Assembly (NCBI RefSeq): GCF_014836545.1
Contig: NZ_JACSQS010000007.1
Coordinates: 1 to 64,000, forward strand
Direction: 5' to 3'
DNA from: Stenotrophomonas lacuserhaii
GTDB taxonomy: Bacteria; Pseudomonadota; Gammaproteobacteria; Xanthomonadales; Xanthomonadaceae
DNA: 64,000 nucleotides
Shown: piece by piece, positions 1 through 64,000 of the stretch
Layout of the letters: each line of letters begins with the position of its first letter
Position numbering within the stretch: the first letter of the stretch is position 1
Program-made: the position numbers and the translations under genes
Notes under the pieces: generated by a model
The model's input: only the letters and a program-made list of their open reading frames with translations
Told to the model about the DNA's origin: nothing
Database searches by the model: none

Positions 1-32
<32 letters not shown>

Positions 33-79
33 CCAGCCCGCCACCCCACCAGCCCACAGCCCCCCGCCTGGCCGCAACG

Positions 80-2080
80 CTACACCGCCTCGAAATCCAC
101 CAGCACCGCGCCGTCGCCCACCTGTTCCCCGGCCTTCGCGCGATAGCCGTGCACGGTGCCGTCGGCCGGCGCGGCCAGCGTGTGTTCCATCTTCATCGCC
201 TCCAGCACCACCAGCGGCGTACCGCGGCTGACCTTGCTGCCCGGTTCCACCAGCGTGGCGACGATCCTGCCCGGCATCGGTGCCAGCAGGCTGCCGGCGT
301 CCGCCGTCGCCTGCTCGGATTCGCCTACCGGGTCATGCACCGTGAAGCGCTGCTGCCCCCGCGCGGTGAACAGATAGACCTGGCCGTCATCGCGCAGCAC
401 GCCTGCACGCCAGCGCTGCCCATCCAGCGTCACGTCCAGTTGGCCGTCGGCGAAGCGGCCACTGACCTGCTGCGCCGGTTCGGCATCACGCTGCACCTGC
501 CAGCCATCCGGCTGCGTCCACACCCGCAGCGTGTGCTGGTGCTCGCCCTGCTGCAGCGGAAGCAGACGCGAGGCTGAAGCCCCGATCCGCCAGCCATCCT
601 GTGCCTGCCAAGGTGAGCGCGGATCGCGCGCATCAACCGCTGCGCTCGCCGTGGTCACCGTGGCGGCAACCGCCGCCAGCGTCCACAGCGCTTCATCGCC
701 CGCCGCCGGTGCGCCCAGCGCGTCCTGCTCGCGCTCGATCAACGCCGTGTCCAGCTTCGCCTGCGAGAACGAAGCGGTGCCCACCAGCCGCCGCAGGAAG
801 CCGGCATTGGTGGTCACGCCCACCACCCGGCAGGCGGCCAACGCCTGCTGCATGCGGCGCACCGCCGCCTCGCGGTCCATGTCCCAGACGATCAGCTTGG
901 CGATCATCGGATCGTAGAAAGGCGTAATGGTGTCGCCCTGCTCAACGCCCGTATCCACGCGCACATGCGCGCTTTCCAGCGGCAGGCGCAGGTGGCGCAG
1001 CGTGCCGATGGAGGGCAGGAACCCCTTGTCGGCGTCCTCGGCATACAGCCGCGCTTCCAGCGCATGGCCGCAGATCGCCAGCTCGTCCTGGCGCTTGGGC
1101 AGCGGCTGGCCGGCAGCCACGCTCAGCTGCCACGCCACCAGATCGGTGCCGGTGATGAACTCGGTCACCGGGTGTTCCACCTGCAGCCGGGTGTTCATTT
1201 CCATGAAGTAGAAATCGCCCTCCGGCGAGGCAATGAACTCCACCGTGCCGGCACCCACGTAACCCACCGCGCGCGCGGCATCCACCGCGGCCTTGCCCAT
1301 CGCAGCGCGACGCTCGGCGGTCATGCCCGGGGCCGGTGCTTCTTCCAGCACCTTCTGGTGGCGGCGCTGCACCGAGCAGTCGCGCTCGAACAGGTGCACC
1401 ACGTTGCCGTGGCCGTCGCCGAACACCTGGATCTCGATATGGCGCGGCCGCAGTACATACTTTTCGACCAGCACGTGGTCATTGCCGAAGGCCGAACGCG
1501 CTTCGCGCTGGCAGCTGGCCAGCGCTTCGATGAAGGCCGCGCTGTCGTCCACCCGGCGCATGCCCTTGCCGCCGCCACCGGCGCTGGCCTTGATCAGCAC
1601 CGGGTAGCCGATCGCATCGGCTTGTTCGCGCAGGAACTGCGGGTCCTGGTTGTCGCCGTGGTAGCCGGGGGTCAATGGCACGCCGGCCTGCTGCATCAGC
1701 GCCTTGGCCGCGCTCTTGTCACCCATCGCGCGGATGGCGCTGGCCGGCGGACCGATGAACACCACCCCGGCAGCCGCGCACGCGTCAGCGAAGGCCGCGT
1801 TCTCCGACAGGAAGCCGTAGCCGGGATGGATCGCCTGGGCCCCACTGCGACGGGCCGCCTCCAGGATCACATCGGAACGCAGGTAGCTTTCCGCGGCCGG
1901 TGCCGGACCGATCGCGATGGCCTCGTCGGCCAGCCGCACATGGCGCGCGTTGCGGTCGGCGTCGGAATACACCGCCACCGTGGCGATGCCGAGTCTGCGG
2001 CAGGTTGCAATGACGCGGCAGGCGATCTCGCCGCGGTTGGCGATCAGGATCTTGGTGAACATCAGGGAGGGCTCGGTCAT
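80..2080 (-). CDS. liuD: Methylcrotonyl-CoA carboxylase, biotin-carboxylase/BCCP (alpha) subunit
   Basis: This is the biotin-carrying subunit that, with the LiuB carboxyltransferase, carboxylates 3-methylcrotonyl-CoA in leucine catabolism. The 666-residue protein starts with the biotin-carboxylase signature ILIANRGEIACRV. The ATP-grasp loop GGGGKG is at about residues 168-173. A C-terminal biotinyl domain carries VLEAMKMEH with the biotinylated Lys near residue 630. The ATG at 2080 lies 8 bp after the liuB stop; an in-frame ATG at 2062 is the alternative and neither has a strong ribosome site. The open frame continues upstream to 2203 but would run into liuB. The substrate is inferred from the neighbours: isovaleryl-CoA dehydrogenase and an MccB-type beta subunit in one operon. 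By itself the domain order would also fit acetyl-, propionyl- or geranyl-CoA carboxylases. Confidence 0.9.
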   Translation of the reverse strand: MTEPSLMFTKILIANRGEIACRVIATCRRLGIATVAVYSDADRNARHVRLADEAIAIGPAPAAESYLRSDVILEAARRSGAQAIHPGYGFLSENAAFADACAAAGVVFIGPPASAIRAMGDKSAAKALMQQAGVPLTPGYHGDNQDPQFLREQADAIGYPVLIKASAGGGGKGMRRVDDSAAFIEALASCQREARSAFGNDHVLVEKYVLRPRHIEIQVFGDGHGNVVHLFERDCSVQRRHQKVLEEAPAPGMTAERRAAMGKAAVDAARAVGYVGAGTVEFIASPEGDFYFMEMNTRLQVEHPVTEFITGTDLVAWQLSVAAGQPLPKRQDELAICGHALEARLYAEDADKGFLPSIGTLRHLRLPLESAHVRVDTGVEQGDTITPFYDPMIAKLIVWDMDREAAVRRMQQALAACRVVGVTTNAGFLRRLVGTASFSQAKLDTALIEREQDALGAPAAGDEALWTLAAVAATVTTASAAVDARDPRSPWQAQDGWRIGASASRLLPLQQGEHQHTLRVWTQPDGWQVQRDAEPAQQVSGRFADGQLDVTLDGQRWRAGVLRDDGQVYLFTARGQQRFTVHDPVGESEQATADAGSLLAPMPGRIVATLVEPGSKVSRGTPLVVLEAMKMEHTLAAPADGTVHGYRAKAGEQVGDGAVLVDFEAV

Positions 2081-2088
2081 GGCGCAGG

Positions 2089-3699
2089 TCACATGCGGAA
2101 CACGCCGAAGCGTGTCTCGCGGGCCGGGGCGTTGAGGCTGGCCGACAAGGCCAGGGCCAGCACGCGGCGGGTGTCGGCAGGATCGATGATGCCGTCGTCC
2201 CACAGCCGCGCGCTGGCGTAGTAGGGGTGTCCCTGGCGTTCGAACTGGTCGCGGATCGGCGCCTTGAAGGCGTCTTCCTCTTCAGCGGCCCAGGCACCGC
2301 CCTTGGCCTCGATGCCATCGCGCTTGACCGTGGCCAGCACGCTGGCGGCCTGCTCGCCGCCCATCACCCCGATGCGTGCGTTGGGCCACATCCACAGGAA
2401 ATTGGGCGAGTAGGCGCGGCCGCACATGCCGTAGTTGCCGGCCCCGAACGAACCGCCGATCACCACCGTGAACTTCGGCACCTTCGCACACGCTACCGCC
2501 ATCACCAGCTTGGCGCCGTCCTTGGCGATGCCGCCCTGTTCGTACTTGCGGCCCACCATGAAGCCGGTGATGTTCTGCAGGAACACCAGCGGGCTGTTGC
2601 GCTGGGTGCACAGTTCGATGAAGTGCGCGCCCTTCAGCGCGGACTCGGAAAACAGGATGCCGTTGTTGGCGATGATGCCCACCGGATAACCATGCAGGTG
2701 GGCAAAGCCGGTGACCAGGGTGCTGCCGTAGCGCGGCTTGAACTCATCGAACCGCGATCCGTCCACCAACCGGGCGATCACCTCGCGCACGTCGAACGGC
2801 TTGCGCGTATCGGCCGGGATCACGCCATACAGCTCATCTGCCGGGAACAACGGCGCTTCCACCGGCTGCAGCGCCATCGCCGGCTCCGGCTTGCGCCAGT
2901 TGAGCTGGGCGATGATCGCGCGCACCCGCGCCAGCGCCTGCAGGTCGTTATCGGCCATGTGGTCGGCCACGCCGGAAAGCCGCGTGTGCACGTCGGCACC
3001 GCCGAGGTCTTCGGCGCTGACCACTTCACCGGTGGCGGCCTTCACCAGCGGCGGACCGCCCAGGAAGATCGTGCCCTGCTCGCGCACGATCACTGTTTCA
3101 TCGCTCATCGCCGGCACGTAAGCGCCGCCGGCGGTGCAGCTGCCCATCACGCAGGCGATCTGCGGGATGCCCTGCGCGGACAGGTTGGCCTGGTTGTAGA
3201 AGATGCGGCCGAAGTGGTCGCGGTCCGGGAACACCTCGTCCTGCAGCGGCAGGAAGGCGCCGCCGGAATCGACCAGATAGATGCACGGCAGGCGGTTCTG
3301 CTCGGCGATCTCCTGCGCACGCAGGTGCTTCTTCACCGTCATCGGGTAATACGTGCCGCCCTTGACCGTGGCATCGTTGGCCACGATCACGCATTCCACC
3401 CCGCTCACCCGGCCAATGCCGGCCACCACGCCGGCGCAGGGCACGGCGTCTTCATACATCCCGTGCGCGGCCAGCGGGGCGATTTCCAGGAAGGCGCTGC
3501 CGACATCCAGCAGCGCATCGATGCGCTCGCGCACCAGCAGCTTGCCGCGCGCGGTGTGCTTGTTGCGTGCCGCCTCGCTGCCGCCCAGCGCGGTACGCGC
3601 CAAGGTGGCATGCAGGTCATCGACCACCGCCTGCATGGCGCTGCGGTTGCTTTCGAAAGGTTCGCTGCCGGCTCGCAGCTGGGTGTTCAGAATGCTCAT
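2089..3699 (-). CDS. liuB: Methylcrotonyl-CoA carboxylase, carboxyltransferase (beta) subunit
   Basis: The 536-residue protein has the crotonase-like double carboxyltransferase fold of MccB/PccB. It moves the carboxyl group from biotin on LiuD to 3-methylcrotonyl-CoA. The length and the N-terminal layout, with [15 protein letters not shown] near residue 51, match methylcrotonyl-CoA carboxylase beta subunits. The glycine-rich CoA and biotin pockets ([11 protein letters not shown] and [11 protein letters not shown]) are present. It lies between liuA (9 bp upstream) and liuD (8 bp downstream), which supports the assignment over propionyl-CoA carboxylase. Confidence 0.93.
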
Positions 3700-3708
3700 G
3701 GAAGGCCC

Positions 3709-4872
3709 TTACAGCGTGCGCTGGAACAGTTCGCGACCGATCAGCATGCGGCGGATTTCCGAGGTACCCGCGCCGATTTCATACAGCTTGGCATCGCGCC
3801 ACAAGCGGCCGGTGGGGTATTCGTTGATGTAGCCGTTGCCGCCCAGGATCTGGATCGCCTGGCCGGTCAGCCAGGTGGCTTTCTCGGCCGCGTACAGGAT
3901 GGCGCCGGCCGAATCCTGGCGGGTGGTGCGGCCCTGGTCGCAGGCGCGCGCCACCGCATAGACGTAGGCACGGCACGCGCCGAGGCCGACGTACATATCG
4001 GCGATCTTGGCCTGGATCAGCTGGAAGCTGCCGATGGCTTCGCCGAACTGGTGGCGCTCGTGCACGTACGGCATCACCACGTCCATCGCCGCGGCCATCA
4101 GCCCCAGCGGGCCGCCGGACAGCACCACGCGCTCGTAATCCAGCCCGGACATCAGCACGCGCACGCCACTGCCTTCCTGGCCGAGCACGTTCTCCGCCGG
4201 CACTTCGCAGTCCTGGAACACCAGTTCGCTGGTGGGCGAGGAGCGCATGCCGAGCTTGTCCAGCTTCTGCGCGGTGCTGAAACCCTTCATGCCTTTTTCC
4301 ACCAGGAAGGCGGTGATGCCCTTCGCGCCGGCGTCCGGATCGGTCTTGGCATACACCACCAGCACGTCGGCATCCGGGCCGTTGGTGATCCACATCTTGT
4401 TGCCGTTGAGCACGTAGCGGTCGCCACGTTTCTCGGCACGCAGCTTCATCGATACCACGTCCGAGCCTGCACCCGGCTCGCTCATCGCCAGCGCGCCGAC
4501 CAGCTCGCCGCTGCACAGGCCCGGCAGGAAGCGCTGCTTCTGCGCTTCGGTCCCGTTCTTGCGCAGCTGGTTCACGCACAGGTTGGAGTGCGCGCCGTAG
4601 GAAAGGCCGATGCCGCCGGAGGCACGCGAGACTTCTTCCATCGCCACCACATGGGCCAGGTAACCCATGCCGGTGCCGCCGTATTCCTCTTCGACGGTCA
4701 TGCCGAGCAGGCCCTGCTCGCCCAGCTTGCGCCACAGCGCCAGCGGGAACTGGTTGGTTTCATCGGCGTGGGCGGCCAACGGCGCGATCTCGGCGGCGGC
4801 GAACTGGGCCACGCTGTCGCGCAGCAGGTCGATGTCTTCGCCAAGGTCGAAATTCAGGGAGGGAACGTGCAT
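3709..4872 (-). CDS. liuA: Isovaleryl-CoA dehydrogenase
   Basis: This FAD enzyme oxidises isovaleryl-CoA to 3-methylcrotonyl-CoA, the step before LiuBD. The 387-residue protein has the acyl-CoA dehydrogenase signatures [10 protein letters not shown] and the C-terminal helix ending [16 protein letters not shown]. The glutamate in [14 protein letters not shown] matches the helix-G position of the catalytic base that is characteristic of isovaleryl-CoA dehydrogenases. The ATG at 4872 gives the usual family N-terminus ([11 protein letters not shown]); the frame is open up to 4992, but that would consume the intergenic region shared with the TetR gene. It is the first gene of the liu operon. The enoyl-CoA hydratase and HMG-CoA lyase of the pathway are not seen in the part of the operon inside this window. 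Confidence 0.93.
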
Positions 4873-4977
4873 GCGGGCGACTCCACGGACAGGCGGCGGG
4901 TAGGGGGCGCACCGGAGGGGAGCAGGCAAGGCACCTGCGCGGGCGATAGCCCAGACTAGCCCGGATCGAAGAAAAAG

Positions 4978-5014
4978 TGAACACAAGTTCAAAAATTGAA
5001 TCTACAATCACCGC
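4978..5014 (+). promoter_or_regulatory. Overlapping palindromes and -10 box between liuA and the TetR gene
   Basis: Two inverted repeats share bases here: TGAAC-ACAA-GTTCA at 4978-4991 and TTCAA-AAA-TTGAA at 4988-5000. Directly after them, TACAAT at 5003-5008 is a good -10 box. It ends six bases before the ATG of the TetR gene, so that mRNA would have essentially no leader. The palindromes are the natural operator candidate for the TetR protein, repressing itself and perhaps liuA. No clear -35 was found for this -10. Which protein binds is inferred. Confidence 0.6.
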
Positions 5015-5620
5015 ATGGCTTACAAGCGCTCACCGCTGATGGAAGAACGGATGGCCGGAGCGCGCGAGCGGATCCTGGTGGCGGCCCGTGAACTGGTCGC
5101 GGCGGGCGGTTACCGCAATGCGCCGGTGACTGCCGTCGCGGCCCAGGCGGGGGTGTCCACCGGGTTGATCTACCGTCACTTTCCGTCCAAGGCCGAGCTG
5201 TTCGTGGAGGTGTTGAGCGCGGCGGTGGCGCACGAGGTCGACATCCTGGAAGGCATCGCCGCCGGCCCCGAACCGGCACCGCAGCGGCTGCGGCTGGCGA
5301 TCACCGCCTTCGTGCGGCGCGCGCTGGCCGGGCCCGGGCTGGCGCATGCCTTCATCGTCGAACCGGTCGACCCGGAGGTGGAAGCCGAGCGCATGCGCGG
5401 GCGGCGGCGCTTCGGCGGCGTGTTCCGCCGGCTGGTGCAGGACGGCATCGCAAGTGGTGCGTTCCCCGCGCAGGATGCAGACGTCACCGCCGCCTGCATC
5501 GTCGGTGCCTTCACCGAAGCCCTGGTCGGCCCGACCGCGCCCAGCCGCCAGGCCCATCGCGACGAGCACGCCCTGGCTGACTCGATCAGCGCGTTCTGCC
5601 TGCGTGCCGCCGGCGGCTGA
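5015..5620 (+). CDS. TetR/AcrR-family regulator, likely of the divergent liu operon
   Basis: The 201-residue protein has an N-terminal TetR DNA-binding domain (about residues 15-65): ARERILVAARELVAAGGY, then the recognition helix in GVSTGLIYRHFPSKAELF. The remaining two thirds is a divergent helical ligand-binding domain of unknown specificity. It is transcribed away from liuA, with only 142 bp between the starts and palindromes in the gap. Regulation of the leucine/isovalerate genes is therefore likely, with an acyl-CoA intermediate as possible ligand (inference). Many other proteobacteria use a MerR-type LiuR for this operon, so a TetR protein here is a lineage-specific alternative. Confidence 0.85.
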   Translation: MAYKRSPLMEERMAGARERILVAARELVAAGGYRNAPVTAVAAQAGVSTGLIYRHFPSKAELFVEVLSAAVAHEVDILEGIAAGPEPAPQRLRLAITAFVRRALAGPGLAHAFIVEPVDPEVEAERMRGRRRFGGVFRRLVQDGIASGAFPAQDADVTAACIVGAFTEALVGPTAPSRQAHRDEHALADSISAFCLRAAGG

Positions 5621-5629
5621 TCACCGTCC

Positions 5630-5730
5630 GGTCGCTGACGACCCTCTTGGTGGGTGACGACCGCTGGTCGTCACATGCCTGCAGAGGGTAGCGGCCAGCC
5701 ACCCTCGGCGAGCGCAGCGGCCTGGCCTCC
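5630..5730. repeat. SMAG-like palindromic repeats
   Basis: After the TetR gene there are two short palindromes, GGTCG-CTGA-CGACC at 5630-5643 and GTGACGACC-GCT-GGTCGTCAC at 5654-5674. A degenerate CTCGGCGAGCG copy lies near 5711. They belong to the same families found elsewhere in the window. The rest of the 222-bp gap before the cytochrome gene shows no reading frame I can support. Confidence 0.75.
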
Positions 5731-5842
5731 GCTTTCCATGCTGCACTGCGCTGTTGTCCCCGGCGAGGCCCGTTCTATACTCGGGCAGCAGGCTCATACG
5801 CTCAGCCGTGGTCCATCGACTATCAGCCAGGGGTAACGAAGA

Positions 5843-6361
5843 GTGCGGAATCACGATCTTGAGTTCCTGAAACGCTTTTCCATGGTCATCGGCCTGCTGG
5901 CCGTGATCACCTTGGGGTTGATCTTCCTGGCCGCCTGGCTGCACACCCGGATTCCTGCCGAGGTATCGCCCACGGCGGTGGCGCGGACCGGCCAGCGCAT
6001 CGCCCCGTCCGGCGCGGTCTATGCCGGCAGCACCGGCGCCTCGGCGCAGGCGGCAGCCCAGGCGGCCGCGCTGGCGAAGGCCGCCTCGCAGGTGGCCTAC
6101 GGCGGCACCACCGACGGCAAAGTGATCTACGACAACCTCTGCACCGCCTGCCACACCACCGGTGTCGGCCTGGCCCCCACGCTGGATCATTCGCACTGGG
6201 ATGGGCGCATCGCGCAGGGCAAGGAAACCCTCTACAAGCATGCCATCGAGGGCTACACCGGCCCGGACGGCGGCATCATGCCACCCAAGGGCGGCAACCC
6301 TGCGCTCAGCGAAGAGCAGATTCACGCCACGGTCGACTGGATGATCGGCAACCTGAAATAG
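5843..6361 (+). CDS. Membrane-anchored cytochrome c5-type protein
   Basis: The 172-residue protein has one N-terminal membrane helix (about residues 14-35, VIGLLAVITLGLIFLAAWL), an Ala-rich linker, and a C-terminal monohaem domain. The haem-binding CTACH is near residue 102, and the distal Met ligand is probably the one in GGIMPPKGG. Family knowledge places such proteins in periplasmic electron transfer, held by the uncleaved helix. The start is a GTG preceded by a weak purine stretch. The haem domain resembles the cytochrome c5 (CycB) group. The specific redox partner is not visible from context. Confidence 0.88.
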   Translation: MRNHDLEFLKRFSMVIGLLAVITLGLIFLAAWLHTRIPAEVSPTAVARTGQRIAPSGAVYAGSTGASAQAAAQAAALAKAASQVAYGGTTDGKVIYDNLCTACHTTGVGLAPTLDHSHWDGRIAQGKETLYKHAIEGYTGPDGGIMPPKGGNPALSEEQIHATVDWMIGNLK

Positions 6362-6478
6362 GGTGCACCATGCCGCCTGTGGCCGCTGGTCCCATGACGC
6401 ATCAGGCTTTCATGTTTTGTGGTTACAGTGGCGACCTGTCCCTTCCGTTGCCGCTGTAACCGTCTGGAGCCGTTGTCG

Positions 6479-7927
6479 ATGCGTCGTTGCCTGCTTGCCT
6501 TTGCCGTGGCCTTGTCCGTTTCCCCCGCCTTCGCCCAGCCGCAGCCGCAGCCTGCGCCACAGGCGATGCCCGGCCAGTTGGCCAGCGCCGACGGCGCGAC
6601 GATCACCCTTGCCCGTGCGCCCAGCGACTGGCGTGCACTGGATGGCAAGTACGTTCGCATCGCCGCCCCGCTCACCCTGGCCGGCACTGACGGTCTGGAG
6701 CGTTTCGGCCAGCTCACCGTGGCCTTCGAAGGCCGCCTGTGGCAGCCCACCGAAGTGGCCGCGCCCGGCAGCGCCGGCTACAGCCAGGTGATCGCCGACA
6801 ACCAGCGCCGGCGCCTGTTGCTGGACGACGGCAGCGATGCCCGCGATCCGCAGCAGGTGCCGTACCTGGCTGCCGATGCGGTGCTGCGCACCGGCATGCA
6901 GCTGCGCGGCGTGGAGGGTCGGGTACGCGTGGACGCACAAGGCCGCGCCAGCCTGCAGCTGGGCCGCGCGCTGGCTCTGCCTTCGCTGCAGCGCCCGGCG
7001 GTGCCGCAGGTGGACGGTTCGCTGAAGGTGGCCGCCTTCAACCTCGAAAATTTCTTCAATGGCGACGGCAAGGGCGGCGGCTTCCCCACCCTGCGCGGCG
7101 CCAGGACGCTGGAAGAGCACCACGCGCAGCTGAAGAAGCTGATCGCCACCATCGCCCCGCTGGACGCTGACGTGGCCGCGCTGATGGAGCTGGAGAACGA
7201 TGGCTACGGCCCGCAGTCGGCCATTGCCACGCTGGTGGATGCGATCAATGCCGCCCCCGGCAGCCACGCCGACTGGCGCTTCGTCGATGCCGGCAAGGGC
7301 CCGGGGGAGAATCCGATCCGGGTCGGCATCATCTACCGGTCCAGCCGGCTGACCGCGCTCGGCAAGCCGGCCACTCTGGAAGGCGGTACCTTCGTCGAGC
7401 ACAGCCGGGTGCCGCTGGCACAGGCCTTCCAGGCCAAAGGCGGTGCGCCCTTCATGGTGGTCGCCAATCATTTCAAGTCCAAGGGCTGCCGCGATGCCAG
7501 TGGCGCCGATGCCGACCACGATGATGGCCAGGGCTGCTGGAATGCCACACGGGTAACATCGGCCCAGCAGCTGAACACCTGGATGCAGGGCGACCCGACC
7601 GGCACCGGCACGCGGGATGCGGTGCTGCTGGGCGACTTCAATGCCTATGCGATGGAAGATCCGATCCGCGCGCTGCGCAGTGCCGGCTGGCAGGACGCCT
7701 TCGCCGTGGCCAAGGTGGAGCGTCCCTACAGCTACGTCTACAACGGCTACAGCGGTCGCCTGGACCATGCGCTGCTCAATGAAGGCATGGCCAGACGCCT
7801 AGCTGGCGCGGCTGAGTGGCACAGCAATGCCGACGAGATGGATGCCAGTGGCTACCAGAAGCGCGACGTAGCGGGGCCGTGGCGCAGCTCGGACCACGAC
7901 CCGCTGCTGCTGGGGTTTGATCGCTGA
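6479..7927 (+). CDS. Secreted ExeM/NucH-type endonuclease/exonuclease/phosphatase family nuclease
   Basis: The 482-residue protein has a cleavable signal peptide (MRRCLLAFAVALSVSPAFA), then an OB-fold-like N-terminal region, then a metal-dependent nuclease domain. Motifs of that fold are present: AAFNLENFF, the metal-binding LMELENDG, NHFKSKG, LLGDFNAY and the terminal SDHDPLLL. The pair of Cys in SKGCRDASG and GQGCWNATR is typical of the extracellular ExeM/NucH group. Expected role: degradation of extracellular DNA for nutrients or biofilm turnover. The ATG at 6479 is chosen because it places the signal peptide at the N-terminus; the frame is open from 6419. Confidence 0.88.
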   Translation: MRRCLLAFAVALSVSPAFAQPQPQPAPQAMPGQLASADGATITLARAPSDWRALDGKYVRIAAPLTLAGTDGLERFGQLTVAFEGRLWQPTEVAAPGSAGYSQVIADNQRRRLLLDDGSDARDPQQVPYLAADAVLRTGMQLRGVEGRVRVDAQGRASLQLGRALALPSLQRPAVPQVDGSLKVAAFNLENFFNGDGKGGGFPTLRGARTLEEHHAQLKKLIATIAPLDADVAALMELENDGYGPQSAIATLVDAINAAPGSHADWRFVDAGKGPGENPIRVGIIYRSSRLTALGKPATLEGGTFVEHSRVPLAQAFQAKGGAPFMVVANHFKSKGCRDASGADADHDDGQGCWNATRVTSAQQLNTWMQGDPTGTGTRDAVLLGDFNAYAMEDPIRALRSAGWQDAFAVAKVERPYSYVYNGYSGRLDHALLNEGMARRLAGAAEWHSNADEMDASGYQKRDVAGPWRSSDHDPLLLGFDR

Positions 7928-7997
7928 GCAAGGTGCGGACCCTGCCTGCGAAGTGACCACGGTGGCTGCTCATTGAGCCGTGGCGCGCAACCCCGGT

Positions 7998-8438
7998 TCA
8001 ACGCCAGTAGTAACGATCGATCGTGAACGTCGCCCTGCATCCGTTGGCGACCCAGATGGCGCCGCTGTCCTGGCCCCAATCGCGCCCCTGCCGGCAGGGC
8101 GCGCGTGATTCCTGTTGGGTCAGGTAAACGGTGTCGCGGTGCGAAAGCTGCACCTCGCAGCGCACATAGCGCTGGTCATGGCTGCTGCAGCTGACCAACT
8201 GCGAACTGCGGTCCGCGCGGGGACGAACCACGACCGTTTCGTCATGACGCGGGCGGGGATAGGGATAGGGATAGGGAGGTGCGACCTGCGGTATGACCAC
8301 CGTAGTGGAGGGATCATACGGATCGATGGGATAAGCAGGCACCGAGCGGTGCTGCGCCAGCGCTGCGCCGGCCGATGCGCTGGCGGCGAGGATGCAGGCG
8401 ACGCCGAGGCGGCGCCCCGTGCAGGTGTGTTTCAACAT
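7998..8438 (-). CDS. DUF3011 exported protein (copy 1)
   Basis: The 146-residue protein has a signal peptide ending near ALAQ, a Pro/Tyr-rich spacer (PPYPYPYPRPR) and a C-terminal DUF3011 domain. The domain shows the family pattern of spaced cysteines and tryptophans: VSCSSHDQRYVRCEV, APCRQGRDWG and IWVANGCRATF. Its function is unknown. The next gene upstream (8468-8833) encodes a paralogue on the same strand 29 bp away, so this is a tandem duplication. The protein is probably periplasmic. Confidence 0.82.
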   Translation of the reverse strand: MLKHTCTGRRLGVACILAASASAGAALAQHRSVPAYPIDPYDPSTTVVIPQVAPPYPYPYPRPRHDETVVVRPRADRSSQLVSCSSHDQRYVRCEVQLSHRDTVYLTQQESRAPCRQGRDWGQDSGAIWVANGCRATFTIDRYYWR

Positions 8439-8467
8439 GTCCGGCTCCTGCTGAAAAGGGCTGCGTC

Positions 8468-8833
8468 TCAGCGCCAGTAGTAACGTTCAATGCGGAACGT
8501 GGCTCGGCATCCGTTGGATACCCAGAGCGCACCGCGCTCCTTGCCCCAGTCACGTCCCTGCACGCAGGGCGCACTGGATTCCTGCTGGATGAGATGCACG
8601 CTGTCACGATCTGACAGCTGCACATCACACCGTGTGTAGCGCCGGTCCTGGCTGCTGCAGCTGACGACCTGCGAGCTGGTATCGCCACGCGGGTAAGGAG
8701 GCGCTATGACGGCCGGCGGTGGGACATAGATCGGTGCCACCGGCACCGTGTAATAGCCGTAATCGCTGCTGCAGCCGGCGATGGCGGCCAGGCCGAGGCT
8801 TGCGATCCACCTCGGGCTCTTCTTGTCGATCAT
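8468..8833 (-). CDS. DUF3011 lipoprotein (copy 2)
   Basis: The 121-residue protein starts with a lipoprotein signal: a charged N-terminus (MIDKKSPR), a hydrophobic stretch and the lipobox LAAIAGC. The DUF3011 domain is very similar to that of copy 1 (VSCSSQDRRYTRCDV, APCVQGRDWG, LWVSNGCRATF, ending RYYWR in both). It is probably anchored in the outer membrane and may be co-transcribed with copy 1. Function unknown. The 133 bp between this gene and the next (8834-8966) contains nothing recognisable. Confidence 0.82.
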   Translation of the reverse strand: MIDKKSPRWIASLGLAAIAGCSSDYGYYTVPVAPIYVPPPAVIAPPYPRGDTSSQVVSCSSQDRRYTRCDVQLSDRDSVHLIQQESSAPCVQGRDWGKERGALWVSNGCRATFRIERYYWR

Positions 8834-8966
8834 CCGATCACCTTCTTACTGGCGGGTAAGTCGAACCCTACCGGTGTTCCTTCAGCCAGAGGCGTCAGAT
8901 AGGTCCTATCAATCAAGCAGCTTCACCGCGTGTTCAAGCGCCGCCGCGCGATCGTTGGTTGCGCCG

Positions 8967-9824
8967 TCATCCCACTGCGATGAGATAGATCGCAATCACC
9001 GCCAATGCCAGGCCGAGCCGGTTCCCCACGCTGGTGCGTTCGCCGAAGCCGAACACGCCGACCAGCGCGCCCAGCACGACCACGCCGATGTTCATGCCGG
9101 CGAACACCGTGGCCGGGCTGTCGGGCAACGCCTGGTGCGCATGCACGTAGAACAGGATGTTGCCGCCGTTGAGCAGGCCGAGCAGGGCGCCGGCACCGAG
9201 GTTGCGCCACGCCAGCCGGCTACGGCCCCGGGCGTGGCGCCATAGCTGCAGGGCCAGCATCAGCAGGAAGGCCAGGCTGAAGCACAGCAGCAGCGCGGCC
9301 ATCGACGGAGTGCCGGACAGGGCGACCTTCTTCAGCAGGATGTCCACCGCAGCGAAGCCGAACCACACGCCGAGCAGCCAACGCCAGCCTGCCGGCGCGG
9401 TGTCCACTGCCGGACCACGCGGCCGCACGCTGATGGCCAGCATCGCCACAAGTCCCAGGCCCAGGCCTGCCAGTTTCCACGGCGTGGCGGTCTGGCCAAA
9501 GAAGGCAAACGCGGCCAGCAGCGAAAGCAGCAGCGATAGTCGCTGCGCCACGTCACTGCGTACGATGCCGGCCACCGCCACCGCGCGGCCCAGCACCAGG
9601 AAGATCGCCGGCAGGATCACCGCCAGCGCCAACAGGGCCGCCCACGGGGCGTGGCTGGAGTGCAGCGAGGACAACGGCGGGCGCAGCACCAGGCCGGTCA
9701 TCGCTGCGGCCACCAGGTAATTCCAGGTCACCATCTGGCCCACGTCCAGCTGCTGGCGACGTGCGAGCTTCAGCATCACCGACACCAGCACGCTGCAGAT
9801 CACCGCGAATACAAGGAAGTACAT
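8967..9824 (-). CDS. EamA/DMT-family transporter
   Basis: The 285-residue protein is almost entirely hydrophobic, with about ten predicted membrane helices in two halves, the layout of the drug/metabolite transporter (EamA) superfamily. It begins MYFLVFAVICSVLVSVMLKL. The frame is open upstream into the divergent hydrolase gene, so the ATG at 9824 was chosen because it opens the first helix. The substrate cannot be told from sequence. It is divergent from the hydrolase gene, with only 45 bp between the starts. Confidence 0.8.
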   Translation of the reverse strand: MYFLVFAVICSVLVSVMLKLARRQQLDVGQMVTWNYLVAAAMTGLVLRPPLSSLHSSHAPWAALLALAVILPAIFLVLGRAVAVAGIVRSDVAQRLSLLLSLLAAFAFFGQTATPWKLAGLGLGLVAMLAISVRPRGPAVDTAPAGWRWLLGVWFGFAAVDILLKKVALSGTPSMAALLLCFSLAFLLMLALQLWRHARGRSRLAWRNLGAGALLGLLNGGNILFYVHAHQALPDSPATVFAGMNIGVVVLGALVGVFGFGERTSVGNRLGLALAVIAIYLIAVG

Positions 9825-9869
9825 GGGGGCCGGGAGCAGGGGACGGGTGGGGGACGCTATCATGTTGCC

Positions 9870-10544
9870 ATGCGCAATCCTCCTTTCCCCCCGCAGTCGG
9901 ACACCCTCGTGCTTGCTGGACCGGTCGGTCCGCTGGACCTCGCGGTTGATCTGCCCAAGCCGGAGGTGCCGGCCCAGCCGGTGACCGCCATCGTCTGCCA
10001 CCCGCTGTCCACCGAGGGCGGCACGATGCACAACAAGGTGGTCACCATGGCCGCCAACACGCTGCGCGACCTCGGCGTGGCGACGGTGCGTTTCAACTTC
10101 CGCAGTGTCGGCGAATCGGCCGGCCGCTTTGACCACGGCAACGGCGAACAGGACGACCTGAAGGCCGTGGTGGCCTGGGTGCGCGAACAGCGCCCGGACG
10201 ATCAGGTGTGGTTGGTGGGCTTCAGCTTCGGTGCCTTCGTTTCGTTGAAAGTCACCGCCGACGTGCAGCCGCAGGCGCTGGTGTCGATCGCTCCGCCGGC
10301 CGGCCGCTGGGACTTCGGCGGCATCCAGCCGCCTGCCCAGTGGCTTGTGATCCAGGGCGAGCAGGACGAGATCGTCGACCCACAGGCCGTGTATGACTGG
10401 CTGGAGACCGTGGACGCGCCGCATGAGCTGGTGCGCATGCCCGACACCAGCCACTTCTTCCACCGCAAGCTGATCGACCTGCGCGGGGCGATCACCCACG
10501 GGGTAAAGCGCTGGCTGCCGTTGCAAGCGGATCCGGCGGCATGA
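9870..10544 (+). CDS. Alpha/beta hydrolase of the CocE/NonD-like (YsgA/dienelactone) type
   Basis: The 224-residue protein has an alpha/beta hydrolase core. The nucleophile elbow GFSFGAF contains the catalytic Ser, an early HPLSTEGGTM segment probably forms the oxyanion side, and the acid and His are in QGEQDEIVD and DTSHFFHRKL. Substrate unknown. The next gene, zapE, starts in the last 4 bp (ATGA overlap), so the two are translationally coupled. A TATCAT box ends six bases before the ATG, so a very short leader is possible. Confidence 0.82.
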   Translation: MRNPPFPPQSDTLVLAGPVGPLDLAVDLPKPEVPAQPVTAIVCHPLSTEGGTMHNKVVTMAANTLRDLGVATVRFNFRSVGESAGRFDHGNGEQDDLKAVVAWVREQRPDDQVWLVGFSFGAFVSLKVTADVQPQALVSIAPPAGRWDFGGIQPPAQWLVIQGEQDEIVDPQAVYDWLETVDAPHELVRMPDTSHFFHRKLIDLRGAITHGVKRWLPLQADPAA

Positions 10545-11641
10545 GCGAGGCGGTGATGACTCCTTCGCGGCGCTATGCCGAGGGCGTGGCGCGCGGTGAA
10601 TGGCAGGATGACCCGGCCCAGCACGCCGCACTGGCCGAACTGGACCGCATCCATCTGGCGCTGCTGGAAGATGCCGACGACGGCTGGCTGGACCGGTTGT
10701 CCTCGTTCTTCAAGAAGCCCGAAGCGGTCAAGGGCCTGTATTTCTGGGGCGGCGTCGGCCGCGGCAAGACCTTCCTGGTGGACCTGTTCTACGACGGGCT
10801 GCCGATCCAGCAGAAGTACCGCACGCACTTCCACCGGTTCATGCGCGGCATCCACGAACGCCTGCGCGAACACCAGGGGCAGAGCGATCCGTTGGCGAAG
10901 ATTGCCCAGGAGTGGCGCAGCAAGCTGCGCGTGCTGGTGCTGGACGAATTCTTCGTCACCGACATCGGCGATGCGATGCTGCTGGCGCGCCTGCTGGAGC
11001 GCCTGTTCGCCGAGGGCGTGACCCTGGTGACCACCTCCAACACGGCAGTGGAAAACCTGTACCTCAACGGCCTGCAGCGCGACAGCTTCCTGCCGGCCAT
11101 CGACCTGCTGCAGCGCTACTGCGTGGAGCTGTACGCCGAAGGCACCGAGGACTACCGCATGCGCGCGCTCACCCGTTCGCCGGTGTACCGCGCGCCACTG
11201 GCGGCCGATAGCGATGCGTGGCTGGGCACGCGCTGGGCCGACCTGAGCGGCGGGCAGCCGGCGAAGGCCGGCAACATCGAGATCGAGGGCCGCAAGATCC
11301 CCGTGCGCGGGCGCGGCAAGAGCATCGCTTGGTTCGATTTCCCGGCGCTGTGCGAAGGCCCGCGCGGGCCCTCGGACTACATCGAGATCGCGCAGGAGTT
11401 CAACACCGTGCTGCTGGGCGGCATCCCCGCCTTCGACCGTAACAACGAAGACGCCGCGCGGCGCTTCGTCAACCTGATCGACGAACTGTACGACCGCCAC
11501 GTCAACCTGGTCTGCACCGCCACCACCTCGCCGATCGAGCTGTACACCGGCAACCGCCTGCAGGGCGCCTTCGAGCGCACCGCCTCGCGCCTGATCGAAA
11601 TGCAGAGCGCCGAATACCTGGGCACCGCGCACAAAGCCTGA
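10541..11641 (+). CDS. zapE: Cell division protein ZapE (AFG1-like ATPase)
   Basis: The 366-residue P-loop ATPase has Walker A GGVGRGKT near residue 71 and Walker B VLVLDEFFVTDIGDAM, the pattern of the AFG1/ZapE family. In E. coli the family member binds FtsZ and affects Z-ring stability under stress. Conserved family segments include VTTSNTAVENLYLNGLQR and CTATTSPIELYTG. It overlaps the upstream hydrolase by 4 bp and is followed at its stop codon by a very long perfect hairpin. Assignment is confident; any role of the hydrolase in the same process is unknown. Confidence 0.92.
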   Translation: MSEAVMTPSRRYAEGVARGEWQDDPAQHAALAELDRIHLALLEDADDGWLDRLSSFFKKPEAVKGLYFWGGVGRGKTFLVDLFYDGLPIQQKYRTHFHRFMRGIHERLREHQGQSDPLAKIAQEWRSKLRVLVLDEFFVTDIGDAMLLARLLERLFAEGVTLVTTSNTAVENLYLNGLQRDSFLPAIDLLQRYCVELYAEGTEDYRMRALTRSPVYRAPLAADSDAWLGTRWADLSGGQPAKAGNIEIEGRKIPVRGRGKSIAWFDFPALCEGPRGPSDYIEIAQEFNTVLLGGIPAFDRNNEDAARRFVNLIDELYDRHVNLVCTATTSPIELYTGNRLQGAFERTASRLIEMQSAEYLGTAHKA

Positions 11642-11719
11642 AAAAGGGGACGGAGGGGACTAAGGCGCAAATGACCCGAAGGCGGCCATTTGCGCCTTAG
11701 TCCCCTCCGTCCCCTTTTT
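11641..11719. terminator. 33-bp perfect inverted repeat after zapE
   Basis: Bases 11641-11673 and 11687-11719 are perfect reverse complements, 33 pairs without a mismatch around a 13-base loop. The outer ends are five A and five T, so either strand would make a strong hairpin followed by a short U run, as in a bidirectional terminator. The first A is the last base of the zapE stop codon. The stem is much longer than a normal terminator, and the GGGGACGGAGGGGA core looks like a repeated element rather than a gene-specific structure. Confidence 0.7.
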
Positions 11720-11912
11720 GGCTGCCCAGCCAGCTTCGTGCAGGCCGCGTGAGGGTCAGTGTTGCGTTGATCGTGACCCGCTGTCACATCAAAAGGGTGC
11801 CCTGCGGCCTTGACTGCGCACCCGTTTCTGGCGGGTAGCGCCCCTGCGGGGCGGGCCCGAAACCGCTGGTCCTTGCGCCACAAGGGATTAGGAGAAATCC
11901 CTACATTTGGCG
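11720..11912. other. Non-coding stretch before the nrdA promoter
   Basis: These 193 bases lie between the long hairpin and the nrdA promoter. They contain small hairpins, GCCCC-TGC-GGGGC near 11840 and AGGGATT-AGGAG-AATCCCT near 11885. No reading frame is credible. Confidence 0.5.
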
Positions 11913-11941
11913 TTGACGGACCCCCTTACCCCCACTATCTT
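11913..11941 (+). promoter_or_regulatory. nrdA promoter with an NrdR-box-like -10 region
   Basis: TTGACG (11913-11918) and TATCTT (11936-11941) are separated by exactly 17 bp, a good sigma-70 promoter. The -10 lies inside CCCACTATCTTGTGG, which resembles the ACACTATATCTTGTGT-type NrdR box known to overlap ribonucleotide reductase promoters. A second box one to three helical turns away, as is usual for NrdR, is not clear. Predicted transcription start near 11948, just before the riboswitch. Confidence 0.65.
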
Positions 11942-11950
11942 GTGGCCGTC

Positions 11951-12130
11951 GGTGTCTTCGACCACAAGTCGAGGGCACGGACGGGAAGCTTGGATCCCTG
12001 CATGCAGGGACTCCGGCACTGCCCCGCAACGGTACTTTCGGGAGCCTTTCCGTCTTGCCGACAGCCGCATGTGCACATGTGCGGCGCTGGCTGCGTGATC
12101 TCTGATCGGATGACAGGTTTTGCAGGGTGC
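11951..12130 (+). promoter_or_regulatory. Cobalamin riboswitch-like leader of nrdAB
   Basis: The leader begins GGTGTC and contains the ordered blocks GGGAAGC (about 11983) and, at 12010-12034, ACTCCGG-CACTGCCCCGC-AACGGTA. That order is the highly conserved core of cobalamin (B12) riboswitches, and the same blocks are seen in the metE leader in this window. The 3' half is divergent: ATGACAGGTTTTGCAGGG near 12109 sits where the B12 box should be. It may therefore be a variant class or partly degraded. About 130 bases remain before the nrdA GTG, room for an expression platform. Expected effect: less NrdAB when B12 is present. Confidence 0.72.
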
Positions 12131-12259
12131 GGTGTGCGGGCTTTCCGTCGCCGTCGCGCCTTGTGCGACACCTCTCTTTCATCCTTGGATTGATCCGCAC
12201 CGGAACGTGCCTGCCCAGGCGCGCCGTGCATCCCATCTCACGCCCAGAGGACCACCGCC

Positions 12260-14656
12260 GTGACCACCGAAAACAGTGCCACCATCGACAAGGAAAGCGA
12301 GTTCCTGCTTACGTCGCCGCCGACTGCCAACACCATGAGTGTGACCAAGCGCAACGGTACGACCGAGCTGGTGGACCTGAACAAGATCGTGCGCGCGGTG
12401 CAGCGTTCCTCGGAAGGCCTGCATTCGGTCGATCCGATGCGCGTGGCCACCCGCACCATTTCCGGCCTGTACAACGGCGCCACCACGCAGGAGCTGGACG
12501 AGCTGTCCATCCGCACCTCCGCCCTGCTGATCGGTGAAGAGCCCGAGTACGGCCGCCTGGCCGCGCGCCTGCTGGCCAACTTCATCGCCAAGGAAGTGTC
12601 CAACCAGGAGATCCACGCGTTCTCCCAGTCGGTCGGCCGTGGCCACGAAGTGGGCCTGATCAACGACCGCCTGCTGGGCTTCGTGCAGATCAACGCGCGC
12701 AAGCTCAACGATGCGATCGATCCGACGCTGGACCTGAACTTCGATTACTTCGGCCTGCGTACCCTGTACGACCGCTACCTGCTGCGCCATCCGCACACCC
12801 GCAAGGTGATCGAGACCCCGCAGCAGTTCTTCCTGCGCATCGCCAGCGCGCTGAGCGAAGACGTGGCCGAGACCCTGGCGCTGTACAAGCGCATGGGCAA
12901 CCTGGATTACCTGCCGTCCTCGCCGACGCTGTTCAACTCGGGCACCACCCACGAGCAGCTGTCGTCCTGCTTCCTGCTGGATTCGCCGCAGGATTCGCTG
13001 GAATCCATCTATTCCAAGTACGGCGACATCGCCCAGCTGTCCAAGTTCAGCGGCGGCATCGGCGTCAGCTACACCCGTGTGCGTTCGCGTGGCTCGCTGA
13101 TCAAGTCCACCAACGGCCATTCCAACGGCATCGTGCCGTGGCTGAAGACCATGGATTCCTCGGTCGCCGCGGTGAACCAGGGCGGCAAGCGCAAGGGCGC
13201 GGCCTGTGTGTACCTGGAAAGCTGGCACGCCGACATCGAGGATTTCCTCGAGCTGCGTGACAACACCGGCGACGAATCGCGCCGTGCGCACAACCTGAAC
13301 CTTGCCAACTGGATCCCGGACCTGTTCATGAAGCGCGTCGAGGCCGACCAGGAATGGTCGCTGTTCGATCCGCGCGTGGTCCCCGAGTTCACCGATCTGT
13401 TCGGCGACGCCTTCGAAGCGGCATACCTGCAGGCCGAAGCGCAGGGCAAGGCCAACCGCACCATCTCCGCACGCAAGCTGTACTCGCGGATGATGCGCAC
13501 CCTGGCCGAGACCGGCAACGGCTGGATGACCTTCAAGGACAAGTGCAACCGCGCCAGCAACCAGACCCTGCGTCCGGGCAACGTGATCCACCTGTCCAAC
13601 CTGTGCACCGAAATCCTGGAAGTCACCTCGGCCGAAGAGACCGCGGTGTGCAACCTGGGCTCGATCAACCTGGGCAATCATTTCGATGCCCACGGCGAGT
13701 TCGATTTCGACAAGCTGGCCGACACCGTGCGCCTGGCGATCCGCCAGCTGGACCGCGTGATCGACCTGAACTTCTACCCGATCGAATCGGCACGCCGCGG
13801 CAACCTGCGCTGGCGTCCGGTCGGCCTGGGCTGCATGGGCCTGCAGGACGTGTTCTTCCGCAAGCGCCTGGCCTTCGACAGTGCCGAAGCCCGCGCGCTG
13901 TCGAAGAAGATCGCCGAAAGCATCTACTTCCATGCGCTGGAAACCTCGGTCGAACTGGCCCAGGAACGCGGCAAGCATCCGTCCTTCGCCGACACCCGTG
14001 CGGCCAGCGGCGAGCTGCAGTTCGATGCCTGGAACGTGGTGCCGGAAGACACCGCGCGTTGGGACGCCCTGCGTGAGCGCATCAAGGAACACGGCCTGCG
14101 CAACTCGCTGATGATCGCGATCGCCCCGACCGCCACCATCGCCTCCATCGCCGGCTGCTACGAGTGCGTGGAACCGCAGGTGTCCAACCTGTTCAAGCGC
14201 GAGACCCTGTCCGGCGACTTCCTGCAGATCAACCGCTACCTGGTGACCGAGCTGAAGAAGCTGGGCCATTGGACGCCGGAAATGCGCGATGCGATCAAGC
14301 TGGCCGACGGTTCCATCCAGGGCATCGCACAGATCCCGGAAACGCTGCGTCATGTGTACCGCACCGCATGGGAACTGCCGATGCGTTCGCTGATCGACAT
14401 GGCCGCCGATCGCGGCGCCTTCATCGACCAGTCCGCCTCGCTCAACCTGTTTATGGAAAGCCCGAACATCGGCGCGATGTCGTCCATGTACATGTACGCC
14501 TGGAAGCAGGGCATCAAGACCACGTACTACCTGCGTTCGCGTCCGGCCACCAAGATCGCCAAGACCACCGTCAGCAGCCACGTGGCCGCCGTCGATCCGG
14601 TCGATGCCATCGCCTGCTCGCTGGAAAATCCGGAAAGCTGCGAGGCGTGCCAGTAA
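12260..14656 (+). CDS. nrdA: Class Ia ribonucleoside-diphosphate reductase, alpha (large) subunit
   Basis: The 798-residue enzyme reduces ribonucleoside diphosphates to deoxy forms. An N-terminal ATP-cone (about residues 28-120, starting VTKRNGTTELVDLNKI) provides allosteric control. The active-site residues are visible: Asn447-x-Cys449-x-Glu451 in NLCTE, and the redox Cys pair Cys237 (SSCFLL) and Cys464 (CNLGSINL). The C-terminal CEAC tail shuttles reducing equivalents. The GTG start at 12260 has AGAGG 9 bases upstream. It is transcribed with nrdB from a promoter with NrdR-like and B12-riboswitch features. Confidence 0.96.
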   Translation: MTTENSATIDKESEFLLTSPPTANTMSVTKRNGTTELVDLNKIVRAVQRSSEGLHSVDPMRVATRTISGLYNGATTQELDELSIRTSALLIGEEPEYGRLAARLLANFIAKEVSNQEIHAFSQSVGRGHEVGLINDRLLGFVQINARKLNDAIDPTLDLNFDYFGLRTLYDRYLLRHPHTRKVIETPQQFFLRIASALSEDVAETLALYKRMGNLDYLPSSPTLFNSGTTHEQLSSCFLLDSPQDSLESIYSKYGDIAQLSKFSGGIGVSYTRVRSRGSLIKSTNGHSNGIVPWLKTMDSSVAAVNQGGKRKGAACVYLESWHADIEDFLELRDNTGDESRRAHNLNLANWIPDLFMKRVEADQEWSLFDPRVVPEFTDLFGDAFEAAYLQAEAQGKANRTISARKLYSRMMRTLAETGNGWMTFKDKCNRASNQTLRPGNVIHLSNLCTEILEVTSAEETAVCNLGSINLGNHFDAHGEFDFDKLADTVRLAIRQLDRVIDLNFYPIESARRGNLRWRPVGLGCMGLQDVFFRKRLAFDSAEARALSKKIAESIYFHALETSVELAQERGKHPSFADTRAASGELQFDAWNVVPEDTARWDALRERIKEHGLRNSLMIAIAPTATIASIAGCYECVEPQVSNLFKRETLSGDFLQINRYLVTELKKLGHWTPEMRDAIKLADGSIQGIAQIPETLRHVYRTAWELPMRSLIDMAADRGAFIDQSASLNLFMESPNIGAMSSMYMYAWKQGIKTTYYLRSRPATKIAKTTVSSHVAAVDPVDAIACSLENPESCEACQ

Positions 14657-14670
14657 CACGCAGCAATGAT

Positions 14671-14697
14671 GTAGCGCCGGGCCCTGCCCGGCGTTTT
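14671..14697 (+). terminator. Stem-loop between nrdA and nrdB (GTAG-headed)
   Basis: CGCCGGGC-CCT-GCCCGGCG at 14675-14693 is followed by TTTT and preceded by GTAG, the head of SMAG-type repeats. It could attenuate transcription into nrdB or stabilise the upstream mRNA. Because nrdB needs to be made with nrdA, full termination is unlikely. Confidence 0.6.
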
Positions 14698-14719
14698 CAC
14701 CCGTAAACCAGGAATCACC

Positions 14720-15739
14720 ATGGCTGATAAACCCACCCAGATGCTGCTCGACCCAGGTTTCGAACTGACCCTGCGTCCGATGCGCTACTCGCAGTTCTAC
14801 GAGATGTACCGGAACGCGATCAAGAACACCTGGACGGTGGAAGAGATCAACTTCCAGATCGACATCAGCGACCTGCATTCGAAGATGTCGCCGGCCGACC
14901 GCCACCTGATCCACCGCCTGGTTGCGTTCTTCGCCACCGGCGATTCGATCGTGTCCAACAACCTGGTGCTGAACCTGTACCAGCACCTCAATGCGCCCGA
15001 AGCGCGCATGTACCTGTCGCGCCAGCTGTATGAAGAGGCGCTGCACGTGCAGTTCTACCTGACCCTGCTGGACAACTACCTGCCGGATCCGGATGAGCGC
15101 GTCAAAGCCTTCGCTGCGGTGGAGAACATCGACTCGATCAAGAAGAAGGCCGACTTCTGCTTCAAGTGGATCGATTCCATCCAGGACCTGCGCCGGATCG
15201 AAACGCGCGACCAGCGCCGCCAGTTCCTGCTCAACCAGATCTGCTTCGCTGCCTGCATCGAAGGCCTGTTCTTCTTCGCCGCGTTCGCCTACGTGTACTA
15301 CTTCCGTTCGCGTGGCCTGCTCAACGGCCTGGCGTCGGGTACCAACTGGGTGTTCCGCGATGAAAGCGCGCACATGGAGTTCGCCTTCGAGTGCGTGGAC
15401 GTGATCCGCGAAGAAGAGCCGGACCTGTTCGACGATGCGATGAAGCAGCAGGTGTACGACATGCTGGCCGAAGCGATCGAGTGCGAAGTGCAGTTCGCCG
15501 AAGACGTGCTGTCCGGCGGCGTGGCGGGTATTTCCACCCGCGACATGCGCCAGTACCTGCAGCACTGCGCCGACAACCATTTCCACCGCCTGGGCATGGA
15601 AAAGAAGTACAACGTGCGCAACCCGCTGTCCTTCATGGAGCTGCAGGACGTGCAGGAGCTGACCAACTTCTTCGAACGCCGCTCCTCGGCGTACCAGGTC
15701 GGCGTGAAGGGCGAAGTCGCTTTCGATATGTCCTTCTGA
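14720..15739 (+). CDS. nrdB: Class Ia ribonucleoside-diphosphate reductase, beta (small) subunit
   Basis: The 339-residue R2 protein holds the diiron-tyrosyl radical cofactor for NrdA. The six metal ligands can be placed by pattern: Asp75, Glu106-xx-His109, Glu181 and Glu215-xx-His218. The radical Tyr is at position 113, in HVQFY. The start ATG at 14720 has AGGAATCACC in front of it. It follows nrdA by 63 bp and is followed by a SMAG repeat. No ferredoxin-like yfaE gene is next to it. Confidence 0.96.
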   Translation: MADKPTQMLLDPGFELTLRPMRYSQFYEMYRNAIKNTWTVEEINFQIDISDLHSKMSPADRHLIHRLVAFFATGDSIVSNNLVLNLYQHLNAPEARMYLSRQLYEEALHVQFYLTLLDNYLPDPDERVKAFAAVENIDSIKKKADFCFKWIDSIQDLRRIETRDQRRQFLLNQICFAACIEGLFFFAAFAYVYYFRSRGLLNGLASGTNWVFRDESAHMEFAFECVDVIREEEPDLFDDAMKQQVYDMLAEAIECEVQFAEDVLSGGVAGISTRDMRQYLQHCADNHFHRLGMEKKYNVRNPLSFMELQDVQELTNFFERRSSAYQVGVKGEVAFDMSF

Positions 15740-15743
15740 TGCG

Positions 15744-15766
15744 GTAGTGACGGCCGCTGGCCGTCA
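15744..15766 (+). repeat. SMAG-like repeat
   Basis: GTAG followed by the palindrome TGACGGCC-GCT-GGCCGTCA, just after the nrdB stop. Confidence 0.85.
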
Positions 15767-15844
15767 ATCCGACGTCAACGCGTGACACCCAAAAGGGACG
15801 GATGCGACATAATCGCTCCGTCCCTTTCTCATGCCGGTACCCCC

Positions 15845-16258
15845 ATGACCGCCCAGCCCGAAACCGTGCCGCCGACCGAAGTGCGCATGGCGGAGATCGT
15901 CTTCCCCAACCACACCAACCACATGGGCACGCTGTTCGGTGGCCAGGCGCTGGCATGGATGGACAAGGCGGCATTCCTGGCCGCCGCGCGTTACTCGCGC
16001 CGCACCGTGGTCACCGCGCGCAGTGACCAGGTCGATTTCAAACTGCCGATCCGCATCGGCCAGATGGTCGAAACCATTGGCCGTATCGTCGAAGTTGGCC
16101 GCAGTTCGATGAAAGTACAGGTGGAATTGATCGCCGAGGACCTGCACAACGGCGAGCGCAAGCTGTGCACCCGCGGCCACTTCGTGATGATCGCACTGGA
16201 CGAGGAAGGCCATCCCACTGCTGTCCCGGCACTGCCTGAGGCCACGCCAGGCACCTGA
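15845..16258 (+). CDS. Acyl-CoA thioesterase, hotdog fold (YciA/BACH type)
   Basis: The 137-residue protein has a single hotdog domain. The family motif is NHMGTLFGGQALAWMDKAA, in which the Asp is the catalytic-type acidic residue. Later segments (RSDQVDFKLPIRIGQMVE) also match the acyl-CoA thioesterase family that includes E. coli YciA. It probably hydrolyses medium- or long-chain acyl-CoA in the cytoplasm. The ATG at 15845 was chosen over the open extension from 15782 because the extension overlaps the promoter-like region and adds no conserved residues. Confidence 0.85.
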   Translation: MTAQPETVPPTEVRMAEIVFPNHTNHMGTLFGGQALAWMDKAAFLAAARYSRRTVVTARSDQVDFKLPIRIGQMVETIGRIVEVGRSSMKVQVELIAEDLHNGERKLCTRGHFVMIALDEEGHPTAVPALPEATPGT

Positions 16259-16302
16259 GTCGGTGCTTGCATGGTGGCCGGGCGGCCCCCATCTGAGCGG
16301 GT

Positions 16303-17112
16303 ATGAGCCAGCCGCTGACCGATTTCATCGCCCGCGCCCGCCGCCTGTTCGTGCTGACCGGCGCCGGTTGCAGCACTGCCTCCGGCATTCCGGATTACCG
16401 CGATGCCGATGGCCAGTGGAAGCGCACCCCGCCGGTGACCTACCAGGCCTTCATGGCCGAACCGGCGACCCGCCAGCGCTACTGGGCACGCAGCCTGGTC
16501 GGCTGGCCGCGCTTCGGCCACGCCGTGCCCAATGGCACCCATCACGCGCTGGCCGCGCTGGAAGCCAGCGGCAAGCTGGAACTGCTGCTGACCCAGAACG
16601 TGGACGTGCTGCACCAGCGTGCCGGCAGTGCCAACGTGATCGACCTGCATGGCCGGCTGGACCGCGTGCGCTGCATGGACTGCGAGCAGCGCACCGGCCG
16701 CGAGGAGCTGCAGCAGCGCCTGATGGCGGCCAACCCGGGCTGGGACGCGCTGGAAGCGGGCATCGCACCGGATGGCGATGCCGACCTGGAGACCGATTTC
16801 TCCGCCTTCAACGTGCCGGACTGCCTGCACTGCGGTGGCCTGCTGAAGCCGGACGTGGTCTTCTTCGGCGAAAACGTACCGCGCGAACGCGTCGCGGCCG
16901 TGCATGACCACCTGCAGCGCGCCGATGCGGTGCTGGTGGTGGGCTCCTCGCTGATGGTGTATTCCGGCTTCCGCTTCGTGCAGGCCGCGGCCAAGGCCGG
17001 GCTGCCGGTGGCCGCGCTGAACCGTGGCCGCACCCGCGCCGATGAACTGCTCGCCTTCAAGGACGAGCGCGACTGCGCCGAAGCCCTGGCACCGTGGCTG
17101 GCAGCATCGTGA
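16303..17112 (+). CDS. Sir2-family NAD-dependent protein deacylase (sirtuin)
   Basis: The 269-residue protein has the sirtuin signatures GAGCSTASGIPDYRD (NAD binding, residues ~21-35), TQNVDVLH, and the catalytic His in IDLHGRL. A zinc site uses CMDC and CLHC. It removes acyl groups from lysines while consuming NAD. The long insertion between the zinc cysteine pairs and the sequence RDADGQWKR fit the class II-like bacterial sirtuins. It starts 44 bp after the thioesterase and may be co-transcribed. Actual acyl preference is unknown. Confidence 0.92.
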   Translation: MSQPLTDFIARARRLFVLTGAGCSTASGIPDYRDADGQWKRTPPVTYQAFMAEPATRQRYWARSLVGWPRFGHAVPNGTHHALAALEASGKLELLLTQNVDVLHQRAGSANVIDLHGRLDRVRCMDCEQRTGREELQQRLMAANPGWDALEAGIAPDGDADLETDFSAFNVPDCLHCGGLLKPDVVFFGENVPRERVAAVHDHLQRADAVLVVGSSLMVYSGFRFVQAAAKAGLPVAALNRGRTRADELLAFKDERDCAEALAPWLAAS

Positions 17113-17120
17113 CACCCGCC

Positions 17121-17148
17121 GTAGTGGGTGACGACCGTTGGTCGTCAC
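17121..17148 (+). repeat. SMAG-like repeat
   Basis: GTAG, then GTGACGACC-GTT-GGTCGTCAC at 17128-17148. It lies after the sirtuin stop. The remaining bases to 17251 show no feature. Confidence 0.82.
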
Positions 17149-17251
17149 GCTCTTCATCCCACCAAAAAACCCTGTTCCAACACAGCGCTTGATCTCCAAC
17201 CCCATCGGCGCTGCAATAGCCCCCTGTCTTTTTCCCCTGCGAATCCCCCAC

Positions 17252-18352
17252 GTGAGCCAGCTGCTGTCGCCCGTCACCTTCGGGCCCCTGACCCTGCCCA
17301 ACCGCATCGTGATCGCGCCGATGTGCCAGTACTCCGCCGAAAACGGCCAGGCCACGGATTGGCACACCATCCACCTGGGCAACCTGTCCCAGTCCGGCGC
17401 CGGCCTGCTGATCCTGGAAGCCACCGCCGTCGAGCCACGCGGCCGCATCAGCCATGCCGACCTGGGCCTGTGGGACGACGCCACCGAAGCGGCGCTGAAC
17501 AAGGTGCTGCAGACGGTGCGCCGCTGGTCGACGATGCCGATCGGCATCCAGCTCGGCCATGCCGGTCGCAAGGCCTCGGTGTCGCGTCCGTGGGAAGGCG
17601 GCAAGCAGATTCCTGCCGATGATGACAACGGCTGGACGCCGGTCGCGCCGTCGCCGCGCCCGTTCCACGCCGGCAACCCGGCCCCGCACGAACTGACCGA
17701 AGCCGAGATCGCCGGCATCGTCGAAGCCTTCGCCGAAAGCGCACGCCGCGCCGAGCGCCTGGGTATCCAGCTGATCGAACTGCATGCCGCGCACGGTTAC
17801 CTGCTGCACCAGTTCCTGTCGCCGCTGAGCAACCAGCGTACCGATGGCTACGGCGGCCCGCTGCCGAACCGCATGCGCCTGCTGATCGAGGTGTACGACG
17901 CGGTGCGTGCGGCGGTATCGCCGTCGATCGCCGTGGGCGTGCGTATTTCGGCCAGTGACTGGGTCGCCGGCGGCTGGGACATCACCCAGACCGAGACCGT
18001 GGCGATGATCCTGGAATCGCGCGGCTGCAACTTCCTGCATGTTTCCAGCGGTGGCCTGGACGAACGCCAGAAGATCGAGATCGGCCCGGGCTACCAGGTG
18101 CCATTCGCTGCGGCGATCAAGGCCAAGGGCCGCATGCCGGTGATCGCCGTGGGCCTGATCACCGAGCCCGACCAGGCCGAGTCGATCCTGCGCCACAACC
18201 ACGCCGATGCCATCGCCTTGGCACGCGGCATCCTGTACGACCCGCGCTGGCCGTGGCACGCCGCCGCCGCACTCGGCGACAGCGTGGTGCCGGCCCCGCA
18301 GTACCTGCGCTGCGAACCGCGCGAAGCCCGCGGCGTCTTCGAAACGCGCTGA
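17252..18352 (+). CDS. Old Yellow Enzyme family NADH:flavin oxidoreductase (YqjM-like)
   Basis: The 366-residue FMN enzyme of the OYE family reduces activated C=C bonds using NAD(P)H. It has the thermophilic-like/YqjM type N-terminus with the regulatory Cys in APMCQYSA, the substrate-binding HAAHGYLLHQFLSP and the FMN-binding NRTDGYGG-like segment (NQRTDGYGGPLPNR). The GTG at 17252 gives the conserved VSQLLSPVTFGPLTLPNR start; the frame is open from 17138 across a repeat. No strong ribosome site is seen. The physiological substrate is unknown; xenobiotic or oxidative-stress detoxification is a common guess. Confidence 0.9.
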   Translation: MSQLLSPVTFGPLTLPNRIVIAPMCQYSAENGQATDWHTIHLGNLSQSGAGLLILEATAVEPRGRISHADLGLWDDATEAALNKVLQTVRRWSTMPIGIQLGHAGRKASVSRPWEGGKQIPADDDNGWTPVAPSPRPFHAGNPAPHELTEAEIAGIVEAFAESARRAERLGIQLIELHAAHGYLLHQFLSPLSNQRTDGYGGPLPNRMRLLIEVYDAVRAAVSPSIAVGVRISASDWVAGGWDITQTETVAMILESRGCNFLHVSSGGLDERQKIEIGPGYQVPFAAAIKAKGRMPVIAVGLITEPDQAESILRHNHADAIALARGILYDPRWPWHAAAALGDSVVPAPQYLRCEPREARGVFETR

Positions 18353-18360
18353 TCCGGCAG

Positions 18361-18460
18361 TGACGGCCGCTGGCCGTCATGTCCTTGCCCTGGCGCCTGG
18401 TAGGTGGCGACCGTTGGTCGTCACGCTCACGCCCCCGGTGGTGACGGCTGCTGGCCGTCC
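18361..18460. repeat. Cluster of three SMAG-like repeats between convergent genes
   Basis: Three copies fill the 120-bp gap between the OYE and LysR genes: TGACGGCC-GCT-GGCCGTCA at 18361-18379, GTAG plus GTGGCGACC-GTT-GGTCGTCAC at 18400-18424, and GGTGGTGACGGCTGCTGGCCGTCC near 18437-18460. Such clusters between 3' ends may act as transcript-end stabilisers or bidirectional stops. Confidence 0.82.
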
Positions 18461-18472
18461 GCCCGTTGACCG

Positions 18473-19393
18473 TCACCCCGCCGGCACCTGCCATGCCACC
18501 GGCAATCCCGCCTGCAGGTGCTCGAACAGCACGCGGATGCGCGCGGTGAAATCACGCCGGTCGCTCAGGCAGAAGAACATCTCCATCGGCTCCGGCCGCC
18601 ATGCCGGATCATCGGCCAGCACGGCCTGCAGGCGGCCGTCGCGCAGATAGGGCTCGGCGACGAACGCAGCCAGCCGGGTGATGCCGCCGCCCGCCGCGGC
18701 CAGTTCGGCCAGGGCATCGATGTCGTCGCAGATCATTCCGGGCTGCATCGTCGCCTCTACGCGGCCCTGTTCGCCGACCAACCCCCAGCGCAGCGGACGG
18801 CCGTCGGCGGGGAAGCGGAACAGCAGCGCGCGGTGATTCGCCAGCTCCCCCGGCGAGGTCGGGGTGCCGGCCCGTTCCAGATAGGACGGTGCGGCGCAGA
18901 ACACGAACGGGATGCGTGCCAGCGGGCGTGCCACCAGCCCATCCTGCAGCTGTGCGCCGATGCGGATGCTCACGTCCACCGACTCTTCGGCGTGGCGCAC
19001 GGCGCGGTCGGACAGGCGCAGTTGCAGCTGCAGCTGCGGATACCGGCGCTGCAGCGCGGGCAGCATCGGCGCCAGCACGTGGCGCCCGAACGCGCGGCTG
19101 CAACCGATGCGCAGCGGGCCGACCGGTTCGATGTCGCCGCTGCTGACCGCGGCCTGCGCGCCGGCCAGCTCCGCTTCGATGTGCTGCACCTTGGACAGGT
19201 ACAGCGCGCCGGCTTCGCTGAGGGACAGCGAACGGGTGCTGCGGTTGAACAGGCGCACGCCCAGATGCGCCTCCAGCCGGCTGATGTTCTGGCCGACCGC
19301 CGTGGCGCTGATACCGAGTGCGCGCGCGGCGCCGGCGATGCTGCCGGCTTCGGCGGTGCGGGTGAAGGTGCGGATGAGCTGGAGCAGGTTCAT
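18473..19393 (-). CDS. LysR-family transcriptional regulator
   Basis: The 306-residue protein has an N-terminal winged helix (MNLLQLIRTFTRTAEAGSIAGAARALGISATAVGQNISRLE in outline, residues 1-60) and a C-terminal periplasmic-binding-protein-like effector domain. The ATG at 19393 gives the classic LysR start. The frame is open to 19528, but that would overlap the divergent DUF2798 gene. The target is probably the divergent gene, 121 bp away, as is common for LysR/DUF2798 pairs. Confidence 0.9.
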   Translation of the reverse strand: MNLLQLIRTFTRTAEAGSIAGAARALGISATAVGQNISRLEAHLGVRLFNRSTRSLSLSEAGALYLSKVQHIEAELAGAQAAVSSGDIEPVGPLRIGCSRAFGRHVLAPMLPALQRRYPQLQLQLRLSDRAVRHAEESVDVSIRIGAQLQDGLVARPLARIPFVFCAAPSYLERAGTPTSPGELANHRALLFRFPADGRPLRWGLVGEQGRVEATMQPGMICDDIDALAELAAAGGGITRLAAFVAEPYLRDGRLQAVLADDPAWRPEPMEMFFCLSDRRDFTARIRVLFEHLQAGLPVAWQVPAG

Positions 19394-19514
19394 GACCGCA
19401 CAGCCTGCCATGGCCGGGGGCAAAGTTCTGCTTCGGACTGACCCAAGCACGCAGTGGCTGCAGCCGGGATGCGCTTCGGGCATGCTGGAAGGCTGTTCCT
19501 GCACGCCCCCTTTC

Positions 19515-19793
19515 ATGACTGATTCCACTGTATTGCCGGCCCGTCGCGGGCTGAAGTTCGGCCATCGCGCTACGCCCTATGTGTTTGCTTTTTTCATGGC
19601 CGGCATCATGGCGATGCTGATGTGCCTGGTGATCACCGCCGCGCATGCGGGGGTGGACGCGGCCTATCTGGGCCGCGTGCTGGAGGCCTATCTGCTGGCG
19701 ATGCCGGTGGCGTTCTGCTGCGTGCTGGTGGTGCGCCCGCTGGTGCTGCGGCTGGTGGCACTGACGGTTCATCCGCCGGAGACCAATCGGTAG
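19515..19793 (+). CDS. DUF2798 small membrane protein
   Basis: The 92-residue protein contains two predicted membrane helices (YVFAFFMAGIMAMLMCLVITA and YLLAMPVAFCCVLVVRPLVL) joined by a short loop, the pattern of the DUF2798 family. It starts at an ATG 121 bp from the divergent LysR start. The stop TAG is part of the GTAG head of a SMAG repeat. Function unknown. Confidence 0.8.
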   Translation: MTDSTVLPARRGLKFGHRATPYVFAFFMAGIMAMLMCLVITAAHAGVDAAYLGRVLEAYLLAMPVAFCCVLVVRPLVLRLVALTVHPPETNR

Positions 19794-19857
19794 CCCCGAG
19801 CCGTGCTCGGCGAGCGCAGCGGAAGGCAGGAGCATGACGGCCAGCGGCCGTCACTAC
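19790..19857. repeat. Paired SMAG repeats (inverted dimer)
   Basis: One copy reads GTAG-CC-CCGAGC-CGT-GCTCGG (19790-19810). A second, in the opposite orientation, reads TGACGGCC-AGC-GGCCGTCA-CTAC (19835-19857). The two heads face outward, as in REPIN-type pairs, although the stems belong to different families. Confidence 0.8.
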
Positions 19858-19924
19858 CGGTCAATGCAGTTGCATCTGAGAGCATTTATTCCGCAGCGCA
19901 GCAGGCTGGCCTAGACTTGGCCGG

Positions 19925-20776
19925 ATGCGACCCGACTCCATCCTCACCCTGTCCTGCCCGGACCGCACCGGTATCGTCTACCGCGTGTCCGGCCTGTTGT
20001 ACGACCACGGCTGCAACATCCTCGACGCCCAACAGTTCGGCGACGAGGAGAGCGGGCGCTTCTTCCTGCGCGTGCATTTCGACCGCGATGCCGGGCTGCC
20101 GCTGGATATCGTCCATGCCTCCATGCAGTCGCTGGCCAGCGACTTCGGCATGGACTGGCAACTGCACGACGGCCGCCGCCGCGCCCGCCTGCTGGTGCTG
20201 GTCAGCAAACAGGGGCACTGCCTCAACGACCTGTTGTTCCGCGCCCACAGTGGCCAGTTGAAGGTGGATATCGCGGCGGTGGCCTCCAACCACGCCGACT
20301 TCTCACCGCTCGCAGCGTCGTACGGCATTCCGTTCCATCACCTGCCGGTGAGCGCGGAAACGCGCGAAGTGCAGGAACGCCAGATCATCGATCTGGTCGA
20401 GCGCGAGAAGATCGACCTGGTGGTGCTGGCGCGCTACATGCAGATCCTCTCGCCGACGATGTGCCGCGCGCTGGCGGGCCGTGCGATCAACATCCACCAC
20501 AGCTTCCTGCCCAGCTTCAAAGGGGCGCAGCCGTATCACCAGGCGCACGCGCGTGGGGTCAAGATCATCGGTGCGACCGCGCATTACGTGACCGAAGACC
20601 TGGACGAAGGCCCGATCATCGAACAGGACGTGGCCCGCGTGGATCATGCGATGACCCCGCGCGAGCTGGTGCGTCTGGGCAGCGATACCGAATCGCAGGT
20701 GCTGGCGCGTGCGGTGCGCCGGCATGTGGAGCACCGCATCCTGCTCAACGGGCATCGTACGGTGGTGTTCCGCTGA
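19925..20776 (+). CDS. purU: Formyltetrahydrofolate deformylase
   Basis: The 283-residue enzyme hydrolyses 10-formyl-tetrahydrofolate to formate and tetrahydrofolate and balances one-carbon pools. An N-terminal ACT domain (about 1-85, starting LTLSCPDRTGIVYRVSG) precedes a formyltransferase-fold catalytic domain. The catalytic Asn-His pair is in INIHHSFLPSF, with the Asp in the TEDLDEGPI segment. The ATG at 19925 is only 7 bases after a TAGACT box, so a leaderless mRNA is possible. metE, another one-carbon gene, is close by but separately transcribed. Confidence 0.94.
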   Translation: MRPDSILTLSCPDRTGIVYRVSGLLYDHGCNILDAQQFGDEESGRFFLRVHFDRDAGLPLDIVHASMQSLASDFGMDWQLHDGRRRARLLVLVSKQGHCLNDLLFRAHSGQLKVDIAAVASNHADFSPLAASYGIPFHHLPVSAETREVQERQIIDLVEREKIDLVVLARYMQILSPTMCRALAGRAINIHHSFLPSFKGAQPYHQAHARGVKIIGATAHYVTEDLDEGPIIEQDVARVDHAMTPRELVRLGSDTESQVLARAVRRHVEHRILLNGHRTVVFR

Positions 20777-20818
20777 CGCGGCGCGTGTGGCGGACATTCC
20801 GGTGCCGGATGGAATCCG

Positions 20819-20839
20819 CCGAGCACGGCTCGGCGCTAC
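20819..20839 (-). repeat. SMAG-like repeat
   Basis: CCGAGC-ACG-GCTCGG-CG-CTAC, in reverse orientation, between purU and the convergent nicotinamidase gene. Confidence 0.82.
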
Positions 20840-20859
20840 CGGAACAGCACCGGGTGCGA

Positions 20860-21486
20860 TCAGAGCAGCGCGATGCCTGCCGTTGCCAGTGCCTGGCGCG
20901 TGGCGTCGTCGTTGTCGGCGCGGACCGGTCGGGTCAGGTCCCAATGGAAGCCCACGGCGAAGCCGGCGCTGGCCGCGTCCTGTGCGGTCCACAGCACGCA
21001 GTAGTCGCGCGCCAGTCCGCACACATGTACTTCGCTGATCCCGCGCTCGCGCAGCCAGCCGGCCAGTCCGGTTGCCGGGCGCGACCCCTCCGGGCCGTGG
21101 TTCTCGCGGAACGCGCTGTACGAGTCCACCCGCGGACGGGTGCCTTTGCGCAGCACCAGGTCAGCGGCATTCCAGTCCACGCCGGGGTGCAGCACGGCGC
21201 CGGGTGACCCCTGCACGCAGTGGTCGGGCCACAGGGTCTGCGGATGGCCGTGCAGCTGGATCTGCGCGAACGGCTGCTGGCCGGCGTAGTGGCTGGCGAA
21301 CGATGCATGGTTGGCCGGGTGCCAATCCTGGGTGGCGACCACGGTGCGGTAGCGACGCTCGGCCAGCAGCGCGGCGATCGGGGCGACCAGCGCATCGCCG
21401 TCGGCACAGGCCAACGCGCCGCCGGGCATGAAATCCGGTTGCAGGTCCACCACGATCAGGGCCACGTGGGCGGGCAGGGGCGTCAT
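20860..21486 (-). CDS. pncA: Nicotinamidase
   Basis: The 208-residue isochorismatase-fold hydrolase deamidates nicotinamide to nicotinate in NAD salvage. The metal and catalytic residues fit the PncA pattern: VDLQPDF near the N-terminus (catalytic Asp), the metal-binding DWHPANH, Lys in LRKGTRP and the nucleophilic Cys in VCGLARDYCV. It is monocistronic and followed by the purU 3' end with a SMAG repeat between. NAD is also used by the sirtuin encoded nearby, which may be coincidence. Confidence 0.93.
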   Translation of the reverse strand: MTPLPAHVALIVVDLQPDFMPGGALACADGDALVAPIAALLAERRYRTVVATQDWHPANHASFASHYAGQQPFAQIQLHGHPQTLWPDHCVQGSPGAVLHPGVDWNAADLVLRKGTRPRVDSYSAFRENHGPEGSRPATGLAGWLRERGISEVHVCGLARDYCVLWTAQDAASAGFAVGFHWDLTRPVRADNDDATRQALATAGIALL

Positions 21487-21535
21487 GGGAAAATCCGTAC
21501 CGGGGGAGCCTGCAGCGTAGCGGGGTACAGGGCAT

Positions 21536-21630
21536 AGCGTCGAGCTTGGTCGAGGGCGCGGGAGGTGGTGTCGAGCAAGCTCGACACTACGGGAAGGCGG
21601 GGCATGTCGAGCAGGCTCGACACGACAAGG
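21536..21630. repeat. SMAG-like repeats of the GTCGAGC family
   Basis: Three related units lie between metE and pncA: AGCGTCGAGCTTGGTCGAG (~21536), GTGTCGAGC-AA-GCTCGACAC-TAC (21568-21590) and CATGTCGAGC-AG-GCTCGACAC (from 21604). The stem differs from that of the other repeat families in the window. Confidence 0.8.
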
Positions 21631-21663
21631 GCGGCGGCAGCGCGCCGCCGCCCATCTTCCTGG

Positions 21664-23967
21664 TCAGGCGACGCTGGCCTGGGCGTGCTCGGCGCGCAGT
21701 TCGGCCGCAGCGGCCACCAGTGCCTCCAGCGCCGCGCGGGTTTCCGGCCAGCCGCGGGTCTTCAGGCCGCAATCCGGGTTCACCCACAGCTGTTGCGGCT
21801 TCAGCACCGCCAGCGCCTTGCGCAGCAGGTCCACCATCTCCGCCTTGTCCGGCACGCGCGGGGAGTGGATGTCATACACGCCCGGCCCGATCTCGTTGGG
21901 ATAGTTGAAGCGCACGAAGGCATCCAGCAGCTCCATCCGAGAACGCGAGGTCTCGATCGAGATCACATCGGCATCCATCGCCGCCACCGAGTGGATGATG
22001 TCGTTGAACTCCGAGTAGCACATGTGGGTGTGGATCTGCGTGGCATCGCGCACCCCGCTGGTGCTGATCCGGAACGATTCCACTGCCCAGTCCAGGTAGC
22101 TGCGCCAGTGCGCGCGGCGTAGCGGCAGGCCTTCGCGGATCGCCGGTTCGTCGACCTGGATCACGCCGATGCCGGCCGCCTCCAGATCGTTCACCTCATC
22201 GCGCAGCGCCAGGGCGATCTGCCGGCAGGTGGCGTCGCGCTCCTGGTCGTCGCGCACGAACGACCACTGCAGCACCGTCACCGGGCCGGTCAGCATGCCC
22301 TTCATCGGCTTGCGGGTAAGCGACTGGGCGTACTGCGACCAGCGCACCGTCATCGGCTGCGGGCGGCTGACATCGCCGAAGATCAATGGCGGTTTCACGC
22401 AACGCGAGCCGTAGCTCTGCACCCAGCCATTGCCAGTGAAAGCGAAGCCTTCCAGCTGCTCGCCGAAGTACTCCACCATGTCGTTGCGCTCGAACTCGCC
22501 ATGCACCAGCACGTCCAGTCCCAGCTCTTCCTGCACGCGCACGCAGTGCGCGGTGTGCTGCTCCAGGAAGGCCTCGTAGTCGGCCAGCGACAACGTGCCG
22601 GACTTGTGACGGGCGCGTGCTTGGCGCACGTCAAGGGTCTGCGGGAACGAACCGATCGTGGTGGTGGGCAGCAGCGGCAACTGCAGCGCGGCGTGCTGGG
22701 CCAGGCGGCGCTGCGGATAGCTGCCATGGCGCCGGGCGTCGGCGGCGGACAGGCTGGCCAGGCGCGCGGCGACGGCCGGGTTGTGCACGCGCGGCGAGCG
22801 ACGACGGGCCTCCAGTGCCTCGCGGTTGGCGCTCAGCCCGGCGTCCGCGGAGGGCTTGCCGTCCAGCGCATCAGCCAGCACGCGCAGCTCTTCGAGCTTC
22901 TGCCGTGAGAACGCCAGCCAGCTGCGCAGCTCCCCGTCCAGTTTCTTTTCCAGCGACAGGTCAACCGGCGAATGCAGCAGCGAACACGACGGGGCCAGCC
23001 ACAGCAGGTCCGCACCGCGATCGGTCTGCGCATAGCGCGCCAGGATCAGCGCATTGTCCAGCTGGGTGCGCCAGATGTTGCGGCCGTTGACCAGCCCGGC
23101 CGACAGGACGCGGCCGGCGGGCAGCGCCTGCAGCACGGCATCCAGCTGTTCCGGCGCGCGCACCAGGTCCACGTGCAGCCCGTCCACCGGCAGGCTGGCG
23201 GCAAGGCCGAGGTTGTCATCCAGCGCGCCGAAGTAAGTGGCCAGCAGGAGCTTCGGTCGTGCAGCCGCCTTCGCGCCCAGCACGGCATAGGCGCGTTCGA
23301 ATGCGCCGCGGGCGGCCGCGTCCAGATCCTGCACCAGCAGCGGCTCGTCCAGCTGCACCCAGTCCGCGCCGGCCGTTTCCAGCTGGGCCAGCAGGTCCAC
23401 GTAGCACGGCAGCAGCGCATCCAGCAGATCCAGCGCGGCCGAACCATCGGTGGTCTTGGACAGCAGCAGGAAGCTCACCGGCCCCAGCAGCACCGGGCGG
23501 GTGTGGATGCCCAGCGCCCTGGCTTCGCGGAATTCGGCCAGCGGCTTGTCACCGCGCAGCGCGAACGCCTGCCCGGCCTGCAGTTCCGGCACCAGATAGT
23601 GGTAGTTGGTGTCGAACCACTTGGTCATCTCCAGCGCGTGCAGGTCGATGCCATCGCGCTGCAGGCCACGGGCCATCGCGAAGTAGGCGGCCAGCGGCTC
23701 GCCAGCGGCCAACTGTCGGTAACGTGCAGGAAGCGCATCGAACAGGAAAGCGGTATCCAGCACCTGGTCGTACAGGCTGAAATCATTGCTCGGCGGCACG
23801 TCCACGCCGGCCTCGATCTGCAGCTTCCAGTGCCGTGCACGCAGCGCGGCGGCGCTGGCCTGCAGGGTGGCGAGGTCATCCTCGCCACTCCAATGGCGTT
23901 CAAGGGCCCGCTTCAGTTCGCGCTTGGCGCCGATGCGGGGAAAACCCAGGTTGGTAACGGTGGTCAT
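21664..23967 (-). CDS. metE: Cobalamin-independent methionine synthase
   Basis: The 767-residue enzyme makes methionine from homocysteine with 5-methyl-tetrahydropteroyl-triglutamate and no B12. It has the two-barrel family architecture, N-terminal [13 protein letters not shown]. The C-terminal zinc ligands are visible in HTHMCYSEF (His and Cys), ISIETSRSR (Glu) and [11 protein letters not shown] (Cys). Start ATG at 23967 with GAGGA about 12 bases upstream. It is controlled by a strong cobalamin riboswitch in its leader, which implies that a B12-dependent MetH exists elsewhere in the genome. Confidence 0.96.
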
Positions 23968-24189
23968 TGCAGCGTGTCCTCATTGCATGTCGGCATTGAG
24001 GAACGAAGGAACTGCAGGGCGCCGCGCGCCGTTGCCGGCCCACGTCCCTCCTGCCAGCGACCTTCGCCCCCGCGGGCGAACCGGATGCCGTGGACAGGCG
24101 CACGTGCCGACGCATCCCGCTGGCGGCGGGACGGCATGGGCCGGGCAACCTCCCCGCGGAGATTCCAGGTCGAATCGAAGGACGCGCAG
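23968..24189 (-). other. metE leader between riboswitch and start codon
   Basis: This 222-base untranslated stretch should contain the expression platform. Small stems are visible: TTCGCC-CCCGCG-GGCGAA at 24063-24080 and CCCGC-TGGCG-GCGGG near 24116. No small gene is credible here. Confidence 0.5.
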
Positions 24190-24400
24190 GTCCTCCGGCC
24201 GGGGCCGGTATTCGGGCTGTTGGACACGGGCGTTGCCGCCCACCTAGTGTCCGCCGCTTCCCAGGCCGTGGCCCAGTGCTGTTGGCGGAGGTCGTTTCCA
24301 TTCACCGCTGCGGGGCAGCTCCGGAATGCGTGCACGGGGCACGGTCACCGGATTCCCGTTTAAATCCATCCTTTCATTCGCATGAAGCGATGGATACCTT
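24190..24400 (-). promoter_or_regulatory. Cobalamin riboswitch of metE
   Basis: Read on the minus strand, the leader contains in order GGTATCC, TTTAAACGGGAATCCGGTG, ATTCCGG-AGCTGCCCCGC-AGCGGTGA, CACTGG and CTGGGAAGCG. Last comes a B12-box-like AGCCCGAATACCGGCC (plus-strand 24203-24218). All conserved blocks of an adenosyl/methylcobalamin riboswitch are present in the right order. Binding of B12 should switch metE off. Confidence 0.92.
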
Positions 24401-24410
24401 CGGCGAGCAC

Positions 24411-24439
24411 AAGGTAGGCCCAAGGGCGGCATCGGTCAA
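24411..24439 (-). promoter_or_regulatory. metE promoter
   Basis: On the minus strand TTGACC (24439-24434) and TACCTT (24416-24411) are separated by 17 bp. The predicted start, near 24404, is right at the 5' edge of the riboswitch. Confidence 0.75.
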
Positions 24440-24512
24440 GGGGCTGGCAGCGCACTGCATCCAATGCGCCGCCCGCTGCGTATCTGTCCATGAGCCCCCT
24501 GCGGACCCTGCC

Positions 24513-25286
24513 ATGCGCTCCCTTTTGCTTCCCTGCCTGCTGTTGCTTGCCGCCGCTGCTTCGCCTGCCGGTGCCGCAGTGCTGCGCGTGGAAGGCGAGG
24601 CGCTGGCGCCGAAGGGGGGCCGCGCGCTGTACCGCGAAACCCATTATCTGCAGGACGTGGGCGCGCAGCAGGCGCGGCTGGTGCTGTACCGCTGCAATGA
24701 CGGGCGCCCGTTCGCGCGCAAGTGGATGCCGGCCGCCGCCAATGCGCAGGCGCCGGATTTCGAGTTCATCGATGGCCGCGATGGACGCCGGGAGGCCGTG
24801 CAGGCCCAGGGCACGCAGCGCCGGGTCAGCATCCGCGCCGCCAGCGGTGCAGCCGATGCGGCCAAGACCCTGCAGATGCCTGGCGGCGGAGTGATCGACG
24901 CGGGATTCGATGCGGCCGTGCGCGCGCACTGGTCCACGCTGCTGCAGGGCGATACGGTGGCCTTGCCGTTCCTGCTCACCAGCCGCCAGCGCTGGGTGCC
25001 GGTGAAACTGCGCCGGGTCGGCGCGGTGGACTGGCAGGGCCAGCCGGCTGAACAGCTGCAGATGCAGCTGGATGCCTGGTTCGGCTTCGCGGTGCCGGCG
25101 GTCAACCTGGTCTACGCGCGTGCTGATCGGCGGCTGCTGCAGTTCGAGGGCACCGGCAACGTGCGCGATGCCGATGGCGGCTGGCCGCAGGTGCGCATCC
25201 GCTTCCCCGGCGCGCCGCAGCCCGTCAGCGAAGGCGCGCTTGCCGCCGCCCGCACGCAGCCCCTGGTGGCCTCATGCACGCGATGA
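24513..25286 (+). CDS. Exported protein of unknown function upstream of the ECF sigma gene
   Basis: The 257-residue protein has a clear signal peptide (MRSLLLPCLLLLAAAASPAGA). The mature part is soluble, rich in Arg and Ala, and ends with a single Cys near the C-terminus (VASCTR). I recognise no family motif. It starts at ATG 24513; the frame is open much further upstream, but the signal peptide fixes the likely start. It precedes the ECF sigma-anti-sigma pair by 67 bp on the same strand. It could be a periplasmic member of the same stress circuit (inference). Confidence 0.72.
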   Translation: MRSLLLPCLLLLAAAASPAGAAVLRVEGEALAPKGGRALYRETHYLQDVGAQQARLVLYRCNDGRPFARKWMPAAANAQAPDFEFIDGRDGRREAVQAQGTQRRVSIRAASGAADAAKTLQMPGGGVIDAGFDAAVRAHWSTLLQGDTVALPFLLTSRQRWVPVKLRRVGAVDWQGQPAEQLQMQLDAWFGFAVPAVNLVYARADRRLLQFEGTGNVRDADGGWPQVRIRFPGAPQPVSEGALAAARTQPLVASCTR

Positions 25287-25353
25287 TGTACTTGCGGTAT
25301 GCGCGCCGAGCAACGAGGATGCAGGTCTGCCCCTGTGCCACCCGGAGCCTGCA

Positions 25354-25923
25354 ATGCCCCAGCCGGACGCCCCTGACGGTGCCGACGCGCGCCGACTCGA
25401 CGCCCTGCTTGAACAGGTGGCGACGCAGGATCGCGATGCCTTTGAAGCGCTGTACCAGCAATCCGGGGGACGCCTTTTCGCGATCTGCCTGCGCCTGCTG
25501 CGTGACCGTGGCGAAGCCGAAGACGTGCTGCAGGAGGTCTTCGTGACCGTCTGGCACAAAGCCTCGCGCTTCGATCCCGGCAAGGCTTCGGCGATGACCT
25601 GGCTGTCGATGCTGGCCCGCAACCGGTCCATCGACCGCCTGCGCGCTGCACCGCCACGGGCACTCGACGATGTGTCCATCGCCGAGGAACTGCCCGATGG
25701 TGACCTGCAGCCGGCCCAGCTGGCCGAACGCAATGATGAAGACGCGCGGCTGCAGGATTGCATGCAGGCGCTGGAACCGCGCCGGCGCAGCCTGATCCGC
25801 GCCGCCTTCCTTGACGGCGCCAGCCACGATGAACTGGCGCGCCGCCTTGCCACTCCGCTGGGTACGGTGAAAAGCTGGATCCGCCGTGGCCTGACCCAGC
25901 TTCGGGTGTGCCTGGAACCATGA
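25354..25923 (+). CDS. ECF-family RNA polymerase sigma factor (SigK/RpoE-like)
   Basis: The 189-residue protein has sigma region 2 (about residues 30-95: GGRLFAICLRLLRDRGEAEDVLQEVFVTVW in outline) and region 4 (about 135-185, with the HTH ASHDELARRLATPLGTVKSWIRRGL). It lacks regions 1 and 3, as expected for ECF sigmas. The stop overlaps the start of an RskA-type anti-sigma gene (ATGA), a classical coupled pair. The lipid-modification operon starting at 26781 is its probable target, by analogy with ECF-controlled CFA/DUF1365/amine-oxidase operons in other Proteobacteria. Confidence 0.9.
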   Translation: MPQPDAPDGADARRLDALLEQVATQDRDAFEALYQQSGGRLFAICLRLLRDRGEAEDVLQEVFVTVWHKASRFDPGKASAMTWLSMLARNRSIDRLRAAPPRALDDVSIAEELPDGDLQPAQLAERNDEDARLQDCMQALEPRRRSLIRAAFLDGASHDELARRLATPLGTVKSWIRRGLTQLRVCLEP

Positions 25924-26693
25924 ACATCCGCGACCTCCACCACGAAGACGGGCAGCCGCCGAGCGCCGACCAGCAGGCCGGTGAGTACGTGCTGGGCGTG
26001 CTGGACGCCGCCCAACGCCGCGAGGCCGAGCAGCGCATCAGTTCCGACGCGGGTTTCGCGCGGCTGGTCGAACAATGGGAACAACGACTGGCGCCGCTGC
26101 TGGAAGAAGTGGGCAGCGCCCCGGTGCCGGCCCATGTGTGGCTGCGCGTGCGTCGCGAACTGGGCTGGGCGAGCTTCGAGACCGCCCCGAACGCTCGTCC
26201 GTGGCAGCGTACCGGCTTCTGGCAGGGTGCCACCGCACTGGCTGCCGCGCTGGCGCTGGTCGCGGTGTTCACCCGTCCGGCACCGGATGCCCCGGTACCC
26301 ACCCCGGTGGCCGTTACCCCGGCACCGACCCCGCCGGTCGAGCCGGAGCAGGCGACGCGCCCGGTTACCCCGCTGCTGCATGACGATGGCCGTGCCGGCT
26401 GGCTGGCCTCGGTCGATGCCACGCTGGGCAAGGTGCTGATGGTGCCGGTGCCGTCCGCCCCGGATGCCCAGGGCCGCGCGCCCGAGTTGTGGGTGATCCC
26501 GGCCGGTGGCGCACCGGTGTCGCTGGGCCTGGTCTCCAACGACCGCGCCCACACCGTGGACGTACCGGCCGCGCTGCGTTCGGCGCTGGTCAACGGTTCG
26601 GTACTGGCGATCACCCTGGAACCGTCGGCGGGCGCGCCGCATCCGGCGCCCAGTGGTCCGGTGGTCGCCAAGGGAGACATCGCCAACCTGTAA
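25920..26693 (+). CDS. RskA-type transmembrane anti-sigma factor
   Basis: The 257-residue protein has an N-terminal anti-sigma domain (EYVLGVLDAAQRREAEQRI near residue 23), one membrane helix (about 100-120, GATALAAALALVAVF), a Pro/Thr-rich linker and a C-terminal anti-sigma-K (RskA) domain with APELWVIPAGGAPVSLGLV. It should bind the sigma factor on the cytoplasmic side and release it on an envelope signal. The ATG at 25920 overlaps the sigma stop; a GTG at 25908 is the alternative. This is not a ChrR-type zinc cupin, which partners the best-known singlet-oxygen ECF factors. Confidence 0.86.
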   Translation: MNIRDLHHEDGQPPSADQQAGEYVLGVLDAAQRREAEQRISSDAGFARLVEQWEQRLAPLLEEVGSAPVPAHVWLRVRRELGWASFETAPNARPWQRTGFWQGATALAAALALVAVFTRPAPDAPVPTPVAVTPAPTPPVEPEQATRPVTPLLHDDGRAGWLASVDATLGKVLMVPVPSAPDAQGRAPELWVIPAGGAPVSLGLVSNDRAHTVDVPAALRSALVNGSVLAITLEPSAGAPHPAPSGPVVAKGDIANL

Positions 26694-26696
26694 CGA

Positions 26697-26718
26697 TCCG
26701 GAGAATTTATTTTCCGGA
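26697..26718 (+). terminator. Stem-loop between anti-sigma and desaturase genes
   Basis: TCCGGAGAA-TTTA-TTTTCCGGA forms nine pairs including one G-U. It has no U tail, so it could be a weak terminator, an mRNA end stabiliser or an operator dyad at the head of the lipid operon. Confidence 0.45.
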
Positions 26719-26780
26719 AGCTGCATCCATGGGGCCGCTGGCACCGTATCTCCTGTCAGTAGCTCCAGGAGGGATGCACG

Positions 26781-27743
26781 ATGTCGGCCACACCCGCAGT
26801 ACCGCCGCTCCGCCCGCGGCGCTGGTCCACCCTGTTGCGCTGGTTCGATACCGCCGCCAGGGAACCCAGCGCTGTCGACGCCGCCGAAGCCGATGGCAAG
26901 CGCATCGACTGGCTGCGCGCGCTGCCGTTCGTGGGCCTGCACCTGGCCTGCGTGGCGGTGATATGGGTGGGTGTGTCGTGGGTGGCGGTGGCCGTGGCCG
27001 CGCTGCTGTACGCGGTGCGGATGTTCGCCATCACCGGCTTCTACCACCGGTACTTCTCCCATCGGACCTTCCAGACCTCGCGTCCGGTGCAGTTCCTGTT
27101 CGCGGCCATCGGCGCGTCCAGCGTGCAGCGTGGGCCGTTGTGGTGGGCTGCGCACCACCGCAGCCACCATCGCCATGCGGACCAGCCGCTGGACCCGCAT
27201 TCGCCGCGGGAACACGGGTTCTGGTGGAGCCACATGGGCTGGTTCCTGACCCGCGAAGGGTTCCGCACCGACTGGGCGCGGATCCCCGACCTGGCCCGCT
27301 TCCCGGAACTGCGCTGGCTGGACCGCTTCGACACGCTGGTGCCGGTCGCGCTGGCCGCGGCGCTGTATGGCCTGGGCGCATTGTTGCAGCACGTGGCACC
27401 GTCGCTGGATACCAGCGGTCCGCAGATGCTGGTCTGGGGCTTCTTCGTCTCCACCGTGGTGCTGTTCCATGCCACGGTCACCATCAATTCCCTTGCCCAC
27501 CGCTTCGGCCGGCAGCGCTATGACACCGGCGATGACAGCCGCAACAACCTGTGGCTGGCCCTGCTCACCTTCGGCGAAGGCTGGCACAACAACCATCACT
27601 TCTTCCCGGGCACCGCGCGCCAGGGCTTCCGCTGGTGGGAAGTGGACATCACCTGGTATGGGCTGCGGCTGATGCAGTCGCTGCGGCTGGTGCACGGGCT
27701 CAAGCCAGTGCCTGCCTGGGTGCTGGCCAAGGCAAGGGACTGA
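26781..27743 (+). CDS. Membrane fatty-acid desaturase (delta-9/acyl-CoA desaturase type)
   Basis: The 320-residue membrane protein has the three His boxes of diiron desaturases: HRYFSH, HHRSHH and HNNHH. Hydrophobic segments lie around residues 45-80 and 185-240. It introduces a double bond into acyl chains in the inner membrane. A near-perfect ribosome site (AGGAGG) precedes the ATG. It is the first gene of an operon that continues for eight genes, and an unsaturated chain is the substrate that CFA-type methyltransferases need. That supports a pathway link. Confidence 0.9.
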   Translation: MSATPAVPPLRPRRWSTLLRWFDTAAREPSAVDAAEADGKRIDWLRALPFVGLHLACVAVIWVGVSWVAVAVAALLYAVRMFAITGFYHRYFSHRTFQTSRPVQFLFAAIGASSVQRGPLWWAAHHRSHHRHADQPLDPHSPREHGFWWSHMGWFLTREGFRTDWARIPDLARFPELRWLDRFDTLVPVALAAALYGLGALLQHVAPSLDTSGPQMLVWGFFVSTVVLFHATVTINSLAHRFGRQRYDTGDDSRNNLWLALLTFGEGWHNNHHFFPGTARQGFRWWEVDITWYGLRLMQSLRLVHGLKPVPAWVLAKARD

Positions 27744-27744
27744 C

Positions 27745-29025
27745 ATGCGCATCGCCGTCATTGGTTCGGGCATTGCCGGACTGGCCAGCGCATGGTGGCT
27801 GGACCCGCAGCACGAGGTCACCCTGTTCGAGGCCAACGATTACCTCGGTGGCCACACCCATACCCACGCGCTGCAGGTGGATGGGCGCACAGTATCGGTG
27901 GACACCGGCTTCATCGTGTTCAACCCGCAGCACTATCCGCTGCTGAGCGGTCTGTTCGACGAGCTCGGTGTCGCCTCGCAGGCGACCACGATGAGTTTCT
28001 CCGCCCACAGCGAACGCAGCGGGGTGGAGTACAACGCCACCTCGTTGAATGGGCTGTTCTGCCAGCGCCGCAACCTGTTGTCGCCGCGCTTCTGGGGGAT
28101 GCTGGCGGACCTGCGGCGCTTCTACCGCGAGGCGCCGGCCCTGCTGCAGGGCGACGAGGCCGGGCCGACGCTGGGCCAGTACCTCAACGACCATCATTAC
28201 GGCGAGGCCTTCATCGAAGAGCACCTGCTGCCGATGGCATCGGCCCTCTGGTCCTCGCCGGCCACCCGCGTGCGCGACTTCCCGGCGCGCTACCTGGTGC
28301 AGTTCATGGCCAACCACCAGATGCTCCAGCTGACCGGCCGCCCGCAATGGCGGGTGGTGCAGGGCGGATCGGCGCGTTACGTGGACGCGCTGCGCCAACG
28401 CTGGCATGTGCGCGAGCGGCTGGAGTGCCCGGTGCTGGCGGTGGAACGGCTGGTCGATGGCGTGCTGGTGCACACCGCAGCGGGCGCGGAAGGCTTCGAC
28501 CACGTCGTGATGGCCTGCCACAGTGACCAGGCACTGTGGCTGCTGCAGGATCCGGACATGCTGGAACGCAGCGTGCTCGGTGCCATCCGCTACCAGCCCA
28601 ACGAGGTCGTGCTGCATACCGATGCCAGTCTGTTGCCACGCAACCGCGCGGCGTGGGCGGCCTGGAACGCGCACGTGCCGCGCGATCCGGCCCAGGCCTG
28701 TACGGTGACCTATTGCATGAACCTGCTGCAGGGCCTGGACACGCCCACCCCGCTGCTGGTGACGCTCAACCGCAGTGAGGCGATCGACCCGTCCAAGGTG
28801 CTGCGTCGCCTGCGTTACGCGCACCCGGTGCACGACCACGCCATGGTCCGTGCGCAGCGGCGCTGGCATGAGGTGCAGGGGCGCCGACATACCTGGTTCG
28901 CCGGTGCGTACTGGGGCTGGGGCTTCCACGAAGATGGCATCCGCAGTGCGCGGCGCGTGGTGGATGCGCTGCACTCGGTGAGCATGCAAAGGCATTGGCC
29001 GCGTCACGAGGAAACCACCGCGTGA
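27745..29025 (+). CDS. FAD-dependent oxidoreductase (flavin amine-oxidase/desaturase-like)
   Basis: The 426-residue protein begins with a dinucleotide-binding fold, IAVIGSGIAGL (GxGxxG), followed by the acidic end of the second strand (LFEAND) and GGHTHTH. It belongs to the FAD/NAD(P)-binding amine-oxidase-like proteins that are regularly encoded beside DUF1365 and CFA-type methyltransferases. It starts one base after the desaturase stop. It may oxidise or desaturate a methylated acyl chain; the Ufa (furan fatty acid) pathway of Rhodobacter offers a precedent for flavin- and methyltransferase-dependent acyl modification, but equivalence is inference. Confidence 0.85.
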   Translation: MRIAVIGSGIAGLASAWWLDPQHEVTLFEANDYLGGHTHTHALQVDGRTVSVDTGFIVFNPQHYPLLSGLFDELGVASQATTMSFSAHSERSGVEYNATSLNGLFCQRRNLLSPRFWGMLADLRRFYREAPALLQGDEAGPTLGQYLNDHHYGEAFIEEHLLPMASALWSSPATRVRDFPARYLVQFMANHQMLQLTGRPQWRVVQGGSARYVDALRQRWHVRERLECPVLAVERLVDGVLVHTAAGAEGFDHVVMACHSDQALWLLQDPDMLERSVLGAIRYQPNEVVLHTDASLLPRNRAAWAAWNAHVPRDPAQACTVTYCMNLLQGLDTPTPLLVTLNRSEAIDPSKVLRRLRYAHPVHDHAMVRAQRRWHEVQGRRHTWFAGAYWGWGFHEDGIRSARRVVDALHSVSMQRHWPRHEETTA

Positions 29026-29786
29026 GCGCCAGTGCAATCTATCGTGGCGAGGTCGTGCACCGCAGGCACCTGCCGCACGCGCACGCCTTCCGCTATCCGA
29101 TCGCGCAGCTGTTGTTGGACCTGGAAGAAGTGGACCGCGTGTTCGACCGGCGTTGGCTGTGGTCGGTGGGTCGCCGCAACCTGGTCGAGTTCCGCCGCAG
29201 CGATTACCTGGGTGATCCCGACCAACCGCTGGCCGAGGCCGTGCGCGACCGCGTGCAGGGCGCGCTTGGCCACCGTCCGCTGGGTCCGGTGCGCCTGCTC
29301 GCCCACCTGCGCCACGCCGGTCATGTGTTCAATCCGGTCAGCTTCTACTACTGCCATGCGGTTGACGAAACACTGGAGTGCATCGTCGCCGAGATCACCA
29401 ACACGCCATGGAAGCAACGCCATGCGTACGTGTTGCCGGTCGCCGATGCGCAAGCGCGTGGCCGCGCGCTGCGCTGGCGTTTCGACAAACAGTTCCATGT
29501 TTCGCCGTTCATGCAGATGGACTGCGGTTACGACTGGCGCTTCACCGTGCCCGGCGACGACCTGCGCGTGCACATGCAGGTATGGCGCGACGGCCAGCGC
29601 CAGTTCGATGCGACCCAGTCGATGCAGCGCCGCGCGCTGGACGGCCGCGGGCTGGCCATGGTGCTGGCCCGTCATCCGCTGATGACCCTGCAGGTGGTCG
29701 GCGCGATCCATTGGCAGGCGATGCGCCTGTGGCTGAAACGCAATCCGGTCCACGACCATCCTTCGCTTGCTGGAAAAAACCAATGA
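29022..29786 (+). CDS. DUF1365 protein
   Basis: The 254-residue protein has the DUF1365 pattern: IYRGEVVHRRHLPHAHAFRYPI at the start (shown in part), NPVSFYYCHA, and VAEITNTPWKQRHAYVL. The GTG at 29022 overlaps the previous stop (GTGA). No catalytic function is established for the family. It nearly always sits next to an FAD oxidoreductase and a CFA-type methyltransferase, as here, which points to a role in the same lipid modification. Confidence 0.85.
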   Translation: MSASAIYRGEVVHRRHLPHAHAFRYPIAQLLLDLEEVDRVFDRRWLWSVGRRNLVEFRRSDYLGDPDQPLAEAVRDRVQGALGHRPLGPVRLLAHLRHAGHVFNPVSFYYCHAVDETLECIVAEITNTPWKQRHAYVLPVADAQARGRALRWRFDKQFHVSPFMQMDCGYDWRFTVPGDDLRVHMQVWRDGQRQFDATQSMQRRALDGRGLAMVLARHPLMTLQVVGAIHWQAMRLWLKRNPVHDHPSLAGKNQ

Positions 29787-31036
29787 ACGACATGAGCCAC
29801 TGCATGGCCCTGCCACGGCCCGGACGCCTGGATGCTTTCCTGCGCCGCCAGCTGCTGGCCAAGCTGGGCGCGCTGCGTGAGGGCCGCCTGCGGGTCCGCG
29901 ACGCACTGGGTGAGGTGGTGCTCGGCGCGCAGGGCAGCGGCCCGCTGGTGACGGTGACCATCGATGACCCGGCGTTCTATCGCGCGGTGGCGACCCAGGG
30001 CAGCGTCGGCGCCGGCGAAAGCTACATCCGTGGCCAGTGGCGCTGCGACGACCTGGTGGCGCTGGTGCAGCTGCTGGTGCGCAACCGCGAACTGCTCGAC
30101 GGCGTGGAACGCGGTCCGGCGCGGATCGGTGGCTGGGCGCTGAAGGCCTGGGCACAGCTGCGCCGCAACACCCGTGAAGGCAGCCGACGCAACATCGCCG
30201 CGCACTACGACCTGGGCAATCCGTTCTTCTCTCTGTTCCTTTCCAAGGACCTGATGTATTCCTCGGCGCTGTTCGAAGACGGCGATACGCTGGATGCGGC
30301 ATCGCAGCGCAAGCTCGCGCGCATCTGCGAACAGCTGCAGCTCAAGCCCACCGACCACGTACTGGAAATCGGTACCGGTTGGGGCGGGTTCGCGCTGTAC
30401 GCGGCACGCCACATCGGCTGCCGTGTAACCACCACCACCATATCGGTGGAGCAGCACGCGCTGGCCAGCCAGCGCATCGAGGCAGCTGGACTGCATGATC
30501 GGGTGACCTTGCTGCTGAAGGACTATCGCGACCTGGATGGCCAGTACGACAAGCTGGTGTCCATCGAGATGATCGAAGCGATCGGCGCGCAGTACCTGCA
30601 GACCTACTTCGCCACGCTGACGCGCCTGCTGAAGCCGGATGGATTGGCGCTGCTGCAGGCGATCACCATCGAAGACGAGCGTTACCGGCAGGCGCGGCGC
30701 AGCGTGGATTACATCAAGCGCTTCGTGTTCCCCGGCAGTTTCATCCCCTCGCTGAATGCCATGCTGGCGGCCAAGACCTGCAGCAGCGACCTGCAGCTGA
30801 TCGGCCAGATGGATTTCGGACAGTCCTACGCACTGACACTGCGCGCCTGGCGCGAGCGCTTCCTCGCCGAGCTGCCGGCGGTGCGTGCGCAAGGCTTCGA
30901 TGAAGACTTCATCCGCCTGTGGGAGTTCTATCTCGCGTACTGCGAAGGCGGCTTCCTGGAGCGCTCGATCGGTGTATCGCAGCTGTTGCTGGCGCGACCG
31001 GGCTACCGACCCCCGCCGCTGGCCGGAGCCCACTGA
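29783..31036 (+). CDS. Cyclopropane-fatty-acyl-phospholipid synthase family methyltransferase
   Basis: The 417-residue S-adenosylmethionine enzyme acts on unsaturated chains of membrane phospholipids. It has the Rossmann motif LEIGTGWGGFALYAA, post-motif IEMIEAIG, and the C-terminal FYLAYCEGGFLERSIG with the Cys position conserved in CFA synthases. The N-terminal lipid-interacting region is present. It overlaps the DUF1365 gene by 4 bp (ATGA). The product may be a cyclopropane, a methylated chain or a precursor of a furan fatty acid; sequence cannot decide. Confidence 0.88.
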   Translation: MNDMSHCMALPRPGRLDAFLRRQLLAKLGALREGRLRVRDALGEVVLGAQGSGPLVTVTIDDPAFYRAVATQGSVGAGESYIRGQWRCDDLVALVQLLVRNRELLDGVERGPARIGGWALKAWAQLRRNTREGSRRNIAAHYDLGNPFFSLFLSKDLMYSSALFEDGDTLDAASQRKLARICEQLQLKPTDHVLEIGTGWGGFALYAARHIGCRVTTTTISVEQHALASQRIEAAGLHDRVTLLLKDYRDLDGQYDKLVSIEMIEAIGAQYLQTYFATLTRLLKPDGLALLQAITIEDERYRQARRSVDYIKRFVFPGSFIPSLNAMLAAKTCSSDLQLIGQMDFGQSYALTLRAWRERFLAELPAVRAQGFDEDFIRLWEFYLAYCEGGFLERSIGVSQLLLARPGYRPPPLAGAH

Positions 31037-31037
31037 C

Positions 31038-31589
31038 ATGCACTTCTGGGGCAACCTGATCGGCAACCAGCTGGTGTGGTTCTGCGCGGTGGCCGGTGCC
31101 GGACGCGGGCTGTACTGGCCGGGGCTGCTGGCGGCGGCGGCCTTTGTGCTGAGCCAACTGCTGCTGTCCCCGCGCCCGGTGGTGGACCTGAAGCTGATCG
31201 CGTTGGCGATCGGTTGCGGGCTGGTGGTGGACGGCGTGGCCGGTGCTTCCGGACGGGTGGTGTATGCCGCAGGCAATGCCGAACGCGCGCTGGCGCCGAT
31301 CTGGATCCTTGCGTTGTGGGCATCGTTCGCGATGACCCTGACCGTCTCTTTCGCTGCCCTGCAGCGCCGGTGGCGGCTGGCCGTGCTGGTCGGCCTGCTG
31401 CTGGCCCCCCTGGCCTATGTGTCGGCCGCGCGGGGATTTTCTTCGGTGCGTTTCGCCACGCCGGCCTGGCAGGGCATCGCCTTGCTGGGTATCGGCTGGG
31501 CGCTCGCGCTGCCGCTGCTGGCAACCTGCGCGCGGCGCTGGCAGCGGGCATGCCGCGCCGAGCCCATGGAAACAGGAGAAGCACGATGA
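31038..31589 (+). CDS. DUF2878 membrane protein
   Basis: The 183-residue protein is highly hydrophobic, with about five membrane helices, and starts MHFWGNLIGNQLVWF, the DUF2878 family's N-terminal signature. It starts 1 bp after the methyltransferase stop and overlaps the next gene by 4 bp. Function unknown, but the family co-occurs with CFA-type lipid operons. Confidence 0.8.
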   Translation: MHFWGNLIGNQLVWFCAVAGAGRGLYWPGLLAAAAFVLSQLLLSPRPVVDLKLIALAIGCGLVVDGVAGASGRVVYAAGNAERALAPIWILALWASFAMTLTVSFAALQRRWRLAVLVGLLLAPLAYVSAARGFSSVRFATPAWQGIALLGIGWALALPLLATCARRWQRACRAEPMETGEAR

Positions 31590-32380
31590 AGCTGTTGTGG
31601 TGGGTGTGGCTGTATGCCGCCGTGGTGATGTGCTGGGGCTGGTGGTGGCAACGCCGGCACCAGAACATCGGCGTGGTGGATGTGTTGTGGGCCAAGAGCG
31701 TGGCCGCCGCCGCGCTGCTGCTGGCAGTGCTGGGGGACGGCGCGCTGCTGCCGCGGCTGGCGCTGGGCGTGCTGGGCGGGTTGTGGGGAGCCCGTCTGGC
31801 ACTGCACCTGTGGCGACGCGTGCGCAGCGAAGAAGAGGACGGTCGCTACCGCTACCTGCGCGATCACTGGCAGGGCCACCAGGGCAAGATCTTCGGCTTC
31901 TTCCAGGCCCAGGCGCTGCTGGTGGTGCTGTTCGCCCTGCCGTTCATCGCAGTGGCGCAGAACCCGCGCGGCGAGGGTATCGGCTGGGTGCTGGCAGCGG
32001 TGGCGATGTGGGTGCTGAGCGTGGGTGGGGAGAGTCTGGCCGACCGCCAGCTGGCACGCTTCCGCGCCGACCCGGCAAACAAGGGCAGCACCTGCCGCGA
32101 AGGCCTGTGGCGCTATTCGCGGCATCCCAACTACTTCTTCGAATGGCTGCACTGGTTCACCTATGTGCTGCTGGCCGTGGGTTCCCCGCTGTGGTGGCTG
32201 GCCTGCGCCGGCCCGGTGGTGATGTACGTGTTCCTGCGCTGGCTGAGCGGCGTGCCGTTCACTGAAAAACAGGCCCTGCGCAGCCGCGGTGAGGACTACC
32301 GCGAGTACCAGCGCAGCACCTCGATGATCTTTCCCTGGTTCCCCAGGAAATCCGCACACTCCAAGGAGCTGCCCCGATGA
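31586..32380 (+). CDS. DUF1295 (steroid 5-alpha-reductase-like) membrane protein
   Basis: The 264-residue protein has about six membrane helices and the conserved C-terminal block GLWRYSRHPNYFFEW of the DUF1295 group, which is related to steroid 5-alpha-reductases and isoprenylcysteine methyltransferases. This suggests it may reduce or methylate a lipid substrate in the membrane. It is coupled to both neighbours by ATGA overlaps. Confidence 0.84.
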   Translation: MKLLWWVWLYAAVVMCWGWWWQRRHQNIGVVDVLWAKSVAAAALLLAVLGDGALLPRLALGVLGGLWGARLALHLWRRVRSEEEDGRYRYLRDHWQGHQGKIFGFFQAQALLVVLFALPFIAVAQNPRGEGIGWVLAAVAMWVLSVGGESLADRQLARFRADPANKGSTCREGLWRYSRHPNYFFEWLHWFTYVLLAVGSPLWWLACAGPVVMYVFLRWLSGVPFTEKQALRSRGEDYREYQRSTSMIFPWFPRKSAHSKELPR

Positions 32381-33450
32381 GCACCCAATTCCAGAGCCTG
32401 CCGCTGCCGGACCATGCGGCGGGGCTGACCGGCCTGGCCGAACGCGGGCTGCTGCCGGACGCGCTGCTGCGTTACGGTATCCGCCGCCAGTGCGCGCAAC
32501 GCCTGCGCGAAGAGTTCGAAGGCGGCACCGAAGGCCAGGCAACGCGCTTTTCCGAGCGCATCACCGAACTGGCGGGAAGCCCGTTGGCCCTGCACGTGGA
32601 TGCGGCCAACCGCCAGCACTACGAAGTACCGGCAGCGTTCTTCCAGGCCTGCCTTGGCAAGCGGTTGAAGTACAGCAGTTGTTACTACCGCACCGGCATG
32701 GAGACGCTCGACCAGGCCGAAGAGGCGATGCTGGAACTTTATGCGGAGCGTGCCGGGCTTGACGATGGACAGGACATCCTGGAACTCGGCTGTGGCTGGG
32801 GATCGCTGACCTTGTGGATGGCCGAACGCTATCCACACGCACGCATCAGCGCGGTGTCCAATTCGCACGGGCAACGTGCGCACATCGAGGCGCAGTGCCA
32901 GGCACGCGGGCTGCGCAACGTGAAGGTACTGACCCGCGACGTCAACCAGCTGGACCTGCCCGCGAACTCCTTTGACCGCGCGGTGTCCATCGAGATGTTC
33001 GAACACATGCGCAACTACGACCGCCTGCTCGGCCGGATCGCCCGCTGGCTGCGCAGCGATGGGGCGTTGTTCGTGCATATCTTCGTGCATCGCACCGCGA
33101 TGTATCCCTTTGAAACCGAGGGCGAGGACAACTGGATGGGGCGGCACTTCTTCACCGGTGGCCTGATGCCGGCAGCGGACACGCTGCTGCACTTCCAGCA
33201 CGACCTGCAGCTGCAGCAGCGCTGGTTGCTGGATGGCACGCACTACCAGCGCACGGCCAACCACTGGCTGCAGAACCAGGACAGCCAGCGCGATGCGTTG
33301 ATGCCGGTGCTGCGCCAGACCTACGGTGATGCCGCCGCTGCGTTGTGGTTCCAGCGCTGGCGGATGTTCTGGATGGCCTGCGCCGAACTGTTCGGTTATG
33401 AGAAGGGCCAGCAGTGGCTGGTGGCCCATTACCTGTTCCGTCCCCGTTGA
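32377..33450 (+). CDS. Second CFA/coclaurine-N-methyltransferase-like SAM methyltransferase
   Basis: The 357-residue protein has a CFA-superfamily methyltransferase fold: LELGCGWGSLTLWMAER (SAM binding) and SIEMFEHMRNYD. The C-terminus, WRMFWMACAELFGYEKGQQW, resembles the coclaurine-N-methyltransferase-like branch rather than true CFA synthases and lacks the YCEGGF block of the operon's first methyltransferase. The two enzymes therefore probably act on different atoms or substrates. The start overlaps the DUF1295 stop by 4 bp. Confidence 0.83.
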   Translation: MSTQFQSLPLPDHAAGLTGLAERGLLPDALLRYGIRRQCAQRLREEFEGGTEGQATRFSERITELAGSPLALHVDAANRQHYEVPAAFFQACLGKRLKYSSCYYRTGMETLDQAEEAMLELYAERAGLDDGQDILELGCGWGSLTLWMAERYPHARISAVSNSHGQRAHIEAQCQARGLRNVKVLTRDVNQLDLPANSFDRAVSIEMFEHMRNYDRLLGRIARWLRSDGALFVHIFVHRTAMYPFETEGEDNWMGRHFFTGGLMPAADTLLHFQHDLQLQQRWLLDGTHYQRTANHWLQNQDSQRDALMPVLRQTYGDAAAALWFQRWRMFWMACAELFGYEKGQQWLVAHYLFRPR

Positions 33451-33461
33451 AGGAGAACGCC

Positions 33462-33995
33462 ATGCGTCTGTCCAGCCTGCTTCCCGTGATCGCGATGGCG
33501 TTGTCGGCCAGCGCCTGTTCGTCCAGTCCGGAACGTCCATTGCCCCGCGCGAGCGCGGTGGACGTGCCGCGCTTCATGGGGGATTGGTATGTCATCGCAC
33601 AGATTCCCACCTTCATCGAACGCAAGGCGTTTGATTCGGTGGAACGCTATGCACTGCGGCCTGACGGGCGCATCCAGACCACCTTCACCTACCGCAAGGG
33701 CAGCTTCGATGCACCGCTGAAGACGATGCATCCGGTGGGTCGGGTGGAGGAGGAAGGCAACGGCGCGGTGTGGGGCATGCAGTTCATCTGGCCGATCCAG
33801 GCCGAGTACGTGATTTCATGGCTGGATGCGGATTACCAGCAGACCATCGTGGCGCGCAGCAAGCGTGACTACGTCTGGTACATGGCGCGCACGCCGCAGG
33901 TCAGCGCGGCCGACTACCAGCAGGCCATCGAGCGCATCGCCGCAATGGGTTACGACACCAGCAAGATCCGCAAGGTGCCGCAGTCAGAGCGGTAG
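33462..33995 (+). CDS. blc: Outer-membrane lipocalin (Blc-type lipoprotein)
   Basis: The 177-residue lipoprotein has lipobox LSASAC and the lipocalin signature FMGDWYVIAQIP (GxW). Blc proteins bind lysophospholipids or fatty acids at the outer membrane under envelope stress. It has AAGGAG 7 bp before its ATG and ends the lipid operon. It may carry the modified lipid or buffer free chains. Its TAG stop is part of the GTAG head of a SMAG repeat. Confidence 0.86.
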   Translation: MRLSSLLPVIAMALSASACSSSPERPLPRASAVDVPRFMGDWYVIAQIPTFIERKAFDSVERYALRPDGRIQTTFTYRKGSFDAPLKTMHPVGRVEEEGNGAVWGMQFIWPIQAEYVISWLDADYQQTIVARSKRDYVWYMARTPQVSAADYQQAIERIAAMGYDTSKIRKVPQSER

Positions 33996-34099
33996 CGCCG
34001 AGCCATGCTCGGCGGGCGCAGCGGCAAAGGCAATGGCGTGACGACCAGCGGTCGTCACCTACCAGGGGCCAGGGCATGACGGCCAGCGGCCGTCACTAC
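33992..34099. repeat. Three SMAG-like repeats after blc
   Basis: GTAG-CGCCGAGC-CAT-GCTCGGCG at 33992-34014, then two in reverse orientation: GTGACGACC-AGC-GGTCGTCAC-CTAC (34038-34062) and TGACGGCC-AGC-GGCCGTCA-CTAC (34077-34099). Three different stem families stand side by side. Confidence 0.85.
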
Positions 34100-34195
34100 C
34101 GGGGCGCCGCCTTGCCTGCGAAGTGCGCCAGCGATCTCATGCGGTGAGAGGCGCTCTTGCCATAATCAGGGTCGAATCCAGCAGAGGGTCGGCCC

Positions 34196-36085
34196 ATGGC
34201 AGCCAAGTACTGCGATCTGGTCATGAAGGGCGGCATCACCAGCGGCATCGTGTATCCCAATGCGGTGCTGGCGCTGGCCAGGGAATACCGTTTCAAGAGC
34301 ATCGGCGGCACCTCGGCCGGGGCCATCGCGGCGGCGGTGGCGGCGGCTGCCGCGCTCGGTGATCGCCGTCGCCAGGCGGGCGAGGCGGTGGGGCCGCAGG
34401 CCGGTTTCGAGGGACTGGCCGCTGTGTCGGCCCAGCTGTCCACGCGGGGCTTCATCCATGGGTTGTTCCAGCCTGCCCGCGGCGCGCGCGCGGCGTACCG
34501 TTTGCTGGTGGTGCTGGCCAGCCATGCGGGTTGGCCCCGCAAACTGCTGTGCCTGGTGGCGGCAGTGTTCACCATCGCACCGTTGGAAGTGCTGCTTTCG
34601 CTGTTCCTGCTGCTGGGCATCGGCCATGGCGCCGGCGGCGTAGCGGGCATGCTGGCTGCCCTCCTGCCTTCGCTGCTGTGCGCCTACGGCGCGGGTGTGG
34701 CCGGCGCGATGCTGCGGGTGGCGCGGGTGGCCCGTGGCAACCTGCTCGGGCTGTGCAATGGCCGCAGCGACGACCCACGGCGCCCCGCGCTGACCGACTG
34801 GCTGCACGATGCGCTGCAGCGGTTGTCGGGCAAGCCGGACGACCTGCCGCTGACCTTCGCCGACCTGCACGCCGCGCCGCGCTATGCGGACGAACCGCAG
34901 GATGACCGGGCCATCACCCTGCAGATGATCAGTACCTGCGTGTCGCACAACGAGCCGCGCACCCTGCCGTTCTCCGAAGCGCGCTTCTGGTTCCTGCGCG
35001 AAGAGTTCGACCGCCTGTTTCCGCGCAGCGTGGTGGACTGGTTGGTGGCCGATGCCGGTGCACCGGAGCAGGTTGACGGAAGGCTGTACTACCGGCTGCC
35101 GCCGGCAGGGCAGCTGCCGGTGCTGGTCGCCACGCGGATGAGCCTCAGCTTTCCGCTGCTGATCAGCGCGGTGCCGCTGCATGAGCCGGCGCGCCACCTT
35201 GCACCGGCGCAGGGCAGCCGTGCCGAGCCCGGACGTGGCGGGAAGAACGTGGCCGACAGCATGGAGGGCCTGGCCAGCGGGGGGCAGCAGGGAACGACCG
35301 CGGCCGGCTCATCGATCGCCGGCTACCGCCGTTGCTGGTTCTCCGATGGTGGTATCAGCAGCAATTTCCCGATCCATCTGTTCGACGCCGCGCTGCCGCG
35401 CTGGCCGACCTTCGCCATCAATCTGGTTTACCCCGGCGATGCGCGGGAAGTCCCCGAAGCCGGCGATGCGCAGCAGGCGCTGGAAGGCTCGGTGGTACTG
35501 CCAACCGGCAATCGCGAACGCTGGCAGCGCGGTTACCGCGATATCGCCTCGCCAATGGCCGCCACCGAGCTGACCCGTTTCCTGTTTGCCATCATCGCCA
35601 CCATGCAGAACTGGCGCGATCTGCTGCAGGCCCGCGCGCCCGGCTACCGCGACCGCATCGTGCATGTCGCCCTGGAAGGCGACGAGGGCGGCATGAACCT
35701 GGACATGCCGCAGGAGGTGCTCGGTCGCATCGCGCAGAAGGGCACGCTGGCCGGCGAGCGCTTCTGCCGCTTCTCCTTCGATAACCACTATTGGATACGT
35801 TGGCGCAATGCCGCTTCGGCCTATCAGCGCTACACGCTGGAAGTGTCGCGCACCGATGACGCGGGCCAGCAGGTGGTGGCCTACCGCAGCGCGTATGCCA
35901 GCGTTGCGGCAGGGCAACCGGCACCGCCATCGTATCCGCTGGGATCGCAGGAAAAGCGTCGCGCATCGCAGGCGCTGTATGCGCTGATGGTGGAGCAGGG
36001 CGCAAGCTGGGACGACTGCGGTCCGGACCTCACCGACGGCGCCCCGCGCCCGCTGCCACAGATGAAGGTCACCCCGATCTACTAG
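34196..36085 (+). CDS. Large patatin-like phospholipase with internal membrane segments
   Basis: The 629-residue protein has the patatin serine-aspartate dyad. The glycine-rich oxyanion segment KGGITSGIVYPNAV is at the N-terminus, the nucleophile Ser40 is in GGTSAGA, and Asp384 is in SDGGISSNFP. Between them, about residues 115-180, are two strongly hydrophobic stretches that look like membrane helices. It is a probable lipid hydrolase at the inner membrane. Proteins of this type are sometimes annotated RpoH suppressor; the sequence gives no support for that role. It is next to the lipid operon but has its own start after a repeat cluster. Confidence 0.84.
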   Translation: MAAKYCDLVMKGGITSGIVYPNAVLALAREYRFKSIGGTSAGAIAAAVAAAAALGDRRRQAGEAVGPQAGFEGLAAVSAQLSTRGFIHGLFQPARGARAAYRLLVVLASHAGWPRKLLCLVAAVFTIAPLEVLLSLFLLLGIGHGAGGVAGMLAALLPSLLCAYGAGVAGAMLRVARVARGNLLGLCNGRSDDPRRPALTDWLHDALQRLSGKPDDLPLTFADLHAAPRYADEPQDDRAITLQMISTCVSHNEPRTLPFSEARFWFLREEFDRLFPRSVVDWLVADAGAPEQVDGRLYYRLPPAGQLPVLVATRMSLSFPLLISAVPLHEPARHLAPAQGSRAEPGRGGKNVADSMEGLASGGQQGTTAAGSSIAGYRRCWFSDGGISSNFPIHLFDAALPRWPTFAINLVYPGDAREVPEAGDAQQALEGSVVLPTGNRERWQRGYRDIASPMAATELTRFLFAIIATMQNWRDLLQARAPGYRDRIVHVALEGDEGGMNLDMPQEVLGRIAQKGTLAGERFCRFSFDNHYWIRWRNAASAYQRYTLEVSRTDDAGQQVVAYRSAYASVAAGQPAPPSYPLGSQEKRRASQALYALMVEQGASWDDCGPDLTDGAPRPLPQMKVTPIY

Positions 36086-36134
36086 GTAGCAACGGCCGCT
36101 GGCCGTCATTCCCGTTGGACGGCCAGCGGCCGTC
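36086..36134. repeat. SMAG-like repeat pair between convergent genes
   Basis: GTAG-CA-ACGGCC-GCT-GGCCGT at 36086-36104 and GACGGCC-AGC-GGCCGTC at 36118-36134, facing each other. Confidence 0.8.
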
Positions 36135-36136
36135 CG

Positions 36137-36173
36137 TGCAATTGCCCGGCGCGCTAGCGCCCAGGCAATTGCA
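36137..36173 (-). terminator. Hairpin spanning the stop codon of the DUF2083 regulator
   Basis: TGCAATTGCC (36137-36146) is the exact reverse complement of GGCAATTGCA (36164-36173), and the GC-rich bases between can extend the stem. The regulator's TAG (36154-36156) is in the loop region. There is no U tail, so it is either a terminator of a weaker kind or a 3' end stabiliser. Confidence 0.6.
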
Positions 36174-37521
36174 CGAACGCGCGCTGCATGCAGTCTTCGC
36201 GCGGGCACACCCGGCAGCCGGGGCCGATCGACACCGAATTGCCCGGGCTCTGGATATCCAGCCCACGCGTGTACACCAGCCGCTCGGCGTGCTGCAGGTC
36301 GCAGCCCAGCGCCACCGCGAAGGTCTTGCGCGGCTGGCCGTGGCCGACCGGCCCGCTGCTGACCTGCCGCGCCAGCCAGAAATGGCGTCGCCCATCGGGC
36401 ATGCGCGCGGTCTGGGTGAGGATGCGCCCGGGCTGGTTGAACGCCTCGTACACGATCCACAGCGGACACGAGCCGCCGACCTGCGAGAAGTGGAAATCGG
36501 TGGCCGAATGCCGTTTGGACACATTGCCGGCGCGGTCCACGCGGATGAAGAAGAACGGCAGCCCGGGTGCACTGCGCCGCGCCAGCGTACTCAAGCGGTG
36601 GCAGACCGCCTCAAAGCCCACGCCGAACTGGTGTGCCAGCAGTTCGATGTCATAGCCACTGGCCTCGGCCGCACGCAGGAACGGGCCGTACGGCATCACC
36701 AGCGCCCCGGCGAAGTAGTTGGACAGGCCGATGCGTGCCTGCGCGATGCGCTCGTCATCGCCGAAACCAGCCCGCTCGATCACCGCATCCACCTGTTCGG
36801 CATGGCCGCGCAGCGCCAGTTCGGCCGCCATCTGGAACGCCTGCTGGCCAGGCTCCAGGTAGTCAGGCAACCACAGCGTGCGTGCCTGGCGGTCCATCAT
36901 GCGCTTCTCCCGCCCGGCCTGCAGCGGGACCACTTCCACCATCACCCCGTGGCGGTCGGCCAGCAGCTGGCGCAGCCGCGGCGCCATGTGGCCCACGGTC
37001 AGGCCCCACTCGGCGAACAGGCGCTCGGCCAATGCGTCCAGTTCCGGGATGTGGTTGTGCATGCGGTTGAAGAAATCGCGCACCTGGTCACCGGCCGGCA
37101 GGCTCATCCCCGCGCCGGGCTCACCCAGCTGGAACTCCAGCGCGGCGGCGTGTTCGCGCAGCGCCAGATGGCGCCGGTGCAGGTCCAGCAGGGCCTGGCT
37201 GACCTGCGGCAGGTTGCCGGCCAGTGCCCGCAGTTCATTGGCGCTGACATCGGCCAGGCCGAGATCACGCAGGGTCTGCCCCAGTGCTTCCTGCAGCGCG
37301 GCGGGGCCGCCCGCGTCGAACAGATCGCCCAGCTCACCCAGCACCGCGCGCAGTCGCTGCTGGACCGCCGGGGTCAAGGGCCGCTTGTTGCGCTCGATCT
37401 GGTTCAGGTAGCTGGCTGATACGCCCAGCTGCTGTGCCAGCTGCACCTGGGTATAACCGCGCTGCTCGCGCAGCTTGACCAAGCGGAGCCCGAGCTGGCG
37501 TTGGGGTGACTCCGTATTCAC
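36154..37521 (-). CDS. XRE/DUF2083 short-chain acyl-CoA-type regulator
   Basis: The 455-residue protein has an N-terminal Cro/CI helix-turn-helix (GYTQVQLAQQLGVSASYLNQIE in part, residues ~20-45), an IrrE/ImmA-like zinc-peptidase-related middle and a C-terminal DUF2083 domain with a Cys pair in GCRVCPREDC. This is the architecture of RamB/PrpC/ScfR-type regulators of propionate and acyl-CoA metabolism. The start is GTG at 37521; the frame is open far upstream over mmsA. It is divergent from the valine operon (112 bp between starts). Control of that operon by an acyl-CoA is the likely role (inference). Confidence 0.86.
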   Translation of the reverse strand: MNTESPQRQLGLRLVKLREQRGYTQVQLAQQLGVSASYLNQIERNKRPLTPAVQQRLRAVLGELGDLFDAGGPAALQEALGQTLRDLGLADVSANELRALAGNLPQVSQALLDLHRRHLALREHAAALEFQLGEPGAGMSLPAGDQVRDFFNRMHNHIPELDALAERLFAEWGLTVGHMAPRLRQLLADRHGVMVEVVPLQAGREKRMMDRQARTLWLPDYLEPGQQAFQMAAELALRGHAEQVDAVIERAGFGDDERIAQARIGLSNYFAGALVMPYGPFLRAAEASGYDIELLAHQFGVGFEAVCHRLSTLARRSAPGLPFFFIRVDRAGNVSKRHSATDFHFSQVGGSCPLWIVYEAFNQPGRILTQTARMPDGRRHFWLARQVSSGPVGHGQPRKTFAVALGCDLQHAERLVYTRGLDIQSPGNSVSIGPGCRVCPREDCMQRAFVQLPGR

Positions 37522-37632
37522 AGGATTAACAAATTTCGTCGTTCCGGTTGGCCAGATTAAGCGTAGACAGGCCGGAAATCGAGTGGTTGCTTGTGAATAA
37601 TGCCAAGCATCCCTGAGACCCACGGTACCGCC

Positions 37633-39138
37633 ATGACTGTTGCAGCGCCCCGTATCCGCCTGTTGATCGATGGCCAGTTCATCGAATCGTCCACCGCCCA
37701 CTGGCAGGACGTCGTCAACCCGGCCACCCAGGACGTGCTGGCCCAGGTGCCTTTCGCCACCACCAGCGAAGTGGATGATGCGGTGGCCGCCGCCAAGGAA
37801 GCCTTCAAGACCTGGCGCAAGACGCCGATCGGCACCCGCGCGCGCATCTTCCTGAAGTACCAGCAGCTGATCCGCGAGAACATGAGCGAGCTGGCCCATA
37901 CCCTCAGCGCCGAGCAGGGCAAGACCGTGCCGGACGCCGAAGGCGATGTGTTCCGCGGCCTGGAAGTGGTCGAGCACGCCGCGGCGATCGGCAACCTGCA
38001 GCTGGGCGAGCTGGCCAACAACGTGGCCAACGGCGTGGACACCTACACCCTGATGCAGCCGCTGGGCGTGTGCGCGGGCATCACCCCGTTCAACTTCCCG
38101 GCGATGATCCCGCTGTGGATGTTCCCGATGGCCATCGCCACCGGCAACACCTTCGTGCTCAAGCCGTCCGAACAGGACCCGATGGTCACCATGCGGCTGG
38201 TCGAACTGGCGCTGGAAGCCGGCATTCCGAAGGGCGTGCTGAACGTGGTGCACGGTGGCGAAGAAGTGGTCAACGCAATCTGCGACCACCCCGACATCAA
38301 GGCGGTTTCGTTCGTGGGCTCCACCCGCGTCGGCACCCACGTGTACAACCGCGCCTCGCTGGCCGGCAAGCGCGTGCAATGCATGATGGGCGCCAAGAAC
38401 CATGCCGTCGTGCTGCCGGATGCCAACAAGGAACAGACCCTCAACGCGATGGTCGGTGCCGCCTTTGGTGCCGCCGGCCAGCGCTGCATGGCGGCCTCCA
38501 CGCTGGTACTGGTGGGCGAGGCGCGTTCGTGGGTGCCGGACCTGGTGGCCAAGGCGAAGACGCTGAAGGTCAGCGCCGGCTCGGTTGCCGGCACCGATGT
38601 CGGCCCGGTCATCTCCTGCAGCGCACGTGAGCGCGTGGAAGGGCTGATCGCTTCGGGCGTGGAGCAGGGCGCCACGCTGGACCTTGACGGCCGCAATCCG
38701 CAGGTGGACGGCTTCGAGAAGGGCAACTTCGTCGGTCCGACGATCTTCTCCGGCGTCACCACCGACATGCGCATCTACCAGGAAGAAATCTTCGGGCCGG
38801 TGCTGGTGATCCTCGAAGCGGAAACGCTCGATGACGCCATCGCGCTGGTCAACAGCAATCCGAATGGCAACGGCACGGCGGTGTTCACCCAGTCAGGCGC
38901 CGCCGCCCGCAGGTTCCAGGAAGACATCGACGTCGGCCAGGTCGGCATCAACGTGCCGATCCCGGTGCCGGTGCCGCTGTTCTCCTTCACCGGCTCGCGC
39001 GCGTCCAAGCTGGGTGACCTCGGCCCGTACGGCAAGCAGGTGGTCATGTTCTACACCCAGACCAAGACCATCACCGCACGCTGGTTCGATGACGAGACGC
39101 TCAGCCACGGCGTCAACACCACCATCAGCCTCAAGTAA
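37633..39138 (+). CDS. mmsA: CoA-acylating methylmalonate-semialdehyde dehydrogenase
   Basis: The 501-residue aldehyde dehydrogenase converts methylmalonate semialdehyde to propionyl-CoA at the end of valine breakdown. The family features are [12 protein letters not shown], the cofactor GSTRVG segment and the catalytic Cys in [12 protein letters not shown], where the QRCM is typical of MmsA. ATG at 37633 is the start that matches the family length. First gene of the valine operon. Confidence 0.95.
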
Positions 39139-39154
39139 CAACGGAGTTCCAGCC

Positions 39155-40321
39155 ATGAGTAACTCGATGACGACGGAACTCGAAGAAGCGCAGCAGGCCT
39201 ATCGTGAGGCAGCGCGTGACTTCGCCCAGGCGGAATTGGCGCCACACGCGGCGCGGTGGGATGCGGAGGGCATCTTTCCGCGCGAGGCGATCGCCAAGGC
39301 AGGGGAGCTCGGGTTCTGTGGCCTGTACATGGATCCCGAGGTCGGTGGCAGCGGCTTGAGCCGACTGGACGCCGCCGTCGTCATCGAGGAACTCGCCAAC
39401 GTGGACCCGTCCACCGCGGCGTACGTGAGCATCCACAACATGGCCTCGTGGATGGTATCCACGTGGGGCCAGCAGGCGCTGCGCGCGGCCTGGGGTGCGG
39501 ACCTGGCGGCCGGCATCATGCTGGCCTCCTACTGCCTGACCGAACCCGGCGCCGGCTCCGATGCGGCGTCGCTGAAGACCACGGCGGTGCGCGATGGCGA
39601 TGACTACGTGCTCAACGGTTCCAAGGCCTTCATTTCCGGGGCCGGTGCCACCGAACTGCTGGTCGTGATGGCGCGTACCGGTGGCGCGGGCGCGGGCGGG
39701 ATCAGTGCGATCGCCGTGCCCGCCGACCTGCCGGGTATCAGCTACGGCCGCAAGGAAGAAAAGATGGGCTGGAACAGCCAGCCGACCCGCGGCATCACCT
39801 TCGAGAACGTACGGGTGCCGGTCGGCAACCTGCTGGGCGAGGAAGGTGGCGGCTTCAAGCTGGCGATGAAGGGCCTGGACGGTGGCCGCATCAACATCGC
39901 CGCCTGCTCGCTGGGCGCCGCCCAGGGGGCGCTGGATGCTGCGCGCCGCTACATGGGCGAACGCCGCCAGTTCGGCAAGGCGCTGGCCGAATTCCAGGCC
40001 CTGCAGTTCAAGCTGGCCGACATGGCCATCGAACTGGTGGCGGCCCGCCAGATGGTGCACACAGCGGCGCGCAAGCTCGACGCCGGCGCCAGCGATGCCA
40101 ATATCTGGTGTGCGATGGCCAAGCGGTTCGCCACCGATGCCGGCTTCACCATCTGCAACGAAGCGCTGCAGATCCACGGCGGCTACGGTTACATCCGCGA
40201 ATACCCGATCGAGCGACTGCTGCGCGACAGCCGCGTGCACCAGATCCTGGAAGGCACCAACGAAATCATGCGGGTGATCGTCGCCCGTCACCTGCTCAAC
40301 ACCGAAGAGGAACTGCGATGA
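39155..40321 (+). CDS. Acyl-CoA dehydrogenase, probably isobutyryl-CoA dehydrogenase
   Basis: The 388-residue flavoenzyme has the acyl-CoA dehydrogenase signatures CLTEPGAGSDAASLKT and IHGGYGYIREYPIERLLRD. Its glutamate base is likely in the C-terminal QILEGTNEIMRVI helix, the short/branched-chain dehydrogenase position, in contrast to liuA. The operon context gives isobutyryl-CoA (valine) as substrate. It starts 16 bp after mmsA and overlaps the hydratase by 4 bp. Confidence 0.88.
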   Translation: MSNSMTTELEEAQQAYREAARDFAQAELAPHAARWDAEGIFPREAIAKAGELGFCGLYMDPEVGGSGLSRLDAAVVIEELANVDPSTAAYVSIHNMASWMVSTWGQQALRAAWGADLAAGIMLASYCLTEPGAGSDAASLKTTAVRDGDDYVLNGSKAFISGAGATELLVVMARTGGAGAGGISAIAVPADLPGISYGRKEEKMGWNSQPTRGITFENVRVPVGNLLGEEGGGFKLAMKGLDGGRINIAACSLGAAQGALDAARRYMGERRQFGKALAEFQALQFKLADMAIELVAARQMVHTAARKLDAGASDANIWCAMAKRFATDAGFTICNEALQIHGGYGYIREYPIERLLRDSRVHQILEGTNEIMRVIVARHLLNTEEELR

Positions 40322-41115
40322 ACGATTGGCGCACCCACGATCATGTCGGCCTGAAGGTCGAGGCCGATGGCCACGTCGCAGTCATCACCCTGCACAACCC
40401 GCCGGCGCATACCTGGACCGTGCACAGCCTGGCGGCACTGCGCGACCTGGTCGCCGCGCTGAACGCGGACCGTTCCATCTATGCGCTGGTGATCAGTGGC
40501 GAGGGCGAGAAGTTCTTCTCCGCCGGCGCCGATCTCAACCAGTTCGCATCGGGTGACAAGGGCGCTGCCCGTGAAGCCGCACGTCGTTTCGGTGAAGCCT
40601 TCGAGGCGCTGTCCGGCTTCCGTGGCGTGTCCATCGCTGCGATCAACGGCTATGCGATGGGCGGCGGGCTGGAATGCGCGCTGGCCTGTGACCTGCGCAT
40701 CATCGAAGAACATGCCCAGGTAGCGCTGCCGGAGGCCACGGTCGGCCTGCTGCCGTGCGCCGGTGGCACCCAGAACCTGCCGCGCCTGGTCGGTGAAGGC
40801 TGGGCCAAGCGGATGATCCTGCTCGGCGAGCGGATCGACGCCGACACTGCCGTGCGTATCGGCCTGGCCGAACAGAAGGCCGGCAAGGGCGAAGCCAAGG
40901 CCGTCGCACTGGAGTGGGCGAAGAAGGCCGGCAAGCAGAGCCCGACCAGCATTGCCGCGTGCAAGACGCTGGTGCAGTCCACCCGCACCGGCACCCACGC
41001 CGCCGCGCTGGTGGCAGAACGGGAAGCATTCGTCGATCTGTTCGACAGCGCCGACCAGGTGGAAGGCGTAAGTGCTTTCCTGGAGAAGCGCAGCGCGCAG
41101 TGGAAGAACGCATGA
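40318..41115 (+). CDS. Enoyl-CoA hydratase (valine pathway, methacrylyl-CoA)
   Basis: The 265-residue crotonase-fold enzyme has the oxyanion-hole segments FFSAGADLNQF and GYAMGGGLECALACD and catalytic Glu positions in LPEATVGLLPCAGGTQ. In this operon it should hydrate methacrylyl-CoA to 3-hydroxyisobutyryl-CoA. It overlaps the genes on both sides by 4 bp. Confidence 0.88.
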   Translation: MNDWRTHDHVGLKVEADGHVAVITLHNPPAHTWTVHSLAALRDLVAALNADRSIYALVISGEGEKFFSAGADLNQFASGDKGAAREAARRFGEAFEALSGFRGVSIAAINGYAMGGGLECALACDLRIIEEHAQVALPEATVGLLPCAGGTQNLPRLVGEGWAKRMILLGERIDADTAVRIGLAEQKAGKGEAKAVALEWAKKAGKQSPTSIAACKTLVQSTRTGTHAAALVAEREAFVDLFDSADQVEGVSAFLEKRSAQWKNA

Positions 41116-42293
41116 CCCGGGAAACCGACATCGTGGTCGACGAGGCACCGGTACTGTTCGAAGAGCGCGTGGCGGCCAACGGCATGCGCATCGGCATCGC
41201 CACGCTCAACGCACCGCGGACGTTGAACGGGTTCTCGCTGCCGATGGCACACCTGCTGCTTGAAAAACTGCGCACCTGGGCAACGGACGACGGCGTTGCG
41301 ATGGTGGTGCTGCAGGGTGCCGGAGAGAAGGCCTTCTGCGCCGGTGGCGACCTGCACAGCCTGTACCAGAGCATGCTGGCGTACCGTCAGGCAGGCCACG
41401 CCGACATCCGCCAGAACGCCTACGCCGCTGAGTTTTTCGATGTCGAGTATCGCGTCGATTACCTGATCCATGCCTATGCCAAACCGATCCTGTGCTGGGG
41501 CCATGGCATCGTGATGGGCGGGGGCATCGGCCTGATGTCCGGCGCCAGTCATCGCGTGGTCACCGAGCGCTCCAAGCTGGCGTTCCCGGAAATCACCGTC
41601 GGCTTGTTCCCGGATGTGGGCGGCAGCTGGCTGCTGCCGCGCGTGCCCGGTAACGGGGGGCGTTTCCTGGCCCTGACTGGCGCGCTGCTCAACCCCGGCG
41701 ATGCGCTCTTTGCCGGGCTGGCGGACCTGCACGTCGCCGAATCACACCGGGGCGATGTGCTGGATGCGCTGCTGGCGGCGGGCTGGGAGGCCGACTGCAA
41801 TGCCAACCATCACCACCTCACCACCGTGCTGCAACGCTTCGCCAGTGAGGCTGCACCCGGGCCCCTGCAGCGCAACGCCGGGTTGGTGGACGTGCTGTGT
41901 GATGGCGATGATCTGGAGAAGATCGTAGACCGTATCACCGCCATGGAAAGCGAGGATGCCTGGCTGCAGGCCGCGCAGAAGACCTTGGCAGCCGGGGCTC
42001 CCGGCTCGGCGCGACTTGCGTTCGCCCTGCAGGCACGCTGCGCGGACGAACCGCTGGCCGATGTGTATCGACTGGAGTACGTAGCCGCGCTGCACTGCGC
42101 GGCGCACGGCGATTTCGCTGAAGGCATCCGCGCGCTGTTGGTCGACAAGGACCGCACCCCGCAGTGGAACCCGGCCACGCTGTCCGACGCCAGCGCGGCG
42201 TGGGCCGAAGATTTCTTCATTTCACCGTGGCCGGCCGACCAGCATCCGCTGGCCGATCTGGAAGCCACCCCTCCTGAAAGGACCCCCGCATGA
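41112..42293 (+). CDS. 3-hydroxyisobutyryl-CoA hydrolase
   Basis: The 393-residue crotonase-family protein is longer than hydratases and has the HIBCH signatures KAFCAGGDL, HGIVMGGGIGL, FPEITVGLFPDVGGS. It releases 3-hydroxyisobutyrate from its CoA ester, removing the reactive branch of valine catabolism. ATGA overlap with the hydratase and with mmsB. Confidence 0.91.
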   Translation: MTRETDIVVDEAPVLFEERVAANGMRIGIATLNAPRTLNGFSLPMAHLLLEKLRTWATDDGVAMVVLQGAGEKAFCAGGDLHSLYQSMLAYRQAGHADIRQNAYAAEFFDVEYRVDYLIHAYAKPILCWGHGIVMGGGIGLMSGASHRVVTERSKLAFPEITVGLFPDVGGSWLLPRVPGNGGRFLALTGALLNPGDALFAGLADLHVAESHRGDVLDALLAAGWEADCNANHHHLTTVLQRFASEAAPGPLQRNAGLVDVLCDGDDLEKIVDRITAMESEDAWLQAAQKTLAAGAPGSARLAFALQARCADEPLADVYRLEYVAALHCAAHGDFAEGIRALLVDKDRTPQWNPATLSDASAAWAEDFFISPWPADQHPLADLEATPPERTPA

Positions 42294-43180
42294 GTCGCAT
42301 TGCATTCATTGGTCTGGGCAACATGGGCGGGCCGATGGCCGCCAACCTCGCCAAGGCCGGCCACGCCGTGCGGGTGTACGACCTGGTGCCGGCCGCCGTG
42401 CAGGCCGCCGTCGACGCAGGCGCCACCGCGGCCAGCTCCGCACTGGATACGCTGGCCGATGCCGAAGTCGTGATTTCGATGCTGCCGGCCAGCCGCCACG
42501 TCGAAGGCGTGTACCTCGGTGATGATGGTCTGCTGGCCGATATCCCGGGCGGTGCGCTGGTGATCGACTGCAGCACCATCGCCCCGGCTACTGCGCGCAA
42601 GGTCGCCGAAGCCGCCGCCGCGCGCGGACTGCAGATGCTGGACGCCCCGGTTTCCGGCGGTACCGCCGGCGCCAGCGCCGGCACGCTGACCTTCATCGTC
42701 GGCGGCGAAGAGGATGCGCTGGAACGCGCGCGTCCCTACCTGCAGGCGATGGGCAAGAACATCTTCCACGTGGGGGCCAGCGGCGCCGGCCAGGTCGCCA
42801 AGCTGTGCAACAACATGGCGCTGGGCGTGATCATGGCGGTCACCGGGGAATCCATCGCGCTGGGCGTGGCACACGGGCTGGACCCGAAGGTGTTGTCGCA
42901 GATGATGGCGGTCAGCACCGGCCGCAGCTGGGCCACCGAAGTGTGCAACCCGTGGCCCGGCGTGCTGGAAAACGCACCGGCTTCGCGCGGTTACAGCGGC
43001 GGTTTCGGCAGCGACCTGATGCTCAAGGACATGGGCCTGGCGGTGGAAGCGGCGATGAGCGTGGGCGCCTCGATCCCGCTCGGCGAGCTGGCGCGCAACC
43101 TGTATTCGATGAACCACCAGGCAGGCCGCGGCAAGCTGGATTTCTCCAGCGTGGTGCAGCTGGTGAGCAGCGAAAAATAG
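42290..43180 (+). CDS. mmsB: 3-hydroxyisobutyrate dehydrogenase
   Basis: The 296-residue enzyme has an N-terminal NAD-binding GLGNMGGPMAANLAKAG, the substrate segment DAPVSGGTAGASAGTLT and the catalytic Lys in GQVAKLCNNM. It makes methylmalonate semialdehyde, the substrate of MmsA, so the operon closes the pathway. It is the last gene before a strong terminator. Confidence 0.95.
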   Translation: MSRIAFIGLGNMGGPMAANLAKAGHAVRVYDLVPAAVQAAVDAGATAASSALDTLADAEVVISMLPASRHVEGVYLGDDGLLADIPGGALVIDCSTIAPATARKVAEAAAARGLQMLDAPVSGGTAGASAGTLTFIVGGEEDALERARPYLQAMGKNIFHVGASGAGQVAKLCNNMALGVIMAVTGESIALGVAHGLDPKVLSQMMAVSTGRSWATEVCNPWPGVLENAPASRGYSGGFGSDLMLKDMGLAVEAAMSVGASIPLGELARNLYSMNHQAGRGKLDFSSVVQLVSSEK

Positions 43181-43257
43181 CCGAAGGCCAGCGAGTGCTG
43201 GCGGGCAGGACGGGGTGGGTGGTGACCAGCGGTCGCCATGCCACCGACAGCGGTGGG

Positions 43258-43301
43258 ATGGGCGGATGCGCGGTCACGACCGGCATCCGCCCATTTTTTT
43301 T
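43258..43301 (+). terminator. Rho-independent terminator of the valine operon
   Basis: ATGGGCGGATGC (43258-43269) pairs with GCATCCGCCCAT (43283-43294), twelve perfect pairs, followed by a run of eight T. It ends exactly at the stop codon of the convergent ohr gene. Confidence 0.93.
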
Positions 43302-43726
43302 CAGGCCACGATCAGCTTGACGTCGATGTTGCCCTGGGTCGCGTTGGAATACGGGCAGACGACGTGGGCCTTCTGCACCAGCTCTTCCAGCTGCTCGCGC
43401 GGCACGCCCGGGGCGGTGATGGTCAGCTCGGCCTCGATGCCGAAACCGGTCGGGATCTGGCCGATGCCGACCTTGCCGGCCACGGTGGTGTCGGCCGGGA
43501 GCGCAACCTTGGCCTGGCCGGCGACGAACTTCAGCGCGCCCAGGAAGCAGGCCGAGTAACCGGCAGCGAACAGCTGCTCCGGGTTGGTGCCCGGGCCGCC
43601 GGCGCCGCCGAGTTCGCGCGGGGTCGACAGCTGGATGTCCAGCACGTTATCGGAGGACACAGCGCGGCCTTCGCGGCCGCCGGTTGCGGTGGCCTGGGCG
43701 GTGTAGAGAACCTTTTCGATCGACAT
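43301..43726 (-). CDS. ohr: Organic hydroperoxide resistance protein (Ohr/OsmC family)
   Basis: The 141-residue thiol peroxidase reduces organic hydroperoxides. It has the two reactive cysteines in YSACFLGAL and [11 protein letters not shown] and the Ohr-type [18 protein letters not shown] at 43726 with AAGGAAC seven bases upstream. The family's usual regulator is the MarR-type OhrR; here an AraC-family gene is divergent, 109 bp away. That is an unusual pairing. Confidence 0.93.
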
Positions 43727-43835
43727 GGCGGAGTTCCTTGTTGGGGTGGCCGGTTGGCCGGTGAGGTATACTTTGCGCTGCTGGGCTGGACGTGTGGCAA
43801 CATGGAGTCCGGAAAACTTGATGGAGCGTCCAACC

Positions 43836-44660
43836 ATGCTTGATCGACTTGAATCCCTGCTCGACCGCTTCCCGGTCAGTGCGCGGCTGCTGCAGGGTGG
43901 CGAGATCAGTGGCCATTGGGTGCCCGCACAGGCCGCCAGCCAACCGCTGCTGCACCTGCTCAGCCAGGGCGGCGTGGAACTGGTGGACCGCGATGGCACC
44001 TGCCTGCGCATCGACCAGCCCAGTGTGCTGCTGTACGCCCGCCCGCGCGACCATCATTTCAACGTCGATGACCGATTGCGGGTACCGCTGGTGACGGCCG
44101 GGCTGCGCTTCGAAGCCGGCGAAGGCAGCCCGGTGGCCGATGCGCTGCCGAGCCCGGTCTGCCTGCCGCTGGCCGACCTGCTGGGCAGCAACGCGGTGCT
44201 CGGCGTGCTGTTCGAAGAAGCGTTCGCGCAGCGTTGCGGCCGCCAGGCGATGCTCGATCGTCTGTTCGAACTGGTGATCATCCAGGTGCTGCGTACGCTG
44301 ATGGAAAACGGCCAGATCCAGGTCGGGCTGCTGGCCGGCATGGGCCATCCACGGCTGCGCCATGCGCTGGTGGCCATGCATGAGCAGCCGGCGGAAGAGT
44401 GGTCGCTGCACGCGCTGGCCGAACGTGCCGGGATGTCACGCAGCGCTTTTGCCGAAGGCTTCCGCGAGGTCATCGGCAGTACCCCCGGTCAGTACCTGCA
44501 GGCGTGGCGGACCAGGCTGGTGCAGCAGGCGCTGCGTCGTGGCCAGCCGTTGAAGCGCATCGCCGGTGACGTGGGCTACGGCAGCGAAGCGGCGTTGTCG
44601 CGCGCGTTCAAGGCCCAGACCGGGCAGTCGCCGCGCGAGTGGAAGCAGGCTGCAAGGTAG
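43836..44660 (+). CDS. AraC-family transcriptional regulator with N-terminal cupin
   Basis: The 274-residue protein has an N-terminal cupin-type sensor ([15 protein letters not shown] near 65-80), a middle helical segment and a C-terminal double helix-turn-helix ([19 protein letters not shown] and [20 protein letters not shown]). This is the cupin_6/AraC layout that often controls an adjacent oxidoreductase. The ATG at 43836 has GGAG nine bases upstream; an ATG at 43821 is the alternative. The TAG stop lies in a SMAG GTAG head. Probable control of ohr, from its divergent position. Confidence 0.85.
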
Positions 44661-44720
44661 CGCCGAGCCATGCTCGGCGAGCGCCCCGCGCGGTGCAGTT
44701 TGTCCCGCCGAGCACGGCTA
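44657..44720. repeat. SMAG-like repeats after the AraC gene
   Basis: GTAG-CGCCGAGC-CAT-GCTCGGCG at 44657-44679, plus a degenerate CCGAGCACGGCTATGCCGG in reverse. The remaining 85 bp before the transporter stop have further GC-rich dyads but no gene. Confidence 0.8.
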
Positions 44721-44804
44721 TGCCGGTCGTCCTGACCGGCACCCTGCGGGCCGCCGCAAGCGACGTTGGCAGCGGCTCCAGCCGCTGCCTTCGGTGCTAC
44801 CGGG

Positions 44805-45761
44805 TCATACCGCCCATTCCAGGTCGGTGGTGAACATGATGGTCAGCCAGCGATCCGGCGACTCTTCGCCCAGCAGGTCGCCGATCTCATCGCGCAGCCG
44901 GTCCCATTCGGCCAGCGCGCGCGGCGGATCATCGGCGCGCACCACGAAGAACAGCTCGATCTGCTCGCCGCGGCCCACCTGCGCCACGTAGCTGCGGTAG
45001 TCGAGGAAACCGTGCCGCGCCACCACATCGCGCGCCACCGTATCCACGTGGCTGCGCAGCTCCTGCGGTGCGACCAGCAGGATGCCGGCGAGCGCCTGGC
45101 GCACCGTTCCCAGCGGGGCCACCATCACGAACAGGCAGACCACCGCCAGGATGCCCGGATCGATGTACGGGCCAATCCAGTCCAGAGGGGTGCCACGCAC
45201 CAGCGCGCCAGCGACAAAGGCCAGCAGGTAGCAGGCCGACATGCTGGCGGCGATGATCCAGTTCTTCGCATCCAGGGCGACGAAGTCCGATCCGATGCGC
45301 CGGTTGGCGCGCAGCACGAACGCGGCCAGCGCGCCTTCGGCGAGCAGCGAGATCACCCCGAACGTGATTGCCGGACCCAGCGCGATCAAGCGCCCGCCCG
45401 AGGTGAGCGCATCCACGGCGTTGACGAAGGCATACAGCGCCGCGCCGATCATCAGCGTCCCGCTGACCCCCAGTACGATCGGTTCCAGATGCCAGAAGCC
45501 CATCGAAAAACGCTGGTTGAGCCGCGACTGCAGCGTATCGGTATTGGTCGATTGGGCGATGAGCCGGGCCACCAGCAGCGAGAGCCAGGTCATGACCACG
45601 TCGATCAGGCCGTAGATGCCGTCGAAGATGATCAGCGAGGAGTTGGCGTACAGCCCGAAGCCCACGGCCATGGCCGCCATCACCAGGGTGCCGGCGATGG
45701 ACAGGCGCAGCACGCCCTGTTCGGTGTGGGGATCGAAGAAACGCGGGGGAATGATGGCCAT
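44805..45761 (-). CDS. Cation diffusion facilitator family transporter
   Basis: The 318-residue protein has six predicted membrane helices and the CDF-type fold; an Asp pair in the second helix region (IIFDGIYGLIDVVMTWLSL) and in the fifth (YIDPGI) fit the metal path. The C-terminal cytoplasmic domain (about residues 230-318) is soluble. The usual HxxxD motif is modified, so metal specificity (Fe, Mn, Zn, Co) is not clear. The ATG at 45761 begins MAIIPPRFF; an ATG at 45785 is the alternative. Confidence 0.8.
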   Translation of the reverse strand: MAIIPPRFFDPHTEQGVLRLSIAGTLVMAAMAVGFGLYANSSLIIFDGIYGLIDVVMTWLSLLVARLIAQSTNTDTLQSRLNQRFSMGFWHLEPIVLGVSGTLMIGAALYAFVNAVDALTSGGRLIALGPAITFGVISLLAEGALAAFVLRANRRIGSDFVALDAKNWIIAASMSACYLLAFVAGALVRGTPLDWIGPYIDPGILAVVCLFVMVAPLGTVRQALAGILLVAPQELRSHVDTVARDVVARHGFLDYRSYVAQVGRGEQIELFFVVRADDPPRALAEWDRLRDEIGDLLGEESPDRWLTIMFTTDLEWAV

Positions 45762-45794
45762 CCCGTGATTGTAGGCCGGGACCATGACCTGCCC

Positions 45795-45870
45795 GTAGCG
45801 CCGAGCCACGCTCGGCGAGCGCGCAGCGCGGCAGCCTCGTTCTTCCGCCGAGCACGGCGCGACGCTACCG
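45795..45870. repeat. SMAG pair upstream of the CDF gene
   Basis: GTAG-CGCCGAGC-CAC-GCTCGGCG at 45795-45817 and, in reverse, CCGAGCACGGCGCGACGCTACC near 45848-45869. The 282-bp interval (45762-46043) between the two divergent transporter genes otherwise shows only a TAGACT box near 45890 and no gene. Confidence 0.8.
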
Positions 45871-46043
45871 CGCGGGCCGTGGCTGCCGTAGACTTGCGCG
45901 CTTCCCGCCCTCCGCGAAGCCCGTACGCAGTGACCACGCCACCCTGACCCCTGCCGCATGGCAGCCGGACCTGTCCGGCATCAGGAACCCGCGTACCCAT
46001 TGCAGCGCTGCGTGGCCGTGACCACGTGCGCCAAGGAAATCCC

Positions 46044-47507
46044 ATGCAGACCCATTACCCGCTGCGCCAGCAGTGGCTCGGCAACGTCCGTGGCGACGTG
46101 CTGTCCGGCATCGTCGTCGCCCTGGCGTTGATCCCCGAAGCGATCGCGTTTTCGCTGATCGCCGGGGTCGACCCCAAGGTCGGCCTGTACGCCTCGTTCT
46201 CCATCGCGGTCATCACCGCCATCGCCGGCGGCCGCCCCGGCATGATCTCGGCCGCCACCGGTGCGATGGCGCTGGTGATGGTCGACCTGGTCAAGGACCA
46301 CGGCCTGCAGTACCTGTTCGCCGCCACCATCCTGACCGGCCTGCTGCAGATGACCGCCGGCGCGCTGAAGCTCGGTTCGCTGATGCGCTTCGTTTCGCGC
46401 TCGGTCATCACCGGCTTCGTCAACGCATTGGCGATCCTGATCTTCATGGCCCAGCTGCCGGAGCTGGTCGGCCGCGGCCCGATGGTCTATCTGCTGTGTG
46501 CCGCGGCGCTGGCGATCATCTATCTGCTGCCGCGGATCACCCGCGCGGTGCCTTCGCCGTTGGTCGCGATCGGCATCCTCACTGCAGTGGTGATCGGCTT
46601 CGGCATCGACGTACGGACCGTGGGCGACATGGGCCAACTGCCGGACAGCCTGCCGTCCTTCTTCCTGCCGGACGTGCCGCTGAACTGGGAGACACTGCGC
46701 ATCCTGCTGCCTGTGTCGGCCACCCTGGCGGTGGTGGGGCTGCTGGAATCGATGATGACCCTGCAGATCGTGGAGGACATCACCGAAACCCCGAGCGAAC
46801 GCAACCGTGAGTGCGCCGGCCAGGGCCTGGCCAATACGCTGACCGGTTTCTTCGGCGGCATGGCCGGCTGCGCGATGATCGGCCAGTCGGTGATCAACGT
46901 GACAAGTGGCGGGCGTGGGCGCCTGAGCTGCCTGGTCGCCGGCAGCGTGTTGCTGATGCTGGTGGTATACGGCAGCGAGCTGGTGCGGCAGATCCCGATG
47001 GCTGCCCTGGTGGCGGTGATGATCATGGTCAGCATCGGCACCTTCAGCTGGCGCTCGCTGCGCGACCTGCGCACGCATCCACGCAGTTCCTCGGCGGTGA
47101 TGCTGCTGACCGTGGTGGTGACCGTGGCCACCCATGACCTGGCCAAGGGTGTGCTGAGCGGCGTACTGCTGTCGGCGTTGTTCTTCGCGCGCAAGGTGGG
47201 CGGCATGCTGGACGTGCAGCGTGATGACCACGAGGGCGCGCAACGGTATGTGGTGCGTGGACAAGTATTCTTCGCATCGGCCGGGCAGTTCGGTGCGGCC
47301 TTCGATTACCAGCACGTAGCGCCGCACGTTGAGATCGACCTGCAGCACGCGCATCTGTGGGACCTCACCGCGGTGGGTGCGGTGGAGCGCGCGGTGGAAA
47401 AGCTGCGCGCGCATGGCGCGGTGGTGGAGGTGGCCGGCCTGAACGCGGCCAGCGAAACGCTGATCGAGCGGGTAGGGCGCAAGGGCCCGGCCGGCAGCGC
47501 GCATTGA
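46044..47507 (+). CDS. SulP-family anion (sulfate/bicarbonate) transporter
   Basis: The 487-residue protein has a SulP/SLC26 membrane domain (about residues 15-390, with [20 protein letters not shown]) and a short C-terminal STAS domain ([15 protein letters not shown]). Such transporters carry sulfate, bicarbonate or related anions. ATG at 46044 with AAGGA six bases upstream; the GTG at 46026 is less likely. Substrate unknown. Confidence 0.88.
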
Positions 47508-47516
47508 TCCCTGCCG

Positions 47517-47539
47517 GTAGTGACGGCCGCTGGCCGTCA
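47517..47539 (+). repeat. SMAG-like repeat
   Basis: GTAG then TGACGGCC-GCT-GGCCGTCA, between the SulP gene and dusA. A hairpin GCAGGC-ATT-GCCTGC at 47607-47621 follows. Confidence 0.83.
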
Positions 47540-47645
47540 AGCCGGTGGTGGGTCACGCCCGCACCCACCCGGATCATTCAGCCGCCCGGTGTAAACTATT
47601 GATCATGCAGGCATTGCCTGCCGCCCCTGATTCTCCAGCGTCCCC

Positions 47646-48662
47646 ATGACCCAGCCAACCGCCACCGCCGCGTCCCGCTACGCCGATTCCCTGCGCCTTT
47701 CCGTCGCCCCGATGATGGACTGGACGGACCGCCATTGCCGTGTGTTCCATCGGCTGCTGGCGCCCGGCGCGCGCCTGTACACGGAAATGGTGCACGCCAA
47801 TGCGGTGATCCACGGTGATCGCCAGCGCCTGCTCGGCTTCGATCCGGCCGAAACGCCGCTGGCCCTGCAGTTGGGCGGCAGCGATCCGGCCCTGCTGGCG
47901 CAGGCCGCGCGCATTGCCCAGGACTGGGGCTATGACGAGGTCAATCTCAACTGCGGCTGCCCATCCGACCGTGTCCAGGCCGGCCGCTTCGGCGCGTGCC
48001 TGATGCGCGAACCGGCCCTGGTGGCCGACTGCGTAGCGGCGATGGTGGCCGCGGTGGATATCCCGGTCACGGTCAAATGCCGGCTCGGGGTGGACGATGA
48101 CAATGACTACCAGGCCTTCGCTGCGTTCGTCGACCAGCAGGTCGCCGCCGGTGCACCGATGGTGGTGGTGCACGCGCGTAATGCCTGGCTGAAGGGCCTG
48201 TCGCCGAAGGAAAACCGCGAAGTGCCACCGCTGCGCTACGACTGGGCCTACCGGCTCAAGCAGGAGCGTCCGGAGCTGCCGGTGGTGCTCAACGGTGGAT
48301 TGGCCAGCATCGAGGCGGTGCAGGCCCAGGGCGGCAAGGTGGACGGGGTGATGCTGGGCCGTGCGGCTTACCACGATCCCTACCTTCTGCATCAGCTGGA
48401 GGCGCTGCAGACCGGCGCCCCGTTGCAGGCACGGCAGGCGCTGCTGCGCGCGCTGCGTCCCTACGTGGAAGCGCGGCTGGCCGAAGGGTCGGCGCTCAAG
48501 CACATCACCCGACACATCCTGGGCTTGTTCCACGGGCAACCGGGGGGCCGCGCGTTTCGCCAGATCCTCAGCGAGGGCGCACATCGCCCGGGCGCGGACT
48601 GGAGCCTGGTGGAGCAGGCCCTGTCAGCCACCGAACGTGATGGTGGGCGCGAAGCGGCCTGA
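47646..48662 (+). CDS. dusA: tRNA-dihydrouridine(20/20a) synthase
   Basis: The 338-residue FMN enzyme reduces uridine 20/20a in the D-loop of tRNAs. It has the DusA N-terminus (SVAPMMDWTDRHCR), the catalytic Cys in NLNCGCPSDRVQ, and the phosphate/FMN-binding NGGL and LGRAAYHDP segments. The VHANAVIHG segment is typical of DusA rather than DusB/C. Confidence 0.93.
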   Translation: MTQPTATAASRYADSLRLSVAPMMDWTDRHCRVFHRLLAPGARLYTEMVHANAVIHGDRQRLLGFDPAETPLALQLGGSDPALLAQAARIAQDWGYDEVNLNCGCPSDRVQAGRFGACLMREPALVADCVAAMVAAVDIPVTVKCRLGVDDDNDYQAFAAFVDQQVAAGAPMVVVHARNAWLKGLSPKENREVPPLRYDWAYRLKQERPELPVVLNGGLASIEAVQAQGGKVDGVMLGRAAYHDPYLLHQLEALQTGAPLQARQALLRALRPYVEARLAEGSALKHITRHILGLFHGQPGGRAFRQILSEGAHRPGADWSLVEQALSATERDGGREAA

Positions 48663-48837
48663 CGCAATGCGCGCCGGGGGCCGCAGACGGCCCCGAATGC
48701 TGTTAGTATGTTCACTTACCTGAATATAGACATCCGATCTTCAGGAAAGTTCAGACCGGATTCACTGGCAAAAGCCGAAATTTGCAAAAGATTTGTAAAG
48801 CCCCGGGCCTCGCGCCCGGACGCGGACTTCACAATTT

Positions 48838-48866
48838 TTGAACGAATTGCCGGCCTCGGCTAGGAT
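48838..48866 (+). promoter_or_regulatory. Promoter of the small exported gene before phoPQ
   Basis: TTGAAC (48838-48843), 17 bp, TAGGAT (48861-48866), then six bases to the ATG at 48873. The spacing predicts a transcript beginning on or next to the ATG (leaderless). A GC hairpin CCGGGC-CTCGC-GCCCGG at 48803-48819 lies upstream. The remainder of the 210-bp gap holds nothing obvious. Confidence 0.7.
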
Positions 48867-48872
48867 CCAACC

Positions 48873-49274
48873 ATGTCCTCCCGTTCTTCCCCCTGCCAAC
48901 TTGCCCTCGCCACGGTCGTGGTGCTGGTGGCGTTCGCGCCGCTGCACGCCGTCGCGCAGGCACCGATGCAGGGCCAGATGCAGCAGACCATGGCGCAGCG
49001 TGGACAGATGCGGGAACGTCCTGAAGTGGTCATGCGGGGGTCCCAGCGCGGTGATGAGCGCTCCCTGTCCGACGCCGTGCGGCGGGTGCAGCGATCCACC
49101 GGTGGACACATCCTGGGCGCAGAGCGGGTGCCGTTCGATGGGCGCGACATCAACCGCGTGAAATACATGGATGAGCGTGGCCGCGTCCGCTACATGGATG
49201 ATCCCGTGCAGCAGCGTTCACAGGCCCGCCCGCCCCGATCGGATATGTCTTCACTACGCGGCGATAACCCCTGA
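48873..49274 (+). CDS. Small exported protein upstream of the PhoPQ-like pair
   Basis: The 133-residue protein has a signal peptide (LALATVVVLVAFAPLHAVAQA) and a Gln/Met-rich middle. Its C-terminal block, about residues 62-115 (LSDAVRRVQRSTGGHILGAER, then INRVKYMDERGRVRYM), looks like a reduced PepSY-like repeat, judged by eye. It is 74 bp upstream of the response regulator in the same direction. It might modulate the sensor kinase from the periplasm (inference). Confidence 0.75.
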   Translation: MSSRSSPCQLALATVVVLVAFAPLHAVAQAPMQGQMQQTMAQRGQMRERPEVVMRGSQRGDERSLSDAVRRVQRSTGGHILGAERVPFDGRDINRVKYMDERGRVRYMDDPVQQRSQARPPRSDMSSLRGDNP

Positions 49275-49348
49275 ACGGGGATTATTGTCGCATCACACCC
49301 GATTTCCACCGGCCCAACCGGCCGACCCCAGCACACTAGGGAGAGTTC

Positions 49349-50032
49349 ATGCGTATCCTTCTGGTCGAAGACGAAGCCCCGCTGCGCGAGACCCTTGCAG
49401 CCCGGCTCAAGCGCGAAGGCTTTGCCGTCGACGCGGCGCAGGATGGCGAGGAGGGTCTGTACATGGGCCGCGAAGTGCCGTTCGACGTTGGCATCATCGA
49501 TCTGGGCCTGCCGAAGATGTCCGGCATGGAGCTGATCAAGGCGCTGCGCGACGAGGGCAAGAAGTTCCCGGTCCTGATCCTTACCGCGCGTTCCAGCTGG
49601 CAGGACAAGGTCGAAGGGCTCAAGCAGGGCGCCGACGATTACCTGGTCAAGCCGTTCCATGTCGAAGAGCTGCTGGCACGCGTAAATGCGCTGCTGCGCC
49701 GCGCTGCGGGCTGGAGCAAGCCGACCCTGGAATGCGGTCCGGTGGCACTGGACCTGGCGGCACAGACGGTCAGCGTGGCCGGCAGCAACGTCGACCTCAC
49801 CAGCTATGAGTACAAGGTGCTGGAATACCTGATGATGCATGCCGGTGAACTGGTCTCCAAGGCCGACCTCACCGAGCACATCTACCAGCAGGATTTCGAC
49901 CGCGACTCGAACGTGCTGGAAGTGTTCATCGGCCGCCTGCGCAAGAAGCTGGATCCGGACGGCGAACTGAAGCCGATCGAGACCGTGCGCGGCCGCGGCT
50001 ACCGTTTCGCGATCCCGCGCAACGAGGGCTGA
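49349..50032 (+). CDS. phoP: OmpR-family response regulator (PhoP-like)
   Basis: The 227-residue protein has a receiver domain with the acidic pocket VEDEAP and phospho-acceptor Asp in IIDLGLPKMSGME (about residue 51), Lys in LVKPFH, and a C-terminal winged helix (DRDSNVLEVFIGRLRKKL). The kinase gene follows 19 bp later. Best matched, by overall sequence recollection, to PhoP of Xanthomonadaceae, which responds to low magnesium and cationic peptides; the name is an inference. Confidence 0.85.
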   Translation: MRILLVEDEAPLRETLAARLKREGFAVDAAQDGEEGLYMGREVPFDVGIIDLGLPKMSGMELIKALRDEGKKFPVLILTARSSWQDKVEGLKQGADDYLVKPFHVEELLARVNALLRRAAGWSKPTLECGPVALDLAAQTVSVAGSNVDLTSYEYKVLEYLMMHAGELVSKADLTEHIYQQDFDRDSNVLEVFIGRLRKKLDPDGELKPIETVRGRGYRFAIPRNEG

Positions 50033-50051
50033 GCCTGCTGCAGGCGAGAAG

Positions 50052-51479
50052 ATGATGTCCGGCCGTCTGTGGTTCTTCCGACGCTGGCGGCCGCGCTCCC
50101 TGCAGGCGCGCCAGCTGCTGGCTGCGTCCGTGGGCCTGGTGGCCTTCCTGGCACTGGCCGGCTACGCGCTGGATGCGGCCTTCGCCGATACCGCGCGCGC
50201 CAACCTGCGCGAACGCCTGAAGAACTACGCCACGGCCTACGCTGCGGGCAGTGACTTCACCCGCGACCGCTCGCTGTACCTGCGCGAGCAGCCGCCGGAT
50301 CCGCGCTTCGACGTGCCCGGCAGCGGCCTGTACCTGCAGGTCGTCACGCCGGACGGCAAGGTCAACTCGATGTCCGCCGAGGGACCGATGCTGCCTACCC
50401 AGGGCGGCGGGCTGCTGGCACCGCGCCAGGAAATCTTCGAAGGCCCGCTGCCGATCATCCAGATCGACGGCAGCGAGGGCTCGGTCTACCGCTACGGGCT
50501 GGGCCTGGTGTGGGATGCCGACGCCGACCCGGCGACCGAGTTCCCGTACACCATCTACGTGATGGAAGACTCCGGTGCGCTGGGCGCGCAGCTGCGCGTG
50601 TTCCGCGGCCGGGTGTGGTTCTACCTGGGCGGCATCGGCCTGATCCTGCTGTTGCTGCAGACGGTCATCCTGCAGTGGAGCCTGCGCCCGATGCGCCGGG
50701 TGATCACCGAGCTGACCCGCGTGCAGCGCGGCGAAAGCGAGCGCATGAGCGAACGCCATCCGCGCGAGCTTGAACCGCTGACCGACAGCATCAACGCCTT
50801 CATTGAAAGCGAGCGCGAGAACCTGGAGCGCCAGCGCAACACGCTGGCCGACCTGGCGCACAGCCTGAAGACCCCGATCGCCGTGCTGCGCACGCAGATG
50901 GACAGCGGATCGAGCAACGATGCGCTGCGCGAGGAACTGGACGTGCAGCTGCAGCGCATGAACAACCTGGTGTCCTACCAGCTGGCACGCGCTGCGTCGT
51001 CCGGACACAAGCTGTTCTCCGCGCCGCTGCCGATCGAATCCAATGCCGAAGAAATCGTGCGCGGGCTGGAGAAGGTCTACGCCGCCAAGGGCGTGCTGTG
51101 CGAGTTCGACATCGATCCGGGATCGCGCTTCCACGGTGAACCCGGCGACCTGCAGGAGCTGCTCGGCAACCTGCTGGAAAACGCCTTCAAATGGGCCAAC
51201 CGCCGCGTGCTGCTGACCGCGCAGCCGCAGCCGGCGCCGAACACGCGCCGCCCGGGCCTGCTGCTGGCGGTGGACGACGACGGCCCCGGTATCGCTCCGG
51301 AAGACATCGCCAAGGTGCTGCAGCGCGGCGTGCGTGGCGATGAGCGCGTGCAGGGCCACGGCATCGGCCTGTCGATCGTGCAGGACCTGATCAAGGATTA
51401 CCGCGGAGAACTGCTGGTGACGCGCTCTTCCGAACTGGGTGGCGCGCGCTTCGAAGTGCGGCTGCCGGCCGGCCCGTAA
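50052..51479 (+). CDS. phoQ: Sensor histidine kinase (PhoQ-like)
   Basis: The 475-residue protein has two membrane helices (about residues 22-45 and 195-215) enclosing a periplasmic sensor of about 150 residues, rich in acidic patches. Then follow HAMP, a His-containing H-box (DLAHSLKTPIAVL) and an ATPase domain with N (NLLENAFKWA), G1 (DDDGPGI) and G2 (GHGIGL) boxes. It phosphorylates the upstream response regulator. The periplasmic acidic region fits cation sensing as in PhoQ, but ligand is inference. Confidence 0.86.
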   Translation: MMSGRLWFFRRWRPRSLQARQLLAASVGLVAFLALAGYALDAAFADTARANLRERLKNYATAYAAGSDFTRDRSLYLREQPPDPRFDVPGSGLYLQVVTPDGKVNSMSAEGPMLPTQGGGLLAPRQEIFEGPLPIIQIDGSEGSVYRYGLGLVWDADADPATEFPYTIYVMEDSGALGAQLRVFRGRVWFYLGGIGLILLLLQTVILQWSLRPMRRVITELTRVQRGESERMSERHPRELEPLTDSINAFIESERENLERQRNTLADLAHSLKTPIAVLRTQMDSGSSNDALREELDVQLQRMNNLVSYQLARAASSGHKLFSAPLPIESNAEEIVRGLEKVYAAKGVLCEFDIDPGSRFHGEPGDLQELLGNLLENAFKWANRRVLLTAQPQPAPNTRRPGLLLAVDDDGPGIAPEDIAKVLQRGVRGDERVQGHGIGLSIVQDLIKDYRGELLVTRSSELGGARFEVRLPAGP

Positions 51480-51501
51480 GCGCCGCGCGGAAAAAGTCCT
51501 G

Positions 51502-51556
51502 GTAGTGTCGAGCTTGCTCGACACCCTGACAGACAATCGAGCAAGCTCGACACTAC
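51502..51556. repeat. SMAG pair of the GTCGAGC family overlapping the mtfA stop
   Basis: GTAG-TGTCGAGC-TT-GCTCGACA at 51502-51523 and the reverse copy TCGAGC-AA-GCTCGACACTAC at 51537-51556. The reverse copy's GTAG contains the TAG stop of the next gene. The two copies face each other. Confidence 0.85.
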
Positions 51557-52338
51557 GCGCCCTCGGGCGGCTCACCGTAGAACCGGCGCAGGTGCGCGGC
51601 CACGCTGGGCAGCGCCTCGGCCAACACGTGCGGTGCGGAGAAATGGTATTCACTGACCACCGCGAAGAACTCTTCCGGCGCCTCTGCCGCATACGGATCG
51701 ACCAGCGTTTCCTCGCCCGCATCCACCTGCACGCAGAACGCATCGTAGGCGCGCTGGAAATCGGCCGCCCACTCGCGCTGCCAGGCACGTGGCAACGGCG
51801 GCGTGCCGTCGATCGCGCCATCCAGCGCATCGATCTTGTGCGCCATCTCGTGCACCGCCACGCAGTAGCCATCGAACGGCGCCTGCAGGTCGGCCTGGAT
51901 ATCCGCCCACGACAGGATCAACGGGCCGCTGTCCCAGCTCTCGCCGATCAGCTCGTCGTCCCACTCGTGCAGCACGCCGGCGGCATCCACATGGCTGCGC
52001 TGCACCCGGAACGCGTCCGGGTACAGGATCAGCTGCGACCAGCCACGCAACCCGGTTTCGCCCAGCCCCAGCAGCGGCAGGCAGCACACCGCCGCCAGCA
52101 GCACGATGTCTTCATCGCGCAGCACCAGATCGCCCAGCGGGCTGATGGTCTTCTCGTGCAGGAAGCGGGTGGCCAGCGTGCGCAGCGCGTCCAGGCGAGC
52201 CGCTGAAAGGCCCTGCAGCCACGGGATATCCCGGCAGGCCTGCTGCCACAGCGGTTCGGGAATGGGACGGGGGGCTGGCCGCAGCCAGCGCGACAACGCC
52301 TGGATCAGCGGAACATACCCGGCAGGAAGCTGTGCCAC
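51553..52338 (-). CDS. mtfA: MtfA-type zinc peptidase
   Basis: The 261-residue protein has the metalloprotease motif HEMAHK (HExxH) in VAVHEMAHKIDALDG and a downstream Glu in EEFFAVVSEYHF that supplies the third ligand. The E. coli homologue binds the repressor Mlc and has aminopeptidase activity. It starts at a GTG within the end of the upstream small gene (34-bp overlap), so translation may be coupled. The last codons lie in a SMAG repeat. Confidence 0.88.
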   Translation of the reverse strand: MAQLPAGYVPLIQALSRWLRPAPRPIPEPLWQQACRDIPWLQGLSAARLDALRTLATRFLHEKTISPLGDLVLRDEDIVLLAAVCCLPLLGLGETGLRGWSQLILYPDAFRVQRSHVDAAGVLHEWDDELIGESWDSGPLILSWADIQADLQAPFDGYCVAVHEMAHKIDALDGAIDGTPPLPRAWQREWAADFQRAYDAFCVQVDAGEETLVDPYAAEAPEEFFAVVSEYHFSAPHVLAEALPSVAAHLRRFYGEPPEGA

Positions 52339-52592
52339 TTCGGTGCGCGCAGTCGCTGCAGCACGTCATCGTCGCCACCGCCGCCGCCACTGCTGGTGGC
52401 CTGTGCAGGCACCGGCTTGGGCGTGCTGGGCACCGCAGCGGCAGCACTGCGTGCAGTCGGCGGGCGTTCGGCATCGGGCGTGGAATAGACACAGTCACCG
52501 CGCCCTTCACTGGCCATCACGGTAGACGCGGTGGCAAGCAGCGGGGCCATCAACAGGACCAGGCAATGGGCAGAACAGCGCATCGACGACAT
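52305..52592 (-). CDS. Small exported protein of unknown function
   Basis: The 95-residue protein has a signal-peptide-like N-terminus (CSAHCLVLLMAPLLATASTVMA), a low-complexity Pro/Ala/Gly centre and a C-terminal WHSFLPGMFR. It overlaps the start of mtfA. Its status is less certain than that of its neighbours: high GC makes random open frames common, but the signal peptide and coupling to mtfA favour a real gene. Confidence 0.6.
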   Translation of the reverse strand: MSSMRCSAHCLVLLMAPLLATASTVMASEGRGDCVYSTPDAERPPTARSAAAAVPSTPKPVPAQATSSGGGGGDDDVLQRLRAPKWHSFLPGMFR

Positions 52593-52714
52593 CCGTGGTT
52601 AAGGGCGGGTGAGTTCCCGATTCTAGCCCGAATCAGGTCGCCTATTGGAAGCCCCGCCGGGCAGGGGCAATTCCTTTGCCGCATACTTTCCCTGTTTATC
52701 TGACGGAAGCTGCC

Positions 52715-53680
52715 GTGGACGACCGCGAACTGCTGGCAAAACTGGCCGCCGGACCGCTGTCCGGTGATGCCCTGGCGCGCGAGCTGGGCCAGACCCGGGC
52801 GGCCATCTGGAAACGCATTCAAGGACTTAGGACAGGCGGGGTGGCGATTGAAGGCCGCGCCGGTGACGGCTATACGCTTGCCCAGGCGGTCGACCTGCTC
52901 GACGCTGGCGGCATCCGCGCCGCGCTGCCTGCCGCCGCCGCTGCGCTGCTGGACGAGCTGCAGGTGGTCTGGAGCACGGTGTCCACCAACACCGAATTGC
53001 TGCGCTGCAGCGCTCCGCAGCGCGGCAGTCGCGTCATGCTGGCCGAGCGCCAGACCGCTGGCCGCGGCCGTCGTGGGCGGGATTGGGCATCGCCGCTGGC
53101 CGCGCATATCTACCTTTCGGTGCTGCGCGGATTCGCCGGCGGACTGGCCCAGCTGGGCGGGCTGAGCCTGGTGGCTGGCGTGGCGGTGGCCGAAGCCCTG
53201 CGCGGGCTCGGCCATGCGCAGGTGCAGTTGAAGTGGCCCAACGACCTGGTGGTGGACGGCCACAAGCTGGGCGGCCTGCTGGTGGAAGGCGGCGGCGAGT
53301 TCGCCGGGCCGGCGCGCGCGGTGATCGGCATCGGCCTCAACGTACACATGCCGCCGGCCTTTGCCGAACGCATCGACCAGCCGTGGACCGACCTGGACCA
53401 GTTGGCGGGCGGGCCGGTGCAGCGCAACGAAGTGGCGACTGCGGTGCTGGCCGCGCTACTGCCGGCGCTGGAACAGTTCGAAGCCGAGGGCCTGGCCCCG
53501 TTCCTGCCGCGCTATGCCGCGCTGGACAGCCTGGCCGGGCGCGAGGTGCGGGTGGAACTCGGTGGCGCCTGGCAGGACGGCCGCGCGCTGGGCTTGGCCG
53601 AAGATGGCGCGTTGCGGGTGGAGATCGAAGGCCGCGAGCAGCCTGTGCACGCCGGCGAAGTGAGCGTGAGGGCACGATGA
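52715..53680 (+). CDS. birA: Biotin--[acetyl-CoA-carboxylase] ligase/biotin repressor
   Basis: The 321-residue bifunctional BirA has an N-terminal winged helix (LSGDALARELGQTRAAIWKRI) and a biotin-ligase domain with GRGRRGRDW (biotinyl-AMP loop) and KWPNDLVV, KLGGLLVE. It biotinylates BCCP and carboxylases such as LiuD encoded in this window, and may repress biotin synthesis genes. GTG at 52715 with GGAAG five bases upstream. Confidence 0.93.
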   Translation: MDDRELLAKLAAGPLSGDALARELGQTRAAIWKRIQGLRTGGVAIEGRAGDGYTLAQAVDLLDAGGIRAALPAAAAALLDELQVVWSTVSTNTELLRCSAPQRGSRVMLAERQTAGRGRRGRDWASPLAAHIYLSVLRGFAGGLAQLGGLSLVAGVAVAEALRGLGHAQVQLKWPNDLVVDGHKLGGLLVEGGGEFAGPARAVIGIGLNVHMPPAFAERIDQPWTDLDQLAGGPVQRNEVATAVLAALLPALEQFEAEGLAPFLPRYAALDSLAGREVRVELGGAWQDGRALGLAEDGALRVEIEGREQPVHAGEVSVRAR

Positions 53681-54417
53681 GCGACTGGTTGTTCGACCTG
53701 GGAAATTCCCGTTTCAAGTACGCCCCATTGCTGGGCGACCGCGCCGGCGAGGTGCAGGCATGGACGCACGGCGCCGAAGACCTGCGCGGCGAAGCATTGC
53801 GCACGCTGCCGCAGGGCGGCACCGCCTACGTGGCCAGCGTGGCCGCCGCCGGACTGACCGCCACCATGCTGGAGATCCTGCGCATGCGCTTCCAGCACGT
53901 GCACGTGGCCCGCACCGAAGCGGCGTTCGCCGATGTGCGCATCGCTTATGCCACGCCCGCGCGCTTCGGCGTGGATCGTTTCCTGGCCCTGCTGGCAGCC
54001 GCGCGCACGCAGCGCCACGTGCTGGTGGCTGGCGTCGGCACCGCGTTGACCATCGACCTGCTGGATGCCCACGGCCAGCACCACGGGGGGCGTATCGCGG
54101 CCTCTCCGACCACCATGCGCGAAGCCCTGCATGCGCGCGCGGCGCAGTTGCCGGCCAGTGGCGGGCACTACCGCGAGTTCGCCGATGACACCGATGATGC
54201 GCTGGCTTCCGGCTGCGACGGCGCGGCGATCGCACTGATCGAACGCAGCCGTGAGCAGGCAAGGCAGCGGCTGCAGGCACCGGTGGACCTGCTGCTGCAT
54301 GGCGGCGGCGCACCGGCGCTGTTGCCGCAGCTACCGGCCGATGCGGGCCACCAGCCGCTGCTGGTGCTCGATGGGCTGGCACGCTGGGCCGTTCACCTGC
54401 CGACGGCGACAGGCTAG
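53677..54417 (+). CDS. coaX: Type III pantothenate kinase
   Basis: The 246-residue ASKHA-fold kinase starts CoA biosynthesis and has DLGNSRFKY (phosphate 1), the GVDR segment (RFGVDRFLALL) and GVGTALTIDLL (phosphate 2, with the catalytic Asp). The birA-coaX fusion-like pairing (4-bp overlap) is widespread in bacteria. Confidence 0.93.
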   Translation: MSDWLFDLGNSRFKYAPLLGDRAGEVQAWTHGAEDLRGEALRTLPQGGTAYVASVAAAGLTATMLEILRMRFQHVHVARTEAAFADVRIAYATPARFGVDRFLALLAAARTQRHVLVAGVGTALTIDLLDAHGQHHGGRIAASPTTMREALHARAAQLPASGGHYREFADDTDDALASGCDGAAIALIERSREQARQRLQAPVDLLLHGGGAPALLPQLPADAGHQPLLVLDGLARWAVHLPTATG

Positions 54418-54420
54418 GAT
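54415..54420 (+). promoter_or_regulatory. Internal promoter ahead of the SPOR gene
   Basis: TTCACC at 54392-54397, 17 bp, then TAGGAT at 54415-54420, six bases before the ATG. The box overlaps the coaX stop codon. A leaderless transcript is predicted. Confidence 0.5.
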
Positions 54421-54426
54421 CGGCAG

Positions 54427-55233
54427 ATGCTGACCCGTGCCCTGATCGTGTTCCTCGTGCTGCTCAACGTAAGCGTCGCCCTGTGGTGGATGCTGCGCGG
54501 TGAGCCGGTTGTCCCGGACGTGAAGCTGCCTTCCGGCGTGGCCGAACTGCAACTGGTGGATGCGGCCGTATCGGTGACGGCGCCCTCGCCAACGGCGTCC
54601 ACCGAGCCGCTGACCGATACCACGCCCACCACGGCCGAACCTGCCGCGGCGGTGGCCGCTTCACCGTCCGGCCAAGCGCCCGCCGTGGCCGAAGCGCGTC
54701 CGGCCCCGGTTGCCGCCCCGGCAGTGGCACCGCCTGCACCCGCGCCGGAAACCGTGCCCAGCCCCGCAGCGCCCGAGCGTTGCGTCGCGCTGGGTCCGTT
54801 CGCGGACCAGGCCGCCGCCCAAGGCGCGCTGGCCAAGGTCGGTGCGGCACTGACCCGAACGCGCCTGCGCGAACAATCAACGCCCGGCGCCACCTCGCGC
54901 TACCGGGTGATGATGCCGCCGGCAGAGAACCGCGAAGCGGCCCAGGTCACCGTGCAACGGATCATCGCCGCCGGCCTGAGCGACTACTACGTGATTGGCC
55001 AGGGACCTGACGCCAACGCCATCGCGCTGGGCCAGTACCGCAATCGCGAAGGGGCCGAGCGCCGGCTGGCGGCACTGCGCGCGGCCGGATTCCAGGCCCA
55101 GCTCAGTGGTGGCGAAGGCGCCTCCACGTGGTGGCTGCAGGGCGCGCTGGCCGATGGCAAGACCGATCCCGGCCTGCGCCAGCGTAGCGGGGCGGCGCAG
55201 CAACGCTCGCTGGACTGCGCTGGTCTGCGGTAG
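54427..55233 (+). CDS. SPOR-domain membrane protein
   Basis: The 268-residue protein has one N-terminal membrane helix (ALIVFLVLLNVSVALWWML), a long Pro/Ala/Thr linker and a C-terminal SPOR domain (about residues 120-220; RYRVMMPPAENREAAQVTVQ in part). SPOR domains bind denuded septal peptidoglycan, so the protein probably localises at the division site. It starts 9 bp after coaX. Confidence 0.85.
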   Translation: MLTRALIVFLVLLNVSVALWWMLRGEPVVPDVKLPSGVAELQLVDAAVSVTAPSPTASTEPLTDTTPTTAEPAAAVAASPSGQAPAVAEARPAPVAAPAVAPPAPAPETVPSPAAPERCVALGPFADQAAAQGALAKVGAALTRTRLREQSTPGATSRYRVMMPPAENREAAQVTVQRIIAAGLSDYYVIGQGPDANAIALGQYRNREGAERRLAALRAAGFQAQLSGGEGASTWWLQGALADGKTDPGLRQRSGAAQQRSLDCAGLR

Positions 55234-55236
55234 AAT
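55231..55236 (+). promoter_or_regulatory. -10 box of tRNA-Thr
   Basis: TAGAAT at 55231-55236, overlapping the stop codon of the SPOR gene, is about 42 bases upstream of the mature tRNA. The -35 is weak. Confidence 0.5.
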
Positions 55237-55278
55237 CGCCGTGCTTCGCGGCCTGGCCACGAACGCGTCGTACCCCGT

Positions 55279-55354
55279 GCCGCTTTAGCTCAGTTGGTAG
55301 AGCAACTGTCTTGTAAACAGTAGGTCATCCGTTCGATTCGGATAAGCGGCACCA
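55279..55354 (+). tRNA. tRNA-Thr(TGT)
   Basis: The gene folds as a standard cloverleaf: acceptor GCCGCTT/AAGCGGC, D-arm GCTC-AGTTGGTA-GAGC, anticodon stem ACTGT/ACAGT with loop C-T-TGT-A-A (anticodon TGT at 55312-55314), and a T-arm with GTTCGATTC. Discriminator A; CCA is encoded. Reads ACA threonine codons. It is the integration target of the element that follows. Confidence 0.97.
55330..55354 (+). other. Putative attL: 3' end of tRNA-Thr
   Basis: Integrases of the P4 type recombine at the 3' half of tRNA genes, so the T-arm to CCA is the expected attachment core. The second copy should lie at the far island end, outside this window, and none is seen here. Inferred from the neighbouring integrase. 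Confidence 0.5.
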
Positions 55355-55527
55355 TCTTCTGCTCCGCTGGTGTCCACAGACATCCTGCAGGCACAATCAA
55401 CCAGCTGATATAGCGGGTTTTTCTGTGCCCAAGCGTACATCGAAGTCCAGTGCCATCCGCGCAAGATGGGGGTGCAACTCGGGGTACAAAGGGAATTTCG
55501 ACTGTCCGGCAGGAGGATGTACCCCAA

Positions 55528-56754
55528 ATGGCTCGTAAGTCCTTGACGGATATGGCGGCCCGAAACGCCAAGGGTAAGGAGAAGCCTTACAAGTTGTCGG
55601 CTGGGTCTGGCCTCTATTTACTGGTGATGCCCAACGGCTCCCGGTATTGGAGGATGAAGTACGCCTTTGCTGGCAAGGAAAAGTTGCTCAGCATCGGTGT
55701 CTATCCTGAGATCGCGCTCAAGGAGGCGCTGGAGAAGCGAGATGCGGCGCGTGTGCAGCTGCGAGCAGGTCAGGACCCATCCGAAGAAAAGCAGCTCCAG
55801 AAGCTCAAGGCGGAGCTCTCCTTGGATGATCGCTTTGAAGCGGTTGCTCTGGAATGGCTGGAGAGCCGAAGGGATCTGGCAGCCAGTACGTGGACCAAGG
55901 CCAAGTGGATGCTGGAGACCTACGCCTTCCCTTGGTTGGGGCGACGGCCAATTGATGGCATCAGCACTGCCGAAGTATTGGCAGTACTACGGCGGCTGGA
56001 GAGCCAGGACAAGATCGAATCCACACAGCGCCTGCGCCAGATTTGTGGCCAGGTATTCCGGTATGCCGTGGCCACAGGTCGGCTTGATAGAGATCCGACC
56101 AGCGCTCTAAGGGGCGCGTTGAAGACTGCCAAGAATCGGCACTATGCCTCGATCACGGAGCCTGCCAAGGTCGGTGAACTGCTCAGGGCAATCGACGGCT
56201 ATACGGGCCAGTTCACGACACTGTGTGCCTTGAGGCTGGCTCCTTTGGTATTCACCCGTCCTGGGGAGCTCCGAAAGGCCGAGTGGAGCGAGGTCGATCT
56301 AGAAGCGCGTCAATGGTGCATCCCCGGCGAGAAGATGAAGATGGGGGTAGCCCATATTGTTCCGCTTTCGCGTCAGGCGGTAGCGATCCTGAGGGAGCTT
56401 CAGCCTGTTACAGGAAAAGGTCGCTTCGTGTTCCCATCGATACGTAGCGGTCGTGATCCGATGAGCGAGAACACGGTGAACGCCGCGCTTCGGCGCCTTG
56501 GCTATGGCACGGACGATATGACCGGTCATGGCTTCCGTAGCATGGCGTCTACCCTGTTGCATGAGATGGGCTGGACCTCCGATGCCATCGAGCGGCAGTT
56601 GGCCCACTCTGAAAGGAATCCCATCAAGGCGGCCTACAACCGTGCTGAGCACCTGCCTGAGCGTAGGGAGATGATGCAGGCGTGGGCTGATTACCTGGAC
56701 CGCTTGCGTGAAAAGCAGTCCAGGGCTACCCAGCTCTGCGCTAAGCGCGCTTGA
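55528..56754 (+). CDS. P4-type tyrosine integrase of a genomic island
   Basis: The 408-residue recombinase has an N-terminal DUF4102 arm-binding domain (residues ~1-90, LSAGSGLYLLVMPNGSRYW), a core-binding domain and a catalytic domain. The active-site residues can be placed: Arg244 (TRPGELR), His334-xx-Arg337 (GHGFRS), His360 (LAHSER) and Tyr370 (AYNRAEH). It directs insertion at the adjacent tRNA-Thr. The ATG at 55528 is preceded by AGGAGG. Base composition falls from here on, a sign of transfer. Confidence 0.95.
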   Translation: MARKSLTDMAARNAKGKEKPYKLSAGSGLYLLVMPNGSRYWRMKYAFAGKEKLLSIGVYPEIALKEALEKRDAARVQLRAGQDPSEEKQLQKLKAELSLDDRFEAVALEWLESRRDLAASTWTKAKWMLETYAFPWLGRRPIDGISTAEVLAVLRRLESQDKIESTQRLRQICGQVFRYAVATGRLDRDPTSALRGALKTAKNRHYASITEPAKVGELLRAIDGYTGQFTTLCALRLAPLVFTRPGELRKAEWSEVDLEARQWCIPGEKMKMGVAHIVPLSRQAVAILRELQPVTGKGRFVFPSIRSGRDPMSENTVNAALRRLGYGTDDMTGHGFRSMASTLLHEMGWTSDAIERQLAHSERNPIKAAYNRAEHLPERREMMQAWADYLDRLREKQSRATQLCAKRA

Positions 56755-56806
56755 CCCCCTCCTACCCTTACTCCCAATCGAGTAGCGGTAGGACGGGGGG
56801 GGTGTC

Positions 56807-56885
56807 TGCATCAATTGAGATGATGCAAAAAAACTTGCATTGGCGTTTGTGTCGTGCGAAAGTTTGCATCATGAACATTGATGCA
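56807..56885 (+). promoter_or_regulatory. Two identical palindromes TGCATCA-N7-TGATGCA at the R-M operon start
   Basis: Perfect copies lie at 56807-56827 and 56865-56885, 58 bp centre to centre, with a half-like TTGCAT between (56835-56840). The second overlaps the ATG of the half-HsdS gene. Identical arms and identical spacer length show a specific protein-binding pair, probably an autoregulatory operator. No gene encoding an obvious cognate repressor lies in the window, apart from the HTH-carrying RhuM protein. Confidence 0.75.
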
Positions 56886-57476
56886 GAAAATTTCATGGTT
56901 GGAGAGCTGGTGTCCATTCAAGCGGGCTACCCCTTTCGCGGCTCCATTGAGGAGTCGGTCGATGGTGACGTTCTGGCGGTGCAGATGAGGGATGTTGACC
57001 TTGACCATGGGGTCAAATGGTCTGACGTCACGCGCACCACGCTTGCAGGCCGCAAACCACCTGATTGGCTCAAGGCTGGGGACATACTGTTCGTCGCTAA
57101 AGGTGCTCGGTTCTATGCCGTATGCATAGATGAGCCATCGAGCCCTGCTGTGTGCAGCCCTCACTTCTTTCTGCTCCGAGTGGCCTCCCAAGGTCTATTG
57201 CTGCCTGCTTTCCTGGCGTGGCAAATAAACCAACCGCCATTTCAGCGTCAGCTTCAGCAAGTCGCTGAAGGCAGCAGCCAGTTGAGTATCCGCCGCCCCG
57301 TACTGGAATCGCTCACGCTCTGCGTGCCGTCGCTGGTGGATCAGCAACGCATCGTTGCCCTGGCTGACCTTACCCGTCAGGAGCGCCAGGTGCTCAATCA
57401 GCTCATTCACAACCGCGAGCAGCAACTTCAAGCGCTCGCAGAGAGTCTTGTGCATGCCGCACAGGCCAGTCACTGA
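56871..57476 (+). CDS. Half-length HsdS-like specificity subunit
   Basis: The 201-residue protein has one target-recognition domain (about residues 10-140, with GELVSIQAGYPFRGSIEES) and one coiled-coil conserved region (DQQRIVALADLTRQERQVL, then LIHNREQQLQALAESL), while normal HsdS subunits have two of each. Such half subunits can act as dimers and would recognise a palindromic site. A separate full-length HsdS is encoded in the same operon. ATG at 56871, placed inside the second palindrome. Confidence 0.8.
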   Translation: MNIDAENFMVGELVSIQAGYPFRGSIEESVDGDVLAVQMRDVDLDHGVKWSDVTRTTLAGRKPPDWLKAGDILFVAKGARFYAVCIDEPSSPAVCSPHFFLLRVASQGLLLPAFLAWQINQPPFQRQLQQVAEGSSQLSIRRPVLESLTLCVPSLVDQQRIVALADLTRQERQVLNQLIHNREQQLQALAESLVHAAQASH

Positions 57477-57498
57477 ACAACGCAGGAGCTCAAACATC

Positions 57499-59025
57499 AT
57501 GAACAGTACAACCACTGAAATCGCCTCCGTCAGCCAGGAAGACATCAATGCCGCTGTCTGGGCCGCCTGTGACACCTTCCGCGGCACCGTGGACCCGAGC
57601 ATCTACAAGGACTTCGTCCTGACCATGCTGTTCCTCAAGTACGTATCGGATGTCTGGCAAGACCACTATGACGCCTATAAGAAGCAGTACGGTGACCACC
57701 CCGAGTTGATCGAGGAAATGCTCAAGAACGAGCGTTTCGTGCTGCCCGCCAGTGCTAGCTTCTATGCTCTGCACACCTTGCGGCACAGCCCTGGCAACGG
57801 TGAGCGCATCGACAAGGCCCTGCACGCAATCGAAGAAGCCAGCATCACCAAGCTGCGCGATGTGTTCCAGGACATCAGCTTCAACTCCAACAAGCTGGGC
57901 GATGAGCAGCAGAAGAACGACATCCTGCGCCACCTGCTGGAAGACTTTGCCAAGCCCGAGCTGGATCTGCGCCCCAGCCGTGTCGGCCAGCTCGATGTGA
58001 TCGGTAACGCCTACGAATTCCTCATCAAGAACTTTGCCTCCACCAGCGGCAAAAAGGCGGGCGAGTTCTACACCCCGCCCGAAGTCTCCGCACTGATGGC
58101 GCGCCTGATGGCGCCGCAAGAGGGCGATGAAATCTGTGATCCCACCTGCGGTTCCGGGTCGCTGCTGATGAAGTGCGGTCGCCTGATCCGTGAGAACACC
58201 GGTTCAGGCAAGTACGCGCTCTATGGGCAGGAAGCCATCGGCAGCACCTGGGCGCTGGCCAAGATGAATATGTTCCTGCATGGCGAGGACAACCACCGTA
58301 TCGAGTGGGGCGACACCATCCGCAACCCCAAGCTGCTCGACGGTGCCGCCAGTCTCAAGCACTTCGACATAGTGGTGGCCAACCCCCCGTTCAGCCTCGA
58401 AAAGTGGGGCTTTGAAGGGGCCGACGCCGACAAGTTCAGCCGCTTCCGGCGGGGCGTGCCGCCACGTACCAAGGGTGATTACGCCTTCATCCTGCACATG
58501 ATTGAGACCATGAAGCCAGGCACCGGCCGGATGGCGGTGGTTGTTCCGCATGGCGTGCTGTTCCGTGGCGCTGCCGAGGGGCGTATTCGCCAGAAGTTGA
58601 TCGAAGAGAACCTGCTCGACGTGGTTATTGGCCTGCCCGAAAAACTGTTCTACGGCACCGGCATCCCCGCCGCGGTGCTGGTGTTCCGCAAGAACAAGGC
58701 CGACGACAAGGTGCTGTTCATCGACGCTAGCCGCGACTTCGAGGCCGGCAAGAACCAGAACTTGCTGCGCGAAGCTGACCTGCAGCGCATCCTGGATACC
58801 GTCGTCACACGGCAAAGCGTGGACAAGTACGCCTACCTCGCCACGCCTGCCGAGATTGCCGAGAACGACTTCAACCTCAACATACCGCGCTATGTGGACA
58901 CCTTTGAGGAAGAAGCCGAGATCGACCTGGTGGCCGTGCGCAAGGAGCGCGAGCAGCTCAAGGCCGAGCTGGCCAGCCTGGAAGCTCAGATGGCCGTCTA
59001 CCTGAAGGAGCTGGGCTATGAGTAA
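57499..59025 (+). CDS. hsdM: Type I restriction-modification DNA methyltransferase subunit
   Basis: The 508-residue N6-adenine methyltransferase has an N-terminal helical HsdM domain (about residues 10-150), the SAM motif DPTCGSGSLL at residue 214 and the catalytic NPPF at 295. It modifies host DNA together with HsdS. AGGAG precedes the ATG by ten bases. It overlaps the next gene by 8 bp. Confidence 0.95.
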   Translation: MNSTTTEIASVSQEDINAAVWAACDTFRGTVDPSIYKDFVLTMLFLKYVSDVWQDHYDAYKKQYGDHPELIEEMLKNERFVLPASASFYALHTLRHSPGNGERIDKALHAIEEASITKLRDVFQDISFNSNKLGDEQQKNDILRHLLEDFAKPELDLRPSRVGQLDVIGNAYEFLIKNFASTSGKKAGEFYTPPEVSALMARLMAPQEGDEICDPTCGSGSLLMKCGRLIRENTGSGKYALYGQEAIGSTWALAKMNMFLHGEDNHRIEWGDTIRNPKLLDGAASLKHFDIVVANPPFSLEKWGFEGADADKFSRFRRGVPPRTKGDYAFILHMIETMKPGTGRMAVVVPHGVLFRGAAEGRIRQKLIEENLLDVVIGLPEKLFYGTGIPAAVLVFRKNKADDKVLFIDASRDFEAGKNQNLLREADLQRILDTVVTRQSVDKYAYLATPAEIAENDFNLNIPRYVDTFEEEAEIDLVAVRKEREQLKAELASLEAQMAVYLKELGYE

Positions 59026-60175
59026 AGCGTCAAAACCCAGCAAGCCGACCAAGGCGATGGGTGCATCGGTGGAGTTGCAGGCATCAGCCAGCGCCGAAAG
59101 CCAGGGCGAATTCGTTCTCTACACCACAGAAGATGGCCTCACTCGCGTGGAAATGCGGGCCGAGGGCGGCTCGCTGTGGCTCAGCCAGGCAGAAATCGCC
59201 ACGCTGTTCCAGACCACGCCACAGAACGTCACCCAGCATGTAAAGGCGATCTACGCCGAGGGTGAGGCCGATCCCGAGTCAACTTGTAAGTCCAGCTTAC
59301 AAGTTCGTCAGGAGGGAGGGAGGCTTGTCCACCGCAATGTGCGCTTCTATAGCCTGGAGGTCATCCTGGCCGTGGGCTACCGGGCGCGCTCAGCACGCGG
59401 CACCCAGTTCCGCCAATGGGCCACTGCCCACTTAAGTGAATATCTCCTCAAGGGATTTGTACTCGACGATGTGCGCCTTAAGAACCCGCCTGTGGGTGAC
59501 TCGGTGCTGCCCGACCGCTTCGGCGAGTTGCTGGAGCGCATTCGTGACATTCGCGCCAGCGAGCGCCGTATGTACCTGCGAGTGCAAGAGATTTTTGCTC
59601 TAGCGGCCGACTATGCATCTTCGCTGCCTGAGACCAAGACCTTCTTCCAGGTCATGCAGAACAAGCTGCATTATGCGGTGTCGGGCCAGACCGCCGCCGA
59701 GATCATCCGCACCCGCGCCGATCGCACCCAGCCGAACATGGGCCTGACTACCTCCCGTAAGCGGCAGGTGCAGAAAGCTGACGTGGGCGTGGCTAAGAAC
59801 TATCTGGATGAAAAAGAGATCACCGAGTTGAACCGCATCGTGACTATGTGGCTGGACTTTGCCGAAGACCAGGCAACACGCCGCAAGGAAGTCTTCCTGA
59901 AGGACTGGACCGAGAAGCTCGACGCCTTCCTCAGCTTCAACGACCGCCAAGTGCTGGTGGGCGCGGGCAAGGTGTCGCACAAGCAGGCGGTGGCCCATGC
60001 ACAGAGCGAGTACGAGCAGTTTGCGGCGCAGCGACGTGCCGCACTGGAGGCGGAAGGCGAGGCCTATGCCGTCCGCATGCTCGGTGCGGAATACGCAGAT
60101 GACAAGTCTATGGCCGAGTTGGGCCAAGTAGCCAAGCGATTGACGAGTAAAAAGGGAGGTCGTGATGCTACCTAA
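59018..60175 (+). CDS. RhuM-family protein inside the R-M operon
   Basis: The 385-residue protein matches the virulence RhuM family (named in Salmonella SPI-3, function unknown). The N-terminus has a helix-turn-helix-like block, LWLSQAEIATLFQTTPQNV (residues ~53-71), followed by the family's NVRFYSLEVILAVGYRARS and a helical C-terminal half. It overlaps hsdM by 8 bp and hsdS by 11 bp. RhuM genes recur within type I R-M operons, and the HTH allows a regulatory role at the operator palindromes (inference). Confidence 0.88.
   Translation: MSKASKPSKPTKAMGASVELQASASAESQGEFVLYTTEDGLTRVEMRAEGGSLWLSQAEIATLFQTTPQNVTQHVKAIYAEGEADPESTCKSSLQVRQEGGRLVHRNVRFYSLEVILAVGYRARSARGTQFRQWATAHLSEYLLKGFVLDDVRLKNPPVGDSVLPDRFGELLERIRDIRASERRMYLRVQEIFALAADYASSLPETKTFFQVMQNKLHYAVSGQTAAEIIRTRADRTQPNMGLTTSRKRQVQKADVGVAKNYLDEKEITELNRIVTMWLDFAEDQATRRKEVFLKDWTEKLDAFLSFNDRQVLVGAGKVSHKQAVAHAQSEYEQFAAQRRAALEAEGEAYAVRMLGAEYADDKSMAELGQVAKRLTSKKGGRDAT
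59281..59305. repeat. Perfect inverted repeat inside rhuM
   Basis: AACTTGTAAG and CTTACAAGTT are perfect reverse complements separated by TCCAG, within the coding sequence of the RhuM protein. Ten pairs; could be a binding site or RNA hairpin, or chance from the codons used. Confidence 0.6.
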
Positions 60176-61394
60176 GGAATGGCACCGCTCAACGCTGGGC
60201 GAGATTGCCCGTATCACCTCGGGCGGCACGCCCGACCGGAGCAAGCCCGAATACTGGGGTGGTGACATCCCCTGGGTTACGACGGGCGAGATTCAGTTCA
60301 ACACCATCACTGATACCGGCGAGAAGATCACGGCAGCTGGCCTGCAAAATTCATCGGCCAAGCTGTTCCCGCTCGGCACGTTGCTGATGGCCATGTATGG
60401 GCAGGGCAAGACGCGTGGTCAGGTGGCGAAGCTGGGGATTGAAGCTGCTACCAATCAGGCGTGCGCAGCCATCCTACTTAACGATAATAACGACCCTGAC
60501 TATTTCTTCCAGTACCTGTCCTCGCAATACGAAGAGATTCGCGAGTTGGGTAATGCGGGAACCCAGAAGAATCTAAGCGGTGGCATCCTCAAAGGGGTAC
60601 TCGTTCCTGTGCCGCCTTATCGTGAGCAGCGTCGAATCGCCCAAGTCCTCACCACCTGGGATCAAGCCATTGCCACTGCGGAGCGGCTGCTGGCGAACAG
60701 CCAGCGGTGCACCCGTGACCTGATGGCGTCTATTTTGTCAGGCCGCCGCCGTTTTCGTGAGTTCACGGATAAATGGCGTTATGTAGATCTCGATGCCGTC
60801 TTTGTGCGGATTACGCGCAAGAACAGCACGCAGAACACCAATGTGTTGACGATCTCGGCGGAGCATGGGCTCATCAGTCAACGCGACTATTTCAACAAGT
60901 CCGTCGCCAGTGCCAACCTCAGCGGCTACACGCTGCTGCATCGGTATGACTTCGCCTACAACAAGAGCTACTCGGCTGGCTACCCGATGGGGGCAATCAA
61001 ACCGCTGTTGTCCTATGACGCAGGTGTAGTGTCGAGTCTCTACCTATGCTTCAGGATGCGCAGCGACGTGGACGCCGATTTCGACTTCTTCCGTCATTAC
61101 TTTGAAGCAGGCTTGCTGGATCAGGAGATTGAAGGCATCGCTCAAGAAGGTGCGCGAAATCATGGCCTGCTGAACGTGAGCGTGACCGATTTCTTCAAAC
61201 TGCAGCTCCACATTCCCACCGCGCCAGAACAGCGACGCATTGCTGAGGCCATCAACGTCGCGAGGGCAGATGAAGCACGGCTGAAAGCTCAAGTGCAGGC
61301 ATTGCGTCAAGAAAAAGCTGCCCTCATGTCCCAGCTCCTGACCGGCAAGCGCCGCGTCAAGTTGACGGTCAGCGAAACAGAGGTGCAGGCATGA
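60165..61394 (+). CDS. hsdS: Type I restriction-modification specificity subunit
   Basis: The 409-residue protein has two target-recognition domains (about residues 5-150 and 195-350), each followed by a coiled-coil conserved region: PPYREQRRIAQVLTTWDQAI and TAPEQRRIAEAINVARADEA. This is the full HsdS layout recognising a bipartite site. ATG at 60165 with GGAGG five bases upstream; a GTG at 60162 is in frame. It overlaps rhuM by 11 bp and hsdR by 4 bp (ATGA). Confidence 0.94.
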   Translation: MLPKEWHRSTLGEIARITSGGTPDRSKPEYWGGDIPWVTTGEIQFNTITDTGEKITAAGLQNSSAKLFPLGTLLMAMYGQGKTRGQVAKLGIEAATNQACAAILLNDNNDPDYFFQYLSSQYEEIRELGNAGTQKNLSGGILKGVLVPVPPYREQRRIAQVLTTWDQAIATAERLLANSQRCTRDLMASILSGRRRFREFTDKWRYVDLDAVFVRITRKNSTQNTNVLTISAEHGLISQRDYFNKSVASANLSGYTLLHRYDFAYNKSYSAGYPMGAIKPLLSYDAGVVSSLYLCFRMRSDVDADFDFFRHYFEAGLLDQEIEGIAQEGARNHGLLNVSVTDFFKLQLHIPTAPEQRRIAEAINVARADEARLKAQVQALRQEKAALMSQLLTGKRRVKLTVSETEVQA

Positions 61395-64000
61395 ACAGCA
61401 CGCCCAACTCCCGCGAGCAGTACAGCGCCCACTTGCCCGCGCTGCACCTGCTGTGCAACCTGGGCTGGAACTTTCTGACCACCGCCCAGACGCTGACCCT
61501 GCGCGGCAGCACGCGCGAGGTGCTGCTCAAGCCCCGGCTGATCGAGGTGCTGCAAACCCGGCGCTACGAATACAAGGGCCAGTGGTACCCGCTGTCGCCC
61601 AGCGGCATCGACCAGATCGTGCGGGAGTTGTCGGCACTCAGCCTGGCTGAAGGGCTGATGCCCGCCAATGAGCGGCTGTATGGCAGGCTGGCGCTGGGCA
61701 TCACGGTGACGGAGTTCATGCCCGATGGCAAAAAGTACCAGCCCACCATTCCCGTGATCGACTGGGCTGACGCGAATGCCAACCGCTGGGATGTGACCGA
61801 AGAGCTGGAAGTGCTGACAGCACAGGGCACGCACCACCGCACGCCGGATGTGGTGGCGTATGTGAACGGCATCCCGCTGGTGGTGATCGAAGCCAAGCGG
61901 CCGGAGTCGGGCGGCGGCAGCCACCCCGCCAAGGCGATGGTGACGGAGGGCATCAGCCAACACCTGCGCAACCAGCGGCCAGACGAGATTCCCAATCTAT
62001 TTGCCTATGCCCAGCTGCTGCTGTCCATAAGCCAGACCGAAGGGCGCTACGGCACCACGCACACGGCGGCCAAGTTCTGGGCCAAGTGGCGGGAGGAGGA
62101 GTTCGAAGACGCCCACATGCAAGCGCTCAAGAACCAGGCGCTGAAGCCGGATGTGCGCACTGCGCTGTTCGAGGGCAAGCCTGCCGCGCTGGCGGCGTAC
62201 TTCGACACGCTATGGTGCGCCCCCATGCAGGCCACCGAGCAGGACCGCTTGCTGGTGAGCCTGTTGACCCCGGCACGGCTGCTCGAATTCCTGCGCGGCT
62301 ATGTGCTCTTCGACCGCAAGGTGGGCAAGATCGTTGCCCGCTACCAGCAGTTCTTTGGCATCCGTGCACTGCTGGCCCGCATCAGTCAGAAGAAGCCCGA
62401 ATCGCAAGGTGGCGGCCGCGAGGGTGGCGTGGTGTGGCACACAACAGGCTCGGGCAAGAGCTTCACCATGGTGTTTCTGACCAAGGCACTGCTGTTGGTG
62501 GATGCCTTGAAAGAATGCCGCCTGGTGGTGGTGACCGATCGAATTGACTTGGAAACCCAGCTCGCCCGCAACTTCATGACCGGCGGGGCCTTTGGCTCCA
62601 GCATCGCCACGCAAAAGGACGGGGAAAAGAGCCGGACTCTGTCTGGTCGTGACCTGGCCCAGCGTATCGGTAAAGGCACAGAGCGCATCACCTTCACGCT
62701 GGTGCACAAGTTCAACACGGCATCCAAGCTGCCGGAGTGCCGCAACGACTCGGCCGACATGATTGTGCTCGTGGACGAAGGCCACCGCAGCCATGGCGGT
62801 GAAACGCATGAGCGCATGAAGAAGGCACTGTCCAAGGCGGCCTATATCGCCTTCACCGGCACCCCGTTGCTCAAGGACGAAAAGACGGCCAGTAAGTTCG
62901 GCCCCATCGTGCATGCCTACACCATGCAGCGCGCGGTGGAGGATGAAACCGTGGCCCCGCTACTGTACGAAGAGCGCGTGCCTGAGTTGGACATCAACGA
63001 AGAGGCGGTGAACCGCTGGTTCGAGAAGATCACCAGCAACCTCAGCGATGCCCAGCGCACCGACCTGAAAAAAAAGTTCGCCAAGAAGGGCGCCATCTAC
63101 GGTGCAGCCAACCGCATTGAGTTGATTGCCTGGGACGTCGCCACCCACTTCAACGAGAACATCAAAAAGCTGGATCTTGGCCTGAAGGGACAGATTGCCA
63201 CCGACAGCAAGGTCGACGCCATTCGCTACAAGAAGGCGCTGGACGAAACCGGCTTGGTGACCAGTGCGGTGGTGATCTCGGCCCCGGACACGCGTGAAGG
63301 CAATTCCGATGTGGACGAGGACACACTGCCCGAGGTGCAAAAGTGGTGGAAGCAAGCCATGGCCACCTGCGGCACCGATGCCGAGACCTATGAGAAGCAG
63401 GTGGTCAGTGACTTTGGTACTGACGGTGCCCCTGACCTGCTGATCGTTGTAGACAAGCTGCTGACGGGCTTTGATGAGCCCCGCAACACGGTGCTGTACA
63501 TCGACAAGCCCCTAAAAAGACACAACCTGATTCAGGCCGTGGCCCGCGTCAACCGTCTGCATGACGCCAAGCGCTACGGCGTATTGGTGGACTATCGAGG
63601 GATCTTGAAGGAACTCGACACCGCCATCCGCTCCTACCAGGACTTGGAAGCTCGCACGCAAGGCGGCTTTGATATCAGCGACCTGGAGGGCCTGTACCGA
63701 CAGTTCAACACGGAGTACAAGCGCCTGCCTGCTTTGCACGATGCGCTGTGGTCGTTCTTCGAGTCCGTAACTAACAAACTCGACAGCGAGCAGTACCGGC
63801 AGGTACTGGCACCGAAATTTGTGAAGGGTAGCGACGGCGAGGAGTATGACGAGCGGCAGAAGCTGCGAGACGACTTCTACGAGGCACTGACAGCCTTTGG
63901 TCTGTGCTTGCAGACGGCGCTTTCATCCCGCAGCTTCTTCGAGGACAAGAGCTCTTCTGAAGCGCAGATCGCCCGGTACAAGGCTGATCTACGCTTCTTC
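61391..64000 (+). CDS. hsdR: Type I restriction-modification endonuclease/translocase subunit (partial)
   Basis: The gene starts at ATG 61391, overlapping hsdS, and is open for 870 codons up to the window edge, so the 3' end is missing. An N-terminal PD-(D/E)xK nuclease has Asp153 (TPDVVAYV) and Glu167-Ala-Lys169 (VIEAK). The SF2 translocase has Walker A TTGSGKS (near 352-356), DEGH at 462 and later motifs TGTPLL, LLTGFDEP and QAVARVNR. It cuts DNA lacking the HsdM mark after translocation. Confidence 0.95.
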   Translation, partial: MNSTPNSREQYSAHLPALHLLCNLGWNFLTTAQTLTLRGSTREVLLKPRLIEVLQTRRYEYKGQWYPLSPSGIDQIVRELSALSLAEGLMPANERLYGRLALGITVTEFMPDGKKYQPTIPVIDWADANANRWDVTEELEVLTAQGTHHRTPDVVAYVNGIPLVVIEAKRPESGGGSHPAKAMVTEGISQHLRNQRPDEIPNLFAYAQLLLSISQTEGRYGTTHTAAKFWAKWREEEFEDAHMQALKNQALKPDVRTALFEGKPAALAAYFDTLWCAPMQATEQDRLLVSLLTPARLLEFLRGYVLFDRKVGKIVARYQQFFGIRALLARISQKKPESQGGGREGGVVWHTTGSGKSFTMVFLTKALLLVDALKECRLVVVTDRIDLETQLARNFMTGGAFGSSIATQKDGEKSRTLSGRDLAQRIGKGTERITFTLVHKFNTASKLPECRNDSADMIVLVDEGHRSHGGETHERMKKALSKAAYIAFTGTPLLKDEKTASKFGPIVHAYTMQRAVEDETVAPLLYEERVPELDINEEAVNRWFEKITSNLSDAQRTDLKKKFAKKGAIYGAANRIELIAWDVATHFNENIKKLDLGLKGQIATDSKVDAIRYKKALDETGLVTSAVVISAPDTREGNSDVDEDTLPEVQKWWKQAMATCGTDAETYEKQVVSDFGTDGAPDLLIVVDKLLTGFDEPRNTVLYIDKPLKRHNLIQAVARVNRLHDAKRYGVLVDYRGILKELDTAIRSYQDLEARTQGGFDISDLEGLYRQFNTEYKRLPALHDALWSFFESVTNKLDSEQYRQVLAPKFVKGSDGEEYDERQKLRDDFYEALTAFGLCLQTALSSRSFFEDKSSSEAQIARYKADLRFF

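Follow-up and report, generated by a model that had tools for sequence, protein, structure and literature searches.

Which product does a lipid-modification gene set make that, in Stenotrophomonas lacuserhaii, is joined to a SigK-like sigma factor and an RskA-type anti-sigma factor, and how did it come to stand under this switch? The set lies in the 64,000-nt stretch of contig NZ_JACSQS010000007.1 that was analysed, referred to here as the window. The genes themselves are not new, as the set is known from S. maltophilia (PMC11832516) and ufaD-ufaO-ufaM has been published as a furan fatty acid pathway with FufM as its dimethylating enzyme (PMC7380195). Here, we argue that the locus likely makes furan fatty acids in response to stress, under a SigK/RskA-type switch of its own, and, as part of the same explanation, that SigK/RskA and the unrelated ChrR switch replaced each other on one operon while the promoter stayed constant.

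Organization of the locus

Eleven genes, all on the plus strand, occupy positions 24513-33995 of the window, as checked by open reading frames and Pfam. The regulatory unit is headed by a gene for an exported or periplasmic protein (24513..25286) and continues with the genes for an ECF sigma factor (25354..25923) and an anti-sigma factor (25920..26693). They are followed by a fatty acid desaturase (26781..27743; FA_desaturase, 90.3 bits), a UfaD-type FAD oxidoreductase (27745..29025; Amino_oxidase, 72.4 bits, and NAD_binding_8), a UfaO-type DUF1365 protein with a GTG start (29022..29786; PF07103, 280.9 bits, cut-off 25), a predicted UfaM-type methyltransferase annotated as CFA (29783..31036; CMAS, 254.9 bits), a DUF2878 protein (31038..31589; 116.4 bits), a DUF1295 protein (31586..32380; 229.7 bits), a second SAM methyltransferase (32377..33450; CMAS, 135.2 bits) and a lipocalin (33462..33995; Lipocalin_2, 153.0 bits). 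The exported protein matches no Pfam or NCBIfam model, has 12 homologues which are each 37-58% identical to it, and gave a useless single-sequence AF2 (AlphaFold) model with a mean pLDDT of 38; it is probably the counterpart of Smlt2375.

All genes named in the preliminary description were thus recovered with their strand and span. Its nine-gene operon behind the anti-sigma gene comprises eight genes at that place, and nine are obtained when the exported-protein gene is counted. Overlaps of 4 bp, described there for most genes, are present at five of the ten junctions (sigma/anti-sigma, FAD enzyme/DUF1365, DUF1365/first methylase, DUF2878/DUF1295 and DUF1295/second methylase); the other five are gaps, two of 1 nt, one of 11 nt before the lipocalin gene, one of 67 nt between the exported-protein and sigma genes and one of 87 nt between the anti-sigma and desaturase genes.

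A DUF1365 match was present in 106 of the 198 genomes of the family, and 60 loci were drawn from these for comparison. The desaturase, ufaD, ufaO and both methylase genes keep an identical order in 60/60 of them, so the cluster is not a product of chance, and ufaD adjoins ufaO in all 60 as well as in 40/40 chosen loci from the phylum.

The sigma factor and its anti-sigma factor

The sigma factor (Sigma70_r2/r4_2) has its best solved relative in SigK of M. tuberculosis (4nqw, 1.1e-32), followed by RpoE of R. sphaeroides (5.8e-24). With 158.8 bits it scores under the cut-off of 226 of the NCBIfam SigK subfamily model, as does the anti-sigma factor with its own NCBIfam model (73.9 bits, cut-off 100). 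The latter carries an RskA_C domain (63.9 bits, cut-off 29.4) behind a single hydrophobic stretch recognized by eye, and has no PDB match at an E-value of 0.1. Neither an HxxxCxxC zinc motif nor a cupin domain was found in it by sequence or Pfam, and a TIGR02451 search of the genome for ChrR gave no match. The assignment of an RskA-like sensor to this locus, made at the outset, therefore holds.

Besides Cys45, the sigma factor contains Cys136 and Cys186, which align with the redox cysteines C133 and C183 of M. tuberculosis SigK. These cysteines are kept in 23/23 RskA-type sigma factors and in 0/22 of the ChrR-type. In M. tuberculosis, oxidation tightens the SigK-RskA complex and reduction releases SigK; therefore, the cysteines do not predict a plain activation by oxidants.

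Promoter sites and putative regulon

The candidate promoter site TGCATCC-N16-CGTATCT is found twice on the plus strand of the locus, beginning 57 nt upstream of the exported-protein gene (24456..24485) and 59 nt upstream of the desaturase gene (26722..26751). The complete box pair occurs three times in the 3.93 Mb genome and 0 times in the reversed control, the third site preceding a FAS1-like gene that was named by reading its sequence, without an HMM. A scan of the window allowing up to three mismatches returned 17 matches, under the shuffle mean of 18.9, and therefore only the two perfect sites are regarded as meaningful. A looser genome scan (TGCATC-N17-CGTATC, one mismatch) gave 17 matches against 4 in the reversed control and was rejected as a basis for extending the regulon. 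The genome also holds a fourth strict-core site (C11:430268), with no clear gene 3′ of it.

Among the 60 family loci, TGCATCC-N16-CGTA occurs 80 times, compared with 0.35 in shuffled sequences, and stands upstream of the exported-protein, sigma or desaturase gene. One RskA-type locus (L096) is devoid of an exact site, and 4/16 loci having no adjacent sigma gene retain it.

Exchange of regulators on one operon

The claim that related operons elsewhere are governed by a sigma-ChrR pair was supported, with ChrR-controlled examples in the family and in S. maltophilia. Within the 60 family loci, SigK/RskA sits on the operon in 22 and ChrR in another 22, with at least five switches between the two. 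Both types use TGCATCC-N16-CGTA; the TGATCC element of P. syringae, which had been expected at the ChrR-type promoters of the family, was rejected, this site being found there instead. An arginine in the −35 helix is common to the ChrR-type sigma factors of the family and to the SigK-types, and is missing from other ChrR-type sigma factors.

The presence of SigK/RskA and of ChrR is almost mutually exclusive, the exceptions being 2/23 RskA-type genomes (G019 and G178) which hold both. These two would suit a history free of replacement, in which the ancestor had both switches and each lineage lost one or the other, a serious contender to which we grant somewhat less than an even chance. Differential loss by itself, however, does not explain why the surviving switch stands beside the operon each time, and relocation would still be required. 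Replacement of one switch by the other would constitute a natural experiment with one operon, one promoter, two unrelated switches and a candidate specificity residue.

Proposed enzymes of furan fatty acid synthesis

Roles in furan synthesis have been demonstrated for UfaD and UfaO (PMC7380195). In a phylogenetic tree, the methylase encoded at 29783..31036 groups with 18 further enzymes linked to the pathway, which come from distant Proteobacteria and from Streptomyces; together with five photolyase-linked Rhodobacteraceae-like enzymes, these 19 form a clade with a support of 0.89, outside of which fall E. coli Cfa and the separate Cfa of the same genome (51% identity to E. coli Cfa). Every clade member shows an EQIY pattern with S or A at the position of Cys139, and the enzyme of the locus has S and Q in place of C139 and H266 of Cfa; CEHIY is kept in both Cfa proteins and in three Rhodobacteraceae-like paralogues. 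The UfaM-type methylase gene lies directly 3′ of a photolyase-like ORF in 5/5 Rhodobacteraceae-like genomes, an arrangement corresponding to phrA-ufaM of R. sphaeroides (locus tags from PMC7074977). A contig scan for a FufM/UfaM reference yielded no R. palustris among the 80 loci listed, mostly Rhizobiales, and the UfaM side is represented by the photolyase-linked enzymes. Tree position and residues thus indicate that the first methylase is of the UfaM type and distinct from Cfa.

The second methylase matches CMAS, too, but CFA synthases are not its closest relatives; its best solved relatives are plant N-methyltransferases of the coclaurine N-methyltransferase (CNMT) kind. We take At4g33110 of Arabidopsis to belong to this family. 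FufM is 38% identical to At4g33110 (PMC10940516) and methylates 9M5-furan. By these indirect comparisons, which also include Chlamydomonas CFA2 with its coclaurine N-methyltransferase annotation, the second methylase would probably be of FufM's kind.

With a UfaM-like first methylase, a FufM-like second one and the published ufaD-ufaO-ufaM, a single pathway would therefore explain most of the operon, leaving outside the DUF1295, DUF2878, exported and lipocalin proteins. This departs from the preliminary description, which saw none of the known pathways as a full explanation on its own; the desaturase can provide the cis double bond. Of the two product classes considered there, furan remains the best guess, and from the gene set we consider it very probable that protective furan fatty acids are formed in the membrane.

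A real furan pathway could also be combined with another task of the second methylase and the DUF1295 protein, such as N-methylation of a lipid head group, which we consider doubtful. The plant relatives of the methylase fit this proposal, as do the weak matches of the DUF1295 protein to PEMT/ICMT and steroid 5-alpha-reductase models and the separation of the pair from ufaDOM in some genomes. It is opposed by the activity of FufM and its resemblance to At4g33110, by the pair lying inside or next to ufa loci of Xanthomonadales, Burkholderia, Acinetobacter and Shinella, and by the joint induction of CFA1, CNMT (CFA2/CPLD27), DUF1365 and DUF1295 genes in Chlamydomonas under singlet oxygen.

Very improbable is an ordinary cyclopropane fatty acid operon in which both CFA-type enzymes make cyclopropanes and the remainder is accessory. 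This is the reading of the S. maltophilia authors, who name the enzymes CfaS1 and CfaS2 (PMC11832516), and both methylases match CMAS; the tree position and the C139/H266 substitutions, the separate Cfa, the CNMT-like second enzyme and the demonstrated roles of UfaD and UfaO weaken it.

Proposed mechanism

In the resting state, the membrane anti-sigma factor would hold the SigK-like sigma factor until an envelope or redox signal frees it; in SigK-RskA systems (ECF18/19), release proceeds by proteolysis of RskA. The free sigma factor would recognize TGCATCC-N16-CGTAT promoters, which precede the unit of exported-protein, sigma and anti-sigma genes, the lipid operon with its eight genes and the distant FAS1 gene. 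That the pair is a passenger and another sigma factor reads the operon is the least probable alternative, for although sites of different ECF groups are similar and 4/16 loci without an adjacent sigma gene retain theirs, identical boxes precede the sigma factor's own unit and the operon, the two switches hardly coexist and ChrR was not found in this genome. Under the SigK-like sigma factor, the desaturase may then introduce a cis double bond into phospholipid acyl chains, which the UfaM-type enzyme would methylate and shift. UfaD would add a second double bond, UfaO would insert oxygen and close the furan ring, and the FufM-type enzyme would attach the second methyl group. Lipocalin and exported protein may handle the lipid in the envelope. 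Gene identities, promoter sites, cysteines, tree position and the exchange of switches are read from the sequences; product, reaction order in this organism, induction, signal and the roles of these two proteins are inferences.

Comparison with known systems

The closest counterpart is smlt2375-smlt2367 of S. maltophilia, a matching nine-gene set under rpoEc-chrR-chrA (PMC11832516). Order and annotations agree (periplasmic protein, desaturase, FAD enzyme, hypothetical protein, Cfa, two membrane hypotheticals, Cfa, lipocalin), but that set is ChrR-controlled and divergent from its sigma gene, whereas here SigK/RskA lies between the first and the second gene. Removal of ChrR in S. maltophilia induces the operon 165- to 697-fold, and the ChrR version leaves singlet-oxygen tolerance unaltered, changing only menadione tolerance and ceftazidime susceptibility (PMC11832516). 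The word "furan" occurs 0 times in PMC11832516, and our reading would give a chemical meaning to an operon already tied to these two phenotypes.

In R. sphaeroides and R. palustris, the UfaM-UfaD-UfaO-FufM pathway relies on the same enzyme families, with ufaD-ufaO-ufaM in the order of RPA2571-2569 (PMC7380195). FufM of R. palustris is RPA0924 (UniProt Q6NBA4), whereas here the FufM-type gene lies inside the operon, desaturase, DUF2878, DUF1295 and lipocalin are additional, and the product is proposed from the genes.

In M. tuberculosis, the SigK promoter has a −10 element of the form CCGAAT, in contrast to CGTAT here, and the sigma factor of this locus stays under the NCBIfam SigK cut-off. We take Rv0449c-Rv0446c to encode an FAD enzyme, DUF1365, CFA and DUF1295 proteins, of which Rv0447c is documented. 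Exactly these four stand beside sigK and its anti-sigma gene on a Streptomyces plasmid. The SigK-RskA systems of M. tuberculosis and Yersinia share with this locus a SigK-like sigma factor with both redox cysteines, an RskA_C anti-sigma factor and a FAS1 target (MPT83); in M. tuberculosis, autoregulation of the operon proceeds through the Rv0449c promoter (PMC7509140).

The exchange of regulators was noticed earlier, in a remark that the photooxidative-stress-induced RpoE-ChrR of R. capsulatus resembles SigK-RskA more than RpoE-ChrR of R. sphaeroides (PMC7074977). R. capsulatus lacks homologues of RSP_1090/1091, and therefore its RpoE-ChrR is not on this operon. In Chlamydomonas, a eukaryote with a different regulator, SAK1-dependent singlet oxygen genes include CFA1, the CNMT-type CFA2 (annotated coclaurine N-methyltransferase), DUF1365, DUF1295 and a fasciclin protein, a likeness by annotation (PMC4067076). 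Tentatively, and with rather more reserve than for the locus itself, furan fatty acid synthesis together with FAS1 may be regarded as the ancient core task of SigK/RskA and ChrR regulons, the two switches being exchangeable inputs to a single output that swap positions while the promoter stays fixed, with a newly arrived ChrR-type sigma factor having re-evolved its −35 helix to recognize the SigK-type site already present. If true, this would also account for the SigK regulon of M. tuberculosis, and it fits the gene set induced in green algae under singlet oxygen.

Operon structure and enzymes

The starts, junctions and families of the operon at 24513-33995 were fixed, and the gene order of the preliminary description was borne out: exported protein, sigma, anti-sigma, desaturase, FAD oxidoreductase (ufaD), DUF1365 protein (ufaO), CFA-type methylase (cfa1, 29783..31036), DUF2878, DUF1295, second methylase (cfa2, 32377..33450) and lipocalin. 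Between lipocalin and a downstream patatin-like phospholipase gene (34196-36085) lie palindromic repeats starting with GTAG (33989-34110), which we take to resemble SMAG-type REP elements of Stenotrophomonas. Among 60 loci of the family Xanthomonadaceae, the patatin-like gene has a counterpart after the operon only in L057. The window also harbors a genomic island at a tRNA with type I restriction-modification genes (55279-61394), in which tRNA-Thr precedes genes for a phage-type integrase, HsdM, a RhuM-family protein and HsdS, with a GC content of 0.58-0.61 versus about 0.68.

In the published furan fatty acid pathway, cis-vaccenate is converted to a 9M5-furan fatty acid by UfaM, UfaD and the DUF1365 protein UfaO, and a second methyl group is added by FufM (PMC7380195, in excerpt). 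DUF1365 is present in 187 of 397 genomes of the phylum. In all 40 phylum loci picked by hand among the matches listed and spread over families, ufaD lies beside ufaO, and a cfa1-like gene is also there in 35 (missing in L199, L205, L206, L207 and L213). Fifteen of the 40 were put into a methylase tree of 29 sequences, with L202 lost at the length/stop filter. The window's cfa1 clusters with 18 other operon-linked methylases, two of them from Streptomyces; E. coli Cfa and the genome's own Cfa on contig C8, which shares 51% identity with it, fall outside this group. At positions C139 and H266 of E. coli Cfa, which we take to be the bicarbonate site, all 19 linked enzymes carry S/A and Q, and both true Cfa keep C and H. 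Five Rhodobacteraceae-like genomes were added to the comparison. In all five, the best match falls into the operon-linked clade (support 0.89), carries the Q and is encoded directly after a photolyase-like ORF, named by reading translations; three paralogues keep C and H. The second methylase matches the plant coclaurine N-methyltransferase 6gkv at 9e-77 versus 2e-23 for the CFA structure 6bqc. Because of this match, and because FufM is reported to be 37.9% identical to At4g33110 (PMC10940516), we propose, as an unproven assignment, that it is FufM.

Proposed exchange of the regulatory switch

The best solved relative of the window's sigma is M. tuberculosis SigK, and Cys136 and Cys186 align with the SigK cysteine pair through which redox state controls SigK-RskA; the complex is tightened by oxidation (PMC7509140, in excerpt). 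The window's sigma has three cysteines (Cys45, Cys136 and Cys186), and all three are conserved in 23/23 RskA-type sigmas, whereas 0/22 ChrR-type sigmas have them at these positions.

Of 198 family genomes, 106 have a DUF1365 match, and 60 of the loci, largely those with the strongest matches, were taken. Judged by gene content and motif, a SigK-like sigma with RskA_C anti-sigma lies near the operon in 22, a sigma with ChrR (TIGR02451) in 22, and neither within 4 kb in 16. ChrR was recovered from all 22 genomes of the ChrR set, above cut-off in 20 and in pieces in 2. It is also above cut-off in G019 and G178, two of the 23 RskA-set genomes (a total that counts the window's genome), and gives one weak match in G039. 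In G081 the match is in two pieces (contig C3:68133-68782), and chrR is possibly broken or frame-shifted. No sigma more than 38% identical to the window's was found in the 22 ChrR-set genomes. Both operon and switch are absent from G029, of the same genus: DUF1365 gave no match there, and the nearest sigma to the window's SigK-like one is 32% identical.

On an operon tree of five concatenated proteins from 61 loci (midpoint root, 16 tips without a pair pruned, topology used regardless of supports), the RskA/ChrR labels need at least five changes, against a mean of 15.2 and a minimum of 10 in shuffles. The window and L057 (genome G179) carry RskA, and their sister clade carries ChrR.

Predicted promoter sites

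The pattern TGCATCC-N15..17-CGTATCT has three copies in the window's 3.93-Mb genome, at 24456, at 26722 and on contig C11, where it ends 40 nt upstream of a FAS1-like gene's GTG start codon; the reversed pattern has none in this genome. TGCATCC-N16-CGTA has 80 copies in the 60 family loci, against 0.35 on average when single bases were shuffled 20 times. It lies upstream of the desaturase in 21/22 RskA loci; 18/22 ChrR loci have it upstream of the desaturase or exported gene and 18/22 upstream of sigma, and it is present in 4/16 loci without a nearby pair. The -10 form CGTATC accounts for 16/31 sites in RskA loci versus 2/39 in ChrR loci. Judged from these sites, the predicted operon promoter is kept across loci with either switch. 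Among genomes having a FAS1 match (45 searched), FAS1 carries the site in 10/15 of the RskA set and 8/11 of the ChrR set, counted on 30 of 35 FAS1 matches retrieved. In mycobacteria, FAS1 proteins (MPT83/MPT70) are likewise reported, in excerpted text, to be targets of SigK; in R. sphaeroides, the fasciclin protein RSP_1409 is up in photooxidative stress (PMC7074977, in excerpt).

The same site precedes a TspO/MBR-like membrane protein gene (named by reading) in L157 and its counterparts in ChrR-type genomes; in several genomes of the same genus it lies some 8 kb away from the ChrR pair. None of this type was found in the window's genome. TGCATCC-N16-CGTA also precedes ufaD in L189 and L199, both outside the order Xanthomonadales. 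No ChrR or sigma was found near ufaD there, and both may be controlled by a distant SigK-type pair.

The -35 box is read by the helix of sigma region 4. This helix is KSWIRR in 25/25 proteobacterial RskA-type sigmas and KS[HS]xRR in 22/22 family ChrR-type sigmas. Outside the order it is KSRxR[L/M/A] in ChrR sigmas, with R at the last place in 0/18; among these 18 ChrR loci with readable sigma, TGATCC-N16-CGTA lies beside ufaD in 11 and TGCATCC in none. The arginine of the family ChrR helix appears to go with TGCATCC, as a correlation only, since the ChrR-type sigmas of the family belong to a single clade (support 1.0) and the change counts as one event.

Occurrence beyond the family

Among the 40 picked phylum loci, RskA was found only in L176, which belongs to the window's own taxonomic order. 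A Burkholderia anthina plasmid carries SigK/RskA (RskA_C 80.8 bits) with the same gene set, and TGCATCC-N16-CGTAT upstream of sigma, DUF1295 and the FAD gene. One Streptomyces plasmid holds sigK, an RskA_C anti-sigma, FAD, DUF1365, CFA and DUF1295 together; a second has the same four enzymes and no sigma nearby. The desaturase-to-cfa2 set adjoins a histidine kinase on an Acinetobacter plasmid, a Cupriavidus plasmid has no sigma nearby, and a Shinella plasmid has ChrR.

Comparison with known systems

The resemblance of R. capsulatus RpoE/ChrR to SigK/RskA was noted earlier (PMC7074977, in excerpt). Among the matches listed from the open-licence literature searched, neither a link of SigK/RskA to furan fatty acids nor a SigK/RskA-ChrR exchange on the operon was found. 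This silence is weak evidence that both are new, because subscription papers, including the 2008 SigK regulon paper, lie outside the search.

The TGATCC of ChrR loci outside the order agrees with the site published for P. syringae. In R. sphaeroides, RSP_2144 (UfaM) adjoins RSP_2143 (phrA) (locus tags from PMC7074977, in excerpt), a photolyase/methylase neighbourhood like that of the five Rhodobacteraceae-like genomes. Singlet oxygen co-induces CFA1, a CNMT-type CFA2, DUF1365, DUF1295 and a fasciclin protein in Chlamydomonas (PMC4067076, in excerpt). A parallel in gene order is smlt2375-smlt2367 of S. maltophilia KJ, nine genes matching the window operon by annotation, in a paper whose accessible text mentions neither furan nor UfaM (PMC11832516). 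In members of the window's genus, the operon is divergent from the ChrR pair, as in S. maltophilia. According to the S. maltophilia paper, loss of chrR raises all nine smlt genes 165- to 697-fold, and their levels drop again once the sigma gene is also deleted.

Follow-up and report, generated by a model that had tools for sequence, protein, structure and literature searches.

Paired palindromes at a type I restriction-modification promoter and a half-HsdS protein as their candidate autoregulator

Which protein reads the two identical palindromes at the head of a type I restriction-modification (R-M) operon of Stenotrophomonas lacuserhaii, and what would its binding do there? In the window (the whole 64,000-nucleotide stretch of DNA that was analyzed), the upstream operator (op1, TGCATCA-ATTGAGA-TGATGCA; positions 56807-56827) lies just 5' of the -35 position of a predicted promoter, and the downstream operator (op2, TGCATCA-TGAACAT-TGATGCA; 56865-56885) covers the predicted +1 together with the start codon of the operon's first gene (ATG, 56871-56873), neither being assigned to a strand. 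Both have perfect arms and a 7-bp spacer, and they start 58 bp apart; the initial annotation was right to describe palindromes with identical arms and equal spacers, the second of which includes the start codon. A pattern scan of the whole 3.93-Mb genome returned op1 and op2 as the only exact copies of TGCATCA-N7-TGATGCA. The reversed control pattern had no matches in the same genome, and by our own estimate a 14-base pattern would turn up by chance about 0.015 times per genome. Allowing two mismatches added 12 further places, scattered over the genome. The palindrome pair is real and not a product of chance.

The operon runs on the + strand and begins with the gene of a half-HsdS of 201 amino acids (56871-57476), which has one target-recognition domain and a 45-residue C-terminal helix and which we propose as the operator-binding autoregulator. 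There follow HsdM, the N6-adenine methyltransferase subunit (57499-59025; PF02384, TIGR00497); a RhuM family protein (59018-60175; PF13310), a variable cargo of the operon that is missing in other operator-bearing loci; a full-length HsdS of 410 amino acids, the variable specificity subunit (60162-61394; PF01420); and HsdR (61391-64000; TIGR00348), which continues past the end of the window. Together with the half-HsdS, the operon of the window encodes an HsdM and an HsdR, both recognized by Pfam or NCBIfam. Across loci the full HsdS proteins are 25-74% identical whereas the HsdM proteins are mostly more than 85% identical, a difference that would be a sign of frequent specificity exchange.

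When 35 relatives were aligned on the ATG, a -35-like hexamer (TTGACA at -36 to -31) and a -10-like hexamer (YATTAT at -13 to -8) became apparent, separated by a 17-bp spacer. They sit between the two palindromes, which bears out the earlier view that the pair flanks the promoter. In the window, this ATG-anchored profile places the predicted -35 hexamer at TTGCAT (56835-56840, + strand), about 8 bp beyond the end of op1, and the predicted -10 position at GAAAGT (56858-56863, + strand). Both hexamers are weak, a consensus promoter scan of the window returned no promoter and no exact match, and the promoter may be weak or in need of help. The conserved profile predicts a sigma70-type promoter with transcription starting at or next to the ATG, and consequently a leaderless mRNA; with the start predicted there, op2 covers the predicted start point. 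In four loci (L012, L018, L020 and L029) the start codon has shifted by one codon (GTG-ATT-GAT-GCA) and the palindrome there has its usual spacer, which places the constraint on the DNA and not on the first amino acids of the protein.

The initial annotation let its reading stand or fall by the conservation of the palindromes in homologous islands, and the pair is conserved there. Nearly all of the 27 close relatives that were fetched, mostly Burkholderiales, carry both palindromes. Most distant homologues (29-55% identity), drawn from the window's own family, from other Gammaproteobacteria and from plasmids of Alpha-, Beta- and Gammaproteobacteria, carry them too, and the pair still precedes the same first gene, that of half-HsdS, in relatives with as little as about 29% identity. 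Under the relaxed site form TGCnnnA-N7-TnnnGCA, 68 of 76 half-HsdS loci have at least one site and 58 have at least two, compared with 21.5 and 2.8 in dinucleotide shuffles, in a sample in which some loci are near-duplicates and the start codons of distant homologues were assigned by alignment. Eight of the 76 loci have no recognizable site and several others have only one. The spacer is strictly 7 bp: there are 63 exact matches to TGCnnnA-Nk-TnnnGCA with k = 7, and none of the other values of k between 3 and 12 yields more than one. Furthermore, when the inner base was left free it was A in 110 of 120 arms. Note that the sites were partly picked by the tested pattern, so that per-position conservation is biased, the ATG-anchored table and the spacer and inner-base tests less so. 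In the genomes of 14 relatives, exact palindromes occur at the half-HsdS promoter only, and all matches elsewhere are mismatched. The distance from op1 to op2 is 57-60 bp in most loci (about 5.5 helical turns) and 44-54 or 70-76 bp in others; strict same-face helical phasing of the two operators was not seen across the loci, and since their spacing varies, looping on the same face is not required. The cooperative repression that the initial annotation read from the pair is therefore no more than a possibility. The strong conservation of sequence, position and spacing supports the original proposal that these are operators controlling the R-M operon.

As for the binder, half-HsdS was missed by the initial annotation and is the best candidate. 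Common to the loci is a half-HsdS with an HsdM, whose gene follows in 74 of the 76, usually accompanied by HsdR, and half-HsdS is the subunit that has a DNA-reading domain. The half-site follows this protein, being TGCATCA in the main clade, TGCATGA in Gluconobacter (L221), TGCACCA in Komagataeibacter (L226), TGCAGCA or TGCAGTA in L210, and TGCTGTA in Methylocystis (L230). In a partial Mantel analysis of 65 loci, operator distance was correlated with the distance between recognition domains, given helix and HsdM (r = 0.33, 0 of 500 permutations), and it followed neither the helix (r = -0.02) nor HsdM (r = 0.04). Moreover, the two operators of one locus share middle triplets above the level of shuffled pairs (2.29 versus 2.00, 0 of 5000). 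This covariation is correlational, and the permutation and triplet tests correct only partly for common descent.

We reject the full HsdS for the same role: it varies among loci with constant operators, its recognition domains are unlike that of half-HsdS, and it is missing in three Variovorax loci (L022, L023 and L024), which have half-HsdS, HsdM and HsdR, with an extra Abi_2-like gene in one. An integrase-related site is also disfavored, as operators are found at loci with no neighboring integrase. In these Variovorax loci half-HsdS may be the sole specificity subunit; of the HsdS genes elsewhere in their genomes, those in the two loci examined follow a different HsdM.

The half-HsdS of the window has no Pfam or NCBIfam match at 1e-3. 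The profile of its family matches the HsdS of Thermoanaerobacter (3e-7), its matches among structures being 5ybb and 3okg (3e-7). Its AF2 model (pLDDT 87.6, pTM 0.82) is that of a single recognition domain with the 45-residue C-terminal helix and resembles single halves of the HsdS structures 1yf2, 5ybb, 3okg and 7bst (Z 13-16). Model and profile thus present the traits of a half-HsdS subgroup, a recognition domain and a conserved dimer helix in about 200 amino acids. The top structural match of the model is the stand-alone Esub1 (PDB 8vsq, 8vsr; Z 19.7). The likeness lies in the stand-alone half-HsdS fold; Esub1 differs in that it was crystallized with Prx (paratox, a streptococcal phage protein). 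We know of no link between Esub1 and operators.

The operators, their conservation and spacing, their covariation with the recognition domain and the predicted fold are all read from sequence, and they point to a type I R-M operon that is autoregulated through these operators, the binder probably being a half-HsdS homodimer, alone or with HsdM. We give this reading a probability of a little over three in four. What we infer from them, namely binding, the sign of regulation and any involvement of HsdM, would take the following course. Each recognition domain would read its own half-site of 7 bp (TGCATCA), with the 7-bp spacer fixed by the dimer helices in the manner of the symmetric targets of truncated HsdS. 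The dimer, perhaps with HsdM, would occupy both sites and control its own operon. Occupancy of op2 would block initiation, repression via this start-site operator being the most likely outcome, and op1, beside the -35 hexamer, would strengthen binding or activate as in C-protein systems. Autoregulation would in this way limit how much of the whole system is made. The initial annotation likened the pair to designs that delay restriction after entry into a new host, an idea that finds no support here: hsdM, hsdS and hsdR follow the promoter in what seems to be a single operon, and with the M and R genes together the promoter would set the level of the whole system and not a delay of restriction relative to modification. 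Full HsdS normally works with HsdM, so that binding by a stand-alone half-HsdS is uncertain. The length of the half-site, 7 bp as against the 3-5 bp of known type I half-sites (Table 1, PMC12707154), also counts against a half-HsdS autoregulator.

The operators could instead be primarily methylation targets, a reading that we regard as possible and rather doubtful. HsdM with two half-HsdS subunits would methylate the inner adenine of each half-site, the A of the ATG among them, and the methylation state would set promoter activity as an epigenetic switch. This is compatible with, and partly nested in, autoregulation by half-HsdS. The inner A is conserved, as described above, and the 7 bp between inner adenines lie in the range of type I families (6-9 bp). 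HsdM nearly always follows half-HsdS, the Variovorax loci have HsdM and HsdR with half-HsdS only, and HsdM is able to methylate palindromic targets when combined with an engineered half-HsdS (PMC6158711). However, it would be extraordinary for a methyltransferase to have a 14-bp target that occurs twice in the genome, and the inner A is perhaps kept merely as a binding contact. A bolder version, which we offer as speculation, is that the two sites in its own promoter are the only genomic targets of half-HsdS, which with HsdM would both bind and methylate them, the A of the start codon included. If this were true, the assembly and activity of the enzyme would feed back directly on its transcription.

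Readings in which half-HsdS takes no part fare worse. The binder is unlikely to be an unrelated dimeric repressor, whether a host regulator or RhuM, the candidate originally named. RhuM has an HTH-like stretch, seen by eye in its sequence, and RptR sets a precedent for a dedicated small repressor in type I operons (PMC12255303). However, several loci lack RhuM and yet have intact operators: it is missing in L016, L022, L023 and L024 and in annotated plasmid loci such as L216, L219, L220, L221, L223 and L226, most of which have clear operators. A host regulon is at odds with the finding that, in hosts of many genera, exact sites stand at this promoter only, with no exact copies elsewhere in the genomes scanned, and an unrelated protein of either kind with the finding that operator sequence tracks the recognition domain of half-HsdS. 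Control of translation by RNA hairpins over the start codon is very improbable. In the window the two palindromes, each the inverse of the other, fold well as RNA (z -3.5), but op1 is 5' of the -35 hexamer and would lie outside the mRNA, and the arms of op2 pair at just 4-6 of 7 positions in other clades. Furthermore, the predicted start at the ATG would remove the left arm, and RNA from the ATG onward has no special fold (z -0.5).

Autoregulation by half-HsdS can be set beside several known systems. Type I targets are bipartite with spacers of 5-9 bp, a geometry that the operator core TCA-N7-TGA fits; this core has the form of symmetric truncated-HsdS targets and would presumably be one. EcoR124I-delta targets GAA(N7)TTC, with 7 bp between target adenines, the same spacing as in the operators described here, and EcoDXXI-delta targets TCA(N8)TGA, with 8 bp between them (Table 1, PMC12707154). 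An engineered half-HsdS was found to dimerize and, with HsdM, to methylate a palindrome; the same authors drew a parallel between dimers of half-HsdS and dimeric repressors, for example BmrR (PMC6158711, 2018). These three truncated HsdS proteins resemble the protein of the window in having one recognition domain with a dimer helix and a symmetric bipartite target. They are, however, products of the laboratory or of mutation, studied for their role as specificity subunits of methyltransferases, whereas the half-HsdS described here is encoded by a natural first gene, usually beside a full HsdS, and its apparent target has a longer half-site and lies in the promoter of its own gene. Regulatory methyltransferases of the M.SsoII and M.Ecl18kI type, in which an R-M enzyme component likewise controls transcription, use an added N-terminal HTH domain. 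Here, in contrast, the regulator would be the DNA-reading subunit of a type I enzyme, and no HTH was found fused to HsdM, whose Pfam matches were HsdM_N and N6_Mtase only, besides weak methylase matches.

C proteins share with our proposal an autogenous control and the placing of the sites, one upstream of the promoter and the other over it (PMC12707154), but they are small lambda-repressor-like HTH proteins and none is encoded here. The initial annotation correctly stated that no C-protein gene is adjacent: neither such a family nor a small HTH controller gene was found among the six window proteins scanned (Pfam, NCBIfam), and the operons of the minimal loci L022 and L023 have no such controller gene either. 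RptR, too, is encoded first in its type I operon and exerts negative control via multiple palindromic promoter sites (PMC12255303). It differs in being a 79-residue four-helix protein that binds the 6-bp TAGCTA; in the window the first gene is that of half-HsdS, and the sites are TGCATCA-N7-TGATGCA and not of the TAGCTA type. RptR and the C-type protein that regulates a type I operon in Mycoplasma gallisepticum (PMC12707154) are the dedicated type I transcriptional regulators that we found described, and neither resembles half-HsdS. The open literature, outside of which most subscription papers lie, yielded no account of a half-HsdS acting as a regulator, and priority is not guaranteed.

A specificity subunit turned autoregulator, present across Alpha-, Beta- and Gammaproteobacteria and on plasmids, would mean that a common defense system is controlled in a way not described before, and it would realize the likeness between half-HsdS dimers and dimeric repressors proposed in 2018 (PMC6158711). 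The pairing of operator variants with recognition domains also provides a route to read HsdS recognition from promoters.

The surroundings of the operon offer some further observations. The island boundary is marked by a tRNA-Thr (TGT) gene (55279-55354), followed by a tyrosine integrase (55450-56754). Between the integrase stop codon and op1 (56755-56798) lies a 19-nt imperfect inverted repeat, C-rich and G-rich, a possible terminator without a T-run. The crystal of Esub1 with Prx raises the possibility that phage proteins target stand-alone half-HsdS proteins. Finally, the cargo around hsdM, hsdS and hsdR varies (L024, L216, L219, L228, L229 and L230), comprising RhuM, a PDDEXK nuclease, Fic, Shedu, an Abi_2-like protein, a Ser/Thr kinase and DUF4868, and the interval looks like a hotspot of defense genes.
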